Origin: an uncultured Pseudomonadota bacterium
GTDB lineage: Bacteria > Myxococcota_A > UBA796 > GCA-2862545
Assembly (NCBI GenBank): GCA_913061235.1
Contig: CAJXTB010000003.1
Span: forward strand, 248,001 to 312,000
Length of the DNA stretch: 64,000 nucleotides
Direction of reading: 5' to 3'
Below the pieces are notes generated by a model, which searched no databases, had not been told where the DNA came from, and worked only from the letters and a program-made list of their open reading frames with translations. A program made the translations under genes and the position numbers. This document shows, piece by piece, positions 1 to 64,000 of the stretch. How positions within the stretch are numbered: the first letter of the stretch is position 1; each line of letters opens with the position of its first letter.

Positions 1-2049
1 GACGAGCCCAGTGACACCAGCGGCACCTACCCAGACGCCGTCGTAGACGCCGAGTTTTCGGCCATCGGAGAGACCTGGACCCTCGACCAAGGGGGGGCAG
101 TCAGCATCCGCAATGAGTCGTTCGATTCATTCACCACCGGATGGTCGTTCACAGGACCGAGCCTGGTCGGGTCCGGGGCAAGCACCCTGTCTCCGGCGAC
201 CATCAACATCTTCCTCTCGGACACTCAGGGGGGGATGCTCGACTCGCTGGCCTTGCCGACGACCCCACCAGACCTCGCACAGGTCGACACCAACCAGTTC
301 ATCGTCCGGTTTACCGACAACGCCGGCGGAACCACTCCGCAGGCGCTGTTCGAGATGACGTCCTGGGAGCTCGTCGATAGCTGCCCCGATTCACCCAAGA
401 CCTCCCCTGGTGACTGTGGCTGCGACTACGACGATGTCGACGTGACCGGTGGTCTGGCGTGCGTGCACGTAGACGCCACAGTGGACCCGGGTGCCACGCT
501 CGGCCCCAATGTTCAGATCGACGAGCGCGCCGTTGTAGGAACCGCCACTATTGGAGCCAACGGACGCGTCGGACGAGTCGCTCAGCTGGGTGACAACGCC
601 GTACTCGGAGCCGACTGCATTGTGGCGCGGTCAGCGACTATCGGCAGCGACGTGACCCTCGGAAGCGGCTCCATTGTGCAGCGTTCCGCACACATTGAAC
701 ATGACGTCACCACCGGCAACGACTTGTTCGTCGGCAATGGGGCCGTCATCGGAGCGTTCAGCACCCTTGGCGACAACGTGGTTGTGGGCGCCTTTGTCGC
801 AACCGGAGACGTCGACCTACAAGACGGTGTGGTGCTCGCGCGCGAAGTGCAGGTTGGCGCTGGTAGCACCCTGGGAACCTTGTCTGTCCTCGGCCCAGAG
901 GTCCAGCTTGGCGACGACGTCGAGTTGGGTGAGCGTGTTCGCATCCGCAAGGAATCCATGCTCGGTGACCGCGTGACGTTGGGTGCCCAGACCCGCGTAG
1001 GTCGCAACACCCTGTTCGGTGATGACTCTGGAACGCGGGAGAACGTAACCATCCGCGCCAACGTCCAGCTGGGTAGCTTCGCCCACCTACCCGCGGACTT
1101 GTTTGTGCCGCGCGACGAGAGCTTCCCCAACGACTACGACCACGACGATGACGGCGCTTTGTCTGTCGGAATGGGTGGGAACGACTGCAACGACCTGGAC
1201 GCACGGTTCATCGAGTTGTGCGAGATCGACGTCATCGATGTGGGCGGCACACGCTCGTGGGCAGACGGAAGCTACGCCCCCTCCTGCGACGGCTACCGCA
1301 ACCCCACCGGCATTGAGACGTACGCCGGGGATGTCGGCTCGGGCGTGTACAACATCGACCCCGACGCCGACGGCGCACCCTTCGAAGCCTACTGCGACAT
1401 GGCCACACCCACTGGATGGACGCTGGCGGCGGTCGTTGCATCCGGTTCGGGGTCCAACTGGACCTATGACTCCACATGGTGGACGGTCTCTGGGGCAGCC
1501 CAGCAGTCCGACCCAAGCCCGGGCGCGTCCGAAGCTCGGTATGAGGTGTTCGACGCCTCTCCGTACACCGCCATTCGCCTGGTAGACCCCGCCTCGGGCC
1601 GCGAGGTTCGCCTGACGGACACTGCTTCGAGCCTGGTCTCCCGCTTTGCGACCACCGCTGAACCCACCCTGTCCGACAACGGAAATGGCGGGCACACAGC
1701 GTCCGGCCGGACCACCCTCAGCCACACCCGGTACGACACCCAAGCGTTCAACTTCCTCGCCCTTCAAAACAGCTTGGACATCTGCGGGTCATCCCTGTCG
1801 CAGGACGTCGCAGGCTGGGTAGCCGGTGCAGGCATCGGCGTGAACACCAAGGGCCAGTATGACGCGAGCAACGGCCTCTTCGCCAGTGGCAAGGTTCGTC
1901 TGGGTCACTGGGTATCAGGCTCAAACTCGCACATCTGGGAGCAGACCGCAGACTGTGGCTTTGGACTCGGCGTTCAGACGAGTCGCGCGGGTTCATCCGC
2001 AGACAGCGGCACGACAATGGGCGCCAAGACCACCGTCTGGGTTCAGTAG
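1..2049 (+). CDS. Secreted left-handed beta-helix (hexapeptide) protein with C-terminal fibrinogen-like domain, 5'-truncated
   Basis: The frame is open from base 1, so the true start lies outside the window and an ATG at 235 is only internal. The visible 682 residues contain an N-terminal segment of unknown fold and a Cys-containing linker (CGCDYDD...LACV). A long run of hexapeptide repeats follows (patterns such as VGTATIGANGRVG and LGDNVVVGAF) that should form a left-handed beta-helix. A short Asp-rich MopE-like stretch (NDCNDLDARF) comes next. The C-terminal domain has fibrinogen features (SC..Y, SGVYNIDPDADG, PFEAYCDM, GWTLAAVV). Unlike cytoplasmic LbH acyltransferases, it has no recognisable acyltransferase context and looks like an extracellular or surface protein. 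Two architectural relatives lie at 48398-49909 and 59156-60265. Function is unknown; carbohydrate binding by the fibrinogen-like domain is inference. Confidence 0.8.
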   Translation, partial: DEPSDTSGTYPDAVVDAEFSAIGETWTLDQGGAVSIRNESFDSFTTGWSFTGPSLVGSGASTLSPATINIFLSDTQGGMLDSLALPTTPPDLAQVDTNQFIVRFTDNAGGTTPQALFEMTSWELVDSCPDSPKTSPGDCGCDYDDVDVTGGLACVHVDATVDPGATLGPNVQIDERAVVGTATIGANGRVGRVAQLGDNAVLGADCIVARSATIGSDVTLGSGSIVQRSAHIEHDVTTGNDLFVGNGAVIGAFSTLGDNVVVGAFVATGDVDLQDGVVLAREVQVGAGSTLGTLSVLGPEVQLGDDVELGERVRIRKESMLGDRVTLGAQTRVGRNTLFGDDSGTRENVTIRANVQLGSFAHLPADLFVPRDESFPNDYDHDDDGALSVGMGGNDCNDLDARFIELCEIDVIDVGGTRSWADGSYAPSCDGYRNPTGIETYAGDVGSGVYNIDPDADGAPFEAYCDMATPTGWTLAAVVASGSGSNWTYDSTWWTVSGAAQQSDPSPGASEARYEVFDASPYTAIRLVDPASGREVRLTDTASSLVSRFATTAEPTLSDNGNGGHTASGRTTLSHTRYDTQAFNFLALQNSLDICGSSLSQDVAGWVAGAGIGVNTKGQYDASNGLFASGKVRLGHWVSGSNSHIWEQTADCGFGLGVQTSRAGSSADSGTTMGAKTTVWVQ

Positions 2050-2061
2050 CGCCGTGACTCT

Positions 2062-4326
2062 CTACACCTCAATCTGAACGTCACACGCCGCGGCCAAGGC
2101 CCGGTCATGTGTCGCCATCCACACCGTTGCTCCTTGCTCAACCAACCGGCTGAGCAACGCGTGTAGGTGTGCGGTGTCTTGTGGATGCAGGCCGACCGTT
2201 GGGTCGTCGAGAACAAAGACGGTACCCGCCGCACCTCGGCGGTTGGCACGGGTCAGCTCGTTGGCGAACAGCAGACGTCGGGCTTCACCGCCGGACCATG
2301 TGTGCCCAGGCTGCCCCAGCGTCATGTAGCCAAGTCCAACGTCAACAAGCGCCCGCAAGCGCGCCTCTAAGTCTGGGTGTCCCGACAGAAGCGCCCGGCC
2401 CTGCTCAGCGGACAGCGCTAGCAGCTCGTCGGCAGACAAGCCCTTCCAGCGAATCGCCAGCACATCGCCGGTAAATCGCCGCCCACTGCACACGTCGCAG
2501 GGCAAGTACACATCTGGCAACCACTGTAGATCGACCACCAGTTCGCCGGTTCCTTTGCACGCCTCGCAGCGTCCACCGGACTTGTTGAGGGAGAACATCG
2601 CGGCTGGAATACCCCGCACCTTGGCTTCGACGGTCTGCGACAACAGACTGCGCAAGATGCTCCATGTGCCCGTAAACGTGGCCACAGTGCTTCGGGACGA
2701 ACGCCCCACGCTGCGACGGTCGACCGTCACCACACGCTCGAAGGGTCCACCGTTGTCCGGGTGAGCGGCATGCGAGAACACCGACAGCCGGCGTGTCTTT
2801 CCAGAGCCAGACTCGCCCACAATGGCGGTCAGCTTCCCCATCGGCAGGGCGAGCGGCCCGTACGGGGTCGTGGCGGTGAAGGACTTGGCTACCTCTGAGG
2901 TGGGACGACTGACCAAGTGCTCCTTGCCGGACAACCACCGTCCGGTCGGCGTGTCCGATGCCAGAAGGCCGGCGACGTCGCCCTCGAACAACACGTGTCC
3001 CCCGTCCGCACCAGCGCCGGGTCCGAACTCGATCACGTGGTCCGCACCGCGCACAATCACTGGGTTGTGCGCCACAGCAATCACGCTGTTTCCCCGCTTC
3101 ACTAGGTCGCGGACCGCTCTAAGAATCCCCTGTGCAGGAGTCGCTGAGACACCGGCAGCAGGCTCATCGAGTACGTACAAGACCCCGGAAAGTTCTCCAC
3201 CGAGCTGCCGTGCCAGACGAAGTCGCTGCACCTCTCCACTCGATAGCTCCGGGCCCCTGCGCAGCAGAGCGACATCTCCCAGTCCTAGGTCCACAAGCCG
3301 GTCGAGGCGTCGCATCCAATCGGCCATCGGGCGCTTCGAGACACTGTCCGTTGGCACTGCCCTACCCGCCGTGAGTGCGTCTGCCACTGTGCGTGCCAGC
3401 ACCTCACCGATTCGCTCGCCCGCAAACCGAACCGCTCGGGCCGCCTCTCCAAGCCCAAGTCCGTCACACGCGCTGCACACGTCACCGTCGACCGCACAGG
3501 TTCCCGCACACGCTTCACACCGGGCAAACACGGCACGGCGGTCGAGCAGTCGTGGCTCAAGTCTAGGGAGAACCAGGTCATCCTGGGCACAGTACGGGCG
3601 GTCAACGAACCGCAGGTCGGCATCACCCGTGACCACGACTTCCCCCGAGCCCGCTCGCGACGCCGTTCGAATCGCGTCGTACACCCGAGCCTGTCGCGAT
3701 GGGTCGACCTTGAAGCGGTCGACAACAATGCGAATCTCCGCGTCATCTGCCACCTGACTCACCGCGACCGAGTCAAGCCGGACAATCTCGCCATCCATGC
3801 GAACTCGCGAAAAACCAGCGCGAGCAATCGTCTCCAGAATGCTCTCAGTTGTCGCTCCACGACGACGAATCGGCGCTTCCAGCAGCACCCGGCTGCCTTC
3901 GTCCAACGCCAAGATGCGCGCAGCAATCTGGTCGTGAGTCACCGGATGGATAGCCGAATCACACACCGGACAATGAAGGGTTCCCGCCCGACCGTAGACC
4001 AGACGCAGCGCCCCCATCGCTCCAGCCAAACTGGCCGTTGTCGACGAAAAACCAGGATCTTGAGTACGCTGTTCGAGGGCCACCGCAGGTGGCAGTCCTT
4101 CGACCACATCAACATCCGGCGCGGTCAGCGACGCAGGTCTCGCCTTGTCCGAGCTCGCCGCTTCTAGGTAGCGGCGACGCCCTTCGGAGAACAACGTGTC
4201 GAACGCAAGACTCGACTTTCCAGAGCCGCTGACGCCGGTGAACACCACCAGAGCCCCGAGTGGAATGTCCAAGTCGAGGTCACGTAGGTTGTGTTCTCGT
4301 GCACCACGTACGGTCAGCTTCATCAT
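2062..4326 (-). CDS. UvrA-like ABC ATPase (compact excinuclease subunit A paralog)
   Basis: This is a UvrA-family double ABC ATPase of about 754 residues, shorter than canonical UvrA at about 940. Both ATPase halves are visible: Walker A GVSGSGKSSLAFD near the N-terminus and GESGSGKT in the second half, signatures LSSGEVQRLRLA and WSGGEARRLLF, and Walker B VLYVLDEPAAG and VFVLDDPTVG. Zinc-type pairs occur at HCPVC, CEAC...CSAC and CEACKGTG...CDVC. The motif VDLQWLPDVYLPCDVC is typical of the UvrA C-terminal zinc region. The start is set at the first of two adjacent ATGs; a longer ORF to 4383 would overlap the divergent neighbour's start. Shortness suggests a paralog rather than the housekeeping UvrA; related proteins can act in DNA repair or drug tolerance. 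The role here is inferred from family only. Confidence 0.85.
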   Translation of the reverse strand: MMKLTVRGAREHNLRDLDLDIPLGALVVFTGVSGSGKSSLAFDTLFSEGRRRYLEAASSDKARPASLTAPDVDVVEGLPPAVALEQRTQDPGFSSTTASLAGAMGALRLVYGRAGTLHCPVCDSAIHPVTHDQIAARILALDEGSRVLLEAPIRRRGATTESILETIARAGFSRVRMDGEIVRLDSVAVSQVADDAEIRIVVDRFKVDPSRQARVYDAIRTASRAGSGEVVVTGDADLRFVDRPYCAQDDLVLPRLEPRLLDRRAVFARCEACAGTCAVDGDVCSACDGLGLGEAARAVRFAGERIGEVLARTVADALTAGRAVPTDSVSKRPMADWMRRLDRLVDLGLGDVALLRRGPELSSGEVQRLRLARQLGGELSGVLYVLDEPAAGVSATPAQGILRAVRDLVKRGNSVIAVAHNPVIVRGADHVIEFGPGAGADGGHVLFEGDVAGLLASDTPTGRWLSGKEHLVSRPTSEVAKSFTATTPYGPLALPMGKLTAIVGESGSGKTRRLSVFSHAAHPDNGGPFERVVTVDRRSVGRSSRSTVATFTGTWSILRSLLSQTVEAKVRGIPAAMFSLNKSGGRCEACKGTGELVVDLQWLPDVYLPCDVCSGRRFTGDVLAIRWKGLSADELLALSAEQGRALLSGHPDLEARLRALVDVGLGYMTLGQPGHTWSGGEARRLLFANELTRANRRGAAGTVFVLDDPTVGLHPQDTAHLHALLSRLVEQGATVWMATHDRALAAACDVQIEV

Positions 4327-4366
4327 CGTCCCACCAACCTTAAGACCAGCGCGATAACGGCCCGCC

Positions 4367-5290
4367 ATGCCCACTGCGAACACTCCCTACAGCCCGCCGT
4401 CCTTGGACTCCAGCGCCAAAGACAACAATCCACTCGCGCTCACACCGGCGAAGGTGGGCCTCTTGGGAGCGCTGGCATTCCTGCTCACGGTGACCATGGT
4501 TCGCCTTACCATCGAGTGCATCGGCGGCGTCGGGATTGTGGCCTATGCCATGTCAGTAGACCCGTCCTTCGACCTAAACAACCCGCAGATGCCCCTCGGC
4601 CCCACCGCCCTGCTCACGATTGTGATGCTGGCCACCCTCGGCGTCATCGCGGTCGTGTTCGCCTTCATGATTCGGCCTGCAAAACAGACTCTCGGAACGC
4701 GCATGGGCAGTCTGTGGGTCTACCCACTCGCCATCATTGGCGGCCTGACTGTCGGTGCCTCCTCTGGCAATGCCGGTGAATGGCTCCAGCGGATAATTCC
4801 TGAGGGCTTGCAGCTCGGTGGCATGGACATGATCTCCGAGGGCTTGCGAGACGGCCCAATCGTCAGCCGACTGCTCATGATGCTCGCGGTCTCCGTCGCT
4901 GCACCGCTGTTCGAAGAGCTCGTCTTCCGAGGCACCCTGTGGGGGCTTCTAGAGCGCGCACTTCCAGCCCCCGTTGTGCTGATCATCACGAGCGTCATCT
5001 TCGCCGTCTACCATGTGGACCCAATCCACGTGATTCTGGTGTTTCCAGTTGGATTGTTGATTGGCTGGGTCCGCATGACGAGCGGGTCCATCTACCCGGC
5101 CATCTTGCTGCACTTCGTCAACAACACCCTGGCCATCGTGCTTGTACTGACCCTGTCAGACGACGCCTCCATTCCCTGGTACCTCGCTTTCATTGCCGCC
5201 ACTATCACCGTCACGGTAGCCATTGCCGCCGTCTTTGGACGGTACCGACCGGTCGCTCCAGACCTCTCGGTCGCCGCGAAAGCGGTCTAG
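4367..5290 (+). CDS. CPBP family intramembrane glutamic endopeptidase
   Basis: This 307-residue polytopic membrane protein has the CPBP/Abi (Rce1-like) signature. The EExxxR motif is EELVFR, the next conserved block is FAVYHVD, and the third is HFVNN, in the expected order in the C-terminal half. About eight hydrophobic segments are visible. CPBP proteins are membrane-embedded proteases linked to prenyl-protein processing, bacteriocin self-immunity or regulated proteolysis. No bacteriocin genes are visible nearby, so the substrate is unknown. It is divergent from the UvrA-like gene, about 40 bp from start to start. Confidence 0.87.
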   Translation: MPTANTPYSPPSLDSSAKDNNPLALTPAKVGLLGALAFLLTVTMVRLTIECIGGVGIVAYAMSVDPSFDLNNPQMPLGPTALLTIVMLATLGVIAVVFAFMIRPAKQTLGTRMGSLWVYPLAIIGGLTVGASSGNAGEWLQRIIPEGLQLGGMDMISEGLRDGPIVSRLLMMLAVSVAAPLFEELVFRGTLWGLLERALPAPVVLIITSVIFAVYHVDPIHVILVFPVGLLIGWVRMTSGSIYPAILLHFVNNTLAIVLVLTLSDDASIPWYLAFIAATITVTVAIAAVFGRYRPVAPDLSVAAKAV

Positions 5291-5322
5291 GGAAGCACAG
5301 CGCGGATCGACTTGATGGCTCC

Positions 5323-5338
5323 GATGCGGGTTCGCATC
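5323..5338. terminator. Short hairpin between convergent CPBP and MATE genes
   Basis: GATGCG-GGTT-CGCATC forms a perfect 6-bp stem in the 53-bp gap between two convergent genes. No T-run follows, so this is a weak candidate for a shared terminator. Confidence 0.3.
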
Positions 5339-5343
5339 TGCCC

Positions 5344-6654
5344 TCACACATCGACGTCTGCCCAGCGACCTCCATAGACCAACATCCCCTTGCCCACCGA
5401 CTTGGCAACGGTGGTGACATTGATGGCCCACCAGATTCCGACGGCACCAAACCCAAAGAACACCGCCAGAATCCACGCCAAAGGAACGCGCGCGGCGTTG
5501 AGGGGGATGGTCACCCAGGCCAAGCGACGCGTGTCTCCCGAGCCTAGCAAGACCCCTTCAAACAACGACTCCAGCGCAACAAACGGCTGTGACCATGCCA
5601 AGATGCTCGCGTAGACAATGGCCTGTGACCGGACGGTAAGGTCCTCGCTGAACCCATCCACAAACCACGGTCCGCCGTACCAAAACACCAATGCAACGAC
5701 CACACCAGCGCCAAGCGACCAGGGAAGCGCCAGGGTAATGGCGCGCTTGGCTTGCACAACCTGCCCAGCTCCTAGCCGGCGGGCCACAAGCGACGACACG
5801 GCTATCGACCAGCCGGCAAACAACGGCCAGCTGATGGACTCGAGCGCGTTGAAACCAACCGCAAGTCCTTTCATCTGGCCCAGCGGTGCAACCGATGTGC
5901 GAATGAGCAGCCAATACACAAACGCATAGGTGAAGGTAGACAACCCGACCGGGAGTCCCAGCTTGACGATGCGCCGCACGGTCTCCGGGTGTACCAACAG
6001 CTCAAACCCACCTGTGGTACGCCACAACCACGCCACACCGATGGTTGTCACGATGCACTGGGCCAGCGTGGTTCCAATGGCGGCCCCCGCGATTCCCCAG
6101 CCAAAGACCAATACGAAGGTACCGGTGAACACGCCGTTGAGCGCCACAGCCAGTGCCTGAAGAGTCATGGAGCGACGGGTGAAGCCCATGGCATTGAACG
6201 CCGCCTCCACAACCGGCTGAACCGCAATTGCCGCACCGGTCAGGCCCAGCCACCACAGGTACTCAGCGGTGAGAGCGGCTTCGGCACCGGACAACCCAAG
6301 GATGATGGGCACGGTCCAGGACAGCATCACCGCTGTAAGCGCCACAACTACGGCGAGTCCACAGGCCAAGATCAACCCGGTACCAATGGCCCGGTCACGG
6401 GTCAGCGTGTCCCCCGCCCCCGTGGCCCGCCCGACCAGCGGCCCCACACCACCAGAGACCGTGACAAAAGCACCAAAGACAACAATGACCACAAACGTGC
6501 TCGCACCGAGTGCCGCCTGCGCGTCTGCACTGATGTACTGCGCAAAGAACTGGTCCAAGGGCCTGAACGCATGCTGTAGCAACATGCCAAGAGACGCAGG
6601 AATGGCGAGCGTCAGCACCTCGCGCGTCGTGACCGGCCCGTCCTTCACAGCCAA
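5344..6654 (-). CDS. MATE family multidrug/sodium antiporter
   Basis: This 436-residue protein has about twelve hydrophobic segments arranged as two similar halves, as in MATE exporters. Landmarks are an N-terminal TTREVLTLAIPASLGMLLQ, the motif GVGPLVGRATGAGD in the first half, and FNALESISWP and VARRLGAGQ in the second half, which match the family's conserved loops. It would export cationic drugs or metabolites in exchange for H+ or Na+. The start is a TTG preceded by GGGGGA; an in-frame GTG two codons later is the alternative. It is divergent from the PrsW gene. The substrate cannot be read from sequence. Confidence 0.9.
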   Translation of the reverse strand: MAVKDGPVTTREVLTLAIPASLGMLLQHAFRPLDQFFAQYISADAQAALGASTFVVIVVFGAFVTVSGGVGPLVGRATGAGDTLTRDRAIGTGLILACGLAVVVALTAVMLSWTVPIILGLSGAEAALTAEYLWWLGLTGAAIAVQPVVEAAFNAMGFTRRSMTLQALAVALNGVFTGTFVLVFGWGIAGAAIGTTLAQCIVTTIGVAWLWRTTGGFELLVHPETVRRIVKLGLPVGLSTFTYAFVYWLLIRTSVAPLGQMKGLAVGFNALESISWPLFAGWSIAVSSLVARRLGAGQVVQAKRAITLALPWSLGAGVVVALVFWYGGPWFVDGFSEDLTVRSQAIVYASILAWSQPFVALESLFEGVLLGSGDTRRLAWVTIPLNAARVPLAWILAVFFGFGAVGIWWAINVTTVAKSVGKGMLVYGGRWADVDV

Positions 6655-6709
6655 GCTGTCCCCCGTTGCGACGCTCTATCGCTTACAAGTGCGCCACTCG
6701 GAGTCTGGA

Positions 6710-7696
6710 ATGTTTTGGCTGTTGTTGGCACTGTCCGTCGTCGCATCCGTCGCGCCAATGGGCCTCTTCATCGCCGTGATCTGGTGGCTGGATCGCTACG
6801 ACCGTGAACCGGTCTGGCTCATGGCATTGACCTTCTTGTGGGGAGCCGTGGGCTCCATCGGCATTGTCTTTGTGGTGAGCGTTGTGGCGACCGGGGTGCT
6901 GTTGCTGGTCTCGCCGGATTCCGTAGAACTTCTGGGTGGAGCCATCGTCGCCCCACTGGTCGAAGAACCCACCAAGGCCCTCGTGTTGCTTCCGCTCCTG
7001 TTGTCCCGGCACTTCGACAACACGACAGATGGTTTTGTCTACGGTGCGACAGCCGGACTCGGCTTCGCAATGACCGAGAACTTCCTCTACTTTGCTACGT
7101 CAGGGCTCAGCGGCGACCCCACATTCTGGCTACAGACGGTGGCGGTTCGCACGCTGTACACGGGCGTCATGCACGCGAGTGCAACGGCCACCGTTGGCGC
7201 ATGCATCGGCTTCGCGCACTTCCGCGGCCCCCGGGTTCTTGCGATTGGAGTCGTCATCGGCCTGTGCTGTGGCGTTGGCATTCACTTGCTGTGGAACGGC
7301 CTACTCACGATGGACGCGGTGGGAGGTACCGGCGGCAGTGGCTTCGTCGTCAACCTTGTTCTGTTCCCGCTAGAGGTCTTGTTGGTCTTTGTGGCCTTCC
7401 AGTTCTGTCTGTGGACCGAAAAGCGCGTCATCCACCGCGAGCTGCTCCTTGAAGCACAAGATGAAGGCACACTTCCGAGCGAACACGCGGACATCTTGTC
7501 GTCTTGGTTCAAGCGCAGCTTCTCCCAGAGCTGGCTGCAGACGAGCACCTCGCGCTCTGCCTACATTCGCACCGCGACAACATTGGCCATGCGTCGCCAT
7601 CAAGCCACGCTTCTCGGCGACAGGCCCACTGGCGCATTCTACCGAGAGAGGGTGCTCGTTCTGCGCAAAGAGCTCGCGAGCTACCGCGAGGCCTGA
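6710..7696 (+). CDS. PrsW family intramembrane metalloprotease
   Basis: This 328-residue polytopic protein has PrsW features: WWLDRYDREP near the N-terminus, the EExxK motif in VEEPTKAL, GFVYGATAGLGFAMTEN, and a conserved HASATATVG helix followed by a G-rich helix. In Bacillus, PrsW performs site-1 cleavage of an anti-sigma factor, but most homologs have no known substrate. The start was placed at the ATG that begins a hydrophobic helix; the longer open frame to 6269 runs antisense through the MATE gene and is not credible. An in-frame GTG at 6689 is possible. The last 16 bases overlap the 3' end of the convergent S41 protease gene. Confidence 0.87.
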   Translation: MFWLLLALSVVASVAPMGLFIAVIWWLDRYDREPVWLMALTFLWGAVGSIGIVFVVSVVATGVLLLVSPDSVELLGGAIVAPLVEEPTKALVLLPLLLSRHFDNTTDGFVYGATAGLGFAMTENFLYFATSGLSGDPTFWLQTVAVRTLYTGVMHASATATVGACIGFAHFRGPRVLAIGVVIGLCCGVGIHLLWNGLLTMDAVGGTGGSGFVVNLVLFPLEVLLVFVAFQFCLWTEKRVIHRELLLEAQDEGTLPSEHADILSSWFKRSFSQSWLQTSTSRSAYIRTATTLAMRRHQATLLGDRPTGAFYRERVLVLRKELASYREA

Positions 7697-10515
7697 GCCG
7701 ACGGAGTGACCCACACACGGTGCGTCTGCGTACGCGTCAGCCCCTCAAGGTCGGCCGCTACAATCGTCAGGCGATGCATCCCCGGCGTCAAAGCCAGAGT
7801 TGCCGTGAATGGCACCGTTGAGAGGGCTGGACGGCCCTTGTCCGCAACGTCCAAGAACACCTTGTCGTCGTCTGCGAAGACCGCCACGTAGGCGATTCCA
7901 GTGGTGTCCTGCGCCAAGCCAGACACGGTGACGGTTGGCGACGAGGTCGTGAGCGGCGGAACAGCACTGGTCGACACCACTGGAGCGACGGCGTCGCCAC
8001 TTGACTGCGCACCATCCGCGCTCAACCACAGCGTCACGCGGTTGGCGAAGGTTCGGTACAGTCCGCCTTCATCCACTGCACCCGCGTCATAATTCTGCAC
8101 ATCCCCAACCGTCAGAACCAGCGGCACATCCCCTACAATCGGCTCGGTCACGGTGAACAAGAGACGCTCGGTAGAGGTCTCGCCAGGCGCCAGGACGTGC
8201 CGGCATTGCGCTTCGTATTGGACGAGGTCAAATCCAGGCTGTCCTGTGGGGTGTCCGCCCACAAACTCGTCGTCGTCCCAGCCCGGTGTCTCGACAGCGC
8301 ACGCCGTTCCGTCTGGACGCAGCGCTCGTCCTGGTGAACGGTAGGCGAGCTCGAGCTCCAGGCCACTGTCCCGCGCGCCGCTCAAGCGGACAAAGGGCTC
8401 AACAGTAGAGCCGGTGCCCACGTTGGCAACGTTCACATCTACAGCCCAGCTCTCACCCACTTGTGGGACACCGTCACCGTTTCCGAGGTCCTGCCACGAC
8501 CACCCCCAATCAAAGGCCGGCGAGCCGGAGGCGTGTACCGGGACGACCGCCGTGTGCGAGCCAAGGTCCCCGTGGCCATCGCGAACCAGCAGTTCAAGCG
8601 GCAGCTGAGCCGCACCATACCCAGGAGGAACGGTGACAGTCCGCTCTCGCACTACACTCTGCCCTGGCTGCAGCCGCCCAAACACCGCTTCTAGACCGTC
8701 TAAAGCAGGAACGTCTGAGTCCACAACAACAACCGCCCGCGACAACGCCGTCTCACCCGTGTTCTCTAGGCCAATGCGCAGCGTTGCCGCTTCACCAGCC
8801 ACCAGATCTCCGGCCGGAAGCTCAACCCAGGCACGTGTCGAATTTCGGACTGCCACATCCCCGTACGACCAATCAACACCCAGCTCCGCAAGCGCGGAGA
8901 TGATGCCACGCTCTTGTTGCAGGTGGGTGCGTTCGACTAGGGGTGCGACAGCGGCCAGAATCTCGCTTCGGCGTGAACTACGCGCGCCAGACACAACCGC
9001 CTGGGCAAGCGCGACCTCTGGGTCGGTGCGCGGATTGATACGGCCACCCGCCAGGCGTTCAACCTCTGCCGCGCGTAGGTAAGGAATACTGAAGGCAGGG
9101 TCAATGGGCCGCTCATCCACTCGGTCCAAGCGACGGTCGAGGTCCGCTTCACGCCGGACACGCTCGCGCCACAACAGACGAATATCCGCGGGGTCGGCCA
9201 CAGAATCGATGACCACTGGGACCGTCTCAATGTCGGCCGGAATGCCCACTGCCTGAATGCTGATCTCGCCGGGAGTCAGATACTTTCCGACGGTAAGCTT
9301 CAGCTTGCTGCCATCTGGAAAGTCCCAGAGATTTTGAACCGAGCCTTTTCCAAAGCTGCGTTCACCAATGATGACCGCCCGCTCATTGTTCCGAAGCGCC
9401 CCGGCAACAATCTCCGAGGCGGACGCGGAGTCCGAGTCGACCAGGACCGCCAACGGGTAGTCGGGCTCAGTGTTGCGACGAATCGCACGCTGCGGCGGCT
9501 CTCGGCGGTTGCCGGCGCCGACGGTGCTCAAGATGGTGCCGTCGGACAAGAACGCGTTGGACACCGCGACCGCTTCACTCAGGTAGCCCCCCGGATTGCC
9601 ACGAAGGTCGAGCACAATGCCCTTGATTCCTCCTTGTTCCTTCACCGCACGGTCAAGTTCCGCCCGCAGCCCCGCGTACACGTCGTCATGAAAAGCAGGG
9701 ATGGACAGGTAGAAGATCCCGTTGCCTAGCCACTCACCGCGGACAGCATCCGGCGCAATGACATCGCGGACCACCGTCAGCGTCTGTGGTTCTTCGCCTT
9801 GGCGCCGCACCTGCATGGTCAATGAGGTCCCGGGCACACCGCGGATGTCCTGCAGCGCGTCGACCATCGCCACTCCCATCGTGGAGATACCGTTGACCCG
9901 AGAAACGTAGTCGCCAACTTCAATTCCCGCGCGTTCTCCCGGATCACCGGGTCGGACACGCTCCACGATCAGTCGGCCGTGGTCTTCGCTCACGATGATG
10001 CCGATTCCGCCGTACTCACCGTCATTGTCGATGTCCATCTCGCGCGCGTCTTCGGGGACCAGAAGCACCGAGTGTGGGTCGAGCGTGGACAGCAAGCCGT
10101 TGATCAAGACGTACTCGATGCGGATGTACGGGTCGGACCACTGGCCGGGAATGTCTGACGCGTCGAGGTTGCGGGCAATGCGCACAGCAACATCCTGAAG
10201 TGCCGACTGTAAGTCCCGACGCGAGCCGACCCGGGCGACCTCCATCACTGTGCGGTACTGGCCAACTTCTACTTGAAGGACGCGTCCCTCACGACGAAAG
10301 GCACACACCGGAATCGCATGTTCAACAGCTTGCAGTGCGGCAACGAACATGTCTTCGTAGTTCACCCGGGCGGGGTCGACGTAGCTCTCTTCGACCTGGA
10401 ACAGCACCGTCTGAAGCACCGAGAGATCGTCGAGCCCATGGGTTGGCGCCACCGTTCCAATCGGGGTGTTCGGCTCCGGTTGAGGGTCGGCTGCACGCGC
10501 ACCGTGCAAGGTCAT
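7681..10515 (-). CDS. S41 family C-terminal processing peptidase with PDZ domain and long C-terminal extension
   Basis: The protein has 944 residues from the ATG. After an N-terminal region comes a PDZ domain (ERVRPGDPGERAGIEVGDYVSRVNG). An S41 peptidase domain follows (GIVLDLRGNPGGYL, then DSDSASASEIVAGAL with the serine, and GERSFGKGSVQ with the catalytic lysine). About 450 further residues contain CARDB- or Ig-like beta domains (SWAVDVNVANVGTGS) and a final segment SSPTVTVSGLAQDTTGIAYV. The layout resembles the long myxobacterial MXAN_5808-type serine peptidases. It would act in the periplasm on protein C-termini. The ATG falls inside an in-frame hydrophobic, signal-like stretch that continues upstream to a stop at 10579-10581, so the true start may be a non-ATG codon (ATT at 10576-10578). 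Confidence 0.88.
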   Translation of the reverse strand: MTLHGARAADPQPEPNTPIGTVAPTHGLDDLSVLQTVLFQVEESYVDPARVNYEDMFVAALQAVEHAIPVCAFRREGRVLQVEVGQYRTVMEVARVGSRRDLQSALQDVAVRIARNLDASDIPGQWSDPYIRIEYVLINGLLSTLDPHSVLLVPEDAREMDIDNDGEYGGIGIIVSEDHGRLIVERVRPGDPGERAGIEVGDYVSRVNGISTMGVAMVDALQDIRGVPGTSLTMQVRRQGEEPQTLTVVRDVIAPDAVRGEWLGNGIFYLSIPAFHDDVYAGLRAELDRAVKEQGGIKGIVLDLRGNPGGYLSEAVAVSNAFLSDGTILSTVGAGNRREPPQRAIRRNTEPDYPLAVLVDSDSASASEIVAGALRNNERAVIIGERSFGKGSVQNLWDFPDGSKLKLTVGKYLTPGEISIQAVGIPADIETVPVVIDSVADPADIRLLWRERVRREADLDRRLDRVDERPIDPAFSIPYLRAAEVERLAGGRINPRTDPEVALAQAVVSGARSSRRSEILAAVAPLVERTHLQQERGIISALAELGVDWSYGDVAVRNSTRAWVELPAGDLVAGEAATLRIGLENTGETALSRAVVVVDSDVPALDGLEAVFGRLQPGQSVVRERTVTVPPGYGAAQLPLELLVRDGHGDLGSHTAVVPVHASGSPAFDWGWSWQDLGNGDGVPQVGESWAVDVNVANVGTGSTVEPFVRLSGARDSGLELELAYRSPGRALRPDGTACAVETPGWDDDEFVGGHPTGQPGFDLVQYEAQCRHVLAPGETSTERLLFTVTEPIVGDVPLVLTVGDVQNYDAGAVDEGGLYRTFANRVTLWLSADGAQSSGDAVAPVVSTSAVPPLTTSSPTVTVSGLAQDTTGIAYVAVFADDDKVFLDVADKGRPALSTVPFTATLALTPGMHRLTIVAADLEGLTRTQTHRVWVTPSAQASR

Positions 10516-10796
10516 GCCGCCAACGAAGCAGACGCTCGCTAGACCAAAGACTGCGATGGGCCGAAGACTCTGGACAATTCACCCCGTGTAGATGCCCGGG
10601 AAATCGGCATCCGCCCCACAATCGTAGAGCCGCCTGCCACCGACGTCAATGCTTCTCGACCGCTCCAGACAAGGCCTGGACGTGCAACGCACCGCACACC
10701 GGGTATCTTGTGGGTTACAACGCGCTTCCCGCTCGGTTTCGAGCGCCATCCTCGGATACTCTCCCCGGTCCCTCCCCTTCCGCGAGTCCGCGACGT

Positions 10797-13700
10797 ATGC
10801 CCGTAAAAATCACGTGCCCCCACTGCGGCGTGAAGAATGCACTGACACAGCCTCTGCCACTTCCAGGCAGCCAGATCCAGTGCGTCGACTGTGTCGCTCG
10901 CCTGGCTATTTCATACCCACCGGGTGTGATGGAGGCGCTGAAAGGCCGAGGAAAAGCGTTTCAAGACCGGATTACCGGTTTCACACCGCCTCCGCCCAAG
11001 CGTCGCCCGCCGGAGCCCCGCCGCAGCGCGTGGCTAGGCTTCATGGGCGAGTCAGCACCGCCTACTGAAGAACCTCCAGAAGAGGACGGACTGTCACCCG
11101 AAGAGCAGTCCGCCATTGCAGACGCGCAAGAGCAGGCACAGCGAAGCGCAGCAGCAGCCGGTGGTTCGCAACGTCGCATCCTATCGAGCCTAGACGCCGG
11201 TCGACGCCTTGCCGGTCCTCACCCGAGCGCTGCGGTTCAACTGTACGTAGACAAGCTGGTGGGTTGGGTAGACGAAGCCGGCAACTACGCAGACAGCGCC
11301 CGCGACGCACTCGCCCGCACCCGCACTGCCAGCGTCGTGTCCGATGCCACCGATGCTGCGGATGACGCCGCAACCTGCGCAAAGAACGCCAGCGCCGTTC
11401 AAGATCGAGCACAGCGCGCCATCGAACAAATTCGAGCCGGAGTTGCAGCCCAAGAAACCACGCGTGCGGCTGACGAATCGGCAGAAGCCGCTCGCATCGA
11501 AGAAGCTGCACGCATCGAAGAAGCTGCACGCATCGAAGAAGCTGCACGCATCGAAGAAGCCGCCCGCATCGAAGAAGCCGCCCGCATCGAAGAAGCTGCC
11601 CGAATCGAAGAAGCTGCCCGCAGCCAAGAAGCCGCTCGCAGCCAAGAAGCCGCTCGTAGCCAAGAAGCTGCGAGAGCCCAAGAAGCTGCGAGAGCCCAAG
11701 AAGCCGCACGTGCCGAAGACGCACTGCGTGCCGAGCAACAAGAACGCGAAGAGAGCGCACGCGCTGCATTGGCTGCACAGGCAGAGCGAGAACGCATTGA
11801 CGCTGAACAACGCGCCGCCGAGCGCGCACGCCAAGAGGAGCTGGAGCGCCGCCAGGCTGAGGCCGAGGAGCGCGCACGTAAGCTCCAAGCCGAACAAGAA
11901 GAAGCTCGCCAAGCCGCAGAAGCAATCGCCGCTATCGGGGCACGCGCAAAGGTCGCTGTAGCCGAAGCCAACGAAGCTACCCAGCGCATCCAACAGCAAC
12001 TAACGACGGTCGAAAACGCCATCAGTGAGGCCAACGCAACGTCCTCTTCGGTCGGTTTCTCGGTCGACCAGATTCGCCTTGCATTGACCGACGCACAGGC
12101 CGCGACCCAGGGGCTCACTACTGCTGGGGAGTCGCTCAGCTCGACCGCGGAAGCCGACACCTTCGCCCGAAGAGCGGATGTGGCGCGGATTACTGCCAAT
12201 GCCGCCGAATCTCGTGCAGACGCTGCAGTTCACGCCGCCAACAGGGCCATTTCCGCCGTGTTGGAAGAACGCGAGCGTGAAGCCGCAGGTATTGCCGCCG
12301 CCATCGCAGACGCACAGGCCGCCTGTGCCAGCGTAGACGCCACCACCGCGACTGTAGAGAAAGCCGTCACGGACGGACGCGCGACTGCCGGAACTGCAGA
12401 CGCTCCAACAGTACGCCAGGCCCTCGCCCAACTAGTCCGCACGGGAACTCGGGTGTCGCAGAGCCAAGCTCGCGCCCATGAAGCCCTCGCCCGCGCCCAA
12501 GCTGCAACAGACGTCAGCACTGCACGTGCCGCCAGTGAAGATGCCCGTCGAGAGGCCTATGGCGCCACAACAGCCGCCGAGATGGTCGACGACGCTACGG
12601 AGAGCCTCGACGAAGCCGTCGCACAAGCGCTCACGCAACAGCAGAGCGCACAAGCCGAGCTCGACCGTCGCCTCGCGAGCATTTCCCAGCGCGCCTCTGA
12701 CGCCGCTGAGCTCGCCGCTCGAACTCGGGCCACCTTGCCGGACATGCGCAAGCGCGTGCCAACAGACGCGAACGATGCCACATACGCCGCACTCGACGAC
12801 GCCGAAGCCGCCGTCGCAGAGCTTGCAGAAGTAGCGGAGAAGGCCCACGCGAGCACACTGGCGGCAACAACGCTGGACGATGCAGAGGCCGCCCTCGGTC
12901 GCGCCGAGCACTGCCGCGATGAAACCGTTCGCCACGTTCGTGACGCACGCGACGTCGTCGACGCCGCTGTCGAGCAGAAGGCTGCCCGCCAACGTCAGGC
13001 CGTCACCGAGCAACGACTCGCTCAGGCCCGCAGTCGCGCCGAGCACACCGCCAAAGACGCCGAAGAACGCCTAGCCGCAGCACACGACCGCTTCGCGGAA
13101 TGGAACGATGACGCAGACGGCGAGCGCGTTCGCGTGGCGCTGACACGTGTGGCCCAAGCCGCCGCAGACGCGCGCACTGCCGCAGATGCTGCCGTGCTGT
13201 CCACGTCACCAGAAGAAGCCGAAGAACACGCCACCGAGGCTTCTCACAGTCTCTCTCTCACCCTCGAACACCTCGCTGAAGTGGCCCGTGAATCCACGCT
13301 GGCAGAGCGCGCTCGAGAAGACCGAATTGCAGACGAACAAGCGCGTATCGCCCGTGTCGCAGCAGACGCCGCCGCGGAAGCGGACCGTGTCGCACGTGCC
13401 CGAGACGCAGAATCGGAACGCATGGCCATCGCCGTTGAGCATGCCGTTGCGTCCCATACCGCGATTCAGCACGCCATTGCCGGCCTCTCGCAGCTTGACG
13501 CCTACACGGCAGAAGCCGACGCCACGCTACACGAAGTGCAGAACGCCCAGACTGCAGATGATGCCGAATCCGCCGCCGATGAGATTGCCAGCATCCTGGC
13601 AGATGCAAAGCATGCTGCCGCCCAAGTCCGCGCACGGCTCGAGCAGCAGGCCAACCAGCAAGAGGCCGCCGGTCACGCACAACGCGCAGCTATCGGTCAC

Positions 13701-16700
13701 GAGAGTGCCGTGGCCCTTGTGCACGCACTGCGACATGAAGCAGGCGTTCCCCCACATGACGGCGTGCTTGGCGCCGCAATGGCCCGCGTTGACAGCGCCC
13801 TCGCTCTCGTCGCAGATGCCGCACAGACCGCTCAGACCGAGTCCAGCCAGGCGCTGAGTCATCCAGTCGAGTCTGCCTTCCACGTCACCGGTGCATCGCT
13901 TGCAGCCACCCGTGCAGACGGCGCCCAACATGCCCTAAACGCAACGGTGGATGCCGCCCGCGACATCCTTCGTTTAGGCCAAGAAGCTGCGGAAGAACGC
14001 CAACGTGCCGCACTGGCTGCCACACGAGCAGACGAAGAAGCCGCGACTGCTGCCGCCGCCCAAGTAGCGCTCCAACAGGCCCAGGCAGCCATGCAGGTCA
14101 GCGCCGCAGATGCCGAACTGCGTCCCCTCATTCAGCGTCTTGAGCGAGCCAGAGGCCGTGCCGAAGCCCTCGGTGAACGCGCAGAAGCTCTCGTGGACCA
14201 TACCGAGCACATCGCCTCCGACAGCCATGCCCCAGCGGTCATGGATGCCATGGGCCCCCTACTCCACACCTACGAACAACTTCGTGGCCACGTCGACGCC
14301 GCACAGCGCACCGTAGAGCCGTCAGAAGCCGCTGCCATAGACGCTGAGAACGCTGCCGCCGACGCACGCGAGCTCTTGGCCGTGCTCGAAGCCGACGCAC
14401 GGGCTGTCACAGTGGCACTCCAGAGCAGCCAAGAAGAGCGCCAGGTTGAACAGCCAGACGAGCACCACGATGCGCCGCAAGACGACATACAGGCTGTCGA
14501 AGAAGCCATCGAGCGCGCGCGGGCCGCTGCCGAAGACGCGCAACAGCTCGTAGTCGCTCTAGACCAACAGATCCGGGCCGACAACGTCTCAGCACCAGGC
14601 GCCCTCGACGCCTTCGCCAATGCATCACGGGCCGCCGACCGCTCCGCAGCTGCCGCCCAGCGCGCAACCCAGATGACCTCTGCCGCAGATGCCGACGCTG
14701 CCGCCCTGGAAGCGACAGACGCTGCGTTCCAGGTACGCGCCGAAGCCGAAGCCGCACACGCCGCCATTGCTGTAGAAGTGGGCGGTCGTGAACATGAGAT
14801 GGCGGCGCTGACCCGAGCTCGCGCCGCAGCCCAACAAGCCGCCTACAGCGCACGTGTGCACGCCCAACAAGCGAGCCGAATTGCCCGCTCGGTAGAGCAA
14901 GAGACGGTCGACGACAACGAAGCAGTTGCCCAGGCACGCACGCGCGTCGCAGAGCTCGCCGCACAGGTCGCTTTTGCCGCTGAACGCGCGGACTTTGCCT
15001 GCTCCGAGGCTGAGCAAACCACCGACCTAGCCATCGCTACTGGTGCCCAAGCTGCCGCAGAAGACGCAGCCCGTGAAGCCGAAGGTGCGTTGCTGTCCCT
15101 GGAGTCCGCAGATGACACCCTGGCGGACATCATCGGTGGTGCACTTGCCCCCATTCCGGTCCACCGTCCGGCCGCTGAAGCGAGATCCGCGACCATCACC
15201 CCCCATCGCGCTGACCGTGTCGACGCGGCACCGCTGGCACCCGTGCCCATCGCCGCACCGCTTCCGGCGCCGGCGCCACAGCCGGCACCAGCGCCCCAAC
15301 CCGCGCCAGCCCCCCAGGTTATCGCGAACGCTCCGACACCTCCCAGCGCAGTCCAGGCCGACCCCCCAAAGAAAAAGGGCCGCATTCGCCGCGTTCTCGG
15401 CATGATGTTCATGCTGTTGGTCATCATCACCGTCATCCTCGTGATCGGTGGCGGCATTGGTGGGTACTTTGGGTACAACCACTACGCAGCTGAGCTCCCG
15501 ACAGTCGACGCCCTCCAGACCTATCGGCCCCCGACCGTCACCACTGTGTACGACCACGAAGGTGAGCTGCTCGGCGAGATCTACGAAGAGCGTCGCTACG
15601 TCACCGAGCTGGAGGAAATGCCGGAGCACCTGCAGCAAGCCTTCACGTCATCCGAAGACAAGGCGTTCTGGGAACACGGCGGCGTCAACTGGATTGGCCT
15701 CGTACGCGCCATGAGTGTGCTCATCACCACCGGTGAAAAGAGCCAGGGTGCCTCAACGATTACCATGCAGGTCACGCGAAACTTCTTGCTCACCCGAGAC
15801 AAGACGTACGAGCGGAAGATCAAGGAAATCATCCTCGCGCAGAGAATCGAAGAGGTCTACGACAAGGAGCGCATCCTCTACTTGTACCTCAACGAGCTGT
15901 ACTTGGGCTCTGGAGCCTACGGCGTCGAAGCCGCAGCGCGCACCTACTTTGGTAAGCATGTCGGTGAGCTGACCCTCGCAGAGTCCGCCATGATCGCGGG
16001 CCTTGCGCCGGCACCGTCCACCTACAGCCCACACCAGAACTTCGACAAGGCCAAGGTTCGCCAGGGCTACGTCCTGGGACGCATGCTCGAAGACGGCCAC
16101 ATCAGCCAGTCCGAGCATGACGACGCCATGGACGAGCAGATGGTCATCGTTGAGCGCAGCAACGAGTTCTTGGAGAAGTCGCCATACTTCACCGAGCACG
16201 TCCGTCGGCACATCGTAGACACCTACGGTCACGAACGCGTCTACAACGAGGGCCTCTCGGTCACCACGACCTGCGACCTGGACCTACAAGGGGTCGCACA
16301 GGCCGCTGTCCGCAAGGGCGTAGACGAAGTCGACCAGCGCATGGGCTTCCGCCGTGTGGGTCTCGAGAACATCTCTCAAGGTCAGATTGCCGAACGCACT
16401 GCCGCGCTTGAGACCGAGATGATCGACGCATGGGTGCTCATGAACGACCCCTCCGGTCAGCAACCTCGCCCTGCAACCTCAACTTTGGAAGAAGGTGAGC
16501 AATACACGGGCGTTCTGACCGAAGTCACGCGCAACCACGCCACTGTCCAGATCGGTTCCCACCAAGCCATCATTCCGATTGCCTGGAGCCGTTGGGTCTT
16601 TAAGCCCGACCACACCCGGTCTTGGCGTAGCCGGTCACAGAACGACCTGACCCAGCAGATCACCTGGGAGCTTCCCTTGCCGGAAGATGCTCCGGAAGAC

Positions 16701-18077
16701 GCCGAGCCCGAGACCGAGACTGGCGCCATTCTGCAGGTAGGCGACGTGGTCTTGGTCAAGGTCATGGCCTTGTCCACGCAAGACGAAGAAGTCGCCTCAG
16801 ACTTCCGCAACACCCCCGGTGCTGACACTTCCTTGGTCGCTGCTCACCTGTGGCAGCGCAACGAAGTCGATGCAGCGCTGCTGTCCTACGACCTCGAATC
16901 CGGCGCTGTCCGCGCCATGGTCGGGGGCGCCGACTTCGGTGACAGTGAGTTCAACCGCGCAACGCAAGCCATGCGCCAAGTGGGCTCGACCTTCAAGCCT
17001 ATCGTGTACGCCGCAGCCATTGAGTCCGAGCGCGTCACCGCTGCGACCATGGTCACCGACGGTCCCCTCGCCTTCGCGACCGGTGCGGACTTCATCTGGA
17101 AGCCGGGCAACTACTCCAACAGCTACCTAGGCAACATGACGCTGCGCAAGGCCCTGGCCATGTCGCGCAACACCTGCACCATCCGAGTCCTCGACCGCGT
17201 GGACCCTGGAATGAATGACGACATCGTGTACGACTTTGTTCGTCGCCTAGGCATCGGTGGTCCGCCCACCCACAGCCTACCCGAAGACTGGATTGCGACG
17301 CCGGACAACGACCACGCCTGCCCGTGGATTCGAGAAGAGGCCGACTTTACCGTGTGTACCGACCGGTACCCACCCATGCCCGAAGGCCTGACAGACCGCG
17401 AACACCGCGCACAGCTGACCGATGACAGCGACTATCGCTGCCGCGCCTGCGACCTGTCCATGGGCCTTGGCTCCCGCTCGCTCACCATGGAAGAGCTCAT
17501 GCGGGCGTACAGCACCTTCGCGACGGGCGGCACCATGATTGAGCCGTACTACATCGAAGAGGTCCGCGACCGCGACGGCAACGTGCTCGAGAGCCACGCA
17601 GCGCTCCCACCGGTCCAGGTCCTCGACCCCGCCGTCGCCTACATCACCACATGGCTGATGGAAGGCGTTGTTCAAGGCGGAACCGCCGGTCGCGCCGCAC
17701 GACTCGGCCTGCACTTGGCCGGTAAGACAGGAACCACCAATGACGAGAAGGACATGTGGTTCATCGGCTTCAACCCTGAAGTCATCACTTCCGTGTACGT
17801 CGGGTACGACCAGCCTCGCTCCCTCGGCGTCTCGTCGACCGGTGGCCGCACCGCTCTGCCGATTTGGATGGAGTACATGGCGGTCGCTGTGCCCCCCGAA
17901 CGCGACTACGCATTCCCGGTGACAGGCGACATTGAATGGGCAAATATCGAAGAGTCAACCGGTCGCCGAGTGACCGCCGGCGGACGCCGATTCCCATTCT
18001 TGCGTGGCACGGTACCCGAGAGCACGGGTATCAGTGCCGGCCAAGTCAGCATCGATGACATTCAGACGGAACTGTAA
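10797..18077 (+). CDS. Giant zinc-ribbon/Ala-rich helical protein fused to class A penicillin-binding protein (PBP1A-like)
   Basis: This is a single uninterrupted frame of 2,426 residues. Residues 1-40 form a CxxC-x(20)-CxxC zinc ribbon like MJ0042 types (CPHCGVKN...CVDC). Residues 60-100 are Pro/Glu-rich. Residues 100-1450 are almost entirely Ala/Glu/Arg/Asp/Gln helical sequence with coiled-coil character, including thirteen tandem 6-residue units. A Pro/Ala linker (1450-1525) precedes one membrane helix (about 1530-1556). Then comes a GT51 glycosyltransferase with catalytic Glu in SSEDKAFWEHGG (about E1620) and STITMQVTRNF, an OB-like insert, and a transpeptidase with GSTFKP (S2064), SRNTC and KTGTT (K2310). 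The C-terminal 870 residues alone match a complete PBP1A that polymerises and crosslinks peptidoglycan in the periplasm. The 1,500-residue N-terminus should be cytoplasmic. The ATG at 10797 starts the zinc ribbon; the frame stays open to 10200 only antisense to the S41 gene. Confidence 0.9.
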   Translation: MPVKITCPHCGVKNALTQPLPLPGSQIQCVDCVARLAISYPPGVMEALKGRGKAFQDRITGFTPPPPKRRPPEPRRSAWLGFMGESAPPTEEPPEEDGLSPEEQSAIADAQEQAQRSAAAAGGSQRRILSSLDAGRRLAGPHPSAAVQLYVDKLVGWVDEAGNYADSARDALARTRTASVVSDATDAADDAATCAKNASAVQDRAQRAIEQIRAGVAAQETTRAADESAEAARIEEAARIEEAARIEEAARIEEAARIEEAARIEEAARIEEAARSQEAARSQEAARSQEAARAQEAARAQEAARAEDALRAEQQEREESARAALAAQAERERIDAEQRAAERARQEELERRQAEAEERARKLQAEQEEARQAAEAIAAIGARAKVAVAEANEATQRIQQQLTTVENAISEANATSSSVGFSVDQIRLALTDAQAATQGLTTAGESLSSTAEADTFARRADVARITANAAESRADAAVHAANRAISAVLEEREREAAGIAAAIADAQAACASVDATTATVEKAVTDGRATAGTADAPTVRQALAQLVRTGTRVSQSQARAHEALARAQAATDVSTARAASEDARREAYGATTAAEMVDDATESLDEAVAQALTQQQSAQAELDRRLASISQRASDAAELAARTRATLPDMRKRVPTDANDATYAALDDAEAAVAELAEVAEKAHASTLAATTLDDAEAALGRAEHCRDETVRHVRDARDVVDAAVEQKAARQRQAVTEQRLAQARSRAEHTAKDAEERLAAAHDRFAEWNDDADGERVRVALTRVAQAAADARTAADAAVLSTSPEEAEEHATEASHSLSLTLEHLAEVARESTLAERAREDRIADEQARIARVAADAAAEADRVARARDAESERMAIAVEHAVASHTAIQHAIAGLSQLDAYTAEADATLHEVQNAQTADDAESAADEIASILADAKHAAAQVRARLEQQANQQEAAGHAQRAAIGHESAVALVHALRHEAGVPPHDGVLGAAMARVDSALALVADAAQTAQTESSQALSHPVESAFHVTGASLAATRADGAQHALNATVDAARDILRLGQEAAEERQRAALAATRADEEAATAAAAQVALQQAQAAMQVSAADAELRPLIQRLERARGRAEALGERAEALVDHTEHIASDSHAPAVMDAMGPLLHTYEQLRGHVDAAQRTVEPSEAAAIDAENAAADARELLAVLEADARAVTVALQSSQEERQVEQPDEHHDAPQDDIQAVEEAIERARAAAEDAQQLVVALDQQIRADNVSAPGALDAFANASRAADRSAAAAQRATQMTSAADADAAALEATDAAFQVRAEAEAAHAAIAVEVGGREHEMAALTRARAAAQQAAYSARVHAQQASRIARSVEQETVDDNEAVAQARTRVAELAAQVAFAAERADFACSEAEQTTDLAIATGAQAAAEDAAREAEGALLSLESADDTLADIIGGALAPIPVHRPAAEARSATITPHRADRVDAAPLAPVPIAAPLPAPAPQPAPAPQPAPAPQVIANAPTPPSAVQADPPKKKGRIRRVLGMMFMLLVIITVILVIGGGIGGYFGYNHYAAELPTVDALQTYRPPTVTTVYDHEGELLGEIYEERRYVTELEEMPEHLQQAFTSSEDKAFWEHGGVNWIGLVRAMSVLITTGEKSQGASTITMQVTRNFLLTRDKTYERKIKEIILAQRIEEVYDKERILYLYLNELYLGSGAYGVEAAARTYFGKHVGELTLAESAMIAGLAPAPSTYSPHQNFDKAKVRQGYVLGRMLEDGHISQSEHDDAMDEQMVIVERSNEFLEKSPYFTEHVRRHIVDTYGHERVYNEGLSVTTTCDLDLQGVAQAAVRKGVDEVDQRMGFRRVGLENISQGQIAERTAALETEMIDAWVLMNDPSGQQPRPATSTLEEGEQYTGVLTEVTRNHATVQIGSHQAIIPIAWSRWVFKPDHTRSWRSRSQNDLTQQITWELPLPEDAPEDAEPETETGAILQVGDVVLVKVMALSTQDEEVASDFRNTPGADTSLVAAHLWQRNEVDAALLSYDLESGAVRAMVGGADFGDSEFNRATQAMRQVGSTFKPIVYAAAIESERVTAATMVTDGPLAFATGADFIWKPGNYSNSYLGNMTLRKALAMSRNTCTIRVLDRVDPGMNDDIVYDFVRRLGIGGPPTHSLPEDWIATPDNDHACPWIREEADFTVCTDRYPPMPEGLTDREHRAQLTDDSDYRCRACDLSMGLGSRSLTMEELMRAYSTFATGGTMIEPYYIEEVRDRDGNVLESHAALPPVQVLDPAVAYITTWLMEGVVQGGTAGRAARLGLHLAGKTGTTNDEKDMWFIGFNPEVITSVYVGYDQPRSLGVSSTGGRTALPIWMEYMAVAVPPERDYAFPVTGDIEWANIEESTGRRVTAGGRRFPFLRGTVPESTGISAGQVSIDDIQTEL
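11487..11720 (+). repeat. 13 tandem copies of an 18-nt unit encoding AARxxE hexapeptides
   Basis: Within the giant PBP gene, thirteen consecutive 18-nt units encode AARIEE (seven copies), AARSQE (three), AARAQE (two) and AARAED (one). Neighbouring units are near-identical at DNA level, including third positions, indicating recent expansion by slippage or unequal exchange. Because 18 is a multiple of 3, copy-number change keeps the frame. The 6-residue period differs from a 7-residue coiled-coil heptad and with its E/R pattern could form a stable single helix. Confidence 0.95.
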
Positions 18078-18078
18078 A

Positions 18079-18582
18079 ATGCGACCCCTCGTGGCTTTGA
18101 TGCCGCTCCAAGCTCTACCATTTCTCCTGTCGTCACTGCTGTTTGCAGCGTGTGGCTCGGGGTCCGCAACCTTCGAGCAGTGCGAGCTAGACCTCGAATC
18201 CGACGTCGATGTGGTCATGCCTGGCGATACCCTGGTGTTGACCGGCGGTCCGCAGAGTGAGCGCTTTGACACGGTTGTCCGAATTGGCGACGTCCAGGCA
18301 GATGTCCTTGACGTCTCCCGTCAGAATTGCTCGATTTGCGATGAGTGTCGCCAACAGCAATGTGTCACTCTGTGCCGTTCTTGCTCCCAGTGTGCGCCGT
18401 CGTGTGACACCTGTGAAGAAGAACTGACAGTTATGATCCCAGAACTTGCTGCCGGTCCAGCCGACCTCGTGGTGACCAACCGATTTGGTATTTCTTCCCC
18501 CCTGCCCGTGAACGTGGACGTTCCAGACGACACCGACACGGACGTAGACTCCGACACTGATTCCGATACGCTCGCAAACTAG
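18079..18582 (+). CDS. Lipoprotein with IPT/TIG-like fold and a nine-cysteine insertion
   Basis: The protein has 167 residues with a signal peptide and lipobox (LLFAAC-GSG). The body reads like one IPT/TIG immunoglobulin-like domain (DVVMPGDTLVLTGG at the start, ELAAGPADLVVTNRFGISSP at the end). Between these strands lies a cluster of nine cysteines in about 30 residues (CSICDEC...CVTLC.SC..C...CDTC). The tail is an Asp/Thr-rich stretch (DDTDTDVDSDTDSDT) also found in other lipoproteins of this window. The ATG is one base after the stop of the PBP gene, so the two are probably translated from one mRNA. It should sit in the outer membrane or periplasm; whether the cysteines bind metal or form disulfides is unknown. 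Confidence 0.75.
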   Translation: MRPLVALMPLQALPFLLSSLLFAACGSGSATFEQCELDLESDVDVVMPGDTLVLTGGPQSERFDTVVRIGDVQADVLDVSRQNCSICDECRQQQCVTLCRSCSQCAPSCDTCEEELTVMIPELAAGPADLVVTNRFGISSPLPVNVDVPDDTDTDVDSDTDSDTLAN

Positions 18583-18650
18583 CGGCAAAAGCGGTTGAAG
18601 GCGGAGCCTTCACAGTGTATTCAGCGTGACCCTTGATCCTTGGAGCCGGA

Positions 18651-19271
18651 ATGCGGTTCAGCAAAACCTCCCTGACCCTTGCCGTCGCTAGCGTAGGCCT
18701 CGCCTTCGCCATGACCTCGTCGACCGCTAACGCCGGTGGACTGGGTATTCTGACGACAGGCGGATTCCACACCACCCCTGTGTACTTTTACGACGCAGGC
18801 AACAACGACGCTCAAGTCAAGCAATCGCAGGCGATCTACTCGCTTGGCGCCGGCTTTGACCTGACCCTCGGCGACCCGGATGACCGCGTTGTCGGTGGAT
18901 TCCGTGGCTACTGGCTACTGGACAGCGCCGAGAGCGACCCAGCAGACAGCACCAGTACCGTCAGTCCGGACAACGTCATCGCCAACTGGCGCGACGAGTC
19001 CCGCAGCATCGGCATTGCGTCCGTTGGTGTGGTCTTCGGCATGTTCGGTGACCCGAACGGCTTCCAGATGACCTCAAGCATCTACATTGGTAGTGGTTTC
19101 CTCACCCCAGACCACTCCGAGTTCTTGCTCGCAGAGGCCGGTGTCGGCGCTACCTGGAACTTCACTCCTGGCGTTCAGGCGTTTGGTTCCGTTCAATACT
19201 CGGTTCGTAGCCGCAAGGGCTTCCGTCACGGCGCCAACGCCATGCTCGGTGTTCGCTACCTGTTCGACTAG
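18651..19271 (+). CDS. Putative outer-membrane beta-barrel protein
   Basis: This 206-residue protein has a signal peptide ending near SSTANAGG. The remainder shows alternating polar/hydrophobic strands and Gly/aromatic-rich turns (GAGFDLTLGDPDDRVVGGFRGYW, split by loops) and ends in VRYLFD. Such a strand-rich protein with a final aromatic residue near the C-terminus suggests a small beta-barrel of eight or so strands. The ATG follows a GGAG at 18642-18645. Specific function is not recognisable. It follows the Cys-rich lipoprotein by 68 bp on the same strand. Confidence 0.6.
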   Translation: MRFSKTSLTLAVASVGLAFAMTSSTANAGGLGILTTGGFHTTPVYFYDAGNNDAQVKQSQAIYSLGAGFDLTLGDPDDRVVGGFRGYWLLDSAESDPADSTSTVSPDNVIANWRDESRSIGIASVGVVFGMFGDPNGFQMTSSIYIGSGFLTPDHSEFLLAEAGVGATWNFTPGVQAFGSVQYSVRSRKGFRHGANAMLGVRYLFD

Positions 19272-19278
19272 AGTCAAG

Positions 19279-21258
19279 GTGCCCCACCGCACTTGGAACC
19301 GAGCATCCCTCGGTCACATCATGCCGCTCGCCCTCATGGGTGCAGCGGCGTTGGTGTGTCTGGTGTCTTGTACGCCGCAAGACCGGCCCTCCTGGCGCGA
19401 CCAGCTCGTTGCCGACTCCCCCTGCTACCGGGTGAACCTCGCGGACGGCTTGCTGGAAGAGACCACAGCAGAGGTCGAAGACCTGTTTGCCTGTCTGGAC
19501 TACCACGGGCATCTCGAGTCACTGCGGCCGACCGTTGCCGCGTTGCGTCCTACGAACACGGGCGGCGCGCCAGGGCTCATCGACATCGCTCGTACCGTCA
19601 ACGCACTGCCGGATGTTGGCGTCGACATCGGCACGTCCCTCTCCGTGGCAATCGACCTACTACGCGACCCAGCAGAGCCACTGCAAGGGGTGCTGGACCT
19701 GTCGTTAGAGCTCGTCACCGGTGAGCCGGCACGCACAGTCCGGTCGGGTGCCATTGACCCCACACAGCCCAGTGTTCTTCGTGGAGGCATACTCGCTCCC
19801 ATCGCGCCCATCGTGCCGGACCTGGCTCAGTCCATGTTGGACGCACCCGACAAGACCCAAGCCATCGGCGACGCCCTGCTCGGTGACACGGTGCGCCAGT
19901 GGGTCTACAGCACCGCCAGCTACGGACGGTCAGCACACCCAGATGTCCGTGCGCTCATTGAGGCAGTGCCCGAAGACGCCGGAGACGCATTGCTCGCCAC
20001 CCGAGATGGCGTGGACGGGTTGTGGGCGGGAGGAACCGACGACAGCCTGCGCGACCTCGTTGACATCATGGTCGGTACCGACACACGTGACTCGGCCATC
20101 ACGGAGTTGGCGGAGCCGCTCGGCGTGCTCCTAGCAGATGACGGCGTTCGCACTGGAACCGGGGCGCTGCTTCGCACTCTCCACGCAGACGGAACACTGG
20201 ACAGCATCATCACCGACCTCGGATGGATGGCCACTACGAACGTTGACGGCTTGCCGGCGCAACGGGGAGAGCTGTCGGGCCTTGAGTCCTTGGTGCGCTT
20301 GCTCGACTCCGCCAACCAGCCCATGGTCTGTACGCTAGACCTCGGATTTACTGATGTGTCGGTGAACCTCGGCAATCTGTCGGTCACCTTGCTGGGGTTC
20401 GTCAACGACCTCGAGCCGAACACGGTCCAGACCAGCGCCGGAATCCTCGGCGCCATTGTAGATGCGAACCTGTCGCAGTCACTGCTCGGACGGCTCGCCA
20501 ACAGCGGTGTTTGTCCAGCACTCACGCCAACCCTCGTTGAAGACCTCCAGGTGCTCGACCTGCTGTTTGACGACAACGCATCAGCCCTCGTCGTCGCCTT
20601 CTTGGGAGTCACTCAGGTTCTCGAAGACGAAGGCCATCTCGCACGGTTCGTGGACTTGACGAGCACCTTGTGGGACACGAACGCCATCTGGGCCCTGGGA
20701 GACGTCGTTCGCGACACCTCAGACGAGCCTATCTGGCAGCACATCCTCGGCGCCATTCCACTGCTGCTCGACCCTGCCTCATACGGTCTGCCCAACGATA
20801 CCGTTGATTTTGATGACGCCTGGGACGCACTCAATGTGCTTGTCTCCGACCCAGTGCTCGGATGGGCATCCACGGCCGACATCCTACGGCCCATCGCCAA
20901 CGCAGACGGTGTCTGGGTGGCGGTCGGAAACCTGGCTGAGTTGCTGTCCGACGGGCGCTCCGAGGCCGCACACAGCCTTGAGCTGGTCGACGACTGGGTG
21001 AGTGCTGACCCCGATCTAGTGTTGCTCGACACCATCGCCGTCCTGCTCGCCAAGTCCGAGATCTCGGAACCCCTTCTGCGCATCGCGGCAACACCGCAGG
21101 TCAGCTCGGCGTTGCTCGCATCTACGCCAATCGCCAGCCAAGACGCCGTGCCGTTGGCCTTTTGGTGCCGCCTGGTGACCACCGGAGCGGTCGACGATGT
21201 ACTGTCCCTCGCCGAGCGCGTCATCAACGGCATCGATCCCGGAGAGCCCGATGAGTGA
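19279..21258 (+). CDS. Large all-helical lipoprotein of unknown function
   Basis: The protein has about 659 residues. A GTG start gives an N-terminus with Arg/His followed by a hydrophobic stretch and lipobox (CLVSC-TPQ); the later ATG at 19321 would lack positive charge. The mature part has a regular series of amphipathic Leu/Asp-rich helices with short loops, suggesting an alpha-solenoid of HEAT or armadillo type, but no named family is recognised. Four or five isolated cysteines are present. The gene starts 7 bp after the barrel gene stop and overlaps the UPRT gene by 8 bp, so it is part of the same transcription unit. Confidence 0.6.
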   Translation: MPHRTWNRASLGHIMPLALMGAAALVCLVSCTPQDRPSWRDQLVADSPCYRVNLADGLLEETTAEVEDLFACLDYHGHLESLRPTVAALRPTNTGGAPGLIDIARTVNALPDVGVDIGTSLSVAIDLLRDPAEPLQGVLDLSLELVTGEPARTVRSGAIDPTQPSVLRGGILAPIAPIVPDLAQSMLDAPDKTQAIGDALLGDTVRQWVYSTASYGRSAHPDVRALIEAVPEDAGDALLATRDGVDGLWAGGTDDSLRDLVDIMVGTDTRDSAITELAEPLGVLLADDGVRTGTGALLRTLHADGTLDSIITDLGWMATTNVDGLPAQRGELSGLESLVRLLDSANQPMVCTLDLGFTDVSVNLGNLSVTLLGFVNDLEPNTVQTSAGILGAIVDANLSQSLLGRLANSGVCPALTPTLVEDLQVLDLLFDDNASALVVAFLGVTQVLEDEGHLARFVDLTSTLWDTNAIWALGDVVRDTSDEPIWQHILGAIPLLLDPASYGLPNDTVDFDDAWDALNVLVSDPVLGWASTADILRPIANADGVWVAVGNLAELLSDGRSEAAHSLELVDDWVSADPDLVLLDTIAVLLAKSEISEPLLRIAATPQVSSALLASTPIASQDAVPLAFWCRLVTTGAVDDVLSLAERVINGIDPGEPDE

Positions 21259-22060
21259 AACCGCCTACAACACCCCGATTCGCCCCGGTGGTGAGACCCC
21301 CCATGCCTATGGCGCCAATGTTCATGTCCTTGCGGACCCTTGGGCACTGTCGCTCTTGGCGCGTCTAGGCCATGAGGACACCGGTACGTCGACCTTCCAC
21401 CGGTTGCTACGAGCGGCCTACCGACGGCTTCTTCACGCCGTCACCGGTGAGCTACGCACGCTAACGGTCACCACCCCCACCCGGATGGCGGCACTACAAC
21501 CCGATGCTGCGTTTCATGGCACAGCCATTGATGCCGCACAGCCCATTGTCATTGTAGATATTGCCCGTGCCGGAATCATTCCATCGGATGTCTTCCAGCA
21601 AGAGCTCTTGGACTTGGTATTCGACCGCTATCTACGAGTCGATCACCTATACATGCAGCGACGGACCGACGACGCCGGGCGGGTGGTTGGCATTGATCTG
21701 ACCGGTAGCAAGGTTGGCGGCCCGGTCGAAGACGCCACCCTGCTCATCCCCGACCCCATGGGGGCCACCGGTGGCTCGATTCAACACGTCATCGACCACT
21801 ACAAGGCCCACGTCGAAGGCACACCGCGCCGAATCGTCGCCTGCCATCTCATGGTCACCCCCGAGTACATCCGCGCGCTCACCACGGCCTTCCCAGACGT
21901 CGTCATCTACACCCTTCGCGTAGACCGCGGCATGTCCCCCGAAGAGGTCCTTCAGACAGGCCTCGGAGACGACCCCCGCGAGAGTGGTCTGACCGATACC
22001 CAGTACATCGTGCCGGGTGCCGGTGGCCTCGGTGAGCTTCTCAACAACGCTTTCGTCTAG
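21251..22060 (+). CDS. upp: Uracil phosphoribosyltransferase
   Basis: The protein would convert uracil and PRPP to UMP in pyrimidine salvage. It has 269 residues against about 208 for bacterial Upp, with an N-terminal extension of some 40 residues. The PRPP-binding loop reads IPDPMGATGGS, close to the family's DPMLATGGS. The upstream element PIVIVDIARAGIIPSDVF matches the conserved R-A-G-L/I region. The C-terminal uracil site reads YIVPGAGGLGELL instead of the common YI.PGLGDAGDR, so substrate preference could differ. The ATG overlaps the preceding lipoprotein's stop. Confidence 0.85.
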   Translation: MSETAYNTPIRPGGETPHAYGANVHVLADPWALSLLARLGHEDTGTSTFHRLLRAAYRRLLHAVTGELRTLTVTTPTRMAALQPDAAFHGTAIDAAQPIVIVDIARAGIIPSDVFQQELLDLVFDRYLRVDHLYMQRRTDDAGRVVGIDLTGSKVGGPVEDATLLIPDPMGATGGSIQHVIDHYKAHVEGTPRRIVACHLMVTPEYIRALTTAFPDVVIYTLRVDRGMSPEEVLQTGLGDDPRESGLTDTQYIVPGAGGLGELLNNAFV

Positions 22061-22081
22061 AACAAGGCGCTCAAGGACATC

Positions 22082-22456
22082 ATGAAGACCATCCACACCG
22101 ACAACGCTCCGGCCGCCATTGGCCCGTACAGCCAAGCCATCGTTGGCGGCGGCTTCTGCTTTTGCTCTGGCCAGATCCCGATGGACCCCACTACGGGCGA
22201 GCTGGTTGGCCAAGACGTCACCGCGCAGACCCACCAAGTCCTCAAGAACCTACGCGCTGTACTCAACGCCGCAGGCACGGACTTTGACCGGGTGACCAAG
22301 TGCACTGTCTTCCTGCAGGACATGGACGACTTTGCCGCCATGAACGCGGTGTACGCCGAGCACATGGGTGACGCACGCCCAGCTCGGGCTGCCGTTCAGG
22401 TGAGCAAGCTGCCTCGCGGTGTTCTCGTCGAAATCGACGCTGTCGCGCTGGTCTAG
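22082..22456 (+). CDS. RidA family enamine/imine deaminase
   Basis: This 124-residue protein is full length for YjgF/YER057c/RidA. Family features are the N-terminal AAIGPYSQAI, CSGQIPMDPTTGEL, QTHQVLKNLRAVL, and the C-terminal ARAAVQVSKLPRGVLVEIDAVA, which holds the conserved arginine used by RidA deaminases. It would hydrolyse reactive enamines from PLP enzymes in the cytoplasm. It lies 21 bp after upp on the same strand. Confidence 0.9.
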   Translation: MKTIHTDNAPAAIGPYSQAIVGGGFCFCSGQIPMDPTTGELVGQDVTAQTHQVLKNLRAVLNAAGTDFDRVTKCTVFLQDMDDFAAMNAVYAEHMGDARPARAAVQVSKLPRGVLVEIDAVALV

Positions 22457-22750
22457 TCGCGACTGTGAGACATGAAAGGCGCCTGCGACGGCGTGGGCGA
22501 GCGGAGATCTCGGTAGGAAGGACGTCAGAAGTCAGAGGTCAGAAATGAGAGCAGACGCTTCGCGCCTGCGTTTCGGATGAAGCCTTTGGAGCTGCGAAGG
22601 TCAACGACAACGAAATCTCAGGCTTGCCGACCGACGCCAAAACTCCGGCAGGTCGACGCCCTCGCAAGCCAACTTGTTGGCTTTCTCTGACCTCTGACCT
22701 CTGACCTCTGGCCTCCGAACAATCGAGCTCTAAGCACAGCTCACCGCTCA
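22457..22750. repeat. Intergenic island A with heptamer repeats CTGACCT and an inverted counterpart
   Basis: This 294-bp non-coding gap holds four head-to-tail heptamers at 22687-22714 (three CTGACCT and one CTGGCCT). Inverted copies (GTCAGAGGTCAGA) lie near 22524-22543, so the ends can pair around a 140-bp middle. Similar heptamer arrays occur at 35736-35777 and 40462-40503. An ORF across it (22539-22751) is not credible as a gene. Confidence 0.7.
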
Positions 22751-23566
22751 CTAGCCCCAGGACTGAACAACCTTCTCAAACAAGTCTGCCACCTGCGACC
22801 CCACGCGGCCGGCAATCTCACTGACTTCTTCGTGGGTCAGTGGCTCGCCACTCATTCCCGCAGCCAAGTTGGAGACGACCGACAAGGCGGCACAGGTGAA
22901 CCCAGCCTCGACCGCGGTCAGGACTTCGGGCACGGTGCTCATTCCGACCAGGTCGCCGCCGATGGTGCGGGCGTAGCCAATCTCGGCTGGAGTCTCGTAG
23001 GCTGGCCCCATCATGGCCACATACACGCCCTCGCTCAGTGAGACGCCAAGGGACTTTGCAGCAGCGTGCAGGTCCGCTCGCATTGCAGGATTGTACGCCG
23101 TTCCCATGTCCGGAAAGCGCTCGGGTCCCCACTGCGGTCCAGTGAGTGGGCTGCAGCCTTGAAGGTTGATGTGGTCGGTGATGACGACCAACGTGCCTGG
23201 GGTCATACCCTCGGTCATCCCGCCTGCTGAGCAGGTCAGTAGAAGCTTCTTCACGCCCCAGCGGTGCAGTGCGCGCACGTAGCGGACAACTTCCGACGGC
23301 GAGTAGCCCTCATACAGATGGACCCGGCCGGAGAGGACGGCGACATCCGTTCCTCCGAGCGTGCCCACCAACAATCGACCCGCGTGACCCGAGACGGTGC
23401 TCTGAGGCAGGCCGAGCGTGCTCGACGGCACCTGACTACGAATGGAAACGCGGTCCACCACTCCGCCGAGTCCGCTACCCAACACAATCGCGACGGGGGG
23501 CGCATCTCCCAGTTCTCGTTGCATGGCAGCGGCAATGGCTGTGACTGGGGCTACTTCTGGGTGCAT
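22751..23566 (-). CDS. punA: Purine nucleoside phosphorylase (PNP-I, trimeric type)
   Basis: This 271-residue enzyme would cleave purine (deoxy)nucleosides with phosphate to base and (deoxy)ribose-1-phosphate. It is full length for the trimeric family. Visible signatures are the phosphate loop AIVLGSGLGGV, the histidine region SGHAGRLL, GRVHLYEGYSPSEVV, LLTCSAGGM, GPAYETPAEI with the purine-binding Glu, VGMSTVPEV, and SNLAAGM with the conserved Asn. It is divergent from the RNase D-like gene. With upp it suggests a nucleobase salvage neighbourhood. Confidence 0.92.
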   Translation of the reverse strand: MHPEVAPVTAIAAAMQRELGDAPPVAIVLGSGLGGVVDRVSIRSQVPSSTLGLPQSTVSGHAGRLLVGTLGGTDVAVLSGRVHLYEGYSPSEVVRYVRALHRWGVKKLLLTCSAGGMTEGMTPGTLVVITDHINLQGCSPLTGPQWGPERFPDMGTAYNPAMRADLHAAAKSLGVSLSEGVYVAMMGPAYETPAEIGYARTIGGDLVGMSTVPEVLTAVEAGFTCAALSVVSNLAAGMSGEPLTHEEVSEIAGRVGSQVADLFEKVVQSWG

Positions 23567-23701
23567 GAATCCTCGGTGTGCTGAGTGCTTCCGGCTATCG
23601 TCTCACAGATGGGCCTCACGGTGCGCGTTGGTACAGCAATCAACGGGCAAACGTCGACCAAACGAACTATGCGGGGCCCCCGCCCGGAGACGAGTCCCCC
23701 G

Positions 23702-24880
23702 ATGTTTGCAGATACGCCGCTGGTCATGGTCGAAGACATCGCAACCCTCAAGAAGGTTGCCCGAACCCTGTCCAAGGCGCCGGCTATCGGCGTAGATACT
23801 GAAGGAGATTCCTTCTACTCGTACCGCGAAAAGGTGTGTCTGCTTCAAATTAGCGACCTGCACACCGACTTCGTCATCGACCCGCTCGCGGTCTCCGACC
23901 TGTCGTGCTTGGGCCCCATCATGGCAGACCGAGACATCGTCAAGATCTTTCATGGTGCCGACTACGACGTTGTGTGCATGAAGCGCGACTTCGGTTTTGA
24001 AGTTCGCAACCTGTTCGACACCATGCTCGCATCACAGCTGACGAACCTGCCAAGGGTCGGCCTCGCGGACATCATCGGCCAGTTCTTCGGCCACACAATC
24101 GAGAAAAAGTACCAGCGCCACGACTGGTCCAAGCGTCCTCTGTACCCAGAGCACATTGACTACGCACGCGGCGACAGCCACTGGCTTCCAGCCCTGCGCG
24201 AAATCCTCATCCGTCGCCTACAGGACGTTGGCCGAACGCACATCCTGGACGAAGAGTGCGAAATTCTCGAAGAACGCACCTGGGTCGGAAAGCCCTTCGA
24301 TCCAGACACCTTCTACGACATGAAGGGCGCACGCGGCTTGTCAGATGACGACTTCCGCATCCTCCGTCACCTGTACGTCTACCGAGACCAAGAAGCCCAG
24401 AAGCTCAACCGTCCGGTATTCAAGACCATCAGCGACAAGGACCTCATCGCCGTCGCCCAGGCCAAGCCGACCAACCTACACCAGCTGGACGATGCACTGC
24501 CCGGCCGCCAAGGTCTCAAGCGTCGCCATGCACAGAACCTGCTGGACCTCGTCCAGAACGGCTTGCACGATGACACTCCCCTCCCTGCAAAGAAGAAGAA
24601 AGCTGCACCGGCCGCACGCAAGACCCCCGCTCGTCTGCGTGGCAAGGCAGCAGACCGAGGCTTTGAGCTGCTAAAGAGCTGGCGCAACAAGTTGATGAAG
24701 AGCACAGCAGACCTGCCCCATGCCGCCCTCATCTCGAATGGTGGACTCAAAGAAATCGTTCGGGCACGCCCGGCAACCCTCGAAGAGTTCCGTGCCGTTG
24801 ACGGCGTTCGCAACTGGCAAGCCAACGAGTACGGCGAGACCATCGTCGCCTTGCTCGCCGACTTCGACGAGAACGCTTAG
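23702..24880 (+). CDS. rnd: Ribonuclease D-like DEDDy 3'-5' exonuclease with HRDC domains
   Basis: The protein has 392 residues from the ATG chosen at the start of FADTPLVMVEDI; a longer frame begins at 23585 with unrelated sequence. DEDDy motifs are visible: IGVDTEGDSF (Exo I), FHGADYDV (Exo II) and YARGDSHWL (Exo III, Y-x3-D). The C-terminal part contains two HRDC-like helical regions separated by a Lys/Ala-rich linker (AKKKKAAPAARKT). RNase D trims RNA 3' ends, notably tRNA precursors. A hairpin terminator follows at 24945. Confidence 0.9.
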   Translation: MFADTPLVMVEDIATLKKVARTLSKAPAIGVDTEGDSFYSYREKVCLLQISDLHTDFVIDPLAVSDLSCLGPIMADRDIVKIFHGADYDVVCMKRDFGFEVRNLFDTMLASQLTNLPRVGLADIIGQFFGHTIEKKYQRHDWSKRPLYPEHIDYARGDSHWLPALREILIRRLQDVGRTHILDEECEILEERTWVGKPFDPDTFYDMKGARGLSDDDFRILRHLYVYRDQEAQKLNRPVFKTISDKDLIAVAQAKPTNLHQLDDALPGRQGLKRRHAQNLLDLVQNGLHDDTPLPAKKKKAAPAARKTPARLRGKAADRGFELLKSWRNKLMKSTADLPHAALISNGGLKEIVRARPATLEEFRAVDGVRNWQANEYGETIVALLADFDENA

Positions 24881-24944
24881 CCGTTTTCAATCGGCGACTG
24901 TCAGCGAGACCTCAACAGCGCTGACCACCAACCTGAAGTGAAGA

Positions 24945-24975
24945 GAAGCCAGCGATAGTCATCGTCGGCTTCTTT
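24945..24975 (+). terminator. Rho-independent terminator after the RNase D-like gene
   Basis: GAAGCCAGCGAT and ATCGTCGGCTTC pair around an AGTC loop (12 positions with one mismatch), followed by TTT. It lies 65 bp past the stop codon. Confidence 0.65.
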
Positions 24976-25014
24976 GTGTATCGGTTACGGATCACTTCCA
25001 CTCAGGAGGCCCTT

Positions 25015-25728
25015 ATGTGGCTGATTGCGCTAACGACCTTCGCCTTCGCTGACGCTCCGACCGTAGACGGTGACGCCCTACGGCGAGCCACCGAGTTGCC
25101 CATTTCCGCGGCACGCGTGCGGGAACTCGGTACATCGACGGACCAAGTCCGGGAGGCTCTACAAGCATCCAGAACCAGCGATGCGGACCCAGGTGACACC
25201 GCCGACATGTTCAAGGAAACAGCCGATGCTGTCGAAGAACATGGTCCTGTCGACAACTTCGGCTCGTTCGTACGAGAACGCCTCTCTGAAGGTTTGCGCG
25301 GGCGTGAGCTCGCCGCATCGATTCGGGCGGAACACCAGGCCCATGGCAAAGGTCGCCCTGACCATGCTGGGGCTGGCGGCCGAGGCCACTCCACAGACGG
25401 CGCGCAGCCTGGAGGAGCACGCGGTTCGGAGACACAGGACCGCGCCCAATCAGGCGGGCGCGCTGATGGGGCACACGGTTCACCGCAAGCAGGGGGTGCC
25501 CATTCAGGCGGACGCCCAGACTCTGCAGGGGGTGCCCAATCAGGCGGGCGCCCAGACTCTGCAGGCGGTCCCCAATCAGGTGGGCGTCAATCCGGTGACA
25601 CTCCCGCACATGGCGATTCTACCCACGAGCGCCCAACTCCCACCACCGAGGGGACAGAGTCGGGCAGCACGCAATCCACAGAACGGGGCCGCGGCATGAC
25701 GCGTCCAGAACGAGGTAACAACCGATGA
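25015..25728 (+). CDS. Secreted protein with Gly/Ser/Gln/Arg low-complexity C-terminus
   Basis: The protein has 237 residues. The ATG follows a perfect AGGAGG (25004-25009). A short signal peptide (MWLIALTTFAFA-DAP) is followed by about 100 residues of acidic helical sequence and then a disordered tail rich in G, S, Q, H and R. The tail contains a 12-residue tandem repeat (GGAQSGGRPDSA) encoded by a 36-nt DNA repeat near 25496-25570. No family is recognised. The stop overlaps the next gene by four bases (ATGA), so the two are probably co-translated. Confidence 0.6.
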   Translation: MWLIALTTFAFADAPTVDGDALRRATELPISAARVRELGTSTDQVREALQASRTSDADPGDTADMFKETADAVEEHGPVDNFGSFVRERLSEGLRGRELAASIRAEHQAHGKGRPDHAGAGGRGHSTDGAQPGGARGSETQDRAQSGGRADGAHGSPQAGGAHSGGRPDSAGGAQSGGRPDSAGGPQSGGRQSGDTPAHGDSTHERPTPTTEGTESGSTQSTERGRGMTRPERGNNR

Positions 25729-26015
25729 AAACCATCTTTTTGCTCCTATCGATGACCGTTGCGTGTAGCCCGGCCCCTACCGAGGTGGTCCACGAGCCTG
25801 CCGGAACCGTCGAGCATGCAGCGCCAGGAACTGCGGTGGATGCGGAGCTAGCGACAGTCATCGACCTCGCGCGCTCAATCCGCGCAGAGCCAGAAAACGC
25901 CGCTACTCACCTGACGACTGCCGGCATGACGGCCGACGAATTCACCGCGAAACTCTGGGCCATCGCAGAGGACCCAGAACAGTCCGCTGCCTATTCCGCT
26001 GCCCTCTCCGAGTAG
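25725..26015 (+). CDS. Small lipoprotein
   Basis: This 96-residue product has a signal peptide and lipobox (MTVAC-SPA). The mature part is about 80 residues: an Ala/Pro/Glu-rich linker then an acidic helical segment (AELATVIDLARSIRAEPENAA). The upstream gene's stop overlaps its ATG. Its function is unknown and may be linked to that neighbour. Confidence 0.6.
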   Translation: MKTIFLLLSMTVACSPAPTEVVHEPAGTVEHAAPGTAVDAELATVIDLARSIRAEPENAATHLTTAGMTADEFTAKLWAIAEDPEQSAAYSAALSE

Positions 26016-26023
26016 TGGCCAGC

Positions 26024-26302
26024 CTACGCGAGCTCGATGAACATCGGCTCGTCATCGTCCGAGTCCATGTCCCGAATCGGCGCCAGCAAGCGCTGTACAT
26101 CGGGATGGACTTGGTACAGCCGGACTTCACGTCCGAAGCTGTTCTTCCACTGACGCACCCGCTCGCGGCTCACGTCAAAGCGCGCGGCGAGTACCTGACC
26201 GCTCAACCCCTCTGACAGGGAGCTGAGCAGCTCACGTAGGCCTTCTTCGCCGTAGCGGTCGATGAAGTTTCGCGCAATGCGCGCACGGCTAGAGTCGCTC
26301 AT
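26024..26302 (-). CDS. Small helix-turn-helix DNA-binding protein
   Basis: This 92-residue protein is centred on a HTH-like segment, SGQVLAARFDVSRERVRQWKN, written here as GQVLAARFDVSRERVRQW. It resembles recognition helices of sigma-factor region 4 and small phage-type regulators. The acidic tail is DMDSDDDEP. An AGGA precedes the ATG. The upstream region contains a TATAAT box and an 18-bp palindromic site, so autoregulation is a reasonable inference. It is convergent with the small lipoprotein and divergent from the Cys-run lipoprotein. It belongs to no family I can name. Confidence 0.65.
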   Translation of the reverse strand: MSDSSRARIARNFIDRYGEEGLRELLSSLSEGLSGQVLAARFDVSRERVRQWKNSFGREVRLYQVHPDVQRLLAPIRDMDSDDDEPMFIELA

Positions 26303-26324
26303 CTTTCCTCACCCCTTAAGGGTA

Positions 26325-26342
26325 CCATTGACGAGTCAATAG
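26325..26342. promoter_or_regulatory. Palindromic site CTATTGAC-NN-GTCAATGG (copy 1)
   Basis: Read on the minus strand, CTATTGAC-TC-GTCAATGG lies 23 bp upstream of the HTH gene start and about 20 bp downstream of its TATAAT box. The core ATTGAC-N2-GTCAAT is a perfect inverted repeat. An identical site apart from the two central bases occurs at 28490-28507. Position downstream of a -10 box suits a repressor operator. Confidence 0.6.
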
Positions 26343-26362
26343 CGCAACGCTGACGGCGCCAG

Positions 26363-26392
26363 ATTATAGTACCGAAAACTCGGAGATGTCAT
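26363..26392 (-). promoter_or_regulatory. Sigma-70-like promoter for the HTH gene
   Basis: On the minus strand, ATGACA (26392-26387) and a perfect TATAAT (26368-26363) are separated by 18 bp. The -35 box overlaps the start codon of the divergent lipoprotein gene at 26391, so the two genes may interfere with each other. Confidence 0.45.
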
Positions 26393-26987
26393 GCTACGCG
26401 TCCTTCCCACTCTGCTGTTGTCTGGTTGTTGCTGTTGTTGGCCATTTGGTGGCGACGACGGCTCCGGCGGTTTCGTCTCCGACTACGTGGGCGAAGTGGT
26501 TGCCGAGGAGCTCGGTGAGCAAATGGTCGAAGCGATGACCGGCGCCGAGAACGTCGAGATTGGCGAAGACGGCAGAATCACCGCAACGGGCCCCGATGGC
26601 GAGACCATCGAGATGCGGATGGACGACGACGGTCAGATGATCATGACCACAGGAGACGGCAGCGTGACCATCGGCGCGGGCGAAATCCCAGACGGATTCC
26701 CCATCACGCCGTACCCAGGTTCATCGGTCATCACGGTCATGGACATGGACGAAGGCCAAATGGTGAATCTGACCAGCGCAGGTACGAAAGACGAGCTGCT
26801 CGCACACTACCGTTCACAGCTTGAGGCGCTGGGTACCGTAGAAGTCGGCATGGATCTGACCACGCCTGACGGCGGCATGACCACCATCATGGTTCAACCT
26901 GAAGCGGGTCCCACCGTCATGGTCATGCTCATGACCAGCAACAGTGAGCCAGCGGCCACAAGCATCACCGTTACCCCGAATCAGTAG
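26391..26987 (+). CDS. Acidic lipoprotein with four-cysteine run at the lipobox
   Basis: The protein has 198 residues. The lipobox LLLSGC is immediately followed by three more cysteines (CCCCWPFGG), an uncommon arrangement. The mature protein is strongly acidic and Met-rich, with a first part showing DGxG-like turns (GEDGRITATGPDGETIEMRMDDDG). A second half (PYPGSSVITV...LAHYRSQLEALG) resembles small alpha/beta domains seen in secreted proteins. No named family is recognised. It is divergent from the HTH gene and shares its regulatory region with the palindromic site. Confidence 0.6.
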   Translation: MLRVLPTLLLSGCCCCWPFGGDDGSGGFVSDYVGEVVAEELGEQMVEAMTGAENVEIGEDGRITATGPDGETIEMRMDDDGQMIMTTGDGSVTIGAGEIPDGFPITPYPGSSVITVMDMDEGQMVNLTSAGTKDELLAHYRSQLEALGTVEVGMDLTTPDGGMTTIMVQPEAGPTVMVMLMTSNSEPAATSITVTPNQ

Positions 26988-27177
26988 CAGACCAACACCA
27001 GATGTCACGGTCGGTCCACTAGCGGACGGTCGGCGACATCGCGTGTGTAGATAAGAGTGAGCGACGCGGGCACTGCCAGCACTGGCTCCGCAACCTCTGG
27101 GCGGTCCATTTCGAGGGGTTGGGTGCACGGAGCCTCCGTCCGGTCAAATGCCCGCGTCGCCTCTTCTCACAACTACC

Positions 27178-28281
27178 TCAAGCGTCTCGCCAAGCGTGTT
27201 TGCGACGCGCGTGTAGCCAGTCGGCAATGGGTGCGTGAACATCCGCTTCCGCCGTCCGCCCGAACAACACATCATCGTGGCCGTATGCTTCGGGAAGTGC
27301 CAGTTCCTGCGTGTCTGAGGCCCCCCAGGCCGCTAGCAACGGTCGCGCTTGGGCTGGGCGGCACAGGTCATCCCCGGCGCTGTGTACGACCAACAGAGGC
27401 GCGCAGGTGCGACCGAGCGCATGCAGGTAGTCCACATGCCCCGTTCGGTCGGACAGCACGCCTGCATCGACCCAGCGAGACACCTGCTGGAGCAAGGACA
27501 CGGGCACATTCCCCGCGGCATGCCGCAGCACCCCACGCACGCACGCGCCGTCGGTTCCTTGCCCAGAGAAGCGCTCGAGTACAGGACCATCCGCGACAAG
27601 CGGTGCGGCGAGTGCGGCAACACGACCCGGCAGCACCCATCCACGAGGAAGCCATCGACTCGCTTGCAACAGACGGCGCACTTCAGACGTCGGTGTCACA
27701 AAGCGCACAGCGGTGTTTAAGCAGACCAGACCCGCGACGTCGGTATCTCCTCCGGTGGCTGCCAAGATGACCCCGAGTTGCCCCCCAAGGCCGTGGCCCA
27801 ACCAGAACGCTCGTCGGTAGCCAGAGTCCTCACGAACCGCCTGCAGGGCAGCCTCCACATCTCGGGCAACAATGTCGTCGACGTCGAAGTTGGTGGGCCC
27901 GTCAGGCGCAATCGAATCGCGGTCACCACGGTGAGCGAACACATACACCCGGAACCCAGCGCGCTGGAGGGTCTGTGCGAGCGTGTGTTGCCCGTAGCGG
28001 TAGCTCTCTGCCGACAGCCCGAGCGAGTGTGCCAGAATGACCGGCTCCCCCGCTCCACCCGGTCTCGGCTCCAGCACACGCAAGGGAGCCGACCAGCCAT
28101 CGCTCGCCGTGTAGTACAGACGACGCACAGCAGGGGGCCGCGGGGACTCAACAAAGGGGGTTCGTTCGTCCGGATGCAGAATGCGCCACATGGCACTCAA
28201 TGCAAGGTCAAACAAGGGCGCCGCCAGGGCTCGAGCGCGTGGGGTGGTCTTTAGACGTCTCCGATCGGGGAAACTAGACAT
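27178..28281 (-). CDS. Alpha/beta hydrolase
   Basis: The protein has 367 residues from the MSSFPDRRRLK start; the frame remains open to a TTG at 28440. Alpha/beta hydrolase features are an oxyanion region VILAHSLGLSAESY and the nucleophile elbow WLGHGLGGQLGV, in which the usual GxSxG serine position is a Gly-His-Gly context. Later come LLVVHSAGDDLCRP (acid region) and EAYGHDDVLFG (His region). The elbow lacks an obvious Ser, so catalysis by the normal triad is doubtful or the nucleophile differs. The N-terminal domain suggests a lipid-type hydrolase. It is on the opposite strand to the lipoprotein at 26391. Confidence 0.75.
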   Translation of the reverse strand: MSSFPDRRRLKTTPRARALAAPLFDLALSAMWRILHPDERTPFVESPRPPAVRRLYYTASDGWSAPLRVLEPRPGGAGEPVILAHSLGLSAESYRYGQHTLAQTLQRAGFRVYVFAHRGDRDSIAPDGPTNFDVDDIVARDVEAALQAVREDSGYRRAFWLGHGLGGQLGVILAATGGDTDVAGLVCLNTAVRFVTPTSEVRRLLQASRWLPRGWVLPGRVAALAAPLVADGPVLERFSGQGTDGACVRGVLRHAAGNVPVSLLQQVSRWVDAGVLSDRTGHVDYLHALGRTCAPLLVVHSAGDDLCRPAQARPLLAAWGASDTQELALPEAYGHDDVLFGRTAEADVHAPIADWLHARRKHAWRDA

Positions 28282-28593
28282 GGGAAGGAAGGGGGGTAGA
28301 TCGGAGGGAGGTACGCAAGCGCACCCATTTGGAAGGAATTCCGCAGAAGTGAGACGTCGAAAACCGTTGGGGGAATGGGAAGGTTGCTCCCGAGCCCTGG
28401 CAAGGCACAACAACAATAGCGGAGCCTCGCGATCACGCAAGGGTAAATGTACAGATCACAGATCTTTTTCATGTAGCGTCGAGGCCAAACCATTGACTCG
28501 TCAATAGTTCATTATCCGCCGATTTGATCAAAACGTAGATCAGATCTTGGCTTTCGATCAGTCGCTTCTGTGTCGAATGCAATCGGCAGCCAC
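28282..28593. other. Non-coding, AT-richer island with clustered GATC sites
   Basis: This 312-bp gap lies between the hydrolase start and the PpiD terminator. From about 28431 the base composition is visibly more AT-rich than the genes around it. GATC occurs at 28431, 28454, 28461, 28526, 28538, 28543 and 28556, seven times in about 130 bp, and a 10-bp palindrome TTTGATCAAA is at 28523-28532. It also contains copy 2 of the palindromic site. A small minus-strand ORF (28251-28493) is not convincing as a gene. Confidence 0.55.
28490..28507. promoter_or_regulatory. Palindromic site CTATTGAC-NN-GTCAATGG (copy 2)
   Basis: On the minus strand it reads CTATTGAC-GA-GTCAATGG, matching copy 1 at 26325-26342 at 16 of 18 positions, with both differences in the central dinucleotide. 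A GATAAT hexamer lies just upstream on the same strand (28516-28511), again placing the palindrome downstream of a possible -10 box. The next minus-strand gene is the hydrolase. Confidence 0.6.
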
Positions 28594-28623
28594 AAAAAAA
28601 CCGGCATCACAGAATGATGCCGG
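28594..28623 (-). terminator. Rho-independent terminator of the PpiD-like gene
   Basis: On the minus strand a perfect 9-bp stem (CCGGCATCA/TGATGCCGG) with a 5-nt loop is followed by seven T. It lies about 36 bp after the stop codon and is the clearest intrinsic terminator in the window. Confidence 0.92.
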
Positions 28624-28658
28624 AAGCGCGCGCAATGCGCGATGTGAACCGAGAGACC

Positions 28659-30137
28659 TTAGAGGTTGGCTTGGGCCTTGAGGTCGTCGACGTAGGCGCG
28701 CAGGAACTCGCCGCGGCGCTGTTGGACAACACTGCGAAGGATAGCTTCGCGCTCTTGCTCGAAACGGCCCATGTCTGCCCGCTCAATGCTGTCAACCACA
28801 CCCACGTAGAGTGCCTCGCCCGACTGGTAGACCTCTGGGAGGACATCACCGGGGCTTGCGTTCAGAGCGGCTGAAACCATGGATGCAGGTGGAGCAAGTG
28901 CGCCGGGAGGGCTCTGCTTGTTCAGCATGGAGGATGTCTGAACGACCAGGCGAAGCTCTTCGAGACGCGCCATGGGAGCAGCGCCGTCCGCCGTCCAGGT
29001 AGCTTGCAGCTCTTCAGCGAAGGTAGCTGCCAAAGCGGGCGTTTGACGCTCACGCATCAGACGACTCGCGATGTCCAAGCGAACGTCTTCGATAGGAGGC
29101 GTGCGGGCTTCCGTGCGTTCATTCAGCAGGTACAGCGCAATCATGCTGCCAGCGAACTTGATGTCCGACAGCTGGCCAACTTCAAGACCGTCAATGCCCT
29201 CGAGAACGTCTTCGGAGAGGTCGGTGGTCGCAAGCGTTCCCAAGGAACCGCCGTCATCTGCGGTGACATGCTCGGACCACTTGCGTGCCAGCTCATCCAT
29301 GGTGGCGTCTGGGTTGTCCGAGGCTTCAATCTCGTCCTTAAAGCCCTGCATACGTGGACGGAGCTCGGCAGCACCTTGACCGTCACCCGTCAGCTTGAAC
29401 ACAATCATGCGAACGTTGACCTGCTCGGGCGTGGTCAGAGAATCCTGAGTGGCGGAGTACTCGGCTTCGACGCTGCCTGGGTTCTCAGCAATCCAAGTCT
29501 CCACAACGGCGTCAGCAAGGTCCACTTCGTCGTTGAAGTTCGCGGGACGCAGGCGGACGAACCGCAGACGGGCCTTCGTCTCCATTTCTTCGTAGGCCGA
29601 ACGCAGCATCGCGTCTGGGACAACAACGCTGTACGACATCAGTCGCTGCATCTTGGTGATGAGGGACTGCTTCTGAAGCAAGGCTTCGTACTCATCAGCC
29701 GTGTAGCCAAGGTACCGAATGCCGGCGCGGTACAGCTCTTCGTCGAACTCTCCGTTTTCGTCTAGGAACTGGCGGTTGGAGCCGCGGGTCTGGGCCACGC
29801 TCCAAGAGATGCGGGAATCGCGGTCCACATCCAGCATCAAACCGGCGTCAACTGCTGCTTGGCGCACCAGCTCGCGGTCAACCAACGAATCGACCACCAT
29901 CGCTTGAGCGCGGGCGTACTCTTCGTCACCGTTTGGCGAGCGACCGGCGAACTGGCGACGCATCTCACGTTCGACATCGGGCGTCATGATGCGGGTTCCG
30001 TTGACGTTGGCGACTTCTGCGGCCACATCACCCTGGGGTGTGGCGAACCAGAAGACGAAGGACACCACGACAACAGCAAGTAGAACCTGCATGAAGGTGG
30101 AGTCCGTTCCTGAACGCATGGACTCTAGGATGGACAT
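28659..30137 (-). CDS. PpiD/SurA-like membrane-anchored periplasmic folding factor (parvulin-type)
   Basis: The protein has 492 residues from the MSILESMRSG start, with GGAGAG 7 bp upstream. One N-terminal membrane helix (FMQVLLAVVVVSFVFWFA) anchors a periplasmic body. The SurA-N-like region (VANVNGTRIMTPDVEREM...) is followed by a long helical segment. A divergent parvulin-type PPIase region comes next (EQVNVRMIVFKL..., DDGGSLGTLATTDL, VGQLSDIKFAGSMIALYLLNE). It should assist folding of secreted and outer-membrane proteins, as PpiD does. Catalytic isomerase activity is uncertain. The gene is divergent from mreB, with a perfect hairpin and promoter-like boxes between them. Confidence 0.85.
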   Translation of the reverse strand: MSILESMRSGTDSTFMQVLLAVVVVSFVFWFATPQGDVAAEVANVNGTRIMTPDVEREMRRQFAGRSPNGDEEYARAQAMVVDSLVDRELVRQAAVDAGLMLDVDRDSRISWSVAQTRGSNRQFLDENGEFDEELYRAGIRYLGYTADEYEALLQKQSLITKMQRLMSYSVVVPDAMLRSAYEEMETKARLRFVRLRPANFNDEVDLADAVVETWIAENPGSVEAEYSATQDSLTTPEQVNVRMIVFKLTGDGQGAAELRPRMQGFKDEIEASDNPDATMDELARKWSEHVTADDGGSLGTLATTDLSEDVLEGIDGLEVGQLSDIKFAGSMIALYLLNERTEARTPPIEDVRLDIASRLMRERQTPALAATFAEELQATWTADGAAPMARLEELRLVVQTSSMLNKQSPPGALAPPASMVSAALNASPGDVLPEVYQSGEALYVGVVDSIERADMGRFEQEREAILRSVVQQRRGEFLRAYVDDLKAQANL

Positions 30138-30210
30138 ACTCTCTCCGATGGGGCGCCGGCCTATCCGCCCGCCACTCCTCATTCAAGGCCGCGATTTTGG
30201 AAGTGTGCGA

Positions 30211-30242
30211 GGTTGCGCCAGTAGGCGCAACCCTGGTATACA
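30211..30242 (+). promoter_or_regulatory. Candidate mre operon promoter with 9-bp inverted repeat
   Basis: GGTTGCGCC-AGTA-GGCGCAACC (30211-30232) is a perfect 9-bp inverted repeat. TTGCGC (30213-30218) and TATACA (30237-30242) are spaced by 18 bp, so a sigma-70-like promoter overlaps the repeat. A dimeric regulator or an RNA hairpin could act here. No T-run follows, so it is not a terminator. Confidence 0.4.
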
Positions 30243-30332
30243 GCACGTCCTCGAAGCTCCCGCTTCAATCCCCCCCGCAGCACGCCTCCCCGGCACGCTC
30301 ACCCTTCCCTCCTCTTCACTCCCGAACGCCTG

Positions 30333-31361
30333 ATGTTCAGCGCAGTCCTTGGGCTTTTTAGCCAGGATCTCGCGGTAGATCTCGGTACATCCGAGACGCG
30401 AATCCACCAACGTGGCACCGGTCTGGTATGCCGCGAACCTTCCGTGATTGCAGTCCATACGGACCGCAACGGTCACCGTCGTGTGGCCGCTGTTGGCTCG
30501 GAGGCTGTTCCCATGATCGGGCGCACACCCGCCGATCTTCAAGCGGTGCAGCCCGTTCAACATGGGCATGTTGTCGACTTTGAGGTCGCTGAGGCCTTGC
30601 TGACGCATCTGGTCCGTCAAGTCCACGGCCGGAACCAGTGGGTTGCTCCCAAGATGGTCTTGGCCACCCCATGGGGTGCCACGGACATGGAGCGCCGAGC
30701 GCTTCGTGAGAGCTGTGAGACATCGGGGGCACGCGTCGTACACATGGTGGACCGTCCGCTTGCTGCGGCATTCGGAGCCGACCTGCCCGTGGAGAAGGCA
30801 ACCGGCAACTTGGTCGTCGACCTTGGCGCTGGAGAGGCGTCCATCGCGCTGATGTCACTGTGCAAGGTTGTGGCACACCAATCGGTTCCAGGGGGTGGCA
30901 ACGCCGTTGACATCGCCATCATGCGCATGGTGCGCGACCGCTACAACCTAACCATTGGCCGCTCTACCGCAGAGCGCCTGAAGCTAGAGTTGGCCGACGC
31001 CAGCGGACGCGGCGACAAAAAGACCAGTGAAGCCAAGGGACGCTGCGGACTCGCAGGCATTCCTCGCGCCGTCACTGTGACTGGAGCCGACATTGCCGAC
31101 GCGCTGCAGCGTCCAGTCACCTCCCTTGTTCGCGGTATCCGCGCTGTGTTGGACCGCGTCCCCGCCGAGCTGGCCCGGGACGTCGCTGACCACGGGGTTG
31201 TCCTGGTGGGTGGCGGCGCTCGCCTACGAGGCCTCGAACGGGTCCTTCGTGAGGCCACTGGACTTCCGGTGGTTCGCGCAGAACATCCCGAATCGTGCGT
31301 CATTCACGGTGCCGGACGCATTCTCGACGAGCTCGATCTGCTGGACGCCGTTGCATGCTGA
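30333..31361 (+). CDS. mreB: Rod shape-determining actin homolog MreB (divergent)
   Basis: The protein has 342 residues, normal MreB length (about 345). Actin-fold landmarks are DLAVDLGTSETRI at the N-terminus, REPSVIAVHTD, VDFEVAEALLTHLVRQV, VVDLGAGEASIALMSL, VPGGGNAVDIAIMRM and VLVGGGARLRGLERVL near the C-terminus. The phosphate-2 loop has GAGEAS where canonical MreB has GGGTTE, and phosphate-1 has GTSET in place of GTANT, so nucleotide handling may be changed. It would form membrane filaments guiding side-wall peptidoglycan synthesis. It is first in mreB-mreC-mreD-mrdA-rodA, with its stop overlapping mreC. Confidence 0.9.
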   Translation: MFSAVLGLFSQDLAVDLGTSETRIHQRGTGLVCREPSVIAVHTDRNGHRRVAAVGSEAVPMIGRTPADLQAVQPVQHGHVVDFEVAEALLTHLVRQVHGRNQWVAPKMVLATPWGATDMERRALRESCETSGARVVHMVDRPLAAAFGADLPVEKATGNLVVDLGAGEASIALMSLCKVVAHQSVPGGGNAVDIAIMRMVRDRYNLTIGRSTAERLKLELADASGRGDKKTSEAKGRCGLAGIPRAVTVTGADIADALQRPVTSLVRGIRAVLDRVPAELARDVADHGVVLVGGGARLRGLERVLREATGLPVVRAEHPESCVIHGAGRILDELDLLDAVAC

Positions 31362-32257
31362 ACCCAAAGCGGACGTTCACACCACGCAAGCCGGGATTCA
31401 CGCCGGCCCCCCTGCCCCTGCGTCGTAAACCTACGCTTGTGCCTGTTGAGGAGCCCACACCGACCCGTCGCTTCACGGTGCTTCGACGAGCCCTCGCATT
31501 CGCTCTGGTCGTCGGCCTCTCGGTCGCTGTCGTTGCGTCCGCAAGCGGAACCCAAGCCTTCAAGTCGGCCACCGCAGGCGCACAAGAGTGGTTCGCGGTC
31601 CAGTCCGCAACCGCCGTCCAAGGGTGGGACCGTCATCTGGCCCAAGGCAAAGTGGTCGACCAGCTCGCTGCGATGACGCGTGAGCGAGACGCCCTTGCGC
31701 TTGAGGTCATGGAGCTACGCGCCGTTCAGCGCGAACACGGCCGTCTTGTCACCCTGTTGGACATGGCTGAAGGCCAAGGGCTCACCGGTGTGGCCGGACG
31801 GGTCATCGCTCGCCCCACAACCGGACGGGCCACCCTGCGCATCGACTCTGGCAGTGTTGTCGGCGTGGCGCTTGGCCAAGCGGTCGTCGCACACGATGGC
31901 CTCATTGGACAAGTCGTGGACGTTGGCCCCGAGTGGGCCGATGTTCTGCTCGCACGCGACCCACTGCACAGCGCGGCTGTTGTTGTGGAAGGCACCGAGG
32001 TTCACGGAACTCTACGCGGTACCGGCACTGACTTGCTCGTTGACCACGTTATTGCCGGCACCGACGTCCAACCTGGCGCTATCGTGCTCACAAGCGGAGA
32101 AGGCGACGTCTTCCCGATTGGAATCACCGTCGGAACGGTCGAGTACGTCTCCCGGTCTACCGGTCCACTTCTGCACATTGAAGTGACGCCAGCCTCGCGT
32201 CCGGCGCTACTGGCCGAAGTGTTCGTGGTTCGCCACCAACAGGCGCCAGAGCTGTGA
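31355..32257 (+). CDS. mreC: Rod shape-determining protein MreC
   Basis: The protein has 300 residues. A basic cytoplasmic tail is followed by one membrane helix (ALAFALVVGLSVAVVASAS), a coiled coil (QLAAMTRERDALALEVMEL) and the MreC beta domain (GRVIARPTTGRATLRIDSG, VGVALGQAVVAHDGLIGQV, LLVDHVIAG, VLTSGEGDVFPIGITVG). This matches the family throughout. It links MreB filaments to periplasmic PBP2 in the elongasome. The ATG overlaps the mreB stop by 7 bp, and mreD starts at its stop (GTGA). Confidence 0.93.
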   Translation: MLNPKRTFTPRKPGFTPAPLPLRRKPTLVPVEEPTPTRRFTVLRRALAFALVVGLSVAVVASASGTQAFKSATAGAQEWFAVQSATAVQGWDRHLAQGKVVDQLAAMTRERDALALEVMELRAVQREHGRLVTLLDMAEGQGLTGVAGRVIARPTTGRATLRIDSGSVVGVALGQAVVAHDGLIGQVVDVGPEWADVLLARDPLHSAAVVVEGTEVHGTLRGTGTDLLVDHVIAGTDVQPGAIVLTSGEGDVFPIGITVGTVEYVSRSTGPLLHIEVTPASRPALLAEVFVVRHQQAPEL

Positions 32258-32694
32258 TTCTCGGCGCTGCCCTCGCCGCACTTGCTTGGCTCGTCGCATC
32301 GGCGTCGGGACTCCCCATCGATCCGTTCCTACCTGTGGTTATCGCCCTTGGTCTACACCGTGAGTGGCCCAACTGGGCACGCGTTGTCCTCGCCATTGCG
32401 TTGGCCCCTCTCGCCGCAGCCGCCTGCGGAGATGTCGCAGCAGAGCGGGTTGCGGTCTACGCTGTAGCGGTGATGGGCTCGGTCAATCTGTCCGACTGGT
32501 TCGACGACGGTGTCGTCACCCGAACAGGGTTCGCCGCCTGCGCATTGACCGCTGTGTTGGTCGTGCGCGAGGTCATGCACTGGGCTGGCTCCATGCCACA
32601 GGGCAGTGACTCGCTCGTGTCCATCGCCGCGACCGTTGCATGGGTCGCTATCCACGCAGCCCTGTGCCTAGTGCTTGCTCGGAGGCGGCCATGA
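32254..32694 (+). CDS. mreD: MreD-like membrane protein
   Basis: The product has 146 residues with GTG start overlapping mreC's stop. It is a small polytopic membrane protein with four or five hydrophobic helices, and sequence similarity to MreD is weak, as is normal for that family. The call rests mainly on size, topology and position between mreC and mrdA. Its stop overlaps the mrdA ATG. Confidence 0.8.
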   Translation: MILGAALAALAWLVASASGLPIDPFLPVVIALGLHREWPNWARVVLAIALAPLAAAACGDVAAERVAVYAVAVMGSVNLSDWFDDGVVTRTGFAACALTAVLVVREVMHWAGSMPQGSDSLVSIAATVAWVAIHAALCLVLARRRP

Positions 32695-34562
32695 ACACGA
32701 TTGGAACCAGGCTTCCGTGGTTAGCAGGCATCATGGTTCTCGGATTTGTCGCCCTACAAGCGCGACTCGCCACGCTGCACTTGGACGCATCCGTCTCTGC
32801 CGTCGCGGTCGACAATGCGCTGAGCACCCGCCGACTCGATGCCCCACGCGGCCGAATCCTAGACCGCCGTGGCGAGATTCTCGCAGACGTCCGCCCGACC
32901 ATCGATCTACGAATTCGTCCTCACTATGTTGAGGACACCGAAGCTCTGCGTCTCACCCTGATGCCACGCCTGTCCGAGGCAGAGCTCGAGCGCTACGACG
33001 ACGCCATGCTCTCTGAAGGCTGGGACAGACGACGCGCATGGGTCATTGCACCCGACGTAGACCGGGCGACGCGCGCTTGGGTCTCTGGCAACCGCCCATT
33101 CTTAGCGGGCGTTGACTTGGGTGCCTCGCAACAGCGCGAATACCCCCTCGGCGGAATCGCCCCTCACGCGATTGGCTACGTCGCAGAAGTGACCGGGGAC
33201 GACCTTCTTCGCCTGGACCGCAGCCGATACCGTGCCGGGGATTACACCGGTCGCCAGGGTATTGAACGGCTCTTAGAAGATGAGCTCCGAGGCGTACCCG
33301 GCATTGATGCCACGCTCACCACATCTGTCGGGGGCCGGGCTCGCGGCTCTGGGCCGTGGTTTGACCGCCTCACCACGCTGGCCAACAACTGGGACGTGCC
33401 GGTTCGTGGCGGCGGCGACATCACACTGACTCTCGACCAGAACCTTCAGGCCGTCGCTGAAGCCTCAATGGACGACCGCCGCGGCGCTGTCGTGATGATG
33501 GACATCCACAGTGGTGCAGTGCTCGCCTACGTCTCCAGCCCAGACTTTGAGCCGGGCGAGCTGGTCGACGGGATCAGCCGTTCCCAATGGCGCGGCCTGA
33601 TCGGTGACCCTGCAAATCCGCTGATGGACCGCGTGTCCCGCGGCCTGTACCCACCCGCCTCTACGTTCAAGATGGTGACAGCTGCGGCTGCCCTTGAAGC
33701 CGGCATCTCCGAGAACCACACGGTTCGCTGCACCGGCCGCACCCAGATCGGAAACCGGAGCTTCAAGTGCTGGAAGCGCGGCGGACACGGCATCGTCAAC
33801 CTATCGAGCGCTCTTGCAGGTTCCTGTGACGCTTGGTTTTACGACGTCGGTATCGAGGTAGGCCATGTCGCTATTGCCGACGCCGCTCGTCGACTCGGCT
33901 TTGGCTCCCGGACCGGTCTCGCCCTCAATGGCGAGCGCGCAGGGCTGCTTCCATCCGATTCGTGGATGCGCGAGCGCCACGGAACGCCCTGGACCATGGG
34001 AGACACAGCCAGTGCCGCCATCGGCCAGAGCATCACCCAGACCACGCCACTGCAGCTCGCTGTGATGACGTCGACCATCGCCGCTGGAGGCATGCGTCCG
34101 TCGCCCTACATCGTTGAGTCTGTGACCCGTCCCGACGGCACCACTGCCCGAATTGGCGGCCAGCGGGCGGCTGTTGACTCTGGTTTCTCGCCGGAGATCT
34201 GGGCGGCCATCCAAGCCGGTATGGAGCGTGTGGTTGACCGCGGAACCGGTCGTGGCGTGCGAACCGAGGGACTGCCGATGGCGGGCAAGACGGGCACCGC
34301 ACAGGTGGTCAGCGGCGCGCTCAAGAAACTGCGTCCGGGCTACGACACAGAAGACCACGCATTGTTCGTCGCATATGCCCCGACAGAAGACCCCCAGGTC
34401 GCCATCTCCGTCATTGTTGAGCATGCCGGTGGTGGCAGCACGCACGCAGCGCCTGTCGCACGCGATGTCCTAGTCGCCTGGGCCATTGGCGAAGGTATTC
34501 TACCAGACCCCGAGATTCTGCTGGAAGAAGCAGAGGTTGCAGACGCGGGAGTCCAGCCATGA
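32691..34562 (+). CDS. mrdA: Penicillin-binding protein 2, elongation transpeptidase
   Basis: The protein has 623 residues with GGAGG before the ATG. One membrane helix (LPWLAGIMVLGFVALQARL) is followed by the PBP dimerisation domain (DAPRGRILDRRGEILAD) and the transpeptidase domain with PASTFKMVTA (active Ser), SCDAWFYDVG (SxN-type motif) and MAGKTGTAQ (KTG). It crosslinks peptidoglycan in side-wall growth with RodA and MreC. Stop and start overlap rodA by 4 bp. Confidence 0.95.
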   Translation: MNTIGTRLPWLAGIMVLGFVALQARLATLHLDASVSAVAVDNALSTRRLDAPRGRILDRRGEILADVRPTIDLRIRPHYVEDTEALRLTLMPRLSEAELERYDDAMLSEGWDRRRAWVIAPDVDRATRAWVSGNRPFLAGVDLGASQQREYPLGGIAPHAIGYVAEVTGDDLLRLDRSRYRAGDYTGRQGIERLLEDELRGVPGIDATLTTSVGGRARGSGPWFDRLTTLANNWDVPVRGGGDITLTLDQNLQAVAEASMDDRRGAVVMMDIHSGAVLAYVSSPDFEPGELVDGISRSQWRGLIGDPANPLMDRVSRGLYPPASTFKMVTAAAALEAGISENHTVRCTGRTQIGNRSFKCWKRGGHGIVNLSSALAGSCDAWFYDVGIEVGHVAIADAARRLGFGSRTGLALNGERAGLLPSDSWMRERHGTPWTMGDTASAAIGQSITQTTPLQLAVMTSTIAAGGMRPSPYIVESVTRPDGTTARIGGQRAAVDSGFSPEIWAAIQAGMERVVDRGTGRGVRTEGLPMAGKTGTAQVVSGALKKLRPGYDTEDHALFVAYAPTEDPQVAISVIVEHAGGGSTHAAPVARDVLVAWAIGEGILPDPEILLEEAEVADAGVQP

Positions 34563-35689
34563 AGCCCTGGATTCCACTGGCGATTGCGGCACTCGCTACC
34601 GGAGTAGGCCTCGCGAACCTGGCCTCTGCGAGCGCCGGACTCAACGGCGAACTCGGCCGCGCGTTCAATACCCAAGCCGTCAGCGCTCTGGTTGCCATTG
34701 GTGTTGGACTTGCAGCAAGCCGCGTGTCTCTGGACACCTACAAGCGCCTAGCCCTGCCCGCATGGGCCATTGGCTGCGCTGGACTCGTCGTCGTGCTCAT
34801 TATGGGTGCTGTCGGCGGTGGCGCGCGCTCGTGGCTCCTTCTCGGCGGAAGCAGCTTTCAGCCTTCCGAGGCCATGAAGGTCTTGGTCCCGCTGGCACTT
34901 GCAGCTGAGCTGTCGACGCCACGCCACTCCAAGGTGACCCGTGTCCTCGTGGTCTCCGCGCTCATCAACATTCCAGTGGCTCTCATTGGCATGCAGCCCG
35001 ACATGGGTGCGGTGATGCTCATCACCCTGGGCTCCGCGACCATTCTGTGGCTGGCCGGCCTAAAGACGCGCTGGTTTGTAGGCGCCGGAGTCGCAGGACT
35101 TCTCGCCGCACCGATTGCCTGGGCCAGCTTGTTTCCGTACCAACAAGAGCGCATTCTCACCTTCTTGGACCCCATGCGCGACCCCTCGGGAAGCGGCTAC
35201 CAAACCCTACAGAGCCAGTATGCAGTGGCCGCCGGGGGCTGGAAAGGAACGGGCTGGTTCGCTGGAACACAAGGCCGTCTGGGCTTCCTACCCGAGCACG
35301 AGACCGACTTCATCTTGGCCGTACTTGCTGAAGAATGGGGTGTGGCCGGTGCAAGCGTGGCATTGGTCTTGCTCTTCGCGCTTGTGTTCGTTGGGCTGTA
35401 TATCGCCGGCAAGACCAAGCATCGCTTCACCGCTCTGCTCGCTGCGGGCCTTGGTGGGCAGCTGTTCTGGCAGGTCTTGGTCAACGCCGGCGGCGTACTC
35501 GGTATTGTTCCGCTGACCGGCGTTACCCTGCCGTTCTTGTCACGCGGCGGCAGTAGCCTGTTGATTGCCTGGGCCACGATTGGGCTGCTCATGGCTTGTG
35601 CCGGCACCCTGGGCCATGGACGCGCCTTGCTACGTGACCCCGTCGCAATGCGATTGGTACGACGCCCCGCAAAACCTGCCGCTTCTTAG
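34559..35689 (+). CDS. rodA: RodA peptidoglycan polymerase (SEDS family)
   Basis: The protein has 376 residues with about ten membrane segments. Family features are GGGARSWLLLGGSSFQPSEAMK, QPDMGAVMLITL, the catalytic loop region LDPMRDPSGSGYQTLQSQYAV, GWFAGTQGRLGFLPEHETDFI, and GVTLPFLSRGGSSLL. It is the glycan polymerase partner of PBP2. It closes the mre operon, and the next gene converges on it across a palindromic repeat. Confidence 0.96.
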   Translation: MKPWIPLAIAALATGVGLANLASASAGLNGELGRAFNTQAVSALVAIGVGLAASRVSLDTYKRLALPAWAIGCAGLVVVLIMGAVGGGARSWLLLGGSSFQPSEAMKVLVPLALAAELSTPRHSKVTRVLVVSALINIPVALIGMQPDMGAVMLITLGSATILWLAGLKTRWFVGAGVAGLLAAPIAWASLFPYQQERILTFLDPMRDPSGSGYQTLQSQYAVAAGGWKGTGWFAGTQGRLGFLPEHETDFILAVLAEEWGVAGASVALVLLFALVFVGLYIAGKTKHRFTALLAAGLGGQLFWQVLVNAGGVLGIVPLTGVTLPFLSRGGSSLLIAWATIGLLMACAGTLGHGRALLRDPVAMRLVRRPAKPAAS

Positions 35690-35734
35690 CGCAAGTGCGC
35701 GCTGCGGCGATTGCGGAGGTCTCGGCGATGCGGG

Positions 35735-35780
35735 AGGTCAGCTGTCAGCTGACAGCTGACCACTGATGGCTGATCGCTCT
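35735..35780. repeat. Intergenic island B: heptamers around a 24-bp perfect palindrome
   Basis: Between the convergent stops of rodA and the lipoprotein gene lies a 24-bp perfect palindrome (35737-35760) built from CTGTCAG/CTGACAG heptamers. It is followed by degenerate heptamers (CTGACCA, CTGATGG, CTGATCG). It may serve as a bidirectional terminator and belongs with islands A (22457) and C (40332). Confidence 0.75.
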
Positions 35781-37793
35781 CTAGTCTACGTCGCCCAACG
35801 GGTTCGGAACCCGGTAGACCGTGGGACCACCGTCCGTATCCGTACTGTTCAGAATCGCCGATGTCTGAAGCGCTACGACCTCGCCATCTGGCGCAATCTG
35901 GGGCTCTGTGACGTCGTCGGTTGCTGGGTTTCCGTCTTCGTCGACGCTGACACGGGCAACGGCCAAGGTGGCGACGTCGACTACCCAGGCTTCGACAACA
36001 GCGGGTGTTGCGGTACTCCACTCGTCCGTTGTGAAGACCACGAAGGCACCGTCTGCCGACACATCGCCTTCGACTACGTTGACCGCCTGGTCTCCGTCAG
36101 CATTGAGCGACACGAGTCGGGTCACAGCACGGCCACCCGACACGTCGGTCAAGAACAAGCTGCCATCACCTAGCCACAGGACATCGTCACCTTCCGCGGT
36201 CACACCGAGCACTTCGACCGTTGTTGGAAGCGTGTCGTTGGGCAGCAAGGAGACCAGAATGTACGACGACTCACCGGTGTAGCGGTCATCTCCGTCGGGG
36301 TCGCGGTCTGCCAAGTACACCGACTCAACGGTGTCGGAGTCGAACTCGGTGAGCGACGTTGGGGTCACAAAGGCGAGGAACTGGCCGGTTTTGTCGAACT
36401 CTGGCGAGCGCGCGTCCGCCAGGAAGTCAAACGGAACCGGCGAGTTGTTGCGCAGGTCCATGACACGCAGCGTATCTTCCGTCACCGCCGCGACCCACTG
36501 GCCATTTCCAGACAGTGCCGGGTTGGTCGTAGCCGGGGCGTTGTTGTCGAACCGCAGCAGAACCGCAGGCTCCAAAGAGTCCGGGAAGAACTTGACGATA
36601 GCGACTTCGGTATCCGCCACATCACCAATCAGGTTGTCCGCCTGAGTCTCAAAGACGGCGAAGTTGCCGACGTCTGCCACGCGTGGAGCCGTTGAGCTTC
36701 CGTCACCCGCGACGCCATCCAACGTAGCGGACAGCAGGACGTAGTCCGTGCGTGCGCGTTCAGCTCCGGGCTCTTGCGGACGCGCGCGGAACCAGACTTG
36801 CTCCAAGCCATTGCGCACTTCGGTCAGAACGGTCTGGCAAGCGCCTTCGTCCCACACCATCAACGCGTCCGTCTCAGTCTCGCTCTCAAACTCAGCCGAG
36901 ATGACCGCGTCACCGTCTGGCTCTGGACACAGGTCGGGCACATCTATGGGGTCAATGATGATGGCTTCTTCGTAGCACTCAACGGCGCGGAATTCGCGCA
37001 GCTGGATGGCACCACCGTCTCCGGTCCACTGGAAGGTGACGGTCGCAGAGGCCTCTGCAGGTCCATCATCGATACAGGTCCAGGTCATGGCCCCACCGAG
37101 CCGCTGATCTGGGTTCATCTGAGCCAGAGCTTGGGTACCGGGGGATGCGACGAGAGGGCGCGAGCCGCCGCCGATCTGAACGCCGAACAACTCGTCCGCT
37201 GTGCGGTTGACGAAGGCGGAAGAGCCCGACATGAACTCTTCTTCCAGCTCCACCTCTGGCACCTCGACCAACACTCGGTCCTTGTCACCGAGGTTCGATT
37301 GTAGGCCGGGGCGTGTGATGGCCTCGTGGGCCACCCAAATATATCCGCCGCCGTCGACTTCAATCGTGATCTCAGCGACAACCGCGTCATTGTCGACATC
37401 TGTACGGGTGAGCGACGGGCGACTGCGTTCGTCATCTTGTTTGGCAAGGGTCCAGCCATCGACGGCGGTCAGCATGCTGTCCACGCGAAGCGCTGCCGTT
37501 TGCTCGGTCGTCAGTGAGAACGTCAGCGTTGCCGGCGTCAGAAACTCGACGTCATGCGGCAAGATCTCAAGAACTGGCGCAACGGGACCTTGCTCGCGAC
37601 CGTCTTTGCCGAGCTTGCCGTCGCCCACAATGCGGAAGACCATCTCAGTGTCTTGCGCGAGAGCACCATTAGGAATGGACAGCTCTGCGCCGCCCGCTTC
37701 AAGCGTGGTCAGCGCTGTTGCGCGAACTTCCACCGCTTCACCGGGCAAACCACAGGCGGAAACTAGGAACAACAGACCAAGGGGTAGACGCAT
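35781..37793 (-). CDS. Large lipoprotein with C-terminal TolB/WD40-like beta-propeller
   Basis: The protein has 670 residues from the ATG with GGAGG upstream; a longer frame exists to 37886. Lipobox is LVSAC-GLP. The N-terminal half has a ZU5-like beta region (ELSIPNGALAQDTEMVFRIVG) and other all-beta sequence. The C-terminal half has repeated blades (NPALSGNGQWVAAVTEDTLRVMDL, SPEFDKTGQFLAFVTP, DVSADGAFVVFTTD, PQIAPDGEVVALQTS) typical of a PD40/TolB propeller. It should be a surface or periplasmic scaffold protein. It lies 22 bp downstream of the CoaB-like gene on the same strand. Confidence 0.75.
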   Translation of the reverse strand: MRLPLGLLFLVSACGLPGEAVEVRATALTTLEAGGAELSIPNGALAQDTEMVFRIVGDGKLGKDGREQGPVAPVLEILPHDVEFLTPATLTFSLTTEQTAALRVDSMLTAVDGWTLAKQDDERSRPSLTRTDVDNDAVVAEITIEVDGGGYIWVAHEAITRPGLQSNLGDKDRVLVEVPEVELEEEFMSGSSAFVNRTADELFGVQIGGGSRPLVASPGTQALAQMNPDQRLGGAMTWTCIDDGPAEASATVTFQWTGDGGAIQLREFRAVECYEEAIIIDPIDVPDLCPEPDGDAVISAEFESETETDALMVWDEGACQTVLTEVRNGLEQVWFRARPQEPGAERARTDYVLLSATLDGVAGDGSSTAPRVADVGNFAVFETQADNLIGDVADTEVAIVKFFPDSLEPAVLLRFDNNAPATTNPALSGNGQWVAAVTEDTLRVMDLRNNSPVPFDFLADARSPEFDKTGQFLAFVTPTSLTEFDSDTVESVYLADRDPDGDDRYTGESSYILVSLLPNDTLPTTVEVLGVTAEGDDVLWLGDGSLFLTDVSGGRAVTRLVSLNADGDQAVNVVEGDVSADGAFVVFTTDEWSTATPAVVEAWVVDVATLAVARVSVDEDGNPATDDVTEPQIAPDGEVVALQTSAILNSTDTDGGPTVYRVPNPLGDVD

Positions 37794-37815
37794 AAGACCT
37801 CCGACGGCCTGCACC

Positions 37816-38445
37816 CTACCCCGCTGCTTCTTCGGTCGCCGCAAGGTGCTCGACAAGACGCGCAACAGCGGCATTTCGCTCGTCAAACCACTCAGTCTGC
37901 TCGCTCACAATCGCAACACCGTGCGTCAGACGCCCGAGCACGTTGGCAAACACACGCGTGGACCCCGTACGAGTGCGTTGTTTGCTAGCGATCTGCACGA
38001 GCTCGTCGTTCGTGGTCTCTGGACTCGCTGCCTTGAAGGTCACCAAGTCCCCCATCAGACCCCAGCCCCGAATGCGGTCAGCAATCTTTGGGGTGCGAAC
38101 CAACTCCAACACCAGACGGTCGAGGCCCGAGGGAATCTTCGCGGTCTGGGTCTCGGCCATCTCATAGTCCCCAACGGCACACGCATGCACGACTGAGCCG
38201 CTGGGATTGGCACGAACCCACGTTTCCATTCGTGCCATCAAGTCCCGTGTAGAGCCGTACTCCTCACTCTGGATGTCCGGGGCGCGTAGACAGGCCTCTG
38301 CGGAACCGAGAAGATGCACCTTCACACCGCGCGCCAACAGGTCGCGTGCGATACCCACGCCGGTGCGTCCGGAGGACCGAGCGGTGAGCAACCGAACAGC
38401 ATCCAGCGGATTTCGGGTTGCCCCAGCGGTAATCAGGACGGCCAT
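37816..38445 (-). CDS. CoaB-like phosphopantothenate-cysteine ligase domain protein
   Basis: The protein has 209 residues, ATG with AAGGAG upstream. It matches the DFP/CoaB domain: VLITAGATRNPLDAVRLLTARSSGRTGV at the N-terminus, HACAVGDYEM for the catalytic region, KIPSGLDRLVLELVRTPKI, FKAAS near the nucleotide site, and VFANVLG. In most bacteria CoaB is fused to CoaC in one 400-residue protein; here only the ligase half is present. It would join phosphopantothenate with cysteine on the coenzyme A pathway. The CoaC partner is not in this window. Confidence 0.85.
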   Translation of the reverse strand: MAVLITAGATRNPLDAVRLLTARSSGRTGVGIARDLLARGVKVHLLGSAEACLRAPDIQSEEYGSTRDLMARMETWVRANPSGSVVHACAVGDYEMAETQTAKIPSGLDRLVLELVRTPKIADRIRGWGLMGDLVTFKAASPETTNDELVQIASKQRTRTGSTRVFANVLGRLTHGVAIVSEQTEWFDERNAAVARLVEHLAATEEAAG

Positions 38446-38480
38446 CTGTACTCCTTTCAAGTCTAGGGGCGGACAGTAAC

Positions 38481-40265
38481 GTGGCGAACGGTCCTTACCA
38501 TTGGCCTACAGACCCCGCGATTGTCGGTGGTCAGGGCGAGATTCGGTTCGGCATAGATGCGGATGGTGAGGCGGTTGCGCTGAAGCTTGCGTCTGCCAAC
38601 AAGTCTGCAAAAGAGGCGTTGCGCCGCGAAATCAACGTACTCAAAGCACTCGAGAAGGCCAACGTTCCCAATGTTGTCCGCGTGCTGCAGCAGGTCGACC
38701 ACGGCGGACGTCCGGGCATGGTGATGCCTCGCTACACAAATACCCTCCGGGATTGGATCGACGTGATTCTAGCGGAACCCGATGCCGATACGCTGGCGTT
38801 GGTGTTGGTCCGCTGTCGCACCCTAGCGACCGCACTGGCCGGGGTTCACAAGGTCAAGCTCGAAGACGGTGGTGCGCTGGTACACCGCGACATCAAGCCT
38901 GAGAACATCTTGATGGACGCCCATGGCCAAGTCTACCTAGCGGACTTCGGCGGTGCGCTCGCTGTCGACGGTCTAGCCGCAGTGGAGATGGGCTTGTTCG
39001 GAACGCCCATGTGGGCACCCTTCGACCAGATCCTCCCCGGTCTGGCGATTCCCGACCCCACCTGGGACACCTACGCGCTGTGCGTGATTCTGTATGCCTG
39101 CGTGACCGGTGCGCGACCAGCCTACCAAGCGGACCCACGGGAACTCCTGAGTGAGCAAGGGCTCAAGCTCTGGGACGTCGCCAAGCTGGCCATTCACGCA
39201 GACGGCGACCACCAACGCACGCTTCGGGTGGAGTTTGCTCTCGAGCGCCAAGGCACGTCGGCGGAAGACTTAGTCTCCATGACCGGTCGCAGCGCCTTGA
39301 ATGACGCCGACCGCCGCGTCTTGATGGAAGGCGTCGACCGCCTTGCGGCATTGGCACAGGTTCCAGACGACCAAATCCAGCGTCTCAAGAGAGGCATCTG
39401 GGGAGTGCTGGTCCGCGGGCTGTCTCCCCTGTCGCATCCGTCTCCCCCCAACCGCTACAGGGACGGTGCAGAGCTCGCTGATGCCCTACAGGACTTGTAC
39501 CGTCTCGCCTTTGACAACGGCCCCAAGACCGACATTCTCGCCGGCCCAGCCCCCGCCCCTGACGTCTTCATCAATGCGTCTGAGCCCCCAAAGAACACCG
39601 AGTCTGGCACTCCCTTGCTCGTCTTGGGCATTGTGGTCGTGGCAGCTGTTGCACTCATCGTCGGTGGCGCGAGCCTGTTGACCCGCCTGTCCAAGCCGGA
39701 CGCCACCGTGCCAATACCGGCGAGCACCGTCACACTCGATGGCTTGGACGTTCGTGTTCCCCCCTTCCTTCTCGACCGCGATGAAGTCTCGCGCCAAGAC
39801 TGGATGCGCTGCGTAGACGCTGGGCAGTGCGTTGTGCCGACCATCACCGGAAGCCCCGATGACCCCGTAGCTGGGCTCAGCTTCGACGACGCGCTTGCCT
39901 ACTGCGAGTTCATCGGAGCGCGCGTGCCCAGCGAAGTGGAGTGGCATGCCGCGGCCGGCTCGGACTTGTACCCATGGGGCGCTGACTCGCCTACGTGCAA
40001 CCACGCGATTGCCGCCGGCTGCTCCGATGTACCGTTGCCTCCGGGTAGCGCACGTCTCGGAGCGACCGCAAATGGCGTGAACGACATGGCTGGAAACGTG
40101 TGGGAGTGGGCATGGATTGGCAAAGGTGGTGACCGAGGCGTACTGCTCGGCGGCTCCGTCCACAGTCCGGCCTCTGAGCTAGGACGCCGCGCCCGCCTAC
40201 TCCCCAGTCGCGACGCACTGCCAGAGCTGGCCGGCGTTCGTTGTGCCTATGACGCGCCCGGATAG
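38481..40265 (+). CDS. Membrane-spanning Ser/Thr protein kinase fused to periplasmic FGE-sulfatase (SUMF1-like) domain
   Basis: The protein has 594 residues with a GTG start. The N-terminal kinase has ALKLAS (ATP Lys), HRDIKPEN (catalytic loop, D137) and ADFGG (Mg-binding D155), then an APE-like APF. A single membrane helix (about 378-400) leads to a C-terminal FGE/SUMF1 domain (LDRDEVSRQDWMRC, RVPSEVEWHAAAGSDLYPWG, NDMAGNVWEW, GVRCAYD). The kinase should be cytoplasmic and the FGE-like domain periplasmic. FGE domains without catalytic cysteines often serve as ligand or carbohydrate-binding modules, and no clear catalytic Cys is seen. So the protein may sense an envelope signal and phosphorylate cytoplasmic targets. 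Confidence 0.9.
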   Translation: MANGPYHWPTDPAIVGGQGEIRFGIDADGEAVALKLASANKSAKEALRREINVLKALEKANVPNVVRVLQQVDHGGRPGMVMPRYTNTLRDWIDVILAEPDADTLALVLVRCRTLATALAGVHKVKLEDGGALVHRDIKPENILMDAHGQVYLADFGGALAVDGLAAVEMGLFGTPMWAPFDQILPGLAIPDPTWDTYALCVILYACVTGARPAYQADPRELLSEQGLKLWDVAKLAIHADGDHQRTLRVEFALERQGTSAEDLVSMTGRSALNDADRRVLMEGVDRLAALAQVPDDQIQRLKRGIWGVLVRGLSPLSHPSPPNRYRDGAELADALQDLYRLAFDNGPKTDILAGPAPAPDVFINASEPPKNTESGTPLLVLGIVVVAAVALIVGGASLLTRLSKPDATVPIPASTVTLDGLDVRVPPFLLDRDEVSRQDWMRCVDAGQCVVPTITGSPDDPVAGLSFDDALAYCEFIGARVPSEVEWHAAAGSDLYPWGADSPTCNHAIAAGCSDVPLPPGSARLGATANGVNDMAGNVWEWAWIGKGGDRGVLLGGSVHSPASELGRRARLLPSRDALPELAGVRCAYDAPG

Positions 40266-40331
40266 CGCAAGGTTCGAACGGAGAATGAACTTCGGTGGCA
40301 ATGGTCGCACGCAGGAAGGTACGGCAGCGCG

Positions 40332-40505
40332 GGCTTTCAGCTGTCAGTAGTCAGCCATCAGGGCCCGCAAGCGGGCAAGTCGCAGCGCAGTAGTCTGAGC
40401 TGAACCAAAGAGCGTTGCAGCTGCACAACGCGACATCGCAGCCTTGCCGGCAAAGCCGGTTCTGACAGCTGACAGCTGACAGCTGACAGCTGACAGCTGA
40501 CCTCC
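40332..40505. repeat. Intergenic island C with six CTGACAG/CTGACCT heptamers
   Basis: The 308-bp gap 40266-40573 contains five consecutive CTGACAG and one CTGACCT at 40462-40503, and inverted CTGTCAG copies near 40338-40361. A short stretch between the arms parallels island A (a segment ending in CAGCCTTGCC versus CAGGCTTGCC), suggesting a common element. No promoter or gene is evident in it. Confidence 0.75.
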
Positions 40506-40573
40506 CGGACTGTCGAAAATCCATCCGAGACCGGCCTAGCGACAAAGGCTCACAGCTCACAACACACAGCTCA

Positions 40574-41026
40574 TCAGTCGTGATGCTCGTCACGAGAGCC
40601 CTCACCACCCAGCGTCGCGTCCAGTCCAGCCGCGAGTTGCATCGTCTCAGCATCGGTCAGCACGGCTGATGCGTGGAACAGTCGATAGTATTGAGGAGGC
40701 ATCTCGCCTTCGAGTAGTTCCTCAGCGGACTCATGCGCCTCCGGTTGAGGGCGGTCCATCTCGGAGAAGTTCAGGTACTCACGCCCCTCGTCCACATGGC
40801 GTCGCAGCACCCACGCCACAGGAGCGACCTGTCCGTACCAGGGCACCACGACCTCGTTCGAATGGCAGTCAAAGCAGGCACGCTGCGCGAGAGCACGCGT
40901 CTGTGGTGAGTCCCACGCGGGCTCCTGTGTCACGGCAGGGTTGTGGACTCGGTACGGAACCAACTGCATCACAACAAACAGGCCAGCGAGAACTATCAAT
41001 GCGGTAGGTAGGATTCGACGGATCAC
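40574..41026 (-). CDS. Haem-binding domain (Haem_bd type) membrane-anchored protein
   Basis: The protein has 150 residues. The GTG start has GGAGG 6 bp upstream. One N-terminal membrane helix (ALIVLAGLFVVMQLVPY) is followed by a periplasmic domain with CFDCHSNE, a CxxCH c-type heme site, and by WYGQVAPVAWVLRRHVDEGREYLNF, MPPQYYRLFH, typical of the Haem_bd family (DUF1924-like). The heme c would be attached in the periplasm. The 5' end runs divergently into the LuxR-type gene, starts about 60 bp apart. Confidence 0.82.
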   Translation of the reverse strand: MIRRILPTALIVLAGLFVVMQLVPYRVHNPAVTQEPAWDSPQTRALAQRACFDCHSNEVVVPWYGQVAPVAWVLRRHVDEGREYLNFSEMDRPQPEAHESAEELLEGEMPPQYYRLFHASAVLTDAETMQLAAGLDATLGGEGSRDEHHD

Positions 41027-41087
41027 GGTGAGCCTCCAAGGTGTGCTCAGAATGTGCCCTGAAACGCCAAATAGGACCATACGTCAG

Positions 41088-41558
41088 ATGACAGGCAATA
41101 ACCAAAACGGACTTGCTTCCATTCTTTTTGGCATCGTAGCGATACTTGTCGGCGCAGACCTTGTGGCAGATGCTGGGTCGGGAGCAGACCTCGGTCACCT
41201 GGGTACAGAGGCAGCCGCGACGGTCTTGGCGCTCGTCGGGTCGGTGTGGTTTTACCGGTACCACCGCGCGGCAAAGCGCGAGGCATGGGCCTGGCGCACT
41301 CAGGCCGAGCAGCTTCTCGCCGGCGTTGGAAACGCAGTGGAGGGCCAGTTCGACGCATGGCAACTCTCTCCCGCCGAGGCTGAGGTAGCGCTGCTGTTGC
41401 TCAAGGGGCTCTCGTTCAAGGAAGTCGCCGCCGTTCGTGAGACGTCAGAGCGAACCAGTCGCGAGCAGGCCAGAGCGGTGTACAAGAAGGCCGATGTTGC
41501 CGGTCGCGCAGAGCTCTCCGCGTGGTTCATCGAAGACCTGCTTCCTCCCGCTTCATAG
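41088..41558 (+). CDS. Membrane-anchored LuxR-type HTH regulator
   Basis: The protein has 156 residues from the ATG at 41088; an in-frame ATG at 41052 would add twelve. Two hydrophobic segments (ASILFGIVAILVGADLVA and TVLALVGSVWFY) are followed by a short helix and a C-terminal LuxR/GerE-type HTH (QLSPAEAEVALLLLKGLSFKEVAAVR, ERTSREQARAVYKKADV). No receiver or sensor domain is present. A DNA-binding domain held at the membrane suggests activation by an envelope signal or proteolysis. It is divergent from the heme-binding protein gene, and a shared regulatory region is likely. Confidence 0.75.
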   Translation: MTGNNQNGLASILFGIVAILVGADLVADAGSGADLGHLGTEAAATVLALVGSVWFYRYHRAAKREAWAWRTQAEQLLAGVGNAVEGQFDAWQLSPAEAEVALLLLKGLSFKEVAAVRETSERTSREQARAVYKKADVAGRAELSAWFIEDLLPPAS

Positions 41559-41574
41559 AGTCACCCAACAAGAA

Positions 41575-41610
41575 AACGCCGCGCCCGGCCAATGCCGAGT
41601 CGCGACGTTT
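41575..41610. terminator. Bidirectional hairpin terminator between LuxR-type and acyl-CoA synthetase genes
   Basis: AAAACG-C-CGCG ... CGCG-A-CGTTT forms an extended stem with a CCGGC/GCCGA inner part; A-tract before and TTT after suit termination in both directions. A second small hairpin CCGGT-AACT-ACCGG follows at 41612. Confidence 0.6.
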
Positions 41611-41659
41611 CACCGGTAACTACCGGCGTTCATTGTGCGCTTGATGCGCTGAGCTAGGC

Positions 41660-43435
41660 TCAGTCCGCGTACATCGCCTCAATCTCTTTCTCAAAGTGCT
41701 CGTTGACCTTGCTGCGCTTGATCTTGAGCGACGGGGTCAGCTCGCCATCCTCCACGGAGAGTTCCCGCGACAGAATGGTGAACTTCCGGATGTGCTCTAC
41801 GCGGGCAAACATGGGGTTGACCTTGTCTACCACTCCCTGGATGGCCGCAATGACGGCAGCGTCATTGTGTAGGGCATCTCCGGTGATGTTGTGTTCCGCA
41901 GCGAACTTCTTGGCTGCTTCCGGGTCCAGTGTGATCACGGCACTCAGGAACTTGCGACGGTCACCAATCACTACAGCCTGGCTGACCAGAGCATGGTTGG
42001 TCAGGGCCAGCTCGATGTTCTTTGGAGCAATATTCTTGCCGCCGGCAGTGATGATGATGTCCTTCTTGCGACCGGTGATGTGCATGAATCCGTCTTCGTC
42101 AAACTTGCCGAGGTCACCGGTGAGCAACCAGCCGTCATCGGACAGCGCGTCCTTGGTCGCGGCTTCATCATGCAGGTAGCCCAAGAAGACGTTGCGACCC
42201 TTGACCAGGATTTCGTCATCTTCAGCAAGCTTGACGTTCACCCCGGGGAACTCCGGTCCAACACTGCCGAAGCGTGTGCGACCAGGAGCGTTGAAGGTGG
42301 TCGGCCCTGTGTCTTCGGACTGACCGTAGACTTCGCTGATGACGACGTCCAAGCCCGAGAAGAACTCGAGGATTTCTTTGCTGACCGGTGCAGCACCCGT
42401 CACACATAGGCGCGCACGGGCAAGACCGAGGTTCGGCTTGACCTTGCTGTACACCAGCTTGTTGGCCAAGCTGTACTGCATGCCGAGAAGGCCGCCGGGG
42501 GTTCCGCCAGCGTTCTTGATGGCATTGGCTCGGCGTCCGACACCTTGGGCCCAGCCAGCAATCTTGGCCTTCATGCCGCTCGCTTCTTTCATCTTGCTGT
42601 TCACTGCAGCGTAGAATTTCTCCCAGATACGCGGCACTCCGAACACGATGGTCGGCTGAACTTCGCGCAGGTTGTCCGGGAGCTTGGCGAGAGACTCGGC
42701 AAAGTAGATCTGCTCGCCAGACGTCGCCGGGATGTGTACCGAGAACATCTGCTCGGCAATGTGCGACAGCGGCAAGTAGGACAGGGAGACGTCGCTCGGG
42801 CCAACGTCAAGCAACGCGATGGCCTGACTTGCCGTCCAAGCGAGGTTGTCCTGCGACAACATGACCGCCTTGGGAGGCCCGGTAGTGCCACTGGTATAAA
42901 TCAGCGTGGCCAAGTCGTCTGGCTTGAGGGCTGCAAGGCGCTCGTCCACCACGCTGGCTTCGGTATCGGCTGCCTTGGCCAGGAAGTCTTCCCAGGTCAT
43001 GACCAGCGCATCATCAATGGCGTCAGCGCCCTTCATCATGATGACGTGCTTCAGATCAGGCAGGTTCGCACGCTCAGCGTTGATCTTGTCCCATTGACCC
43101 TTATCTTCGAGGACAATCACCTTCGCCTTGCAGTGTTGGGTGATGTAGGCAACCTCTGGGGCAGAGCATGTGGTGTAGATGCCGGCTGGGACCGCACCTG
43201 CTGCCATAGTCGCCAAGTCAGTAATGACCCACTCCGGGCGATTGAAGCCTAGAATACACACAAAGTCGCCTGGACCAATGCCCATGGTGATGAGTGCGCG
43301 GGCAGCAGTGCTGACCTCTTCGCCGTAGGTAGACCACGACGTTTGTACCCAGCCACTGCCTTGTTTGACCCAGTAGGCAGGCTCGTTGGGGTGGGTCTTT
43401 GCTTGCTTGAACAATCGGGATGCAATGCTGTCCAT
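41660..43435 (-). CDS. Long-chain acyl-CoA synthetase (AMP-forming)
   Basis: The protein has 591 residues, full length for FadD15-type AMP-dependent synthetases. It carries the P-loop TLIYTSGTTGPPKAVML, CVTGAAPVSKEIL, VYGQSEDTGPTT, the adenylate motif GWLLTGDLGKFDEDGFMHITGRKKDIIITAGGKN (split by loops) and a C-terminal catalytic Lys region ELTPSLKIKRSKV. It would activate fatty acids with ATP and CoA in the cytoplasm or at the membrane. A longer frame reaching 43861 runs antisense to the FAN1-like gene region and is not credible. Confidence 0.95.
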   Translation of the reverse strand: MDSIASRLFKQAKTHPNEPAYWVKQGSGWVQTSWSTYGEEVSTAARALITMGIGPGDFVCILGFNRPEWVITDLATMAAGAVPAGIYTTCSAPEVAYITQHCKAKVIVLEDKGQWDKINAERANLPDLKHVIMMKGADAIDDALVMTWEDFLAKAADTEASVVDERLAALKPDDLATLIYTSGTTGPPKAVMLSQDNLAWTASQAIALLDVGPSDVSLSYLPLSHIAEQMFSVHIPATSGEQIYFAESLAKLPDNLREVQPTIVFGVPRIWEKFYAAVNSKMKEASGMKAKIAGWAQGVGRRANAIKNAGGTPGGLLGMQYSLANKLVYSKVKPNLGLARARLCVTGAAPVSKEILEFFSGLDVVISEVYGQSEDTGPTTFNAPGRTRFGSVGPEFPGVNVKLAEDDEILVKGRNVFLGYLHDEAATKDALSDDGWLLTGDLGKFDEDGFMHITGRKKDIIITAGGKNIAPKNIELALTNHALVSQAVVIGDRRKFLSAVITLDPEAAKKFAAEHNITGDALHNDAAVIAAIQGVVDKVNPMFARVEHIRKFTILSRELSVEDGELTPSLKIKRSKVNEHFEKEIEAMYAD

Positions 43436-43512
43436 GGGAAGTCTCCGAGCGCGTGGGGGCGCAAAACTATCACAGGTGTCGCCGGCACTTTCCGATTTGG
43501 GGTCACGACCGG

Positions 43513-45186
43513 TCAGGTACGCGCATCTACGTGCCAGACTTCGGCCAAAATGCCCATACTGACGAGGCGATCGAGCCATACGCGCTGACCGTCCCGCAGC
43601 GAGTCGGTGGGGCCTTTGACCTCTATGCAGAACAACTCGGTGGGAATTCGCGACGGAAAGCCATCGATGCGAGCGCTGGGGCCCGGAAGGACGACCAGGT
43701 CCGGCAGTCCACTCGTCGAGCGCAGCCCGTGGCGCAACAGGTGCTGCAACATCGCGACCAAGGGCTCTGGACCGAGCCCGTTCGCTACCGCCGTCAGCTC
43801 CGATTCGCTGACCACAGACCACACAGCCCCCGTCAGTGCGCAGCCATGCCAACGCCGCCATGCATCGCGGATGAGGTCTTCGGCATGGCCTGCACGAATC
43901 GACGCGAACAGTGCGGTGATTTCACTCCGGCGCCGCTCCGCAAAGTGCGGCGTTCCCAGGTCCACAGGCCCAGTCAGAAACCGCGTGGGTAAGGCACCTG
44001 GCACCGGCAAAAAGTACAGGTCAGCGAAGAGCACTGCGAACAGCGTGCGCCACAGAGTCCCTTCTGCAGACAGTGCGGTACGTCCGAGGTCTGCGAGGTT
44101 CTGCATCACGGCTTGCTCTATGACCGTGCCGCCGCTGTTCCCTTGCCAAAGGGGTCGGGCTTCGTCGCTCGGCAGTCGGGTCAGGCGCAGTCGGCGCTCC
44201 GTGATGGGGCGCAGGGGTGCGGCAGGCGGCCATCCACGCTTGAGACGCCGGGACAGGCGCTTAGCGGTGCGGTGAATGCCAACACTGTGACGCGGCCGAG
44301 CCTCGGACAACGCGTGCGTCAGCACTTCCAGGGCCTCCATCGACTGCCCCGCGCTCTCAAGAGCCAGCGCATGACGCGCCGCAATTCCGTCTGCCCGGAC
44401 GTGGCATCCCTCTGCCAAGCGCGCGTAGATCACCGCCGCCACCTGTGGCTCCCCGGCCCGCTCAAGCTGCCGCGCGGCTTCGATGAGTCGACGGGTGAGC
44501 GGACGAACCAGCGACAGACGACCAGGCGCTGGGGAATCGGCAGCATCTAGCCAAGCCAGCCAGTCCTCTGGCGTCGCCGCGTCCATGGTGCGCAGCCGGT
44601 GAGACCAGCGCCTCCACACCGACCGAGTGGCAAACAACCCCACTCCCGGAGTTGGCGTGTACTCGGGCCATCGAACCACCCCAAGCCGCCCGACTACAAA
44701 CGCTGACCGGTCCGGCCGACGCCGCAGCAGTGCCCATCGCTCCAAGCGGAGAATGAGCCGCGGATGCCGTAGACGTAAAAACCCCTGGTCCGTCCAGTGG
44801 GTCTGCCCACGCAGGCGCTCCACAACGGCCGCACGCTTGCCACCAACCGGCAGGCCCAACACGCGACAGCCCTTCTTCAGGGCGGGCATGGTCAGCGCAT
44901 CTGCTCGCTGAGACCACGTCACAAAGCGGCTGAGCAGCCCACACTTCACTAATTCTTCGGCCACGTTCACCGACACCACATCCGCTGGCCAGATGGTGGT
45001 CACGCGATTGGATAGCCGCGCATAGGCGGCGCCGGCCTCTCCAGACAACGCGCGAATCTCGTCCACCACTACACGCTCGCCCCGCGTCAGCAGCAGCCCG
45101 CCGCGCCCCACCGCCAGATCGACCACGGTGTGAAGGTCCGCAAGAGCGAAGTCCCCTGCCGAGTCCACCGGTTCAGCGACCGGCAT
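43513..45186 (-). CDS. FAN1-like VRR-NUC structure-specific nuclease
   Basis: The protein has 557 residues from ATG at 45186; bacterial FAN1 proteins are about 550-560 residues. The C-terminal VRR-NUC domain has SGLPDLVVLPG, FCIEVKGPTDSLRDGQRVWLDRL and WHVDA, in which D, E and K of the PD-(D/E)xK site are visible. The N-terminal half is helical and Arg-rich (SAP-like GCRVLGLPVGGKRAAVVERLRG and TPR-like repeats). FAN1 incises DNA near crosslinks and flaps. It overlaps the upstream EcsC gene by 14 bp, so the pair is one unit. Confidence 0.85.
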   Translation of the reverse strand: MPVAEPVDSAGDFALADLHTVVDLAVGRGGLLLTRGERVVVDEIRALSGEAGAAYARLSNRVTTIWPADVVSVNVAEELVKCGLLSRFVTWSQRADALTMPALKKGCRVLGLPVGGKRAAVVERLRGQTHWTDQGFLRLRHPRLILRLERWALLRRRPDRSAFVVGRLGVVRWPEYTPTPGVGLFATRSVWRRWSHRLRTMDAATPEDWLAWLDAADSPAPGRLSLVRPLTRRLIEAARQLERAGEPQVAAVIYARLAEGCHVRADGIAARHALALESAGQSMEALEVLTHALSEARPRHSVGIHRTAKRLSRRLKRGWPPAAPLRPITERRLRLTRLPSDEARPLWQGNSGGTVIEQAVMQNLADLGRTALSAEGTLWRTLFAVLFADLYFLPVPGALPTRFLTGPVDLGTPHFAERRRSEITALFASIRAGHAEDLIRDAWRRWHGCALTGAVWSVVSESELTAVANGLGPEPLVAMLQHLLRHGLRSTSGLPDLVVLPGPSARIDGFPSRIPTELFCIEVKGPTDSLRDGQRVWLDRLVSMGILAEVWHVDART

Positions 45187-45880
45187 CGACCTCAACAGCC
45201 TCATGCACATCTGTTGGGACCGGAGCGATTGCCAAGCGCCCCAGCGTAGCCGACATTCGCCGTCCAACATCCGCGAGTCGGCGCTCTGCCGCACGCGCCC
45301 CAATGCCCGACGACACGACGGGTACTGGGAACCACCGAGTGAACCGCTTGCCCACCCAGAATGCACTCCGCTGAGCCACAGCAACCGCAAGTGCCCCCGC
45401 GGCATTCTGCTGGGTGGCCCGGCCCATCGCGAGTCCTGGTAGCGAGCTCACCCGTAGTCCCATGGCGCCGCTCTGTGGCAGCTCGACCTCAAAACCCGCC
45501 GCAACCGCCTGCCAGACCGCCATCTCCCCGCGGTCTGTTGCCGGATCAAAGCCGTACACCACCGCCAATCGCTGAGCCAAACGAATGGCGGCCACCATCG
45601 ATGCGACCGCTTCTGGCGGAATCGTCACCATGCCGCCAAGTCCGGCAAGTCCGCCGATCATGGCCATCCGCAGACGAGACTGTTGGGTCACCCATTGAGC
45701 AGTCTGCTCCAGATCGTACTCGGAGGGAACCAGTCCAGCGCCGTCAACGAACGGCTTTCCGGCCCCCCGCAGCCATGCTGCAGTACGTACGGGACGAATG
45801 GAGACTGCTGCATACAGCCCCGGCATTGTGCGGGCATCAGCGGCAGAGAGCCAGTCAGCGATGCGGTCTCGAAGGGGCAT
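45173..45880 (-). CDS. EcsC family protein
   Basis: The protein has 235 residues. The typical EcsC segment is AGLGGMVTIPPEAVASMVAAIRLAQRLAVVYGFDP, here split as AGLGGMVTIPPEAVAS and AIRLAQRLAVVYGFDP. Further features are GRATQQNAAGALAVAVAQRSAFWVGKR and the C-terminal region VSSGIGARAAERRLADVGRRM. The family is a membrane-associated protein group of uncertain biochemistry, named after a Bacillus gene next to an ABC transporter. Here it overlaps and precedes a FAN1-like nuclease gene, so no transporter context is present. Confidence 0.8.
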   Translation of the reverse strand: MPLRDRIADWLSAADARTMPGLYAAVSIRPVRTAAWLRGAGKPFVDGAGLVPSEYDLEQTAQWVTQQSRLRMAMIGGLAGLGGMVTIPPEAVASMVAAIRLAQRLAVVYGFDPATDRGEMAVWQAVAAGFEVELPQSGAMGLRVSSLPGLAMGRATQQNAAGALAVAVAQRSAFWVGKRFTRWFPVPVVSSGIGARAAERRLADVGRRMSATLGRLAIAPVPTDVHEAVEVDAGR

Positions 45881-45972
45881 AGGGTCGTATGTATCCAGTA
45901 GGCCTGCCAAAAGCTGTCCGCCTGCAACACACCTGCAGCGCAGATCCACTCGATTCACGCTACGATGCCGCC

Positions 45973-48222
45973 ATGCGCACACTGCTCTTGCTAGCTTTGG
46001 TGGGCTGCGGAGACCGCAGTCTGTCCTTCATCAACACAGACCCCAACGTGGTCATCCTGTCGCCAACAGACGGTGAGGGCCTCATTGAAGATGCGCCCGT
46101 CGTCCTGCGCGCTTCCGTAGATGACGCCGAATCCGCACTAGAAGACATCACCCTTGAGTGGAGCACCGACCGGGGCGAGCTCGTTGGGGAGCCCGGTGTG
46201 GTCGAAGGAGACGTCACCCTCTCGGTGCCCGGGTTCCCAAGCGGCCCCCTCACCCTGACCCTCACAGCGATTGACGCGGACGGGGCTTCCACAACAGACA
46301 GCGTGAACGTCACCGTCGCCGTCAATGATGCCCCCGAGCTCACCTTCACCGGGCCCGAAGAAAATGCCCAGATTGTCTTCGGAAACCCGGTCACCATCGG
46401 CATCTCCGTGTCGGACGACCGTGACGAAGCCGAAGACCTGACCCTCGACTGGAGTCAGGGCAGTGGCCCAGAATTCCCCAACTCGAACGGGACAGCGTCC
46501 GTCGTACTCACCGACCTGGCAGTTGGCGCCCATGACATTCGCGTCACTGTGACCGACACCCTCGGCGCCGAGACCCAAGGTACCCTCGGCCTGTTCGTGA
46601 CAGACGGCGATGTGGATGAGGACGGCTTCATCAGCACTGCTCTAGGAGGCACTGACTGTGATGACGGTGACGCAGACGTCTTCCCCGGCGCAGACGAGCT
46701 GTGCAACGACATCGACGACAACTGCAACTCCACAGTCGATGAGTCCAACCCCACGGCGCCACAGTGGTACTTAGACGGTGACGATGACGGGTTCGGCGCT
46801 GGAGACCCCACGCGCGCCTGCGCTGCCCCCACCGACCATGTGGCCGACAACACCGACTGCGACGACACTCGAAATGCCGTAAACCCGGACGCCACCGAGG
46901 TCTGCAACACCCGCGACGACAACTGCGACAGCGTCATCGACACAGACGCCACTGACCGAACGCCGTACTATGCAGACACCGACTTGGACGGCTTTGGCGC
47001 CGGTGAACCTTCCCTTTCATGCTCCGCCCCCGCTGGCACCGTGACGAACAACACCGACTGCGACGACACACGCAACGCGGTGAATCCAAACGCCACAGAG
47101 GTCTGCAACACCCGCGACGACAACTGCGACAGCATCATTGACACAGATGCCACCGACCGAACGCCGTTCTATCGGGACTCCGACCGCGACAGCTTCGGCA
47201 ACGTCGATCAGAGCGAGCTGGCCTGCACCGTTCCTGTAGGCTTCGTCGCCAACCCTGACGACTGCAACGATGCCGCCGCAAACGTCAACCCCAACGCAGA
47301 CGAGCTGTGCGGCGGCGAAGACGAGAACTGTGACGGTGCCTTGGACACAGGCGCGACCAACACCACCCTGTACTTCAGAGACGCAGACACGGACGGCTAC
47401 GGCATCTCCGGCGACTCCCAGCGCGGATGCAACGCTCCAACTGGCTACGTCAGCAACTCAGACGACTGCAACGACAACGAACGCCTCATTCACCCGTTTA
47501 TCGACGCAGACGGCGACGGCAGCAATGCCTGCCTCGACTGTGATGACAACGCGTCGGACCGAACCCCAGGCGCCAGTGAGGCCTGTGACGGCGTGGACAA
47601 CGACTGCGACGGTAACATTCCCATCAACGAGACCGCAAACGCAGACGGCGACGCATTCGTAGAGTGCAATGACTGCGACAATAGCAACTCGCTCATCTAC
47701 CCAGGTGCCCCTGAACGCTGCAACGGACTCGACGACGACTGTGACGGAGACGCAGACGAAGCAAGCTGCCCATGCCCGGTCTTCGCAGACGACAACGGCG
47801 TGCCGTACCAATTCTGCGAAGGGTCCCTCAACTGGGGCCAGGCCTTTGACGCCTGCGGAGATGACTACGAGTTGGTGAGCATTGAGTCCGCTACCGAAAA
47901 CACCTTCCTACGCCAGGTCATCGAGGACTACCCGTGGTCGACACCGCCCACCGGCCAGACGGCGGATGACGCTTGGTGGACCGGCGGGTCCCGCTCTACA
48001 GGCAGCTCGGGGCAGTTCTGCGCAAACGGCACCTCCCCTTGGCAGTGGCTGAGCGGCAGCGCGTTCACCTACACGAACTGGCGCGCAGGAGAGCCCAACA
48101 GCTTGAGCGGCTGTGAGGGCTGCGTCGAGATCTGGCTGGACGACGCGACCGGCCAGCCCCGCGCTGAGTGGAACGACGAGAACTGTGGACAGCGGCGAAA
48201 CTACATCTGTGAGCCGCTGTAG
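45973..48222 (+). CDS. Surface lipoprotein with MopE-type metal-binding repeats and C-type lectin domain
   Basis: The protein has 749 residues. The lipobox is LLALVGC-GDR. Two Ig-like beta domains (about residues 20-220) precede about six MopE-type repeats (DCDD...PGADELCNDIDDNC) rich in Asp and Cys with DxDxDG loops, suited to Ca2+ binding. A tandem 201-bp (67-residue) duplication is visible within this region, starting near 46850 and 47051. The C-terminal domain is a C-type lectin fold with EPN (mannose-type ligand triad), WND motif (EWNDENC) and paired cysteines. It should sit on the cell surface and bind sugar with calcium. It is divergent from the EcsC gene. Confidence 0.85.
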   Translation: MRTLLLLALVGCGDRSLSFINTDPNVVILSPTDGEGLIEDAPVVLRASVDDAESALEDITLEWSTDRGELVGEPGVVEGDVTLSVPGFPSGPLTLTLTAIDADGASTTDSVNVTVAVNDAPELTFTGPEENAQIVFGNPVTIGISVSDDRDEAEDLTLDWSQGSGPEFPNSNGTASVVLTDLAVGAHDIRVTVTDTLGAETQGTLGLFVTDGDVDEDGFISTALGGTDCDDGDADVFPGADELCNDIDDNCNSTVDESNPTAPQWYLDGDDDGFGAGDPTRACAAPTDHVADNTDCDDTRNAVNPDATEVCNTRDDNCDSVIDTDATDRTPYYADTDLDGFGAGEPSLSCSAPAGTVTNNTDCDDTRNAVNPNATEVCNTRDDNCDSIIDTDATDRTPFYRDSDRDSFGNVDQSELACTVPVGFVANPDDCNDAAANVNPNADELCGGEDENCDGALDTGATNTTLYFRDADTDGYGISGDSQRGCNAPTGYVSNSDDCNDNERLIHPFIDADGDGSNACLDCDDNASDRTPGASEACDGVDNDCDGNIPINETANADGDAFVECNDCDNSNSLIYPGAPERCNGLDDDCDGDADEASCPCPVFADDNGVPYQFCEGSLNWGQAFDACGDDYELVSIESATENTFLRQVIEDYPWSTPPTGQTADDAWWTGGSRSTGSSGQFCANGTSPWQWLSGSAFTYTNWRAGEPNSLSGCEGCVEIWLDDATGQPRAEWNDENCGQRRNYICEPL

Positions 48223-48237
48223 GCAGCCACGCGGTTA

Positions 48238-48397
48238 GCGCCTGTCCAAAAATAACTGCTTGGTTTCGGCACCGATGCATCCGCGAGGTCGTCGTTGCTC
48301 ACCTCTCTGGATGACCCGGCCATACCATCGGGTGAGCAGCCTTGTCCTCACGGCGCCTCGGCACCGCCACCTGGCGCACTTATTTTTGGACAGACCC
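48238..48397. mobile_element. 160-bp MITE-like element with 22-bp terminal inverted repeats
   Basis: The outer 22 bp of both ends (48238-48259 and 48376-48397) are inverted repeats with 19 matches, sharing the core CTGTCCAAAAATAA. TTA flanks both ends (48235-48237 and 48398-48400), consistent with a 3-bp target duplication; a 6-bp match TTAGCG also flanks a slightly shorter definition. No coding frame lies inside. It sits between two convergent genes and its right flank forms the stop codon of the gene at 48398. This looks like a non-autonomous transposon derivative; a parent transposase is not in the window. Confidence 0.7.
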
Positions 48398-49909
48398 TTA
48401 GCGAATCCAGATCTCTAGACCGTTGCCCCAGTGGCTGCTCGCGGAGTCATTCCAAGCATTGCCGTCGTAGTCGAATGTCGTGCTACACACCGCAGAATAC
48501 GAGCCAGACGGGTCGTTGTCCAAACGCATGTGCAACTGGCCACCAGTGGTGTAGCCGTAGTGACTTAGGTTCATGCCATCAAAGTTGGTGACGCTGCCGG
48601 CGAGGATGTCTCCGGTGCTGCAGTTCGCCGTCATGCCAACATCCGTACACACAAGGGTGCTCGTGTGCGGCGTGCTGGAGAACCAGCTCAAGAAGCTAGC
48701 GTCCGCAATGTTCTTGAACCACGTCGCTCGCTGGTTGACGTCGTTCTCTGCGATGACCGTAAAGCGTGCTTGAGTAAGCCCCGCCTCGTGCGCCTTGGTG
48801 AGTCGGGTAACGCCATGGGTCATGACCTCTGGGGTCGTGTCCCGAGACACTGTATCTAGAAGCTGAGATGGATTGAGCGCATTGGAGATGCCAAACCAAC
48901 CGTTCGGCTCACTCATCTGATTGCCCGAATGGTAGCGGTCAACCTTGGCCACAAGCATCCAACCGCCGCCGTCATTGTCCATGTCGCAGTACGCTGGGAA
49001 GCTGCTGATCTGGGGGGTTGGACGAATCATGTAGCGACCGCTACCGGTCTCCCCGGTGTACGCATACCCGGACGGTGGGTTGAGATACTCCGCACAGCTC
49101 GACGCCTCGGTGCCATCGGACCACGTACGACCGTTGAGGGCGTGGACGAGGTCCCCGACTGGCGGCGGCAGATCAGCCAGTGTGGTCCCGCGGGACACGT
49201 TGTCGGTGACGTCTTGGTAGGTGCCAATGTAGCTGTCTGCCCGGACCGTGAGGTTTACGCCAACCACGGCGTTGCTGGCCACGATGACATCCCGTCCGAT
49301 GCGCGCACCCGTCTGTACCGTAGCGTCCGCCTGGACCTCGGCACCCTTGCGCACTCGGACATTGGCCTCCAGCGTGGCGCCAGCACGAACCGTGACTTCT
49401 GGGCCCAGAATCGTGCCAGCTTCGATGACAGCGCCAGCCTCAATGACCACACCGCGAGCGATGACGACATTGTCGCCAATCTGTGCATCCCCAATGGACA
49501 CCAAAGCGCCAATCGTCACATTGGTCCCAAGCACTGCGTTCGCGTCTACGCTGCTGGCGTACCCGACCGACAGTCCATCACCAATGCGCGTGCCGTTCCC
49601 GAGAGACGAGGAACGTGACAGCGTGAGATTGTCCCCCACTTGCACGTCCGTGCCAATGGTCACGGTGCGCCCAACAACACCGTCGGTTCCGATGCTTGTT
49701 CCGGTCGACGGCCCAGAGGCGCCGGCGACAGAGCTACGTCGTCCAATGACCGTGCGGTCTCCGACAGTCGCATATGCACCAACAACCGTATAGGCGGATA
49801 CGTAGGCGTCCTCGCCTAGACTCGCGGTAGCATCCACAACCGCACTGTCGTGACTGTCCCCAGCCGCTGCGATACCTGTCGCCGTCAACAATACCCAGAC
49901 CATTCCCAT
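48398..49909 (-). CDS. Secreted left-handed beta-helix protein with C-terminal fibrinogen-like domain
   Basis: The protein has 503 residues with GGGGAG before the ATG. A signal peptide (VWVLLTATGIAAA-GD) precedes hexapeptide repeats (VVGAYATVGDRTVIG, AVIEAGTILGPEVTV, RVRKGAEVQADATV, ARIGRDVIVASNAVVG) for roughly 240 residues. The C-terminal domain has fibrinogen marks (SCAEYLNPPSG, SGRYMIRP, FPAYCDMDNDGGGWMLVAKV). The strap RVRK..E....TV..GARIGRDV is shared with the proteins at 1-2049 and 59156-60265. It should be an extracellular or surface protein of unknown ligand. Confidence 0.82.
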   Translation of the reverse strand: MGMVWVLLTATGIAAAGDSHDSAVVDATASLGEDAYVSAYTVVGAYATVGDRTVIGRRSSVAGASGPSTGTSIGTDGVVGRTVTIGTDVQVGDNLTLSRSSSLGNGTRIGDGLSVGYASSVDANAVLGTNVTIGALVSIGDAQIGDNVVIARGVVIEAGAVIEAGTILGPEVTVRAGATLEANVRVRKGAEVQADATVQTGARIGRDVIVASNAVVGVNLTVRADSYIGTYQDVTDNVSRGTTLADLPPPVGDLVHALNGRTWSDGTEASSCAEYLNPPSGYAYTGETGSGRYMIRPTPQISSFPAYCDMDNDGGGWMLVAKVDRYHSGNQMSEPNGWFGISNALNPSQLLDTVSRDTTPEVMTHGVTRLTKAHEAGLTQARFTVIAENDVNQRATWFKNIADASFLSWFSSTPHTSTLVCTDVGMTANCSTGDILAGSVTNFDGMNLSHYGYTTGGQLHMRLDNDPSGSYSAVCSTTFDYDGNAWNDSASSHWGNGLEIWIR

Positions 49910-50011
49910 TTGAACTCCCCGTTCGTCCGCCCACTATAACCGAGTTGTTCTCGCTACGGCAGAGCATTCCCCACTTCCCCACGTCGCGTGGGAAGCGCTA
50001 GGAGCACCCTC

Positions 50012-50713
50012 GTGGAGCCCGTACTCGAAGTCTACTTGGCCAGTACCCGGTCTGGAGACGACCTATCCGTATTGTCGTTGCTCACCGGAGCGGACTTCGT
50101 TGTCCAGCTGACCCTCTTGGTGTTGGTCTTCATGAGCTTTGGCTGCTGGGCCATCATTGTTCAGAAGTACCTGCGCCTGCGCTCGGCAACCCGCCAGTCG
50201 GCCAAGTTCCTGGACGTCTTCTGGAAGAGCAAGAAGCTCGACACGGTGTACGAGCAGACCGGCGCCTTCCAAAAGAGCCCCATCGCTGAAGTCTTTAAGG
50301 CTGGCTACCAGGAGCTCGCGAAGGTCACCGCTGGCGGCAACGACAAGGCGGATGCGGTCGACAACCTGACCCGCACCCTGCGCCGCGCAACGAGCGTAGA
50401 GAACGTGAACCTCGAACGCTACATCACGTTCCTCGCTACTACCGGTGCTACCGCGCCGTTTATTGGCTTGTTCGGTACAGTCTGGGGAATCCTGCGGGCA
50501 TTCCAGAAGCTGGCCGGTGCAACATCCGCAAGCATTGACGTTGTGGGCCCAGACATTGCCCACGCACTCATTGCAACGGCTGCGGGCCTTGTGGCCGCCA
50601 TTCCGGCTGTCATGGCATTCAACTACTTCAACAGTAGCTTGCGTCGCCTGAACACCGAGATGGACAACTTCTCGGCCGACTTCCTCAATATCGTCAAGCG
50701 TCACCTGAGGTAG
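50012..50713 (+). CDS. tolQ: TolQ-type proton channel subunit (MotA/TolQ/ExbB)
   Basis: The protein has 233 residues. A GTG preceded by AGGAG (50000-50004) is chosen over the GTG at 49988. Three membrane helices are visible: [25 protein letters not shown], and the conserved pair [23 protein letters not shown] and [23 protein letters not shown]. With TolR it would use the proton gradient to energise the TolA protein. It is the first gene of a TolQRAB cluster; ExbB is the alternative, but tolB downstream supports TolQ. Confidence 0.9.
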
Positions 50714-50715
50714 CC

Positions 50716-51150
50716 ATGGGAATGAGCGGAGGCAGCGGTCCCGGCGGAACCATGGCAGATATCAACGTCACCCCAATGGTGGACGTGATGCTCGTGCTGC
50801 TCATCATCTTCATGATCACAGCACCCTTGATGCAGACAGGCGTGGATATCGACCTTCCAAGGGCTGATGCGCCACCATTGATCATGGACGATACCGAGGA
50901 CCAACTCGTCTTGTCAGTGCCGGGGGACGGCACCTTCGCCCTCAACGATGTTGGCAACATCCCCATGGAAGAGATGGCAGACCGGTTGCCAGCCTTGGCC
51001 CTCGCCAACCCCGACCAAGCCATTTTCCTTCAGGCGGATGGCACCGTTACCTGGGAAGAATTGGCTCCTGTGTTTGCCGCCTGTAAGAACGCGGGATTTC
51101 CGCGCGTTGGCTTGGTGTTCGACCCACTAGGCGCCCCCGACCCCGAGTAA
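50716..51150 (+). CDS. tolR: TolR/ExbD family protein
   Basis: The product has 144 residues. A single membrane helix ([18 protein letters not shown]) contains the conserved Asp at the start, as in TolR and ExbD ([19 protein letters not shown]). The periplasmic tail ([17 protein letters not shown]) is of normal size. GAGG lies 5 bp upstream and tolQ ends 2 bp before the ATG. It is the TolQ partner. Confidence 0.92.
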
Positions 51151-51154
51151 CTGT

Positions 51155-52027
51155 ATGGCTTACGTCCCCTCTTCTGTCCTCAATCCCACACCGCAACCGC
51201 TCGGCCTCGCTGCGCTCGCGTCGATTGGACTGCATGTAGGCGGCGTGGTGATGTTCGTAGGCTGGACGTTTCTGTGCAGCACCGGCGAGCCAGTCCGGGA
51301 CATTCGGCCCTCCATCGAGATTGAGTTCGCCGAGATGAAGCACGCCCCCGGCATGCCGCAGATCGCTATGCGCTTGCCCACACCACCGAGCCTAGACCGC
51401 GCGGTGGAGGCTCCGGCAGCTCCAGAGCCCGAGCCGGCGCCCGCACCTGCGGCACCAGAGCCGCCGCCCCCGCGCGAGAGCGACCTGACCTTCACCACGC
51501 CAGAGCCCGCCCCCGCACCGCCTTCTCCCGCGCCTGTCGTGCCCACGCCTCGCCCCGCTCCAGTGGCCCCGACTCCAGCCCCGGACAACAGTGCCGCACG
51601 GCAGCAGGCCCTCGACCGAATGGCACGCGAAGCCCGACTCGCAGAGCTTCAGAGCGACGCCCGTATTGGCGACCGCAACCAAGAAGCCACGGACCCGAAC
51701 GCCACGGGTAGCGAGAACCTCGGTTCTGCCTCTGGAAATCCCGCAGACCCCGAGCTGGCTCGCTGGCGCGCCATGACTCAGGCACGCTTTGCAGACGTGT
51801 TCGCTCCAATCCAGAGCGAGCCCGGCCTCCTTGCAAAGGTTCGTGTCACGATTGACCCTGAATCAGGAATCATCCGCTCAACTCGGGTTCTCCAGCCCAG
51901 TGGAAACGCGTCTTTCGACGCTGCAGCAGAGCGGTCTGCCAAGAGTCTCATTCGAATTGAACTTCCCCCGTCACGCTTTCGCGAGATGGTGGGGTCCAAT
52001 CTCGACATCACCTACCAGCCCAAGTGA
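51155..52027 (+). CDS. TolA/TonB-like energy transducer
   Basis: The protein has 290 residues. One membrane helix (ALASIGLHVGGVVMFVGW) is followed by a long Pro/Ala/Glu-rich periplasmic linker (residues about 75-145), then a short helix and a TonB/TolA C-terminal domain (LLAKVRVTIDPESGIIRSTRVL, FDAAAERSAKSL). TolA domains differ by an Ala/Lys helical linker, so the Pro-rich linker looks TonB-like, but position between tolR and tolB argues for TolA function. Confidence 0.8.
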   Translation: MAYVPSSVLNPTPQPLGLAALASIGLHVGGVVMFVGWTFLCSTGEPVRDIRPSIEIEFAEMKHAPGMPQIAMRLPTPPSLDRAVEAPAAPEPEPAPAPAAPEPPPPRESDLTFTTPEPAPAPPSPAPVVPTPRPAPVAPTPAPDNSAARQQALDRMAREARLAELQSDARIGDRNQEATDPNATGSENLGSASGNPADPELARWRAMTQARFADVFAPIQSEPGLLAKVRVTIDPESGIIRSTRVLQPSGNASFDAAAERSAKSLIRIELPPSRFREMVGSNLDITYQPK

Positions 52028-52032
52028 GCCCG

Positions 52033-53331
52033 ATGCGCATTGTCCTTGCTGCCCTGATGACGACCCTTGCTTTTGTCGGGACACCAGACGCCCTGGCCCA
52101 GGACGACGGCCCCGGCTTCGCTCTGAGCGTTCGTGCCGGCGACCGCAGCCTTCCCATTGCCTTGCCACAGCCACAGGTCGAGTCCGGCGCAAACGCTCAA
52201 GCGGCCGTCTTTTGGGCGACGCTGACACGCGACCTCGAGATGAGCGGCTACTTCCGCATCATTGACCCCAATGCCTACTTTGAGCAGGCAGATAGCGGCA
52301 TCACGCCGGGCTCGTTCGACTTTTCGACCTGGCAGCAGATCCGCGCGACGGCCCTCGCCAAGACCGCGATTCGCACCGTCGGCGGTAAGCTCCAGGCAGA
52401 CGTCTACTTGTACGACGTGGGCATTGGAAACAAGATTGACGGTCGCCGTTTTGAGGCCGAAGACACGGAAGCCCGTGTACTCGCTCACCGCGCTGCTGAC
52501 GCCATCCTAGAGGCACTCGGGTACGAAGGCATCTTCGACAGCCAGCTACTCGCTGTGCGCGACTCCGGCCCCGACCGCAAGGCCATCTACCGGGTGGACA
52601 TTGACGGCGAAGGCCAGCGTCGCCTGTCCAGCAACGGCATCAACTTGTCCCCGTCGTGGAGCGCAGACGCCAGCAAGTTCGCCTACACCACCTACATCAA
52701 TCAGCGCATGGCTGTGGTGGTTCGCGACAGCCGCTCGGGCTCACCGCGCACCCTGTCCTCTGCCAATGGCGTCAACACCGGAGCCGCCTTCTCGCCGGAT
52801 GGCTCCATGGTTGCCATTGCACGCAGCAGCCCTAGCGGCATGGACACGGACATTGTGCTGCTGAGCGCCGACACAGGCGAAGTGATTCGCAACTTGACCA
52901 CTGGCGGCGGCATTGACGTCAATCCGTCATTCTCGCCCGATGGCCGGCGCGTCACCTTCAGCAGCGAGCGCAGCGGCGGCTCGCAGATCTTCACCGTCCC
53001 CGTTGGCGGCGGCGAAGCCAACCGGGTGACCTTTGAGGGCTCACGCAACTTTGAGCCTCGGTACAGCCCAGACGGCAGCAAGATTGCCTTTGTCAGCCAG
53101 AGCGGCGGCTTCGACATCTTCGTTGTTGGCGTGGACGGCAGCGGACTGCGCCGAATCACACAGGGTCAGGGCGCGAACAAGTCGCCTAGCTGGAGCCCAG
53201 ACGGCCGCTACTTGGCGTTCGCAAGCGACCGCTCGGGACGCTCTGAGATCTGGATGTCCACGGCAGATGGCCGCCACCAGACCCAAGTGACCACGGGCGG
53301 TGGCTGGACTCAGCCGATGTGGCGTCCGTAG
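52033..53331 (+). CDS. tolB: TolB periplasmic beta-propeller protein
   Basis: The protein has 432 residues with a signal peptide (TLAFVGTPDALA-QD). The N-terminal domain matches TolB (MSGYFRIIDPNAYFEQ, GKLQADVYLYDVG). The C-terminal six-bladed propeller has repeated NLSPSWSADASKFAYTT, GAAFSPDGSMVAIA, VNPSFSPDGRRVTFSSER, FEPRYSPDGSKIAFVS, KSPSWSPDGRYLAFASDRS blocks. It interacts with Pal and TolA at the outer membrane. A GTG nine bases upstream is an alternative start. No pal gene follows; the next gene is convergent. Confidence 0.93.
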   Translation: MRIVLAALMTTLAFVGTPDALAQDDGPGFALSVRAGDRSLPIALPQPQVESGANAQAAVFWATLTRDLEMSGYFRIIDPNAYFEQADSGITPGSFDFSTWQQIRATALAKTAIRTVGGKLQADVYLYDVGIGNKIDGRRFEAEDTEARVLAHRAADAILEALGYEGIFDSQLLAVRDSGPDRKAIYRVDIDGEGQRRLSSNGINLSPSWSADASKFAYTTYINQRMAVVVRDSRSGSPRTLSSANGVNTGAAFSPDGSMVAIARSSPSGMDTDIVLLSADTGEVIRNLTTGGGIDVNPSFSPDGRRVTFSSERSGGSQIFTVPVGGGEANRVTFEGSRNFEPRYSPDGSKIAFVSQSGGFDIFVVGVDGSGLRRITQGQGANKSPSWSPDGRYLAFASDRSGRSEIWMSTADGRHQTQVTTGGGWTQPMWRP

Positions 53332-53343
53332 CTAGTTGGACGC
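53322..53343. terminator. Hairpin spanning the stop codons of tolB and the next gene
   Basis: GCGTCC and GGACGC pair around a 10-nt loop that contains both convergent stop codons. There is no long T-run, so strength is uncertain. Confidence 0.35.
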
Positions 53344-53649
53344 AGCAGCGGCGTAGCTCTCGCCAAACGCGACGGCCTCGGACAGACTGATCTCGCCGTC
53401 CGCAGCCGCTTCTTCAAGCTCGACCTGGAACATCACCAGCTCGCTGAACGAGAAGATGTCGCTCGCCGATGCAGCAACCGCAGCATCGATAGTCGCGAGC
53501 ATGGCCGGCTGTCCGTCGCCTGTACATGCGGCGACCTTCAGACGGGCTTCGGTCAAGGTGTCACCAGCGGCCTGCGACATGATGCCGCCACACGCGAGTG
53601 TAGAACCAACCACGACCAAACCGAACGCTGCAAGAAAGACTGTACGCAT
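53332..53649 (-). CDS. Small lipoprotein
   Basis: The protein has 105 residues with GGAG 5 bp before the ATG. Lipobox STLAC-GGI. The mature part is a helical, acidic and Ala-rich sequence (AAGDTLTEARLKVAACTGDGQ, then ISLSEAVAFGESYAAAASN) with one extra cysteine. No family is recognised. The longer frame to 53940 is antisense to the cupin gene and not supported. Confidence 0.6.
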   Translation of the reverse strand: MRTVFLAAFGLVVVGSTLACGGIMSQAAGDTLTEARLKVAACTGDGQPAMLATIDAAVAASASDIFSFSELVMFQVELEEAAADGEISLSEAVAFGESYAAAASN

Positions 53650-53692
53650 CACGACTCCAAGAGATGCCGCCGACGTAGCCCGAGCGAGCCGG

Positions 53693-54367
53693 TCACTCAA
53701 GTGTGGAGATGTGCTGTAAGTGTCCGGTCTTCGACCACAACCGAGTGCCAAGAGGCCCGGCAACCGCAGAGAGACGTCCACCAGGTGGCACGCGTAGCCA
53801 GCTGTGCACCCCGAGCGTATCGGTCTCCGCTTGCGCTGTTCCTTCGAGCACAAAGAACTCCCCACCACCGGGAAGGTCGACAGTGACCGCGGTTCCTGCA
53901 TCCCAGCGCTCCATCTGTACGGTCTCGCGCACGTCTGCAAAGAGGTGCTGAGCCCACACCCCAGGACGCTTGGGGTCCGCCACCCAGTCCAGTGCGTTGG
54001 TGTCCGTGCGTACCTGCGTTCGGTCGGACAGGTCGAACTGCCACAGCTTGACCAGAATCACGCAGCCCTCCTCCGACCCAGGAGTGTGTCGAGACGTCGG
54101 AGGATTGCGCACGTAGCTACCGGCCGGAAAGTCGCCATGTTCATCTTGGAAGACGCCCTGCAAGACCACGAACTCCTCGCCACCCGTGTGAGTGTGCGGC
54201 GAGAAACGACTGCCGGGCGCGTACCGCACGACCGTGGTTGCCCGAGCAACCTCATCCCCAATGCGGTCGAGCATGCGGCGATGCACACCCGCCATGGGCG
54301 AGGCGAGCCACTCCACGCTGTCGGTGTGCACAACGATGCGCCGCGAGAAGTCTGCGTTGAGGTTCAT
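53693..54367 (-). CDS. ChrR-like cupin domain protein
   Basis: This 224-residue product has two cupin folds. The first has the metal motif PHTHTGGEEFVVLQGVF (H-x-H-x4-E) followed by DFPAGSYVRNPPTSRH with the fourth ligand. The second half repeats the pattern less well (GTAVTVDLPGGGEFFVLEG, LRVPPGGRL). The layout resembles ChrR C-terminal cupin anti-sigma modules but without the N-terminal zinc anti-sigma domain, so it is more likely a metal-dependent enzyme or sensor. It lies upstream of the small lipoprotein gene. Confidence 0.8.
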   Translation of the reverse strand: MNLNADFSRRIVVHTDSVEWLASPMAGVHRRMLDRIGDEVARATTVVRYAPGSRFSPHTHTGGEEFVVLQGVFQDEHGDFPAGSYVRNPPTSRHTPGSEEGCVILVKLWQFDLSDRTQVRTDTNALDWVADPKRPGVWAQHLFADVRETVQMERWDAGTAVTVDLPGGGEFFVLEGTAQAETDTLGVHSWLRVPPGGRLSAVAGPLGTRLWSKTGHLQHISTLE

Positions 54368-54376
54368 GCCCTCCCC

Positions 54377-57300
54377 CTACGGCTCGACAACGAGGCTGAA
54401 CCAAGACTCGTGCCCTTCGTACAGGTCGTCCACGCCGTCGGCATCTGAGTCGACCGCGGTGACGGTGATGCGCCAAGGCTGGCTCAACTCGAGTCCGGAG
54501 AGTGTAGCGCTCGTCCCAGCTACGGTGAAGCCGGTGGCCCCTTCGCTAGCGCTGTCGCCAGTCATCTGCCAGCCGTCACGTTCGAGGCCGTAGTGCACGC
54601 GGTAGCTAGCAACATCCGAATCGGGCACCGCGGACCAGCTCACGGTGAGCTCCGAGCCGTCCGAGACGGCCTGAACATCACTCGGCACGCTGATGGGCGC
54701 ATCTGGGTTGGGCGACGTCAGGAACCCGGACGCGTCGCCCACAGCGAGACTCGCCAGATCGATGAAGTCTAGGAAGACCCACGCATTGGTGTTGGGGTTC
54801 TCCCCATCCCAGTAGTTGCCGGTGAGGTCAACCCGACCTGAGCCAGCCCGGTAGGCGATGTCGAGGAACGAACCTTGCGGCGCGCCCACGAACGACACGC
54901 CATTCACCGAGCTTGTGACGGGGTCGGCTTGGGTCGGAATCAAGCCAACCCAGGCATTGGCGTCGGTGCTGTCTTGAACCAAGCTATCCGTCAGCGAGAC
55001 GGTGGCTCTGTTGCCAAACGCCATCGCTGTGTTCGCTCGAATGAACTGCACGCCAAGCATGTCATGCCTGCCGCCGTTGCTGTAGAAGGAACGGCCCGAA
55101 TTATCGGCGTAGATCGTATCTTCATGGGTGTGCTGACCGCTGTACCCAATGGACGCTCCACCGCCGTTCCCGACAAAGATGTTCCGGCTGTAGTCGCCAT
55201 CTGCAGCGGGATTGCTTGCAAGCCCAATGCCGCCATTTCCCTCAAACCAGTTGTCTGACACGTCGAAGGGCACGCCACTCCAGCCGCCAGACAGCAACAA
55301 GCCCCGCTGTGCGTTGCCAACAAACCGGTTGCGTTGAATGGGGAAACCCTGTCCCGGATTACCGCCGGCTCCAAGAGTCGCGCCGTTGCCGTCATTGCGC
55401 GCGAAGAGCGAGTCAAACACGGGCACAATCACGCCTCGGGCCTGCGCGAGTAGACCGGCCCCTCCGTTGTCGGTGCTGGTGAGCTCACGAACCCGCCACG
55501 TTGCCCCTTCAAACACAACCCCAGAACCCTGGCTCTCGCGCACGGTCAGCTTGCGAACATACGGGCCTTCATCGCCCTGAATGACAACGCCACCGGAGAC
55601 GCTGCCACCGTACTCAACCACCACATGCTCAAGGATGCTTCCGCTCACGTAGGCGTCAGTGCCGTCGACCACCCCAGGAATATGGGTAGAGGTGAAGAAC
55701 AGGCGCGACCAGTCGCCACGTTCGGGCTCTTGGGCCGCCGACGTGAAGACAATGGGGCACTCCTCGGTTCCCTGGGCAATCAAGGTTCCTTCCACCTGGA
55801 GGGTGGCGTCTGCGGCCATCAGGATGCGCGTACACGGCTCGATGGTGAGCGTGACGCCAATGTCCACGAGCGCGTTGAAGTCGAGCTCGTAGGAGCCTGG
55901 AGCCCCCGTTCCCCACGTGATGTCTTCTGTGATCAGCCCGCCAGTTAGCGGATCAGGCACGTCGACATTGCCGTCGCAGTCGTTGTCCAGTCCGTCATCG
56001 TCGACCTCATCATTGCCCGGCCCCACGTCCGCTGTGGTGTCGTCGCAGTCGCCGTCAACCGACGCCCGACCATCGAAGGAGTTGCAGGCCAAGACGCCGC
56101 TGCCATCTAGGCCATAGCCATCTTCGTCCGCGTCTACGAACCACTCGGGCAGGTTTGGAGTGTCCAGGTCCACAACGCCGTCACAGTTGTTGTCGATGCC
56201 GTCACAGATCTCAGTCAAGCCAGGACGCGCCCGGTTGGACGTGTCGTCGCAGTCGCCATCTTGGTCGACCACTCCGAACTCTCCCCGACAGGCCAGGACT
56301 GCCTCGCCTGCTCCGTAGCCATCGAAGTCGCCATCTGTGTAGTAGGAACTGCCATCAACGGGGTCCTCGTCGACCTCCTCATCACAGTCGTCATCCCGGT
56401 AGTTGCACCGTTCCTCGGCGCCTGGGAACCGGTCCGACGCGTTGTCATCGCAGTCGCCTAGGGTGTCGGTCCAGCCGAAGCCGAAGTCCATACACGCATA
56501 GGTGTCCGGCGTACCGTAGCCGTCACCGTCGTTGTCCCGGAAATACGATGCGCCTTCGGCGGCCAAGCCATCGTCCGCGTCGTCGACATCTCCGTCGCAG
56601 TCGTCGTCAATGCCGTTGCACACCTCCTCAGCATCAGGCGAGATGGCGGGATCATCGTCTTGGCAGTCGTTTTGGTCGGTACCAAAGCCCTCCGGCGCCA
56701 GGCACGCGAAGACGCTGTCCGTTCCGCTGCCCCATCCGTCACCGTCGGCGTCGGCAAACCACTCCTCACCGCTGGTCAGGTCCAAGTCGCCATCTTCGTC
56801 GTCAATGAAGAAGTTGCAGTTGTCATCGATGCCGTTGCACACCTCGGCAATAGCCGGGGACACCGACGCATTGTCGTCTTCACAGTCGCCGCTCGGCTCG
56901 ACCATGCCGCTGGGCTGTTCACAGCTGATGATGCTGAAGAAGGTTCCGCCAACACCGTCGTTGTCACGGTCCGCCCACCAGCGCGTGGCGCTCTCGGCAT
57001 CTAGGCTCGGGTCGGTGTCGTCCGTACGCGAGTCGCAGTCGTCATCTACGCCGTTGCAGATCTCGGAGGCACTTGGCGAGATGGCCGCGTTGTCGTCTGC
57101 ACAGTCGGCGTTGTTGTCCACGGTCATCGCGGGCGCCGCACAGGCCATCACAGCACTCGCTAGCGCATCGCCGTAGCCATCGTTGTCCGCATCCGCATAC
57201 CAAGCGGAAGCGGTGGAGAGGTCCATCTCATCATCCGCGTCGTCCATGGCGCCGTCGCAGTCGTTGTCGCGGCCATCACAGACTTCGGTGGCACCCGGGT

Positions 57301-58093
57301 AGATGCGCGCGTCTACATCATCACAGTCGTCTGCGCTGACGGTGGTCCCATCGGGCTGTTCACAGGCTCGAACGGGGAAGAAGGCGCCGCCGTAGCCGTC
57401 AGCGTCTCGGTCAATATAGTAGACGGTGGTGCTGGTCAGGTCCAGGCTAGGGTCCGCGTCGTCCATCAGTTCGTTGCAGTCGTCATCAATGCCGTTGCAG
57501 CGCTCTGGAGCGCCGGGAAACACGTCGGCATCGGTGTCATCACAGTCGTCGACCTCTAGGACGTAGCCATCTGGCGTGCTGCACGACTCAATGCCCACGC
57601 TGACGCTGGAGGCATGCCCGTCTCCGTCTGCGTCTTCGTAGAACAACCGGGCACTGGCGGAGACAAGGTCCGAGTCCTCCTGGTCGACCAAGCCATCACA
57701 GTCATCATCGCGGTCATTGCAGACTTCGTTAGCGCCAGGGAAGATGGCGGCGTTGACGTCATCACAGTCCGTGGACTCGGCCACAGCGCCAGTCGGTGCA
57801 GAACAGGCGCGCAGCGGGGTTGGGGTTCCAGCCTCGCCATCCCCATCGAGGTCTACGAACCACTCGGTCGCATCGGACGCGTCGTCTCCGTCGATGACAC
57901 CATTGCAGTCGTCGTCGATGCCGTTGCACGTTTCCTCTGCGCCGGGAAACACGTTTGCATCAGCGTCATTGCAGTCCAAGGACAGCGCGAACCCGTCGCC
58001 ATCCGCGTCTTCAGTCACGTCATACGCCACGATGGTGTCGCGCTTGCACGCCCCCATCAACAAGACCAAGGTCATCAAACCAATCGAACGCAT
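54377..58093 (-). CDS. Giant MopE-repeat lipoprotein with beta-helix and fibronectin-type domain
   Basis: The protein has 1,238 residues from an ATG giving a lipobox (LVLLMGAC-KRD). Ten consecutive MopE-type repeats follow, each of about 65-70 residues (DCxD...PGAEExCNGIDDDCxG and a spacer with DADGDGYG). A parallel right-handed beta-helix region comes next (LTIEPCTRILMAADATLQVEGTLIAQG and later VVIQGDEGPYVRK, LFARNDGNGATLG). A C-terminal fibronectin type III-like domain (VPSDVQAVSDGSELTVSWSAV) completes it. It should be anchored in the outer membrane and extend outward. The Asp-rich loops suggest calcium binding by analogy. Confidence 0.88.
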   Translation of the reverse strand: MRSIGLMTLVLLMGACKRDTIVAYDVTEDADGDGFALSLDCNDADANVFPGAEETCNGIDDDCNGVIDGDDASDATEWFVDLDGDGEAGTPTPLRACSAPTGAVAESTDCDDVNAAIFPGANEVCNDRDDDCDGLVDQEDSDLVSASARLFYEDADGDGHASSVSVGIESCSTPDGYVLEVDDCDDTDADVFPGAPERCNGIDDDCNELMDDADPSLDLTSTTVYYIDRDADGYGGAFFPVRACEQPDGTTVSADDCDDVDARIYPGATEVCDGRDNDCDGAMDDADDEMDLSTASAWYADADNDGYGDALASAVMACAAPAMTVDNNADCADDNAAISPSASEICNGVDDDCDSRTDDTDPSLDAESATRWWADRDNDGVGGTFFSIISCEQPSGMVEPSGDCEDDNASVSPAIAEVCNGIDDNCNFFIDDEDGDLDLTSGEEWFADADGDGWGSGTDSVFACLAPEGFGTDQNDCQDDDPAISPDAEEVCNGIDDDCDGDVDDADDGLAAEGASYFRDNDGDGYGTPDTYACMDFGFGWTDTLGDCDDNASDRFPGAEERCNYRDDDCDEEVDEDPVDGSSYYTDGDFDGYGAGEAVLACRGEFGVVDQDGDCDDTSNRARPGLTEICDGIDNNCDGVVDLDTPNLPEWFVDADEDGYGLDGSGVLACNSFDGRASVDGDCDDTTADVGPGNDEVDDDGLDNDCDGNVDVPDPLTGGLITEDITWGTGAPGSYELDFNALVDIGVTLTIEPCTRILMAADATLQVEGTLIAQGTEECPIVFTSAAQEPERGDWSRLFFTSTHIPGVVDGTDAYVSGSILEHVVVEYGGSVSGGVVIQGDEGPYVRKLTVRESQGSGVVFEGATWRVRELTSTDNGGAGLLAQARGVIVPVFDSLFARNDGNGATLGAGGNPGQGFPIQRNRFVGNAQRGLLLSGGWSGVPFDVSDNWFEGNGGIGLASNPAADGDYSRNIFVGNGGGASIGYSGQHTHEDTIYADNSGRSFYSNGGRHDMLGVQFIRANTAMAFGNRATVSLTDSLVQDSTDANAWVGLIPTQADPVTSSVNGVSFVGAPQGSFLDIAYRAGSGRVDLTGNYWDGENPNTNAWVFLDFIDLASLAVGDASGFLTSPNPDAPISVPSDVQAVSDGSELTVSWSAVPDSDVASYRVHYGLERDGWQMTGDSASEGATGFTVAGTSATLSGLELSQPWRITVTAVDSDADGVDDLYEGHESWFSLVVEP

Positions 58094-58217
58094 CAATACC
58101 GCCTGCAGAGAGTGCGGTGAAGGATACTGATCTGAAGGGCAATGGCAAGCGCCATTCCTGACCAGCGCCCAACTGGTGTACCCTCGCGGCCCTCCCCCTC
58201 CCTCCGCGAGACTGCTC

Positions 58218-59111
58218 ATGCCCCGAGCTGCGATTGATATTGGCAGCAACAGCCTGCTCCTTCTGGTTGTCGACGACGACGGCGTTCTGCTTCACGACCA
58301 AGTGACAGTCGTTGGCCTTGGCCAAGGGCTGGGTGACCGGGGGCTTTTTCAGCCCGACCGAATGGCTCTCGCTGAGACGACTCTGGGCGAGTTCGCCGAG
58401 ATTGCCGCCACCTTCGACGTTCCCGCAGGTCGCATCCGGGCAGTGGCCACAAGTGCCGCAAGACGCGCTCTCAACGCTGAGACATGGTTCGCCCGAGTCA
58501 AGCGCTCCACGGGAATCACTGTGAGCATCATCAGCGGCGAAGAAGAGGCACGTTTGACGTGGCTAGGCGCTCTGCGTGACCTGCCTGCGTGCGACAGCCC
58601 TCTGTTGGTCGTGGACCTCGGTGGCGGCTCGACAGAGCTCGCATTGGGTACGGGCGACGACATCGCTCAGCGCGTCAGCATTCCTGTTGGAAGCGTACGC
58701 CTGACTGAGAGATTCCTTGGCACCGAAGCGACGGAACGCGCAAACCTCAGCCGGTGTAAGTCCTGGGTTGACGTGAGTATTCAGCGCTTTGACTTTGCAG
58801 CCCCCAAGCCAGCCACCGTTGTGGGCGTTGGAGGAACCGTCACGACGTTGAGCTGTATGGTGCAAGAGCTGACCGACTACGACCGCGACGCGGTTCACGG
58901 CAGCGAGCTGTCTCGAACGAACCTACAGCGGACGATGGAGATGCTCATGCCCTTGTCATCCGAAGAACGCCGAACGCTCGTTCCCACATCCCCCGAGCGT
59001 GCCGACTATCTGGTGGCCGGCGCAGCCATTCTGGACCGAGTCCTCGCGGCGGCTGGCCAAGAGTCACTCATGGTGAGTGACCGAGGCCTTCGCTTCGGGC
59101 TTGTGTCGTAG
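58218..59111 (+). CDS. ppx: Ppx/GppA exopolyphosphatase family protein
   Basis: The protein has 297 residues. The two phosphate-binding loops of the actin-like fold are AIDIGSNSLLLLVVD and VVDLGGGSTELALG, with GEEEARLTWLGA and GVGGTVTTLSCMVQEL further on. It is the short form without the C-terminal HD-like region of long Ppx. It would degrade polyphosphate or ppGpp-type substrates. The start was set at the ATG before PRAAID; the frame is open to a GTG at 58176. It is divergent from the MopE giant. Confidence 0.88.
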   Translation: MPRAAIDIGSNSLLLLVVDDDGVLLHDQVTVVGLGQGLGDRGLFQPDRMALAETTLGEFAEIAATFDVPAGRIRAVATSAARRALNAETWFARVKRSTGITVSIISGEEEARLTWLGALRDLPACDSPLLVVDLGGGSTELALGTGDDIAQRVSIPVGSVRLTERFLGTEATERANLSRCKSWVDVSIQRFDFAAPKPATVVGVGGTVTTLSCMVQELTDYDRDAVHGSELSRTNLQRTMEMLMPLSSEERRTLVPTSPERADYLVAGAAILDRVLAAAGQESLMVSDRGLRFGLVS

Positions 59112-59144
59112 ACGAGACGCGAGAGCAGGATGCGCTCGTCTACG
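59107..59144. terminator. Bidirectional terminator hairpin
   Basis: CGTAGACGAG and CTCGTCTACG form a perfect 10-bp stem containing the ppx stop codon. It lies between convergent genes; no T-run, but the stem is strong. Confidence 0.5.
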
Positions 59145-59155
59145 TTCGATGACCG

Positions 59156-60265
59156 CTATTGTTGGAAGCAGGCCCAGCCACCGGACGAGAACGGTGTTCC
59201 GCCGCACCAGCCCCACGCTCCGATCTGCGTCGACCCGTTGTAGCTGCCGCTGTAGCTCGTTGGATTAGGCGTGGACGCGAACGAATGACACCAGTTCTGC
59301 ACCCCCGTGTTTGGATTCAGACCGAACTCCAGCGCTAAGGCGTGCACGTTCGTAGCCGTGCTGGTGTTCCACGCTTGGTTCTTCGTGTGCCACCAGCACT
59401 CATAGGTGCCGTAGGTCCCCTTGTAGTGGTAGCCCGTTTCCTGGGTGGTACAGCCGCCACCAAAATCGGCCCCATTGCAAGGCGTTCCAACCAACCAGTC
59501 GGACGGGCTTCCAGTTGAAGGGTCGTCATAGGTCTCGCCAGCCGCAATGAATAGTCCGTCCGGTACCGTGGTGTTGGCAGTGACCACCGCACGGGCCGCT
59601 AGACGTACATTCGCACCAATGGTAGCCCCATCTCCGACGATAGCATCGCGGCCAATCCGACCGTTAGTCAACACGGTGACGTCGTTGCCAAGGGTTGCAT
59701 CCTTGCGAATTCGAGCCGAACTGTCGATGCTGCTGCCAGAGCCGATGACGACGTTGGGCCCAATGATGCCAGCGATGGTCGCCGTTGAGGCGGAGTCGGC
59801 AATGGAGACACTGCGCGCGATGACCGTGCCAGCAGTGACCTGGGTATTGTCGCCTACGTAGACCAACGAACCAACAACCGCCCCCGTGCCAACCGACACG
59901 TCGTCTCCAAGGGTGGAGCTGTACCCAATGCTCACGTTGGCATCCGTCTGAAGGCCCGCACCCACATCTACGGAGCGGCGAAAGCTGTTGTCGGAGCCGA
60001 TGTCGTGGTCAGCGCCGATGACCACGTTCCGGGCAATCACGGTATTCGCGCCAACCGGCCGCAGGCCAGAGGCACTGTCGCGCCCCACCAGGATGCTGCG
60101 GGGACCGATGAACACACCGGCACCGACAGATACGTCAGGTCCAATGCTCGCATTGGTGGCAACGCAGGCCAAGTTGCTGTCGTAGTAGCTGTCAACGCAG
60201 CCATCATCGTTGGAATCTTGCGCGTAGGCGACCGTATTCATGAGTGACATCAAGACAAGCAGCAT
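59156..60265 (-). CDS. Secreted left-handed beta-helix protein with Cys/Trp-rich C-terminus
   Basis: The protein has 369 residues with signal peptide (LMSLMNTVAYA-QD). Hexapeptide repeats (SVGAGVFIGPRSILVG, VVIGADHDIGSDNS, ARIRKDATLGNDVTVLTNGRIGRDAIVGD) form a left-handed beta-helix of roughly 200 residues. Unlike the two relatives in this window, the C-terminus is not fibrinogen-like. It is a Cys/Trp-rich region (YKGTYGTYECWWHTKNQAW, GAWGWCGGTPFSSGGWACFQQ). The N-terminal Cys pair (DGCVDSYYDSNLACV) resembles the linker in the first gene. It is a likely extracellular protein of unknown ligand. Confidence 0.82.
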   Translation of the reverse strand: MLLVLMSLMNTVAYAQDSNDDGCVDSYYDSNLACVATNASIGPDVSVGAGVFIGPRSILVGRDSASGLRPVGANTVIARNVVIGADHDIGSDNSFRRSVDVGAGLQTDANVSIGYSSTLGDDVSVGTGAVVGSLVYVGDNTQVTAGTVIARSVSIADSASTATIAGIIGPNVVIGSGSSIDSSARIRKDATLGNDVTVLTNGRIGRDAIVGDGATIGANVRLAARAVVTANTTVPDGLFIAAGETYDDPSTGSPSDWLVGTPCNGADFGGGCTTQETGYHYKGTYGTYECWWHTKNQAWNTSTATNVHALALEFGLNPNTGVQNWCHSFASTPNPTSYSGSYNGSTQIGAWGWCGGTPFSSGGWACFQQ

Positions 60266-60290
60266 TGGAACCCCCTAGGAACTGGCCTAC

Positions 60291-60319
60291 ACAATACCGC
60301 AGTAACGGGTACACAACAA
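60291..60319 (-). promoter_or_regulatory. Sigma-70-like promoter of the beta-helix gene
   Basis: On the minus strand TTGTTG (60319-60314) and TATTGT (60296-60291) are spaced by 17 bp. They lie about 26 bp upstream of the ATG of the beta-helix gene. Confidence 0.4.
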
Positions 60320-60391
60320 CATTTACTTCCGGGTTGGAAAGGTCGCTGTAAGCAGCATCATAGGACGGATTCGGGGTGGTGGGATGCAACC

Positions 60392-61480
60392 CTACCGACC
60401 CGGTGGTCCACCTGCGCGCTTGTCGAAGGACTCGTTCGGTACGCCTTGGAAACAGCCCAACACCCACGGGTAGCTATTGGTGATGTAGTAGCCGTAGACG
60501 CCGTCAACAGTCATGCCGTTGCAGACGTCGAGGTCGCCAGCGTCTGTCCACTCCCAATCGTCGCGGAACGTCCCATCCGCGATTCCGCCAGGGAAAGCGC
60601 CTTCGCCATCCTGACTTACGCGAGCTGCTGGGTCACCGTTGCCGTCTTGCAGAAGCCTGTAGCCAGACGCCACTTCGCGAATGGTCCCCCCGTCATCGAT
60701 GTACGGTCCGAATATGGGGAATCCGTCGGCTGCAAAGGCGACCACTGGAGACGGAACCGTTGGATCAGACTGTTCAAACAGGGCATTCGGTGAGCCATGG
60801 TAGTGGTAGGTACCGTCCGGCTGGGTGTGCGCATTGTGGTCGTCCGTACCAAAGCCATTGCCGCTGAACATGGGGTCGTAGCGCCACGGCGATGTTGTAT
60901 CGCCACAGCCGATTCGCTCATTCCCAAGGTTTTCAGGCTGTCCAGGGCCAACTCCGTAGCAGGCTGCTGCGAGTAGGTCGAGCTTCACCCCGTTGAGAAA
61001 GACGGCGTTGTCGTAGCGCAACGTCAGAGCGGTCGGCATCAGTGCGGCGGCAGGGGTTGTGGTCACCGAGAAGGTCTTGGCAACTGCGGCGACGGCGTTC
61101 GCGAAGTTCGCCGGCGGCTCGTTGAAGTCATGGTTCGGCAGAGAGTTCGAGGCGAAGTGGCACTCTCCCCCATCCATTGTGATGGTCAGCTGGGCCTCGA
61201 ACGCCATGGCCCGCTGAACGTCCAGCGGGAAGGCTTCATAGCTATCGACATAGTCGCCGCAGTTGGCACTGCGCAGGCTCAGGAAGAGATTGGTCAGGTC
61301 AACCGCCCTTCCATCGGCGTCGGTGTCGCTGTCCACGTCGGTATCGGCATCGGTGTCCGTACCCACATCGACTTCAGTGCCACTGGTCGTGTCGGTGTCG
61401 ACCTCACTGCCGGTCTCCGAGTCGCCGTCAGTGCAGGCGGCGAGGGCGACCAGTGCAAGGCCAAGTAGAGTTCGGGACAT
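60392..61480 (-). CDS. YHYH domain lipoprotein
   Basis: The protein has 362 residues from the MSRTLLG start; an ATG ten codons upstream is the alternative and would overlap the sulfatase stop. Lipobox is LVALAAC-TDG followed by an Asp/Thr-rich linker (TDTDADTDVDSDTDADG). The YHYH motif (GTYHYHGSPNAL) defines the family, with several cysteines and a Tyr/Gly-rich region at the C-terminus (YGYYITNSYPWVLGCF). The family is of unknown function and commonly secreted. It lies 26 bp downstream of the sulfatase gene, so the two are co-transcribed. Confidence 0.85.
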   Translation of the reverse strand: MSRTLLGLALVALAACTDGDSETGSEVDTDTTSGTEVDVGTDTDADTDVDSDTDADGRAVDLTNLFLSLRSANCGDYVDSYEAFPLDVQRAMAFEAQLTITMDGGECHFASNSLPNHDFNEPPANFANAVAAVAKTFSVTTTPAAALMPTALTLRYDNAVFLNGVKLDLLAAACYGVGPGQPENLGNERIGCGDTTSPWRYDPMFSGNGFGTDDHNAHTQPDGTYHYHGSPNALFEQSDPTVPSPVVAFAADGFPIFGPYIDDGGTIREVASGYRLLQDGNGDPAARVSQDGEGAFPGGIADGTFRDDWEWTDAGDLDVCNGMTVDGVYGYYITNSYPWVLGCFQGVPNESFDKRAGGPPGR

Positions 61481-61506
61481 GGTGTTGTTTCTCCTAGAAA
61501 ATGGAT

Positions 61507-62919
61507 TCATCGGTCCGTCTCGCCGCGAAGCAGCAACGCTTCATCACGCAGACGGTCTCGCACCGCGCTCATGTCGGGGTCGTCGGACAAGTCAACGGTC
61601 TCGTACGGGTCAGCCGACAGATCGAACAGTTCTTCGCTGCCGTCTTCGTTGCCAATCCACTTGTATTGGGCATCGCGCAGTGAATACCCACCGGTAAAGC
61701 CACCGTCTGGCTGTCCAGAGCCCGATTGCCCTGTATAGACCGTGGCCCGAAGAGACGGCTCTGACGGATGGGTCAGTGCTGGCATGAGAGAGACTGAGTC
61801 GGGTCCGGCGCCATCCGGCAGCTGCTCAAGCCCCATCGCTTCCGCGATGGTGGCGTACAGGTCGACAGACGAAACGAGTCCTGTGTGAACGCCAGTGCCA
61901 ACGGTCGGACCGCGAACACACAGGGGTACGTGAACACCGCCTTGGTACAGCGAACCCTTGGCACGGTCGGTTGGGTGGTCGGCACGAATGACCCGGCCCG
62001 GCGTGCCATTGTCGCCCAAGAAGATGACGAGTGTGTCGTCGTCAACCACAGCCAAGAGCCTAGCGAGCTCGGTGTCCATGGCCTCCACGGCGGCGTCGTA
62101 CCGCTGCCCGACCGAGCGTAGAATCGCCTGTTGATGCAAGCCCGCAGGCGGCTCATGAAACGGTACATGTGGGGCGTTGAAGGCAAGCCAGAGCAGTGAG
62201 GGCTCATCAACAGGTCGCTGCGTCCACCACGCAATGGCGTCGTCGACCTGAACGGTCGTGGCGTACGTGGTCTGCGTTGATGCCACACCGTTCTCGACCC
62301 GCTCCCAGTCCACGTAGTTGTCCACGTTGGCCAGCGAGCCGCTGTAGTGGTCCCACCCCGACAGGTTCGGCGTCATCGCCCCACCAATCTCCTCAGAGTT
62401 CCCTAAGTGCCACTTGCCAATGTTGGCGCCCTCAAAGCCATCCAGCACCTGAAGAATGCGCGGGAGGGTCTGGATGGTTGGGTCGATCTGGAACGCGCCC
62501 CCCACCCCATCAAGTCCGGTGCGAAAGCCGTGTGCACCGGTCAGAACGCTTCCGCGAGTGGGTGTACAGGTCGGAGTGGCCCAGGCAGCATCGAAGCGCA
62601 CACCGTCGTCGCAGATGCCGTCAATCACGGGTAGAAGCGGAAACTCCCGTGCTCCGTCGGCGGGCTCGTACAGGTCCGAGTAGCTGGACAAGGTGTCGAT
62701 TCCAAAGTCGTCCGCGATGATGAGCACAACGCGAGGTGCGGACGTCTCAACCGCATCCGTGCCGTCGGTGTCGACTTCTCCGGTGTCAATATCGCTGGTG
62801 TCGGCCTCCGTGGATGAGACATCGGAGGTGTCATTCTCTGCCGTGTCGTCCGCTTTGCAGCCAGGTAGGGCGAGCAAGGACAGAAGAGCAACGACACTCA
62901 ACCACACAGGGGTGTTCAC
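61507..62919 (-). CDS. Sulfatase lipoprotein (arylsulfatase family)
   Basis: The protein has 470 residues with a GTG start and GGAG upstream. Lipobox is LLALPGC-KAD, then a Thr/Ser/Asp/Glu linker. The sulfatase domain has the metal site VVLIIADDFG, the formylglycine motif TCTPTRGSVLTG (C-x-P-x-R) and GKWHLG, and the later FLGDNGTPG. It would hydrolyse sulfate esters, perhaps on polysaccharides, at the cell surface. The Cys must be oxidised to formylglycine by an FGE; the FGE-like kinase domain at 38481 does not look catalytic, so another FGE or anaerobic enzyme is expected elsewhere. Confidence 0.93.
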   Translation of the reverse strand: MNTPVWLSVVALLSLLALPGCKADDTAENDTSDVSSTEADTSDIDTGEVDTDGTDAVETSAPRVVLIIADDFGIDTLSSYSDLYEPADGAREFPLLPVIDGICDDGVRFDAAWATPTCTPTRGSVLTGAHGFRTGLDGVGGAFQIDPTIQTLPRILQVLDGFEGANIGKWHLGNSEEIGGAMTPNLSGWDHYSGSLANVDNYVDWERVENGVASTQTTYATTVQVDDAIAWWTQRPVDEPSLLWLAFNAPHVPFHEPPAGLHQQAILRSVGQRYDAAVEAMDTELARLLAVVDDDTLVIFLGDNGTPGRVIRADHPTDRAKGSLYQGGVHVPLCVRGPTVGTGVHTGLVSSVDLYATIAEAMGLEQLPDGAGPDSVSLMPALTHPSEPSLRATVYTGQSGSGQPDGGFTGGYSLRDAQYKWIGNEDGSEELFDLSADPYETVDLSDDPDMSAVRDRLRDEALLLRGETDR

Positions 62920-63110
62920 TCGGACTCCAAGGCAGTCCGCAGCCTACACGACCATCTGTTGCGAAAGTGTGCAGGGCCCCAGGAATCCGCAGGGTGTGAG
63001 GCGTCGGTCGTCCGTTTGAGCAAACAGACCGAGACCTACGGAGGGCATTCGCTGACGCTATCGAACGCCCGAGACCCCATTCGGCTACTCCCTCCTGCTA
63101 CCCTGTCGAA

Positions 63111-64000
63111 ATGACCCAACAACCTTCCGGTCCTTCGACAGGCCCTGCGGCACCCAGTATTTGGTGGTTCGCCTTCGGCTATTTCGCTTGCTACGCACCC
63201 TACAGCGCCCTCGCCAAGGCGGTTTCCAAAGGAATCCTACCTGGCGGACAAGACGCCATCAGCGGATTTCAGCTTCTGCCAGCTACGCTCATGGCGTCGC
63301 TCGTGGGCATGGCGTTGTTCTTGCTAGGCACCGGCTGGTGGAAGCACGCCACGCGCCATTCCCTGTTCGGACTGCAGATTCCTGGCCCAACACGCTTTAC
63401 CTTCGTGTCCGGCATCACCACCGCTGCCATCATTGGTACCACCACGCTGGCCTACACCTTTGAGGGCGTCTCCATTGTCTTCATGATGTTGCTGATGCGC
63501 GGCGGTGTCCTAATCATTGCCCCACTGGTGGATGCGGCCTCTGGCCGAGCGGTCCGATGGTTCAGCGTTGCAGCACTGCTTCTGTCCCTCGGTGCCCTGG
63601 TTGTGACGTTCAGCGAGAGCGGTGCGTACGCCATGAAAGCCGTGGCCATTGCCGACATCACCGCCTACCTGCTGTCTTACCTGGTCCGGCTGCGTCTGAT
63701 GAGCATGAAGGCAAAGTCCGACGACCCCAACGCAAACCTGAAGTTCTTTGCCGAAGAGCAGATGGTTGCGGCACCCGCGATGCTCGGGTTGTTGGCCCTG
63801 CTCGCCCTCATTGGTCAATGGCCTGTGCTGCTAGACATCCGCGCTGGCTTCACCACCTTCTGGACCGAGAGCGGCGTTGTGCCCTACGCACTGGCAATCG
63901 GGTTCTTGTCGCAAGGCACCGGCATTTTCGGCGGGCTCATCTTGCTCGACAAGCGCGAGAACACGTTCTGCGTGCCGGTGAACCGAAGCAGCAGCATCTT
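63111..64000 (+). CDS. DMT/EamA-like multispanning transporter, 3'-truncated
   Basis: The ATG at 63111 opens a frame running off the window (296 complete codons). The product has about eight or nine hydrophobic segments in the visible part, such as WWFAFGYFACYAPYSALAK and FTFVSGITTAAIIGTTTLAY, and a final cytosolic loop LLDKRENTFCVPVNRSS. The Y-x4-K-x(3)-G start and length resemble EamA/DMT transporters, but a firm family cannot be given. Upstream 62920-63110 has no clear gene. Confidence 0.7.
   Translation, partial: MTQQPSGPSTGPAAPSIWWFAFGYFACYAPYSALAKAVSKGILPGGQDAISGFQLLPATLMASLVGMALFLLGTGWWKHATRHSLFGLQIPGPTRFTFVSGITTAAIIGTTTLAYTFEGVSIVFMMLLMRGGVLIIAPLVDAASGRAVRWFSVAALLLSLGALVVTFSESGAYAMKAVAIADITAYLLSYLVRLRLMSMKAKSDDPNANLKFFAEEQMVAAPAMLGLLALLALIGQWPVLLDIRAGFTTFWTESGVVPYALAIGFLSQGTGIFGGLILLDKRENTFCVPVNRSSSI

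Follow-up and report, generated by a model that had tools for sequence, protein, structure and literature searches.

The placement and control of class A penicillin-binding proteins (PBPs) from the cytoplasmic side are best studied in Firmicutes, through GpsB and EzrA, and in mycobacteria, through PonA1. GpsB binds cytoplasmic mini-domains of PBPs (PMC6335420), the mycobacterial class A PBP PonA1 carries a long, unconserved cytoplasmic tail that slows or modulates elongation and is regulated by phosphorylation (PMC4483258), and EzrA is a membrane-anchored cytoplasmic rod of triple-helical bundles of about 100 residues each, called spectrin-like on the basis of 1.9-2.6 Å over >70% of a repeat (PMC4243239; PDB 4uy3). 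PBP1A-type class A PBPs (TIGR02074; PDB 4oon, 5u2g) have a short tail. In the window, that is, the whole stretch of 64,000 nucleotides that we analyzed, we find a PBP1A with the same transmembrane helix, GT51 domain, transpeptidase and full set of active motifs, but with about 1,530 cytoplasmic residues and a putative zinc-ribbon head. Compared to the phosphorylation-regulated tail of PonA1, it has this head and a predicted array of bundles; compared to EzrA, a separate protein in which an N-terminal transmembrane helix comes before the repeats, the array precedes the transmembrane helix and is part of the synthase itself. A sequence-only reading of this locus had held that PBP1A tails are usually short, which needs qualifying in view of the long tail of PonA1, but the length seen here is still extreme despite that precedent.

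The gene and its synthase part

The giant-arm ribbon-PBP1A gene is real and unusual. It is a single open frame of 2,426 codons with an ATG start and no internal stop (Table 1), and frame, domain and motif analyses bear out the sequence-only reading in that this unbroken frame holds a CxxC/CxxC ribbon, a long helical part and a complete PBP1A. By its GC3, the whole frame looks coding, with values of 0.53-0.71 for the arm, 0.71-0.83 for most of the PBP part, 0.67 for the last 26 codons of that part and 0.67-0.77 for the neighboring genes.

Profile searches matched the GT51 domain with an E-value of 1.6e-61 and the transpeptidase with 4.9e-28, the PBP_1a_fam model TIGR02074 scored 554 bits, above its cut-off of 509, and among solved PBP1A structures 4oon was matched at 4.5e-119. 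Every catalytic motif that we sought is present (EDKAFWEH at residue 1620, GAST at 1651, LYLNE at 1696, STFK at 2064, SRN at 2123 and KTGT at 2310). With GT51, SxxK, SxN and KTG, the PBP part is by its sequence a class A PBP, for which enzyme activity is predicted. Hydropathy gives a single transmembrane segment, at about residues 1528-1560, with KKKGRIRR on its N-side; by the positive-inside rule, this places the long part in the cytoplasm, where the sequence-only reading had put it as well.

Table 1. Parts of the ribbon-PBP1A gene and its downstream neighbor (positions in the window)
Feature	Position	Strand	Basis
Zinc-ribbon / helical-arm / PBP1A protein, 2,426 aa	10797..18077	+	Open frame, domain matches
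Residues 1-58, conserved two-CxxC putative zinc-ribbon head	10797..10970	+	Alignment, 17 sequences; motif CPxC...PLPLPG...CxxC...YPxGV...RGKxF
Residues 59-127, Pro/Glu-rich segment	10971..11177	+	Composition
Residues 128-218, putative first helical unit U0	11178..11450	+	Borders inferred from sequence
Residues 219-376, Ala/Glu/Arg single-alpha-helix-like segment	11451..11924	+	Charge-pair count against shuffles
18-bp tandem repeat, about 10-12 copies, codes ARIEEA/ARSQEA hexads	11483..11710	+	DNA repeat
Residues 377-1436, nine tandem three-helix units U1-U9 (predicted)	11925..15104	+	AlphaFold, motif against block shuffles
Residues 1104-1440, U7-U9, nine helices in three bundles (predicted)	14106..15116	+	AlphaFold, mean pLDDT 84.6
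Residues 1441-1527, Pro/Ala-rich hinge preceding the membrane	15117..15377	+	Sequence, composition
Residues 1528-1560, transmembrane helix	15378..15476	+	Hydropathy
Residues 1589-1763, GT51 glycosyltransferase	15561..16085	+	Domain match
Residues 2031-2341, transpeptidase	16887..17819	+	Domain match, motifs
Small Cys-rich lipoprotein, neighbor gene	18079..18582	+	Kept beside ribbon-PBP1A gene in 6 relatives

Ribbon-PBP1A across the class

The PBP1A part has clear orthologues within the same family and order, with full-length family members at 51-60% identity. Each of 17 other full-length orthologues consists of a ribbon head, then a linker, a membrane helix and PBP1A, and this common order indicates that the joining is not due to chance. 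The head is present in 65 of the 71 class genomes (31 of the 32 high-quality ones), mostly as one copy per genome. Some of its matches lie in short frames, many of which are probably cut by contig ends; across the 71 genomes all head-matched frames have at most 1,455 residues, except that of the window (2,657 from stop to stop). No convincing match to the head was found beyond the class in 237 genomes of the phylum, where hits of 25-30 bits are at the level of generic ribbons. On the basis of these sequence comparisons, ribbon, linker and PBP1A are one ancestral gene architecture of the class, the novelty being confined to the growth of the linker into helix. The locus had been taken for a novel joining of two genes, a claim that the 17 orthologues and the 65 genomes overturn; a two-gene fusion is rejected, as the orthologues carry both ends within one gene and synteny is kept.

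The cysteine pairs of the head, at residues 7/10 and 29/32, form two CxxC motifs about 20 residues apart, which is the spacing of MJ0042-type ribbons. In an alignment of 17 heads (this one and 16 orthologues), 13 columns are invariant over 58 conserved residues; these include C7, C10, C29 and C32, invariant in all 17 sequences; in two of these, a one-residue gap separates the final pair of cysteines. The four cysteines suggest that the head binds zinc. The head is weakly similar to the ribbons of LysW and AglX, the latter being presumably the same protein as GltJ. Because GltJ acts as an effector of MglA, a GTPase (PMC12288465), the AglX ribbon offers an analogy for the head: like the MJ0042 ribbons (TIGR02098), it is likewise N-terminal with two CxxC motifs, with a similarity that is weak only (PDB 7zok, E 0.038). 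TIGR02098 matches nine of the 17 heads at E-values up to 0.1 (best 1.4e-6) and does not figure in the list of six families given for the copy in the window. Searches with an approximate MglA query found no canonical MglA in the genome; they aligned at 31% identity with an MglA-like domain (L047:1111-2610, plus strand) whose P-loop is degenerate and whose frame has a hydrophobic segment at the C-terminus. As these searches gave just this one divergent relative, we did not adopt an MglA-ribbon pairing in this genome.

Five of six relatives share the order S41/PDZ protease, ribbon-PBP1A, Cys-rich lipoprotein, OMP-like protein, large lipoprotein, (UPRT), PNP and RNase D, and the sixth does so up to the lipoprotein within the 40 kb compared; in most of the six, the conserved order reaches SurA and mreB. 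The S41/PDZ protease gene is divergently transcribed and adjoins the ribbon-PBP1A gene in all six. The gene for the Cys-rich lipoprotein starts one base past the PBP stop and is likewise a neighbor in 6/6 relatives; its product is a candidate Lpo-like activator of PBP1A. Of the two strong MreB matches in the genome, one lies in the window together with mreC, PBP2 and rodA (30333-35689, plus strand), 12 kb downstream of PBP1A, and several relatives retain the stretch that runs between PBP1A and mreB. Beside these rod-shape genes, and near them in two relatives, 38481-40265 (plus strand) encodes a Ser/Thr kinase domain with an FGE-sulfatase (formylglycine-enzyme-like) domain. Elsewhere in the window, 54377-58249 (minus strand) and 45889-48222 (plus strand) encode large proteins that resemble lipoproteins and contain numerous Asp/Cys repeats of the type DxDxDG...DCDD...PGAxExCNGxDDDCDG, and 24976-25728 (plus strand) is a putative coding frame with Gly/Ser-rich repeats (SGGRPDSAGGAQ) and no Pfam match.

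The linker and its predicted structure

In 13 of the 15 orthologues measured, the linker from head to membrane has 96-230 residues and 12-31% Pro, compared to 1,473 residues and 3% Pro in the window. The other two linkers, of 449 residues in G005 (L010) and 257 in G001 (L015), contain helical-looking Ala-rich stretches. Both orthologues belong to other genera: the one at L010:1006-5187 (minus strand) has a mixed helical-looking stretch of roughly 350 residues, and in the one at L015:979-4578 (minus strand) the tract is of the (KAAAEEAA) type and roughly 170 residues long. In a maximum-likelihood tree built from the PBP parts, the three helical linkers fall into separate lineages and three changes are required; more than one gain of a helical linker is therefore probable, with repeated loss as the alternative. 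Comparison of the arm with the L010 linker scored -8.4, against -22 ± 6.7 in block shuffles. We did not retain a common origin of these two linkers, as the score is only suggestive and the tree separates the three lineages. The arm has no paralogue in the genome, one negligible 17-bit match in the 71 class genomes and none in plasmids, and residues 618-1436 have no sequence match in the PDB.

The helical part spans about residues 128-1436 (about 1,310 residues) between the Pro-rich flanks 59-127 and 1441-1527; residues 116-1475 are 29% Ala, 11% Glu, 10% Arg, 7% Gln and 1.5% Pro (20/1,360). The arm is predicted to consist of a 158-residue salt-bridged helix and about ten spectrin-like three-helix bundles, with a Pro-rich hinge before the membrane. 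The charged helix (219-376), which contains the 18-bp minisatellite and precedes nine of the ten units, has 61 opposite-charge i/i+3,i+4 pairs compared to 30.6 ± 4.5 in shuffles; within the gene, an assembly error would most readily affect how many copies of the 18-bp repeat there are. Beyond residue 376, hydrophobicity has its strongest period at 3.5 residues (z 8.7). The AlphaFold check that the sequence-only reading had called for was run without alignment: over residues 376-1475 (mean pLDDT 59.7), it returned three recurring helices per unit of about 105 residues, and for residues 1104-1440 alone (mean pLDDT 84.6), it returned nine helices that make exactly three units (in fragment numbering, 2-37/43-67/74-114; 125-158/164-188/193-225; 229-265/271-302/308-336). 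Unit borders drawn by eye from the sequence ahead of the models proved to be in close agreement with this U7-U9 model and were then shifted by a few residues, and unit anchors lie 103-151 residues apart, barring the gap spanned by the charged helix. A motif search scored 481.6 on the arm, as against 461 ± 5.6 for block shuffles; the reversed arm reached 468.5, which indicates that general helix periodicity accounts for some of the repeat signal. In leave-one-out HMMs only some units exceed the shuffles; the units are thus alike in predicted structure and highly diverged in sequence.

In Foldseek, where arm comparisons gave E-values of 0.2 or more, the best natural matches to the U7-U9 model were plectin repeats 7-9, beta2-spectrin 14-16 and alpha-spectrin 15-17 (5j1i, 3edv, 1u4q), with nonsignificant E-values of 0.4-0.8. 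In VIA, individual units align with spectrin repeats to 2.0-2.1 Å over 96-97 residues, similar to the values on which EzrA was judged, but with Z of 8.8-9.9, lower than scores that unrelated helical bundles can attain. Spectrin repeats share a helix between units, whereas short loops break two junctions of the arm in the confident model; in the low-confidence model, the helix is continuous at several junctions. EzrA (4uy3), which the arm resembles by prediction, stands at rank 48 of the VIA list for the long model and is not among the best 50 rows for U7-U9, an absence that speaks neither for nor against a likeness, and no EzrA or spectrin model appeared among the Pfam and NCBIfam matches at E 0.1. 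Because no sequence similarity was found, the order of transmembrane helix and repeats is reversed and the structure is predicted only, we do not claim membership of the arm in the EzrA family.

Discussion

In the reading that we prefer, with a probability of about 0.5, the protein is the ribbon-PBP1A of its class, whose linker has grown here into a long, partly rigid helical arm, with the head as a docking element and the arm as a spacer that would position the synthase. The head would dock to a cytoplasmic partner, perhaps a protein of the cytoskeleton, of cell polarity or of precursor synthesis, although our searches turned up no such partner. The linker would set the distance from this partner at which the periplasmic synthase may work. 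By arithmetic, as opposed to measurement, the arm might reach tens of nanometers (about 24 nm for the single helix and perhaps 5 nm for each bundle), so that one docking site could serve a wide membrane patch. The idea of a spacer that positions the synthase, put forward by the sequence-only reading, is upheld as a plausible one, by analogy with GpsB, PonA1 and EzrA. Alternatively, the arm may be a stiff spacer or a force-bearing strut, comparable to the separate spectrin-like rod EzrA that is tied to Gram-positive wall synthesis. The relatives manage with a short disordered linker, and the long arm may therefore not be needed. More speculatively, and less likely than not, the arm could be a spectrin-like strut that consists of about ten bundles, is unrelated to EzrA in origin and stands in cis in a class A PBP, with a ribbon tip that docks to a cytoplasmic organizer; ribbon-PBP1A would then be a class-wide, undescribed form of cytoplasmic control of wall synthesis, in which tether length is the trait that has evolved.

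The main rival to the docking and spacer reading is neutral growth, since nothing conserved is comparable with the arm. An unconstrained linker would have lengthened by repeat slippage and duplication into an Ala-rich helix that tethers the ribbon, its length and bundles being without function. This fits the minisatellite within the gene, the free variation of orthologue linkers in length and composition, the three separate lineages with helical linkers, the GC3 of the arm below that of most of the PBP part and the lack of relatives of the arm. However, about 4 kb of frame have stayed open, the turns are defined, the units are spaced fairly evenly and the bundles are modeled with confidence, all of which is unexpected from random slippage, and we regard neutral growth as rather unlikely, if a serious contender. 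The arm and the synthase could also act apart, either because the chain is cut or because PBP1A is additionally made from an internal start. The divergent S41/PDZ protease gene next door in every relative compared would suit such a scheme; a frame scan, however, found the region between residue 1335 and the transmembrane helix to be devoid of ATG codons, which leaves a free PBP1A without an obvious internal start, and every orthologue read has a single gene. We therefore hold two products to be improbable.

Slightly more improbable still is a cytoskeletal filament, in which the helical part would self-assemble like the coiled coils of FilP and Scy into a network that carries the synthase. The length of the arm, its Ala/Glu/Arg/Gln composition and its 3.5-residue hydrophobic periodicity speak for this idea, which was that of the sequence-only reading, but the models turn every 25-40 residues in most units and show discrete three-helix bundles with short turns, nearest to spectrin repeats, instead of a single long coiled coil, and no coiled-coil filament family was matched in Pfam or NCBIfam. 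An assembly or sequencing artifact that joins two genes, named by the same reading as what would undo its claim, is very improbable: the assembly is a draft, in 72 contigs, and might have lost or gained copies of the 18-bp repeat, but the orthologues show the same two ends in one gene, synteny is unbroken and the frame is open throughout.

A limited search of the literature returned nothing relevant, in titles or abstracts, on a zinc-ribbon PBP or a spectrin-like PBP fusion, and neither the giant arm nor the ribbon-PBP1A common to the class seems to have been described in that literature. Should the arm prove truly spectrin-like, bacteria would have another such case in addition to EzrA, here as a component of the synthase. 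The linkers form a natural series, which runs from about 100 residues rich in Pro up to about 1,470 that are mostly helical and allows a direct test of the effect of tether length, and the class-wide conserved ribbon head on PBP1A provides a new handle on the cytoplasmic control of class A PBPs.

Follow-up and report, generated by a model that had tools for sequence, protein, structure and literature searches.

A putative autoregulatory helix-turn-helix protein with predicted palindromic operators at its own gene and at a lipase-like gene

Two nearly identical 18-bp palindromes occur in the 64,000-nucleotide stretch of DNA analysed here (hereafter the window), one upstream of a gene for a 92-residue helix-turn-helix (HTH) protein (P0001; 26024..26302, minus strand) and one upstream of a gene for an alpha/beta-hydrolase-fold protein (P0002; 27178..28281, minus strand, start codon inferred). 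It is very probable that both palindromes are operators of the HTH protein, which, from the conservation of sequence around the two genes, is predicted to be a regulator repressing its own gene and that of its lipase-like neighbour. The arrangement looks like a real and previously unnamed self-controlling gene switch; our search of the open-access literature brought up no publication describing a protein or operator of this kind, while the 12-mer core of the site (below) turned up in three papers, one of them on BetI1 (PMC12442346).

Operator 1, at the HTH gene (26325..26342, minus strand), and operator 2, at the hydrolase gene (28490..28507, minus strand), both read CTATTGAC-NN-GTCAATGG. All 16 non-central bases are identical and the difference is limited to the two central ones, which confirms the pair and the coordinates given for it in a preliminary description of this DNA. 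Each site contains the 12-mer core TTGACNNGTCAA (26328-26339 and 28493-28504). As a palindrome the 18-mer is imperfect, since its 14-bp core ATTGACNNGTCAAT is perfect and one of the two outer pairs fails. Allowing up to three mismatches yielded four strand-matches in the window (two places on both strands), against a mean of 0.21 in shuffled sequences and with none of 100 shuffles reaching four. At up to two mismatches the core pattern matched twice, a count also reached by 35 of the shuffles, so that the strength of the signal within the window lies in its exactness.

The preliminary description had suggested a genome-wide scan for the palindrome as a check. The exact 14-mer core occurs at three places in the 7,175,764-base (7.18 Mb) genome, where 0.107 would be expected from base composition, and two of these are the operators described here, 2.2 kb apart. 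The third (G000:C1:584886) lies within a predicted ORF and may be a chance occurrence. With up to one mismatch, the 14-mer was found at 17 places genome-wide versus two for the same pattern read backwards. The 12-mer showed no overall enrichment in the host genome (11 occurrences versus nine for the control palindrome ATGACNNGTCAT). We therefore rejected the host 12-mer total as proof and built the case on footprints instead.

A hexamer resembling a −10 box precedes each palindrome on the same strand, as had been described, at a spacing that the two sites do not share: TATAAT (26368-26363) is 20 bp from operator 1, and GATAAT (28511..28516, minus strand, read 28516-28511), assigned from sequence and from the matching window in relatives, stands directly before operator 2 at 3 bp. 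The HTH start codon (26302) was said to be 23 bp from operator 1; the site is indeed just upstream, with a measured gap of 22 bp. The HTH gene has a promoter-like sequence, ATGACA-18 bp-TATAAT (26363..26392, minus strand; 11/12), which is a weak match by itself because shuffles average 0.6. If transcription starts seven bases after the −10 box, operator 1 would fall just downstream of this promoter, at about +14 to +31. A terminator-like hairpin of the upstream gene (28601..28623, minus strand), from a scan that itself did not rise above shuffles, would isolate the hydrolase promoter region.

The divergent lipoprotein-like gene (P0003; 26391..26987, plus strand) had also been put forward as a target. 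This suggestion is unsupported, as a P0003 homologue was found next to the HTH gene in none of the 85 relative loci, and the HTH promoter is the sole promoter-like match between 25900 and 28700. Elsewhere in the window, the ORF at 24976-25728 contains a tandem repeat (25489-25586) of 2.7 copies of a 36-bp unit with 91% matches, and adjacent plus-strand genes at 30333-34562 are, judged by eye, what we take to be the rod-shape set MreB, MreC, MreD and PBP2.

Orthologues of P0001 were found in 52 of the 93 relatives searched. All belong to the same order, where they occur in 52 of 63 genomes, mostly once per genome, and none was found in the 30 relatives outside the order. Among orthologues with at least 400 bp available upstream, 46 of 50 have TTGACNNGTCAA within those 400 bp when a single mismatch is allowed, 45 of them exactly, compared with 0/50 for the backwards pattern and 0.3% of 1000 dinucleotide shuffles. 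The site is missing between −400 and +60 in four of the 52 orthologues (L011, L012, L018 and L069), and for the two from G004 and G005 it lies instead before the same-strand hydrolase gene upstream.

In a second phylum, too, the palindrome accompanies the gene. We scanned 84,980 species, each represented by one genome, only for loci with the peptide pattern RQWKN[TAS]FG and obtained 65, including 15 in Planctomycetota. The Planctomycetota proteins are 45-56% identical to P0001, and all 15 genes have a one-mismatch palindrome upstream, none of them exact. The remaining 50 loci are in records labelled Proteobacteria, Deltaproteobacteria, Myxococcota and similar, a few carrying other labels that are probably wrong; they mostly repeat genomes of the 93-relative search and were left out of the counts, as was L072, a fragment of 40 residues from the end of a contig. 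The HTH gene of the order also appears in records that have Bifidobacterium breve, Klebsiella pneumoniae or Rhodobacterales as their title (L120, L130, L135, L147, L154 and L116), and these look mislabelled. The HTH gene thus has in its own promoter the conserved palindromic operator that characterises an autoregulatory repressor, and the footprints in the two groups strongly support the predicted self-regulation.

Control of the hydrolase gene, which had likewise been proposed, is strongly supported by a footprint of the same kind. Hydrolase homologues (E ≤1e-30) were present in 52 of the 93 genomes, 51 of them in the order. Their gene usually adjoins the HTH gene in the family of the host genome and usually lies away from it in other families, where the site is still kept. 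Where the upstream sequence extended to at least 400 bp, a palindrome with at most one mismatch preceded 46 of 48 homologues (exact in 19, one base off in 27), against none for the backwards pattern and 1.0% in shuffles; L276 and L296 were dropped for too short an upstream region, and two of the 52 matches cut by contig ends (G033:C334 and G017:C108) are outside this count. The two hydrolase genes lacking the site are from G001 and G066, both genomes in which the HTH gene was not found. G001 is a member of the order with no HTH match and no genomic copy of the 12-mer, while G066 falls outside the order. These two genomes are the best natural control that we found.

The position of the palindrome relative to promoter boxes is conserved as well. 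In 24 of 48 HTH promoters of relatives, the distance from the start of the palindrome to a TANNNT hexamer is exactly 22 bases, and this TTGACN-16 bp-TANNNT spacing indicates that the −35 box lies within the palindrome. Among the Planctomycetota HTH promoters, 12/15 have one palindrome on the −35 box and a second one, in the start region, 31-33 bp further on. The host window differs from its relatives in that operator 1 is not the −35 box. Of 46 hydrolase promoters, 23 have an extended −10 element (TGNTA) immediately before the palindrome, whereas each of 17 slid windows gave none, so the site covers the transcription start region. These conserved positions fit repression. The HTH protein would shut its own gene by covering the −35 box in most relatives, and here probably by sitting a short way downstream of the start site. 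At the lipase-like gene it would repress by occupying the region where transcription starts. We think it unlikely that the protein acts on these sites as an activator or dual regulator: region 4 of sigma70 is a usual contact of activators, and the distance to the start codon is 100-350 bp for some sites, yet occupation of the −35 box or of the region after the −10 box, at the frequencies just given, would block polymerase.

There is little likelihood that the palindrome belongs to another regulator, such as a TetR protein of the BetI kind, with the HTH gene as just one of its targets. In Ruegeria pomeroyi, the site bound by BetI1 over a −35 box is ATTGACGCGTCAAT, a perfect palindrome that matches a betI box (PMC12442346), and a TetR-family regulator gene has our palindrome upstream in two related species (L081 and L083, in G011 and G020). 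Nevertheless, none of ten genomes searched holds a protein above the cut-off of the BetI model, none of the four intergenic 12-mer sites of the host precedes a TetR gene, and the site tracks the HTH gene in two phyla. G001 is again instructive, as its hydrolase gene has no site and its HTH gene was not found, yet the genome has nine TetR-like matches to the BetI model. Since the palindrome stands before the TetR gene in G011 and G020, the HTH protein may control another regulator in these two genomes.

The number and placement of sites in whole genomes bear on how far the predicted regulon extends. The 63 genomes of the order contain 1008 copies of the 12-mer in total versus 41 of the control palindrome, and the 30 genomes outside the order contain 41 versus 31. 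In the host genome, 7/11 copies are inside genes and 4/11 are intergenic, the latter being operators 1 and 2, one site before a class-III aminotransferase gene and one in the gap separating a divergent gene pair. In G011 and G020, a site is likewise present at the aminotransferase gene or at its divergent HNH neighbour. No 12-mer was found in four genomes of the order: G001, G006 and G019, in which the HTH gene was not found, and G010, in which it is present. Eight genomes of the order have sites and no HTH match, an absence that we ascribe, without proof, to incomplete assemblies.

In ten sampled genomes of the order, 72 of the 125 listed sites are intergenic, ranging from 9/9 in G011 and 8/9 in G020 to 1/7 in G058. 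The sample covered 28 of 44 sites in G018, 21 of 25 in G033, 7 of 9 in G040 and a handful of those in G056 and G058, with two G058 sites counted twice through overlapping loci. Copy numbers of the 12-mer are exceptional in G058 (293), G056 (66) and G018 (44; loci L174, L177, L178 and L187 exemplify these genomes). Two G058 copies fall within successive repeats of a single long ORF rich in cysteine and aspartate, and the sequence around one G056 copy recurs identically on two contigs. G024 and G033, two species that belong to the same genus, both have the palindrome inside a 206-residue ORF at offset 222 (L238 and L252), and this intragenic site may be under selection.

Nine Planctomycetota genomes, searched with a slightly looser pattern, had 38-166 forward matches each versus 0-4 for the control, and the matches are dispersed. 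In the Planctomycetota genome G101, 13/25 sites are intergenic and 12/25 intragenic, in a sequence of which about 12% is non-coding; the genes preceded by a site include those for RtcB, arginine decarboxylase, a class-II tRNA synthetase and a sigma factor. A mixed sample of nine Planctomycetota genomes had 5/19 sites in intergenic regions. A broad regulon in Planctomycetota is likely from these patterns, and the HTH protein probably serves many more promoters in the relatives, above all in this phylum. The dispersed matches in Planctomycetota, the intragenic sites of G101 and the high copy number of G058 might also suggest a protein that mainly organises the chromosome or binds throughout the genome, with promoter sites as a subset. 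This seems quite improbable given the intergenic share in G101 relative to its non-coding fraction, the almost exclusively intergenic sites of G011 and G020, and the location of some G058 copies in repeated coding units. An RNA hairpin in transcript leaders is most implausible, for although operator 1 is probably within a transcribed leader here, the palindrome is the −35 box in most relatives and so is untranscribed from the HTH promoter, and a stem of 5-6 bp with a two-base loop appears, by inspection, too tight to fold.

The partner gene encodes a lipase-like protein. P0002 matches Pfam Hydrolase_4 (2.8e-15), and its model (pLDDT 87) resembles gastric lipase in Foldseek (E 1.5e-19), which places it in the alpha/beta hydrolase fold. 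The G-X-S-X-G motif is absent, the nucleophilic serine being replaced by Gly164 in a GHGLG elbow. The catalytic serine is Gly or Ala in 47/50 aligned homologues and Ser in 3/50, and the acid D304 and H335 are conserved. P0002 is thus, as predicted from its alignment, a conserved pseudo-hydrolase. We speculate that this serine-less partner could help to sense a lipid-like signal for a regulator without a ligand domain.

The HTH protein itself is difficult to place by similarity. Neither Pfam nor NCBIfam gave its family a match that passed the cut-off: the best Pfam resemblance, HTH_28 (PF13518; residues 30-57), scores 24.5 against a gathering cut-off of 25 bits, and Sigma70_r4 (residues 31-51) scores 16.4 against 24.1 bits. 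No Pfam match to sigma region 2 or to a TetR_N domain was found in P0001. Foldseek searches with the structural model gave only generic HTH folds (best E about 1), as did a VIA structural search (best Z 5.4, to DosR), which excluded no family. Against Escherichia coli sigma70 (6oul_L), the model aligned over 42 residues with a Z of 4.3 and an rmsd of 3.3, tied with homeodomains and resolvases. We rejected a phage origin, with no match in 50,697 phage records and a weak one in PHROGs (E 0.015).

The conserved residues of the protein nevertheless offer a clue to how the site may be read. The model has helices at 35-42 and 46-56, and the third helix (46-56, pLDDT about 90) carries the stretch VSRERVRQWKN (V44-S45-R46-E47-R48-x-R50-Q51-W52-K53-N54, where x is V or I), which is near-invariant across 36 aligned sequences from both phyla. 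The heptapeptide SRERVRQ is common to P0001 and three sigma factors of the host genome, and sigma region 4 ranks top, weakly (E 0.015), when the family profile is compared with PDB sequences. In sigma70 region 4.2, R584 and E585 contact the −35 box at positions −31 and −33, the latter also being influenced by R588 (PMC2613000), and R584, E585 and Q589 are named as −35-recognising residues (PMC8407463). R46, E47, R50 and Q51 of P0001, all invariant, correspond in the same frame to R584, E585, R588 and Q589. Because the recognition helix thus has the sigma70 residues that read TTGAC, the operator resembles a pair of −35 boxes in inverted orientation.

The symmetry of the operator suggests that the inverted boxes would be read by an HTH dimer. 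The HTH protein is most likely a dimer on DNA, with each helix-turn-helix reading one TTGAC half-site and an expected binding motif of TTGACRYGTCAA; binding, dimerisation, repression and competition with sigma are steps that we infer. The variation among sites bears on this reading. In 24 of the 27 one-mismatch hydrolase sites it is the fourth half-site base that varies, which falls between the bases read by sigma70 R584 and E585. Start-region sites of Planctomycetota have an altered third base in one half (TTTAC), which counts against a strictly sigma70-like reading in view of the sigma70 contact at −33. We tentatively propose that P0001 belongs to an unnamed family of stand-alone proteins resembling sigma region 4.2, present in one order and in Planctomycetota, whose members may act as dimeric competitors of sigma70 that read two inverted −35 boxes and shut their own. 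Such proteins might be global regulators in Planctomycetota, with dozens of sites per genome, and in the order might have as their most constant partner target the serine-less lipase-like protein, possibly sensing a signal.

If true, these predictions would assign a regulator, an operator and a core target to a widespread, unstudied family in two phyla for which few regulators are known. They would also provide a clear case of a repressor that reads the same −35 letters as sigma with the same helix residues. The site could be used at once for regulon prediction in these genomes, and the conserved lipase-like protein without a catalytic serine would become a candidate sensor or binding protein.

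Among known systems, region 4 of sigma-70 factors (domain 4 of sigma70/SigA) shares the [ST]RER[IV]RQ helix with P0001, and its −35 box equals the TTGAC half-site. Unlike sigma-70, P0001 is short, has no region 2 or 3 that we could find and scores under the Pfam cut-off for region 4; sigma-70 is a polymerase subunit, whereas P0001 is a predicted repressor whose operator is an inverted pair. The nearest Pfam likeness, just under cut-off, is to the homeodomain-like HTH_28 and HTH_23, a family mostly seen in transposase-like proteins. P0002 has its fold in common with monoacylglycerol, gastric and lysosomal acid lipases and differs from them in that its family largely lacks the catalytic serine. 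BetI-type TetR repressors, represented by BetI1 of Ruegeria pomeroyi, are similar at the DNA level, as practically the same palindrome lies over a −35 box and mediates repression. Unlike P0001, however, BetI1 belongs to the TetR family and has a ligand domain, and no BetI was found in the genomes searched here.
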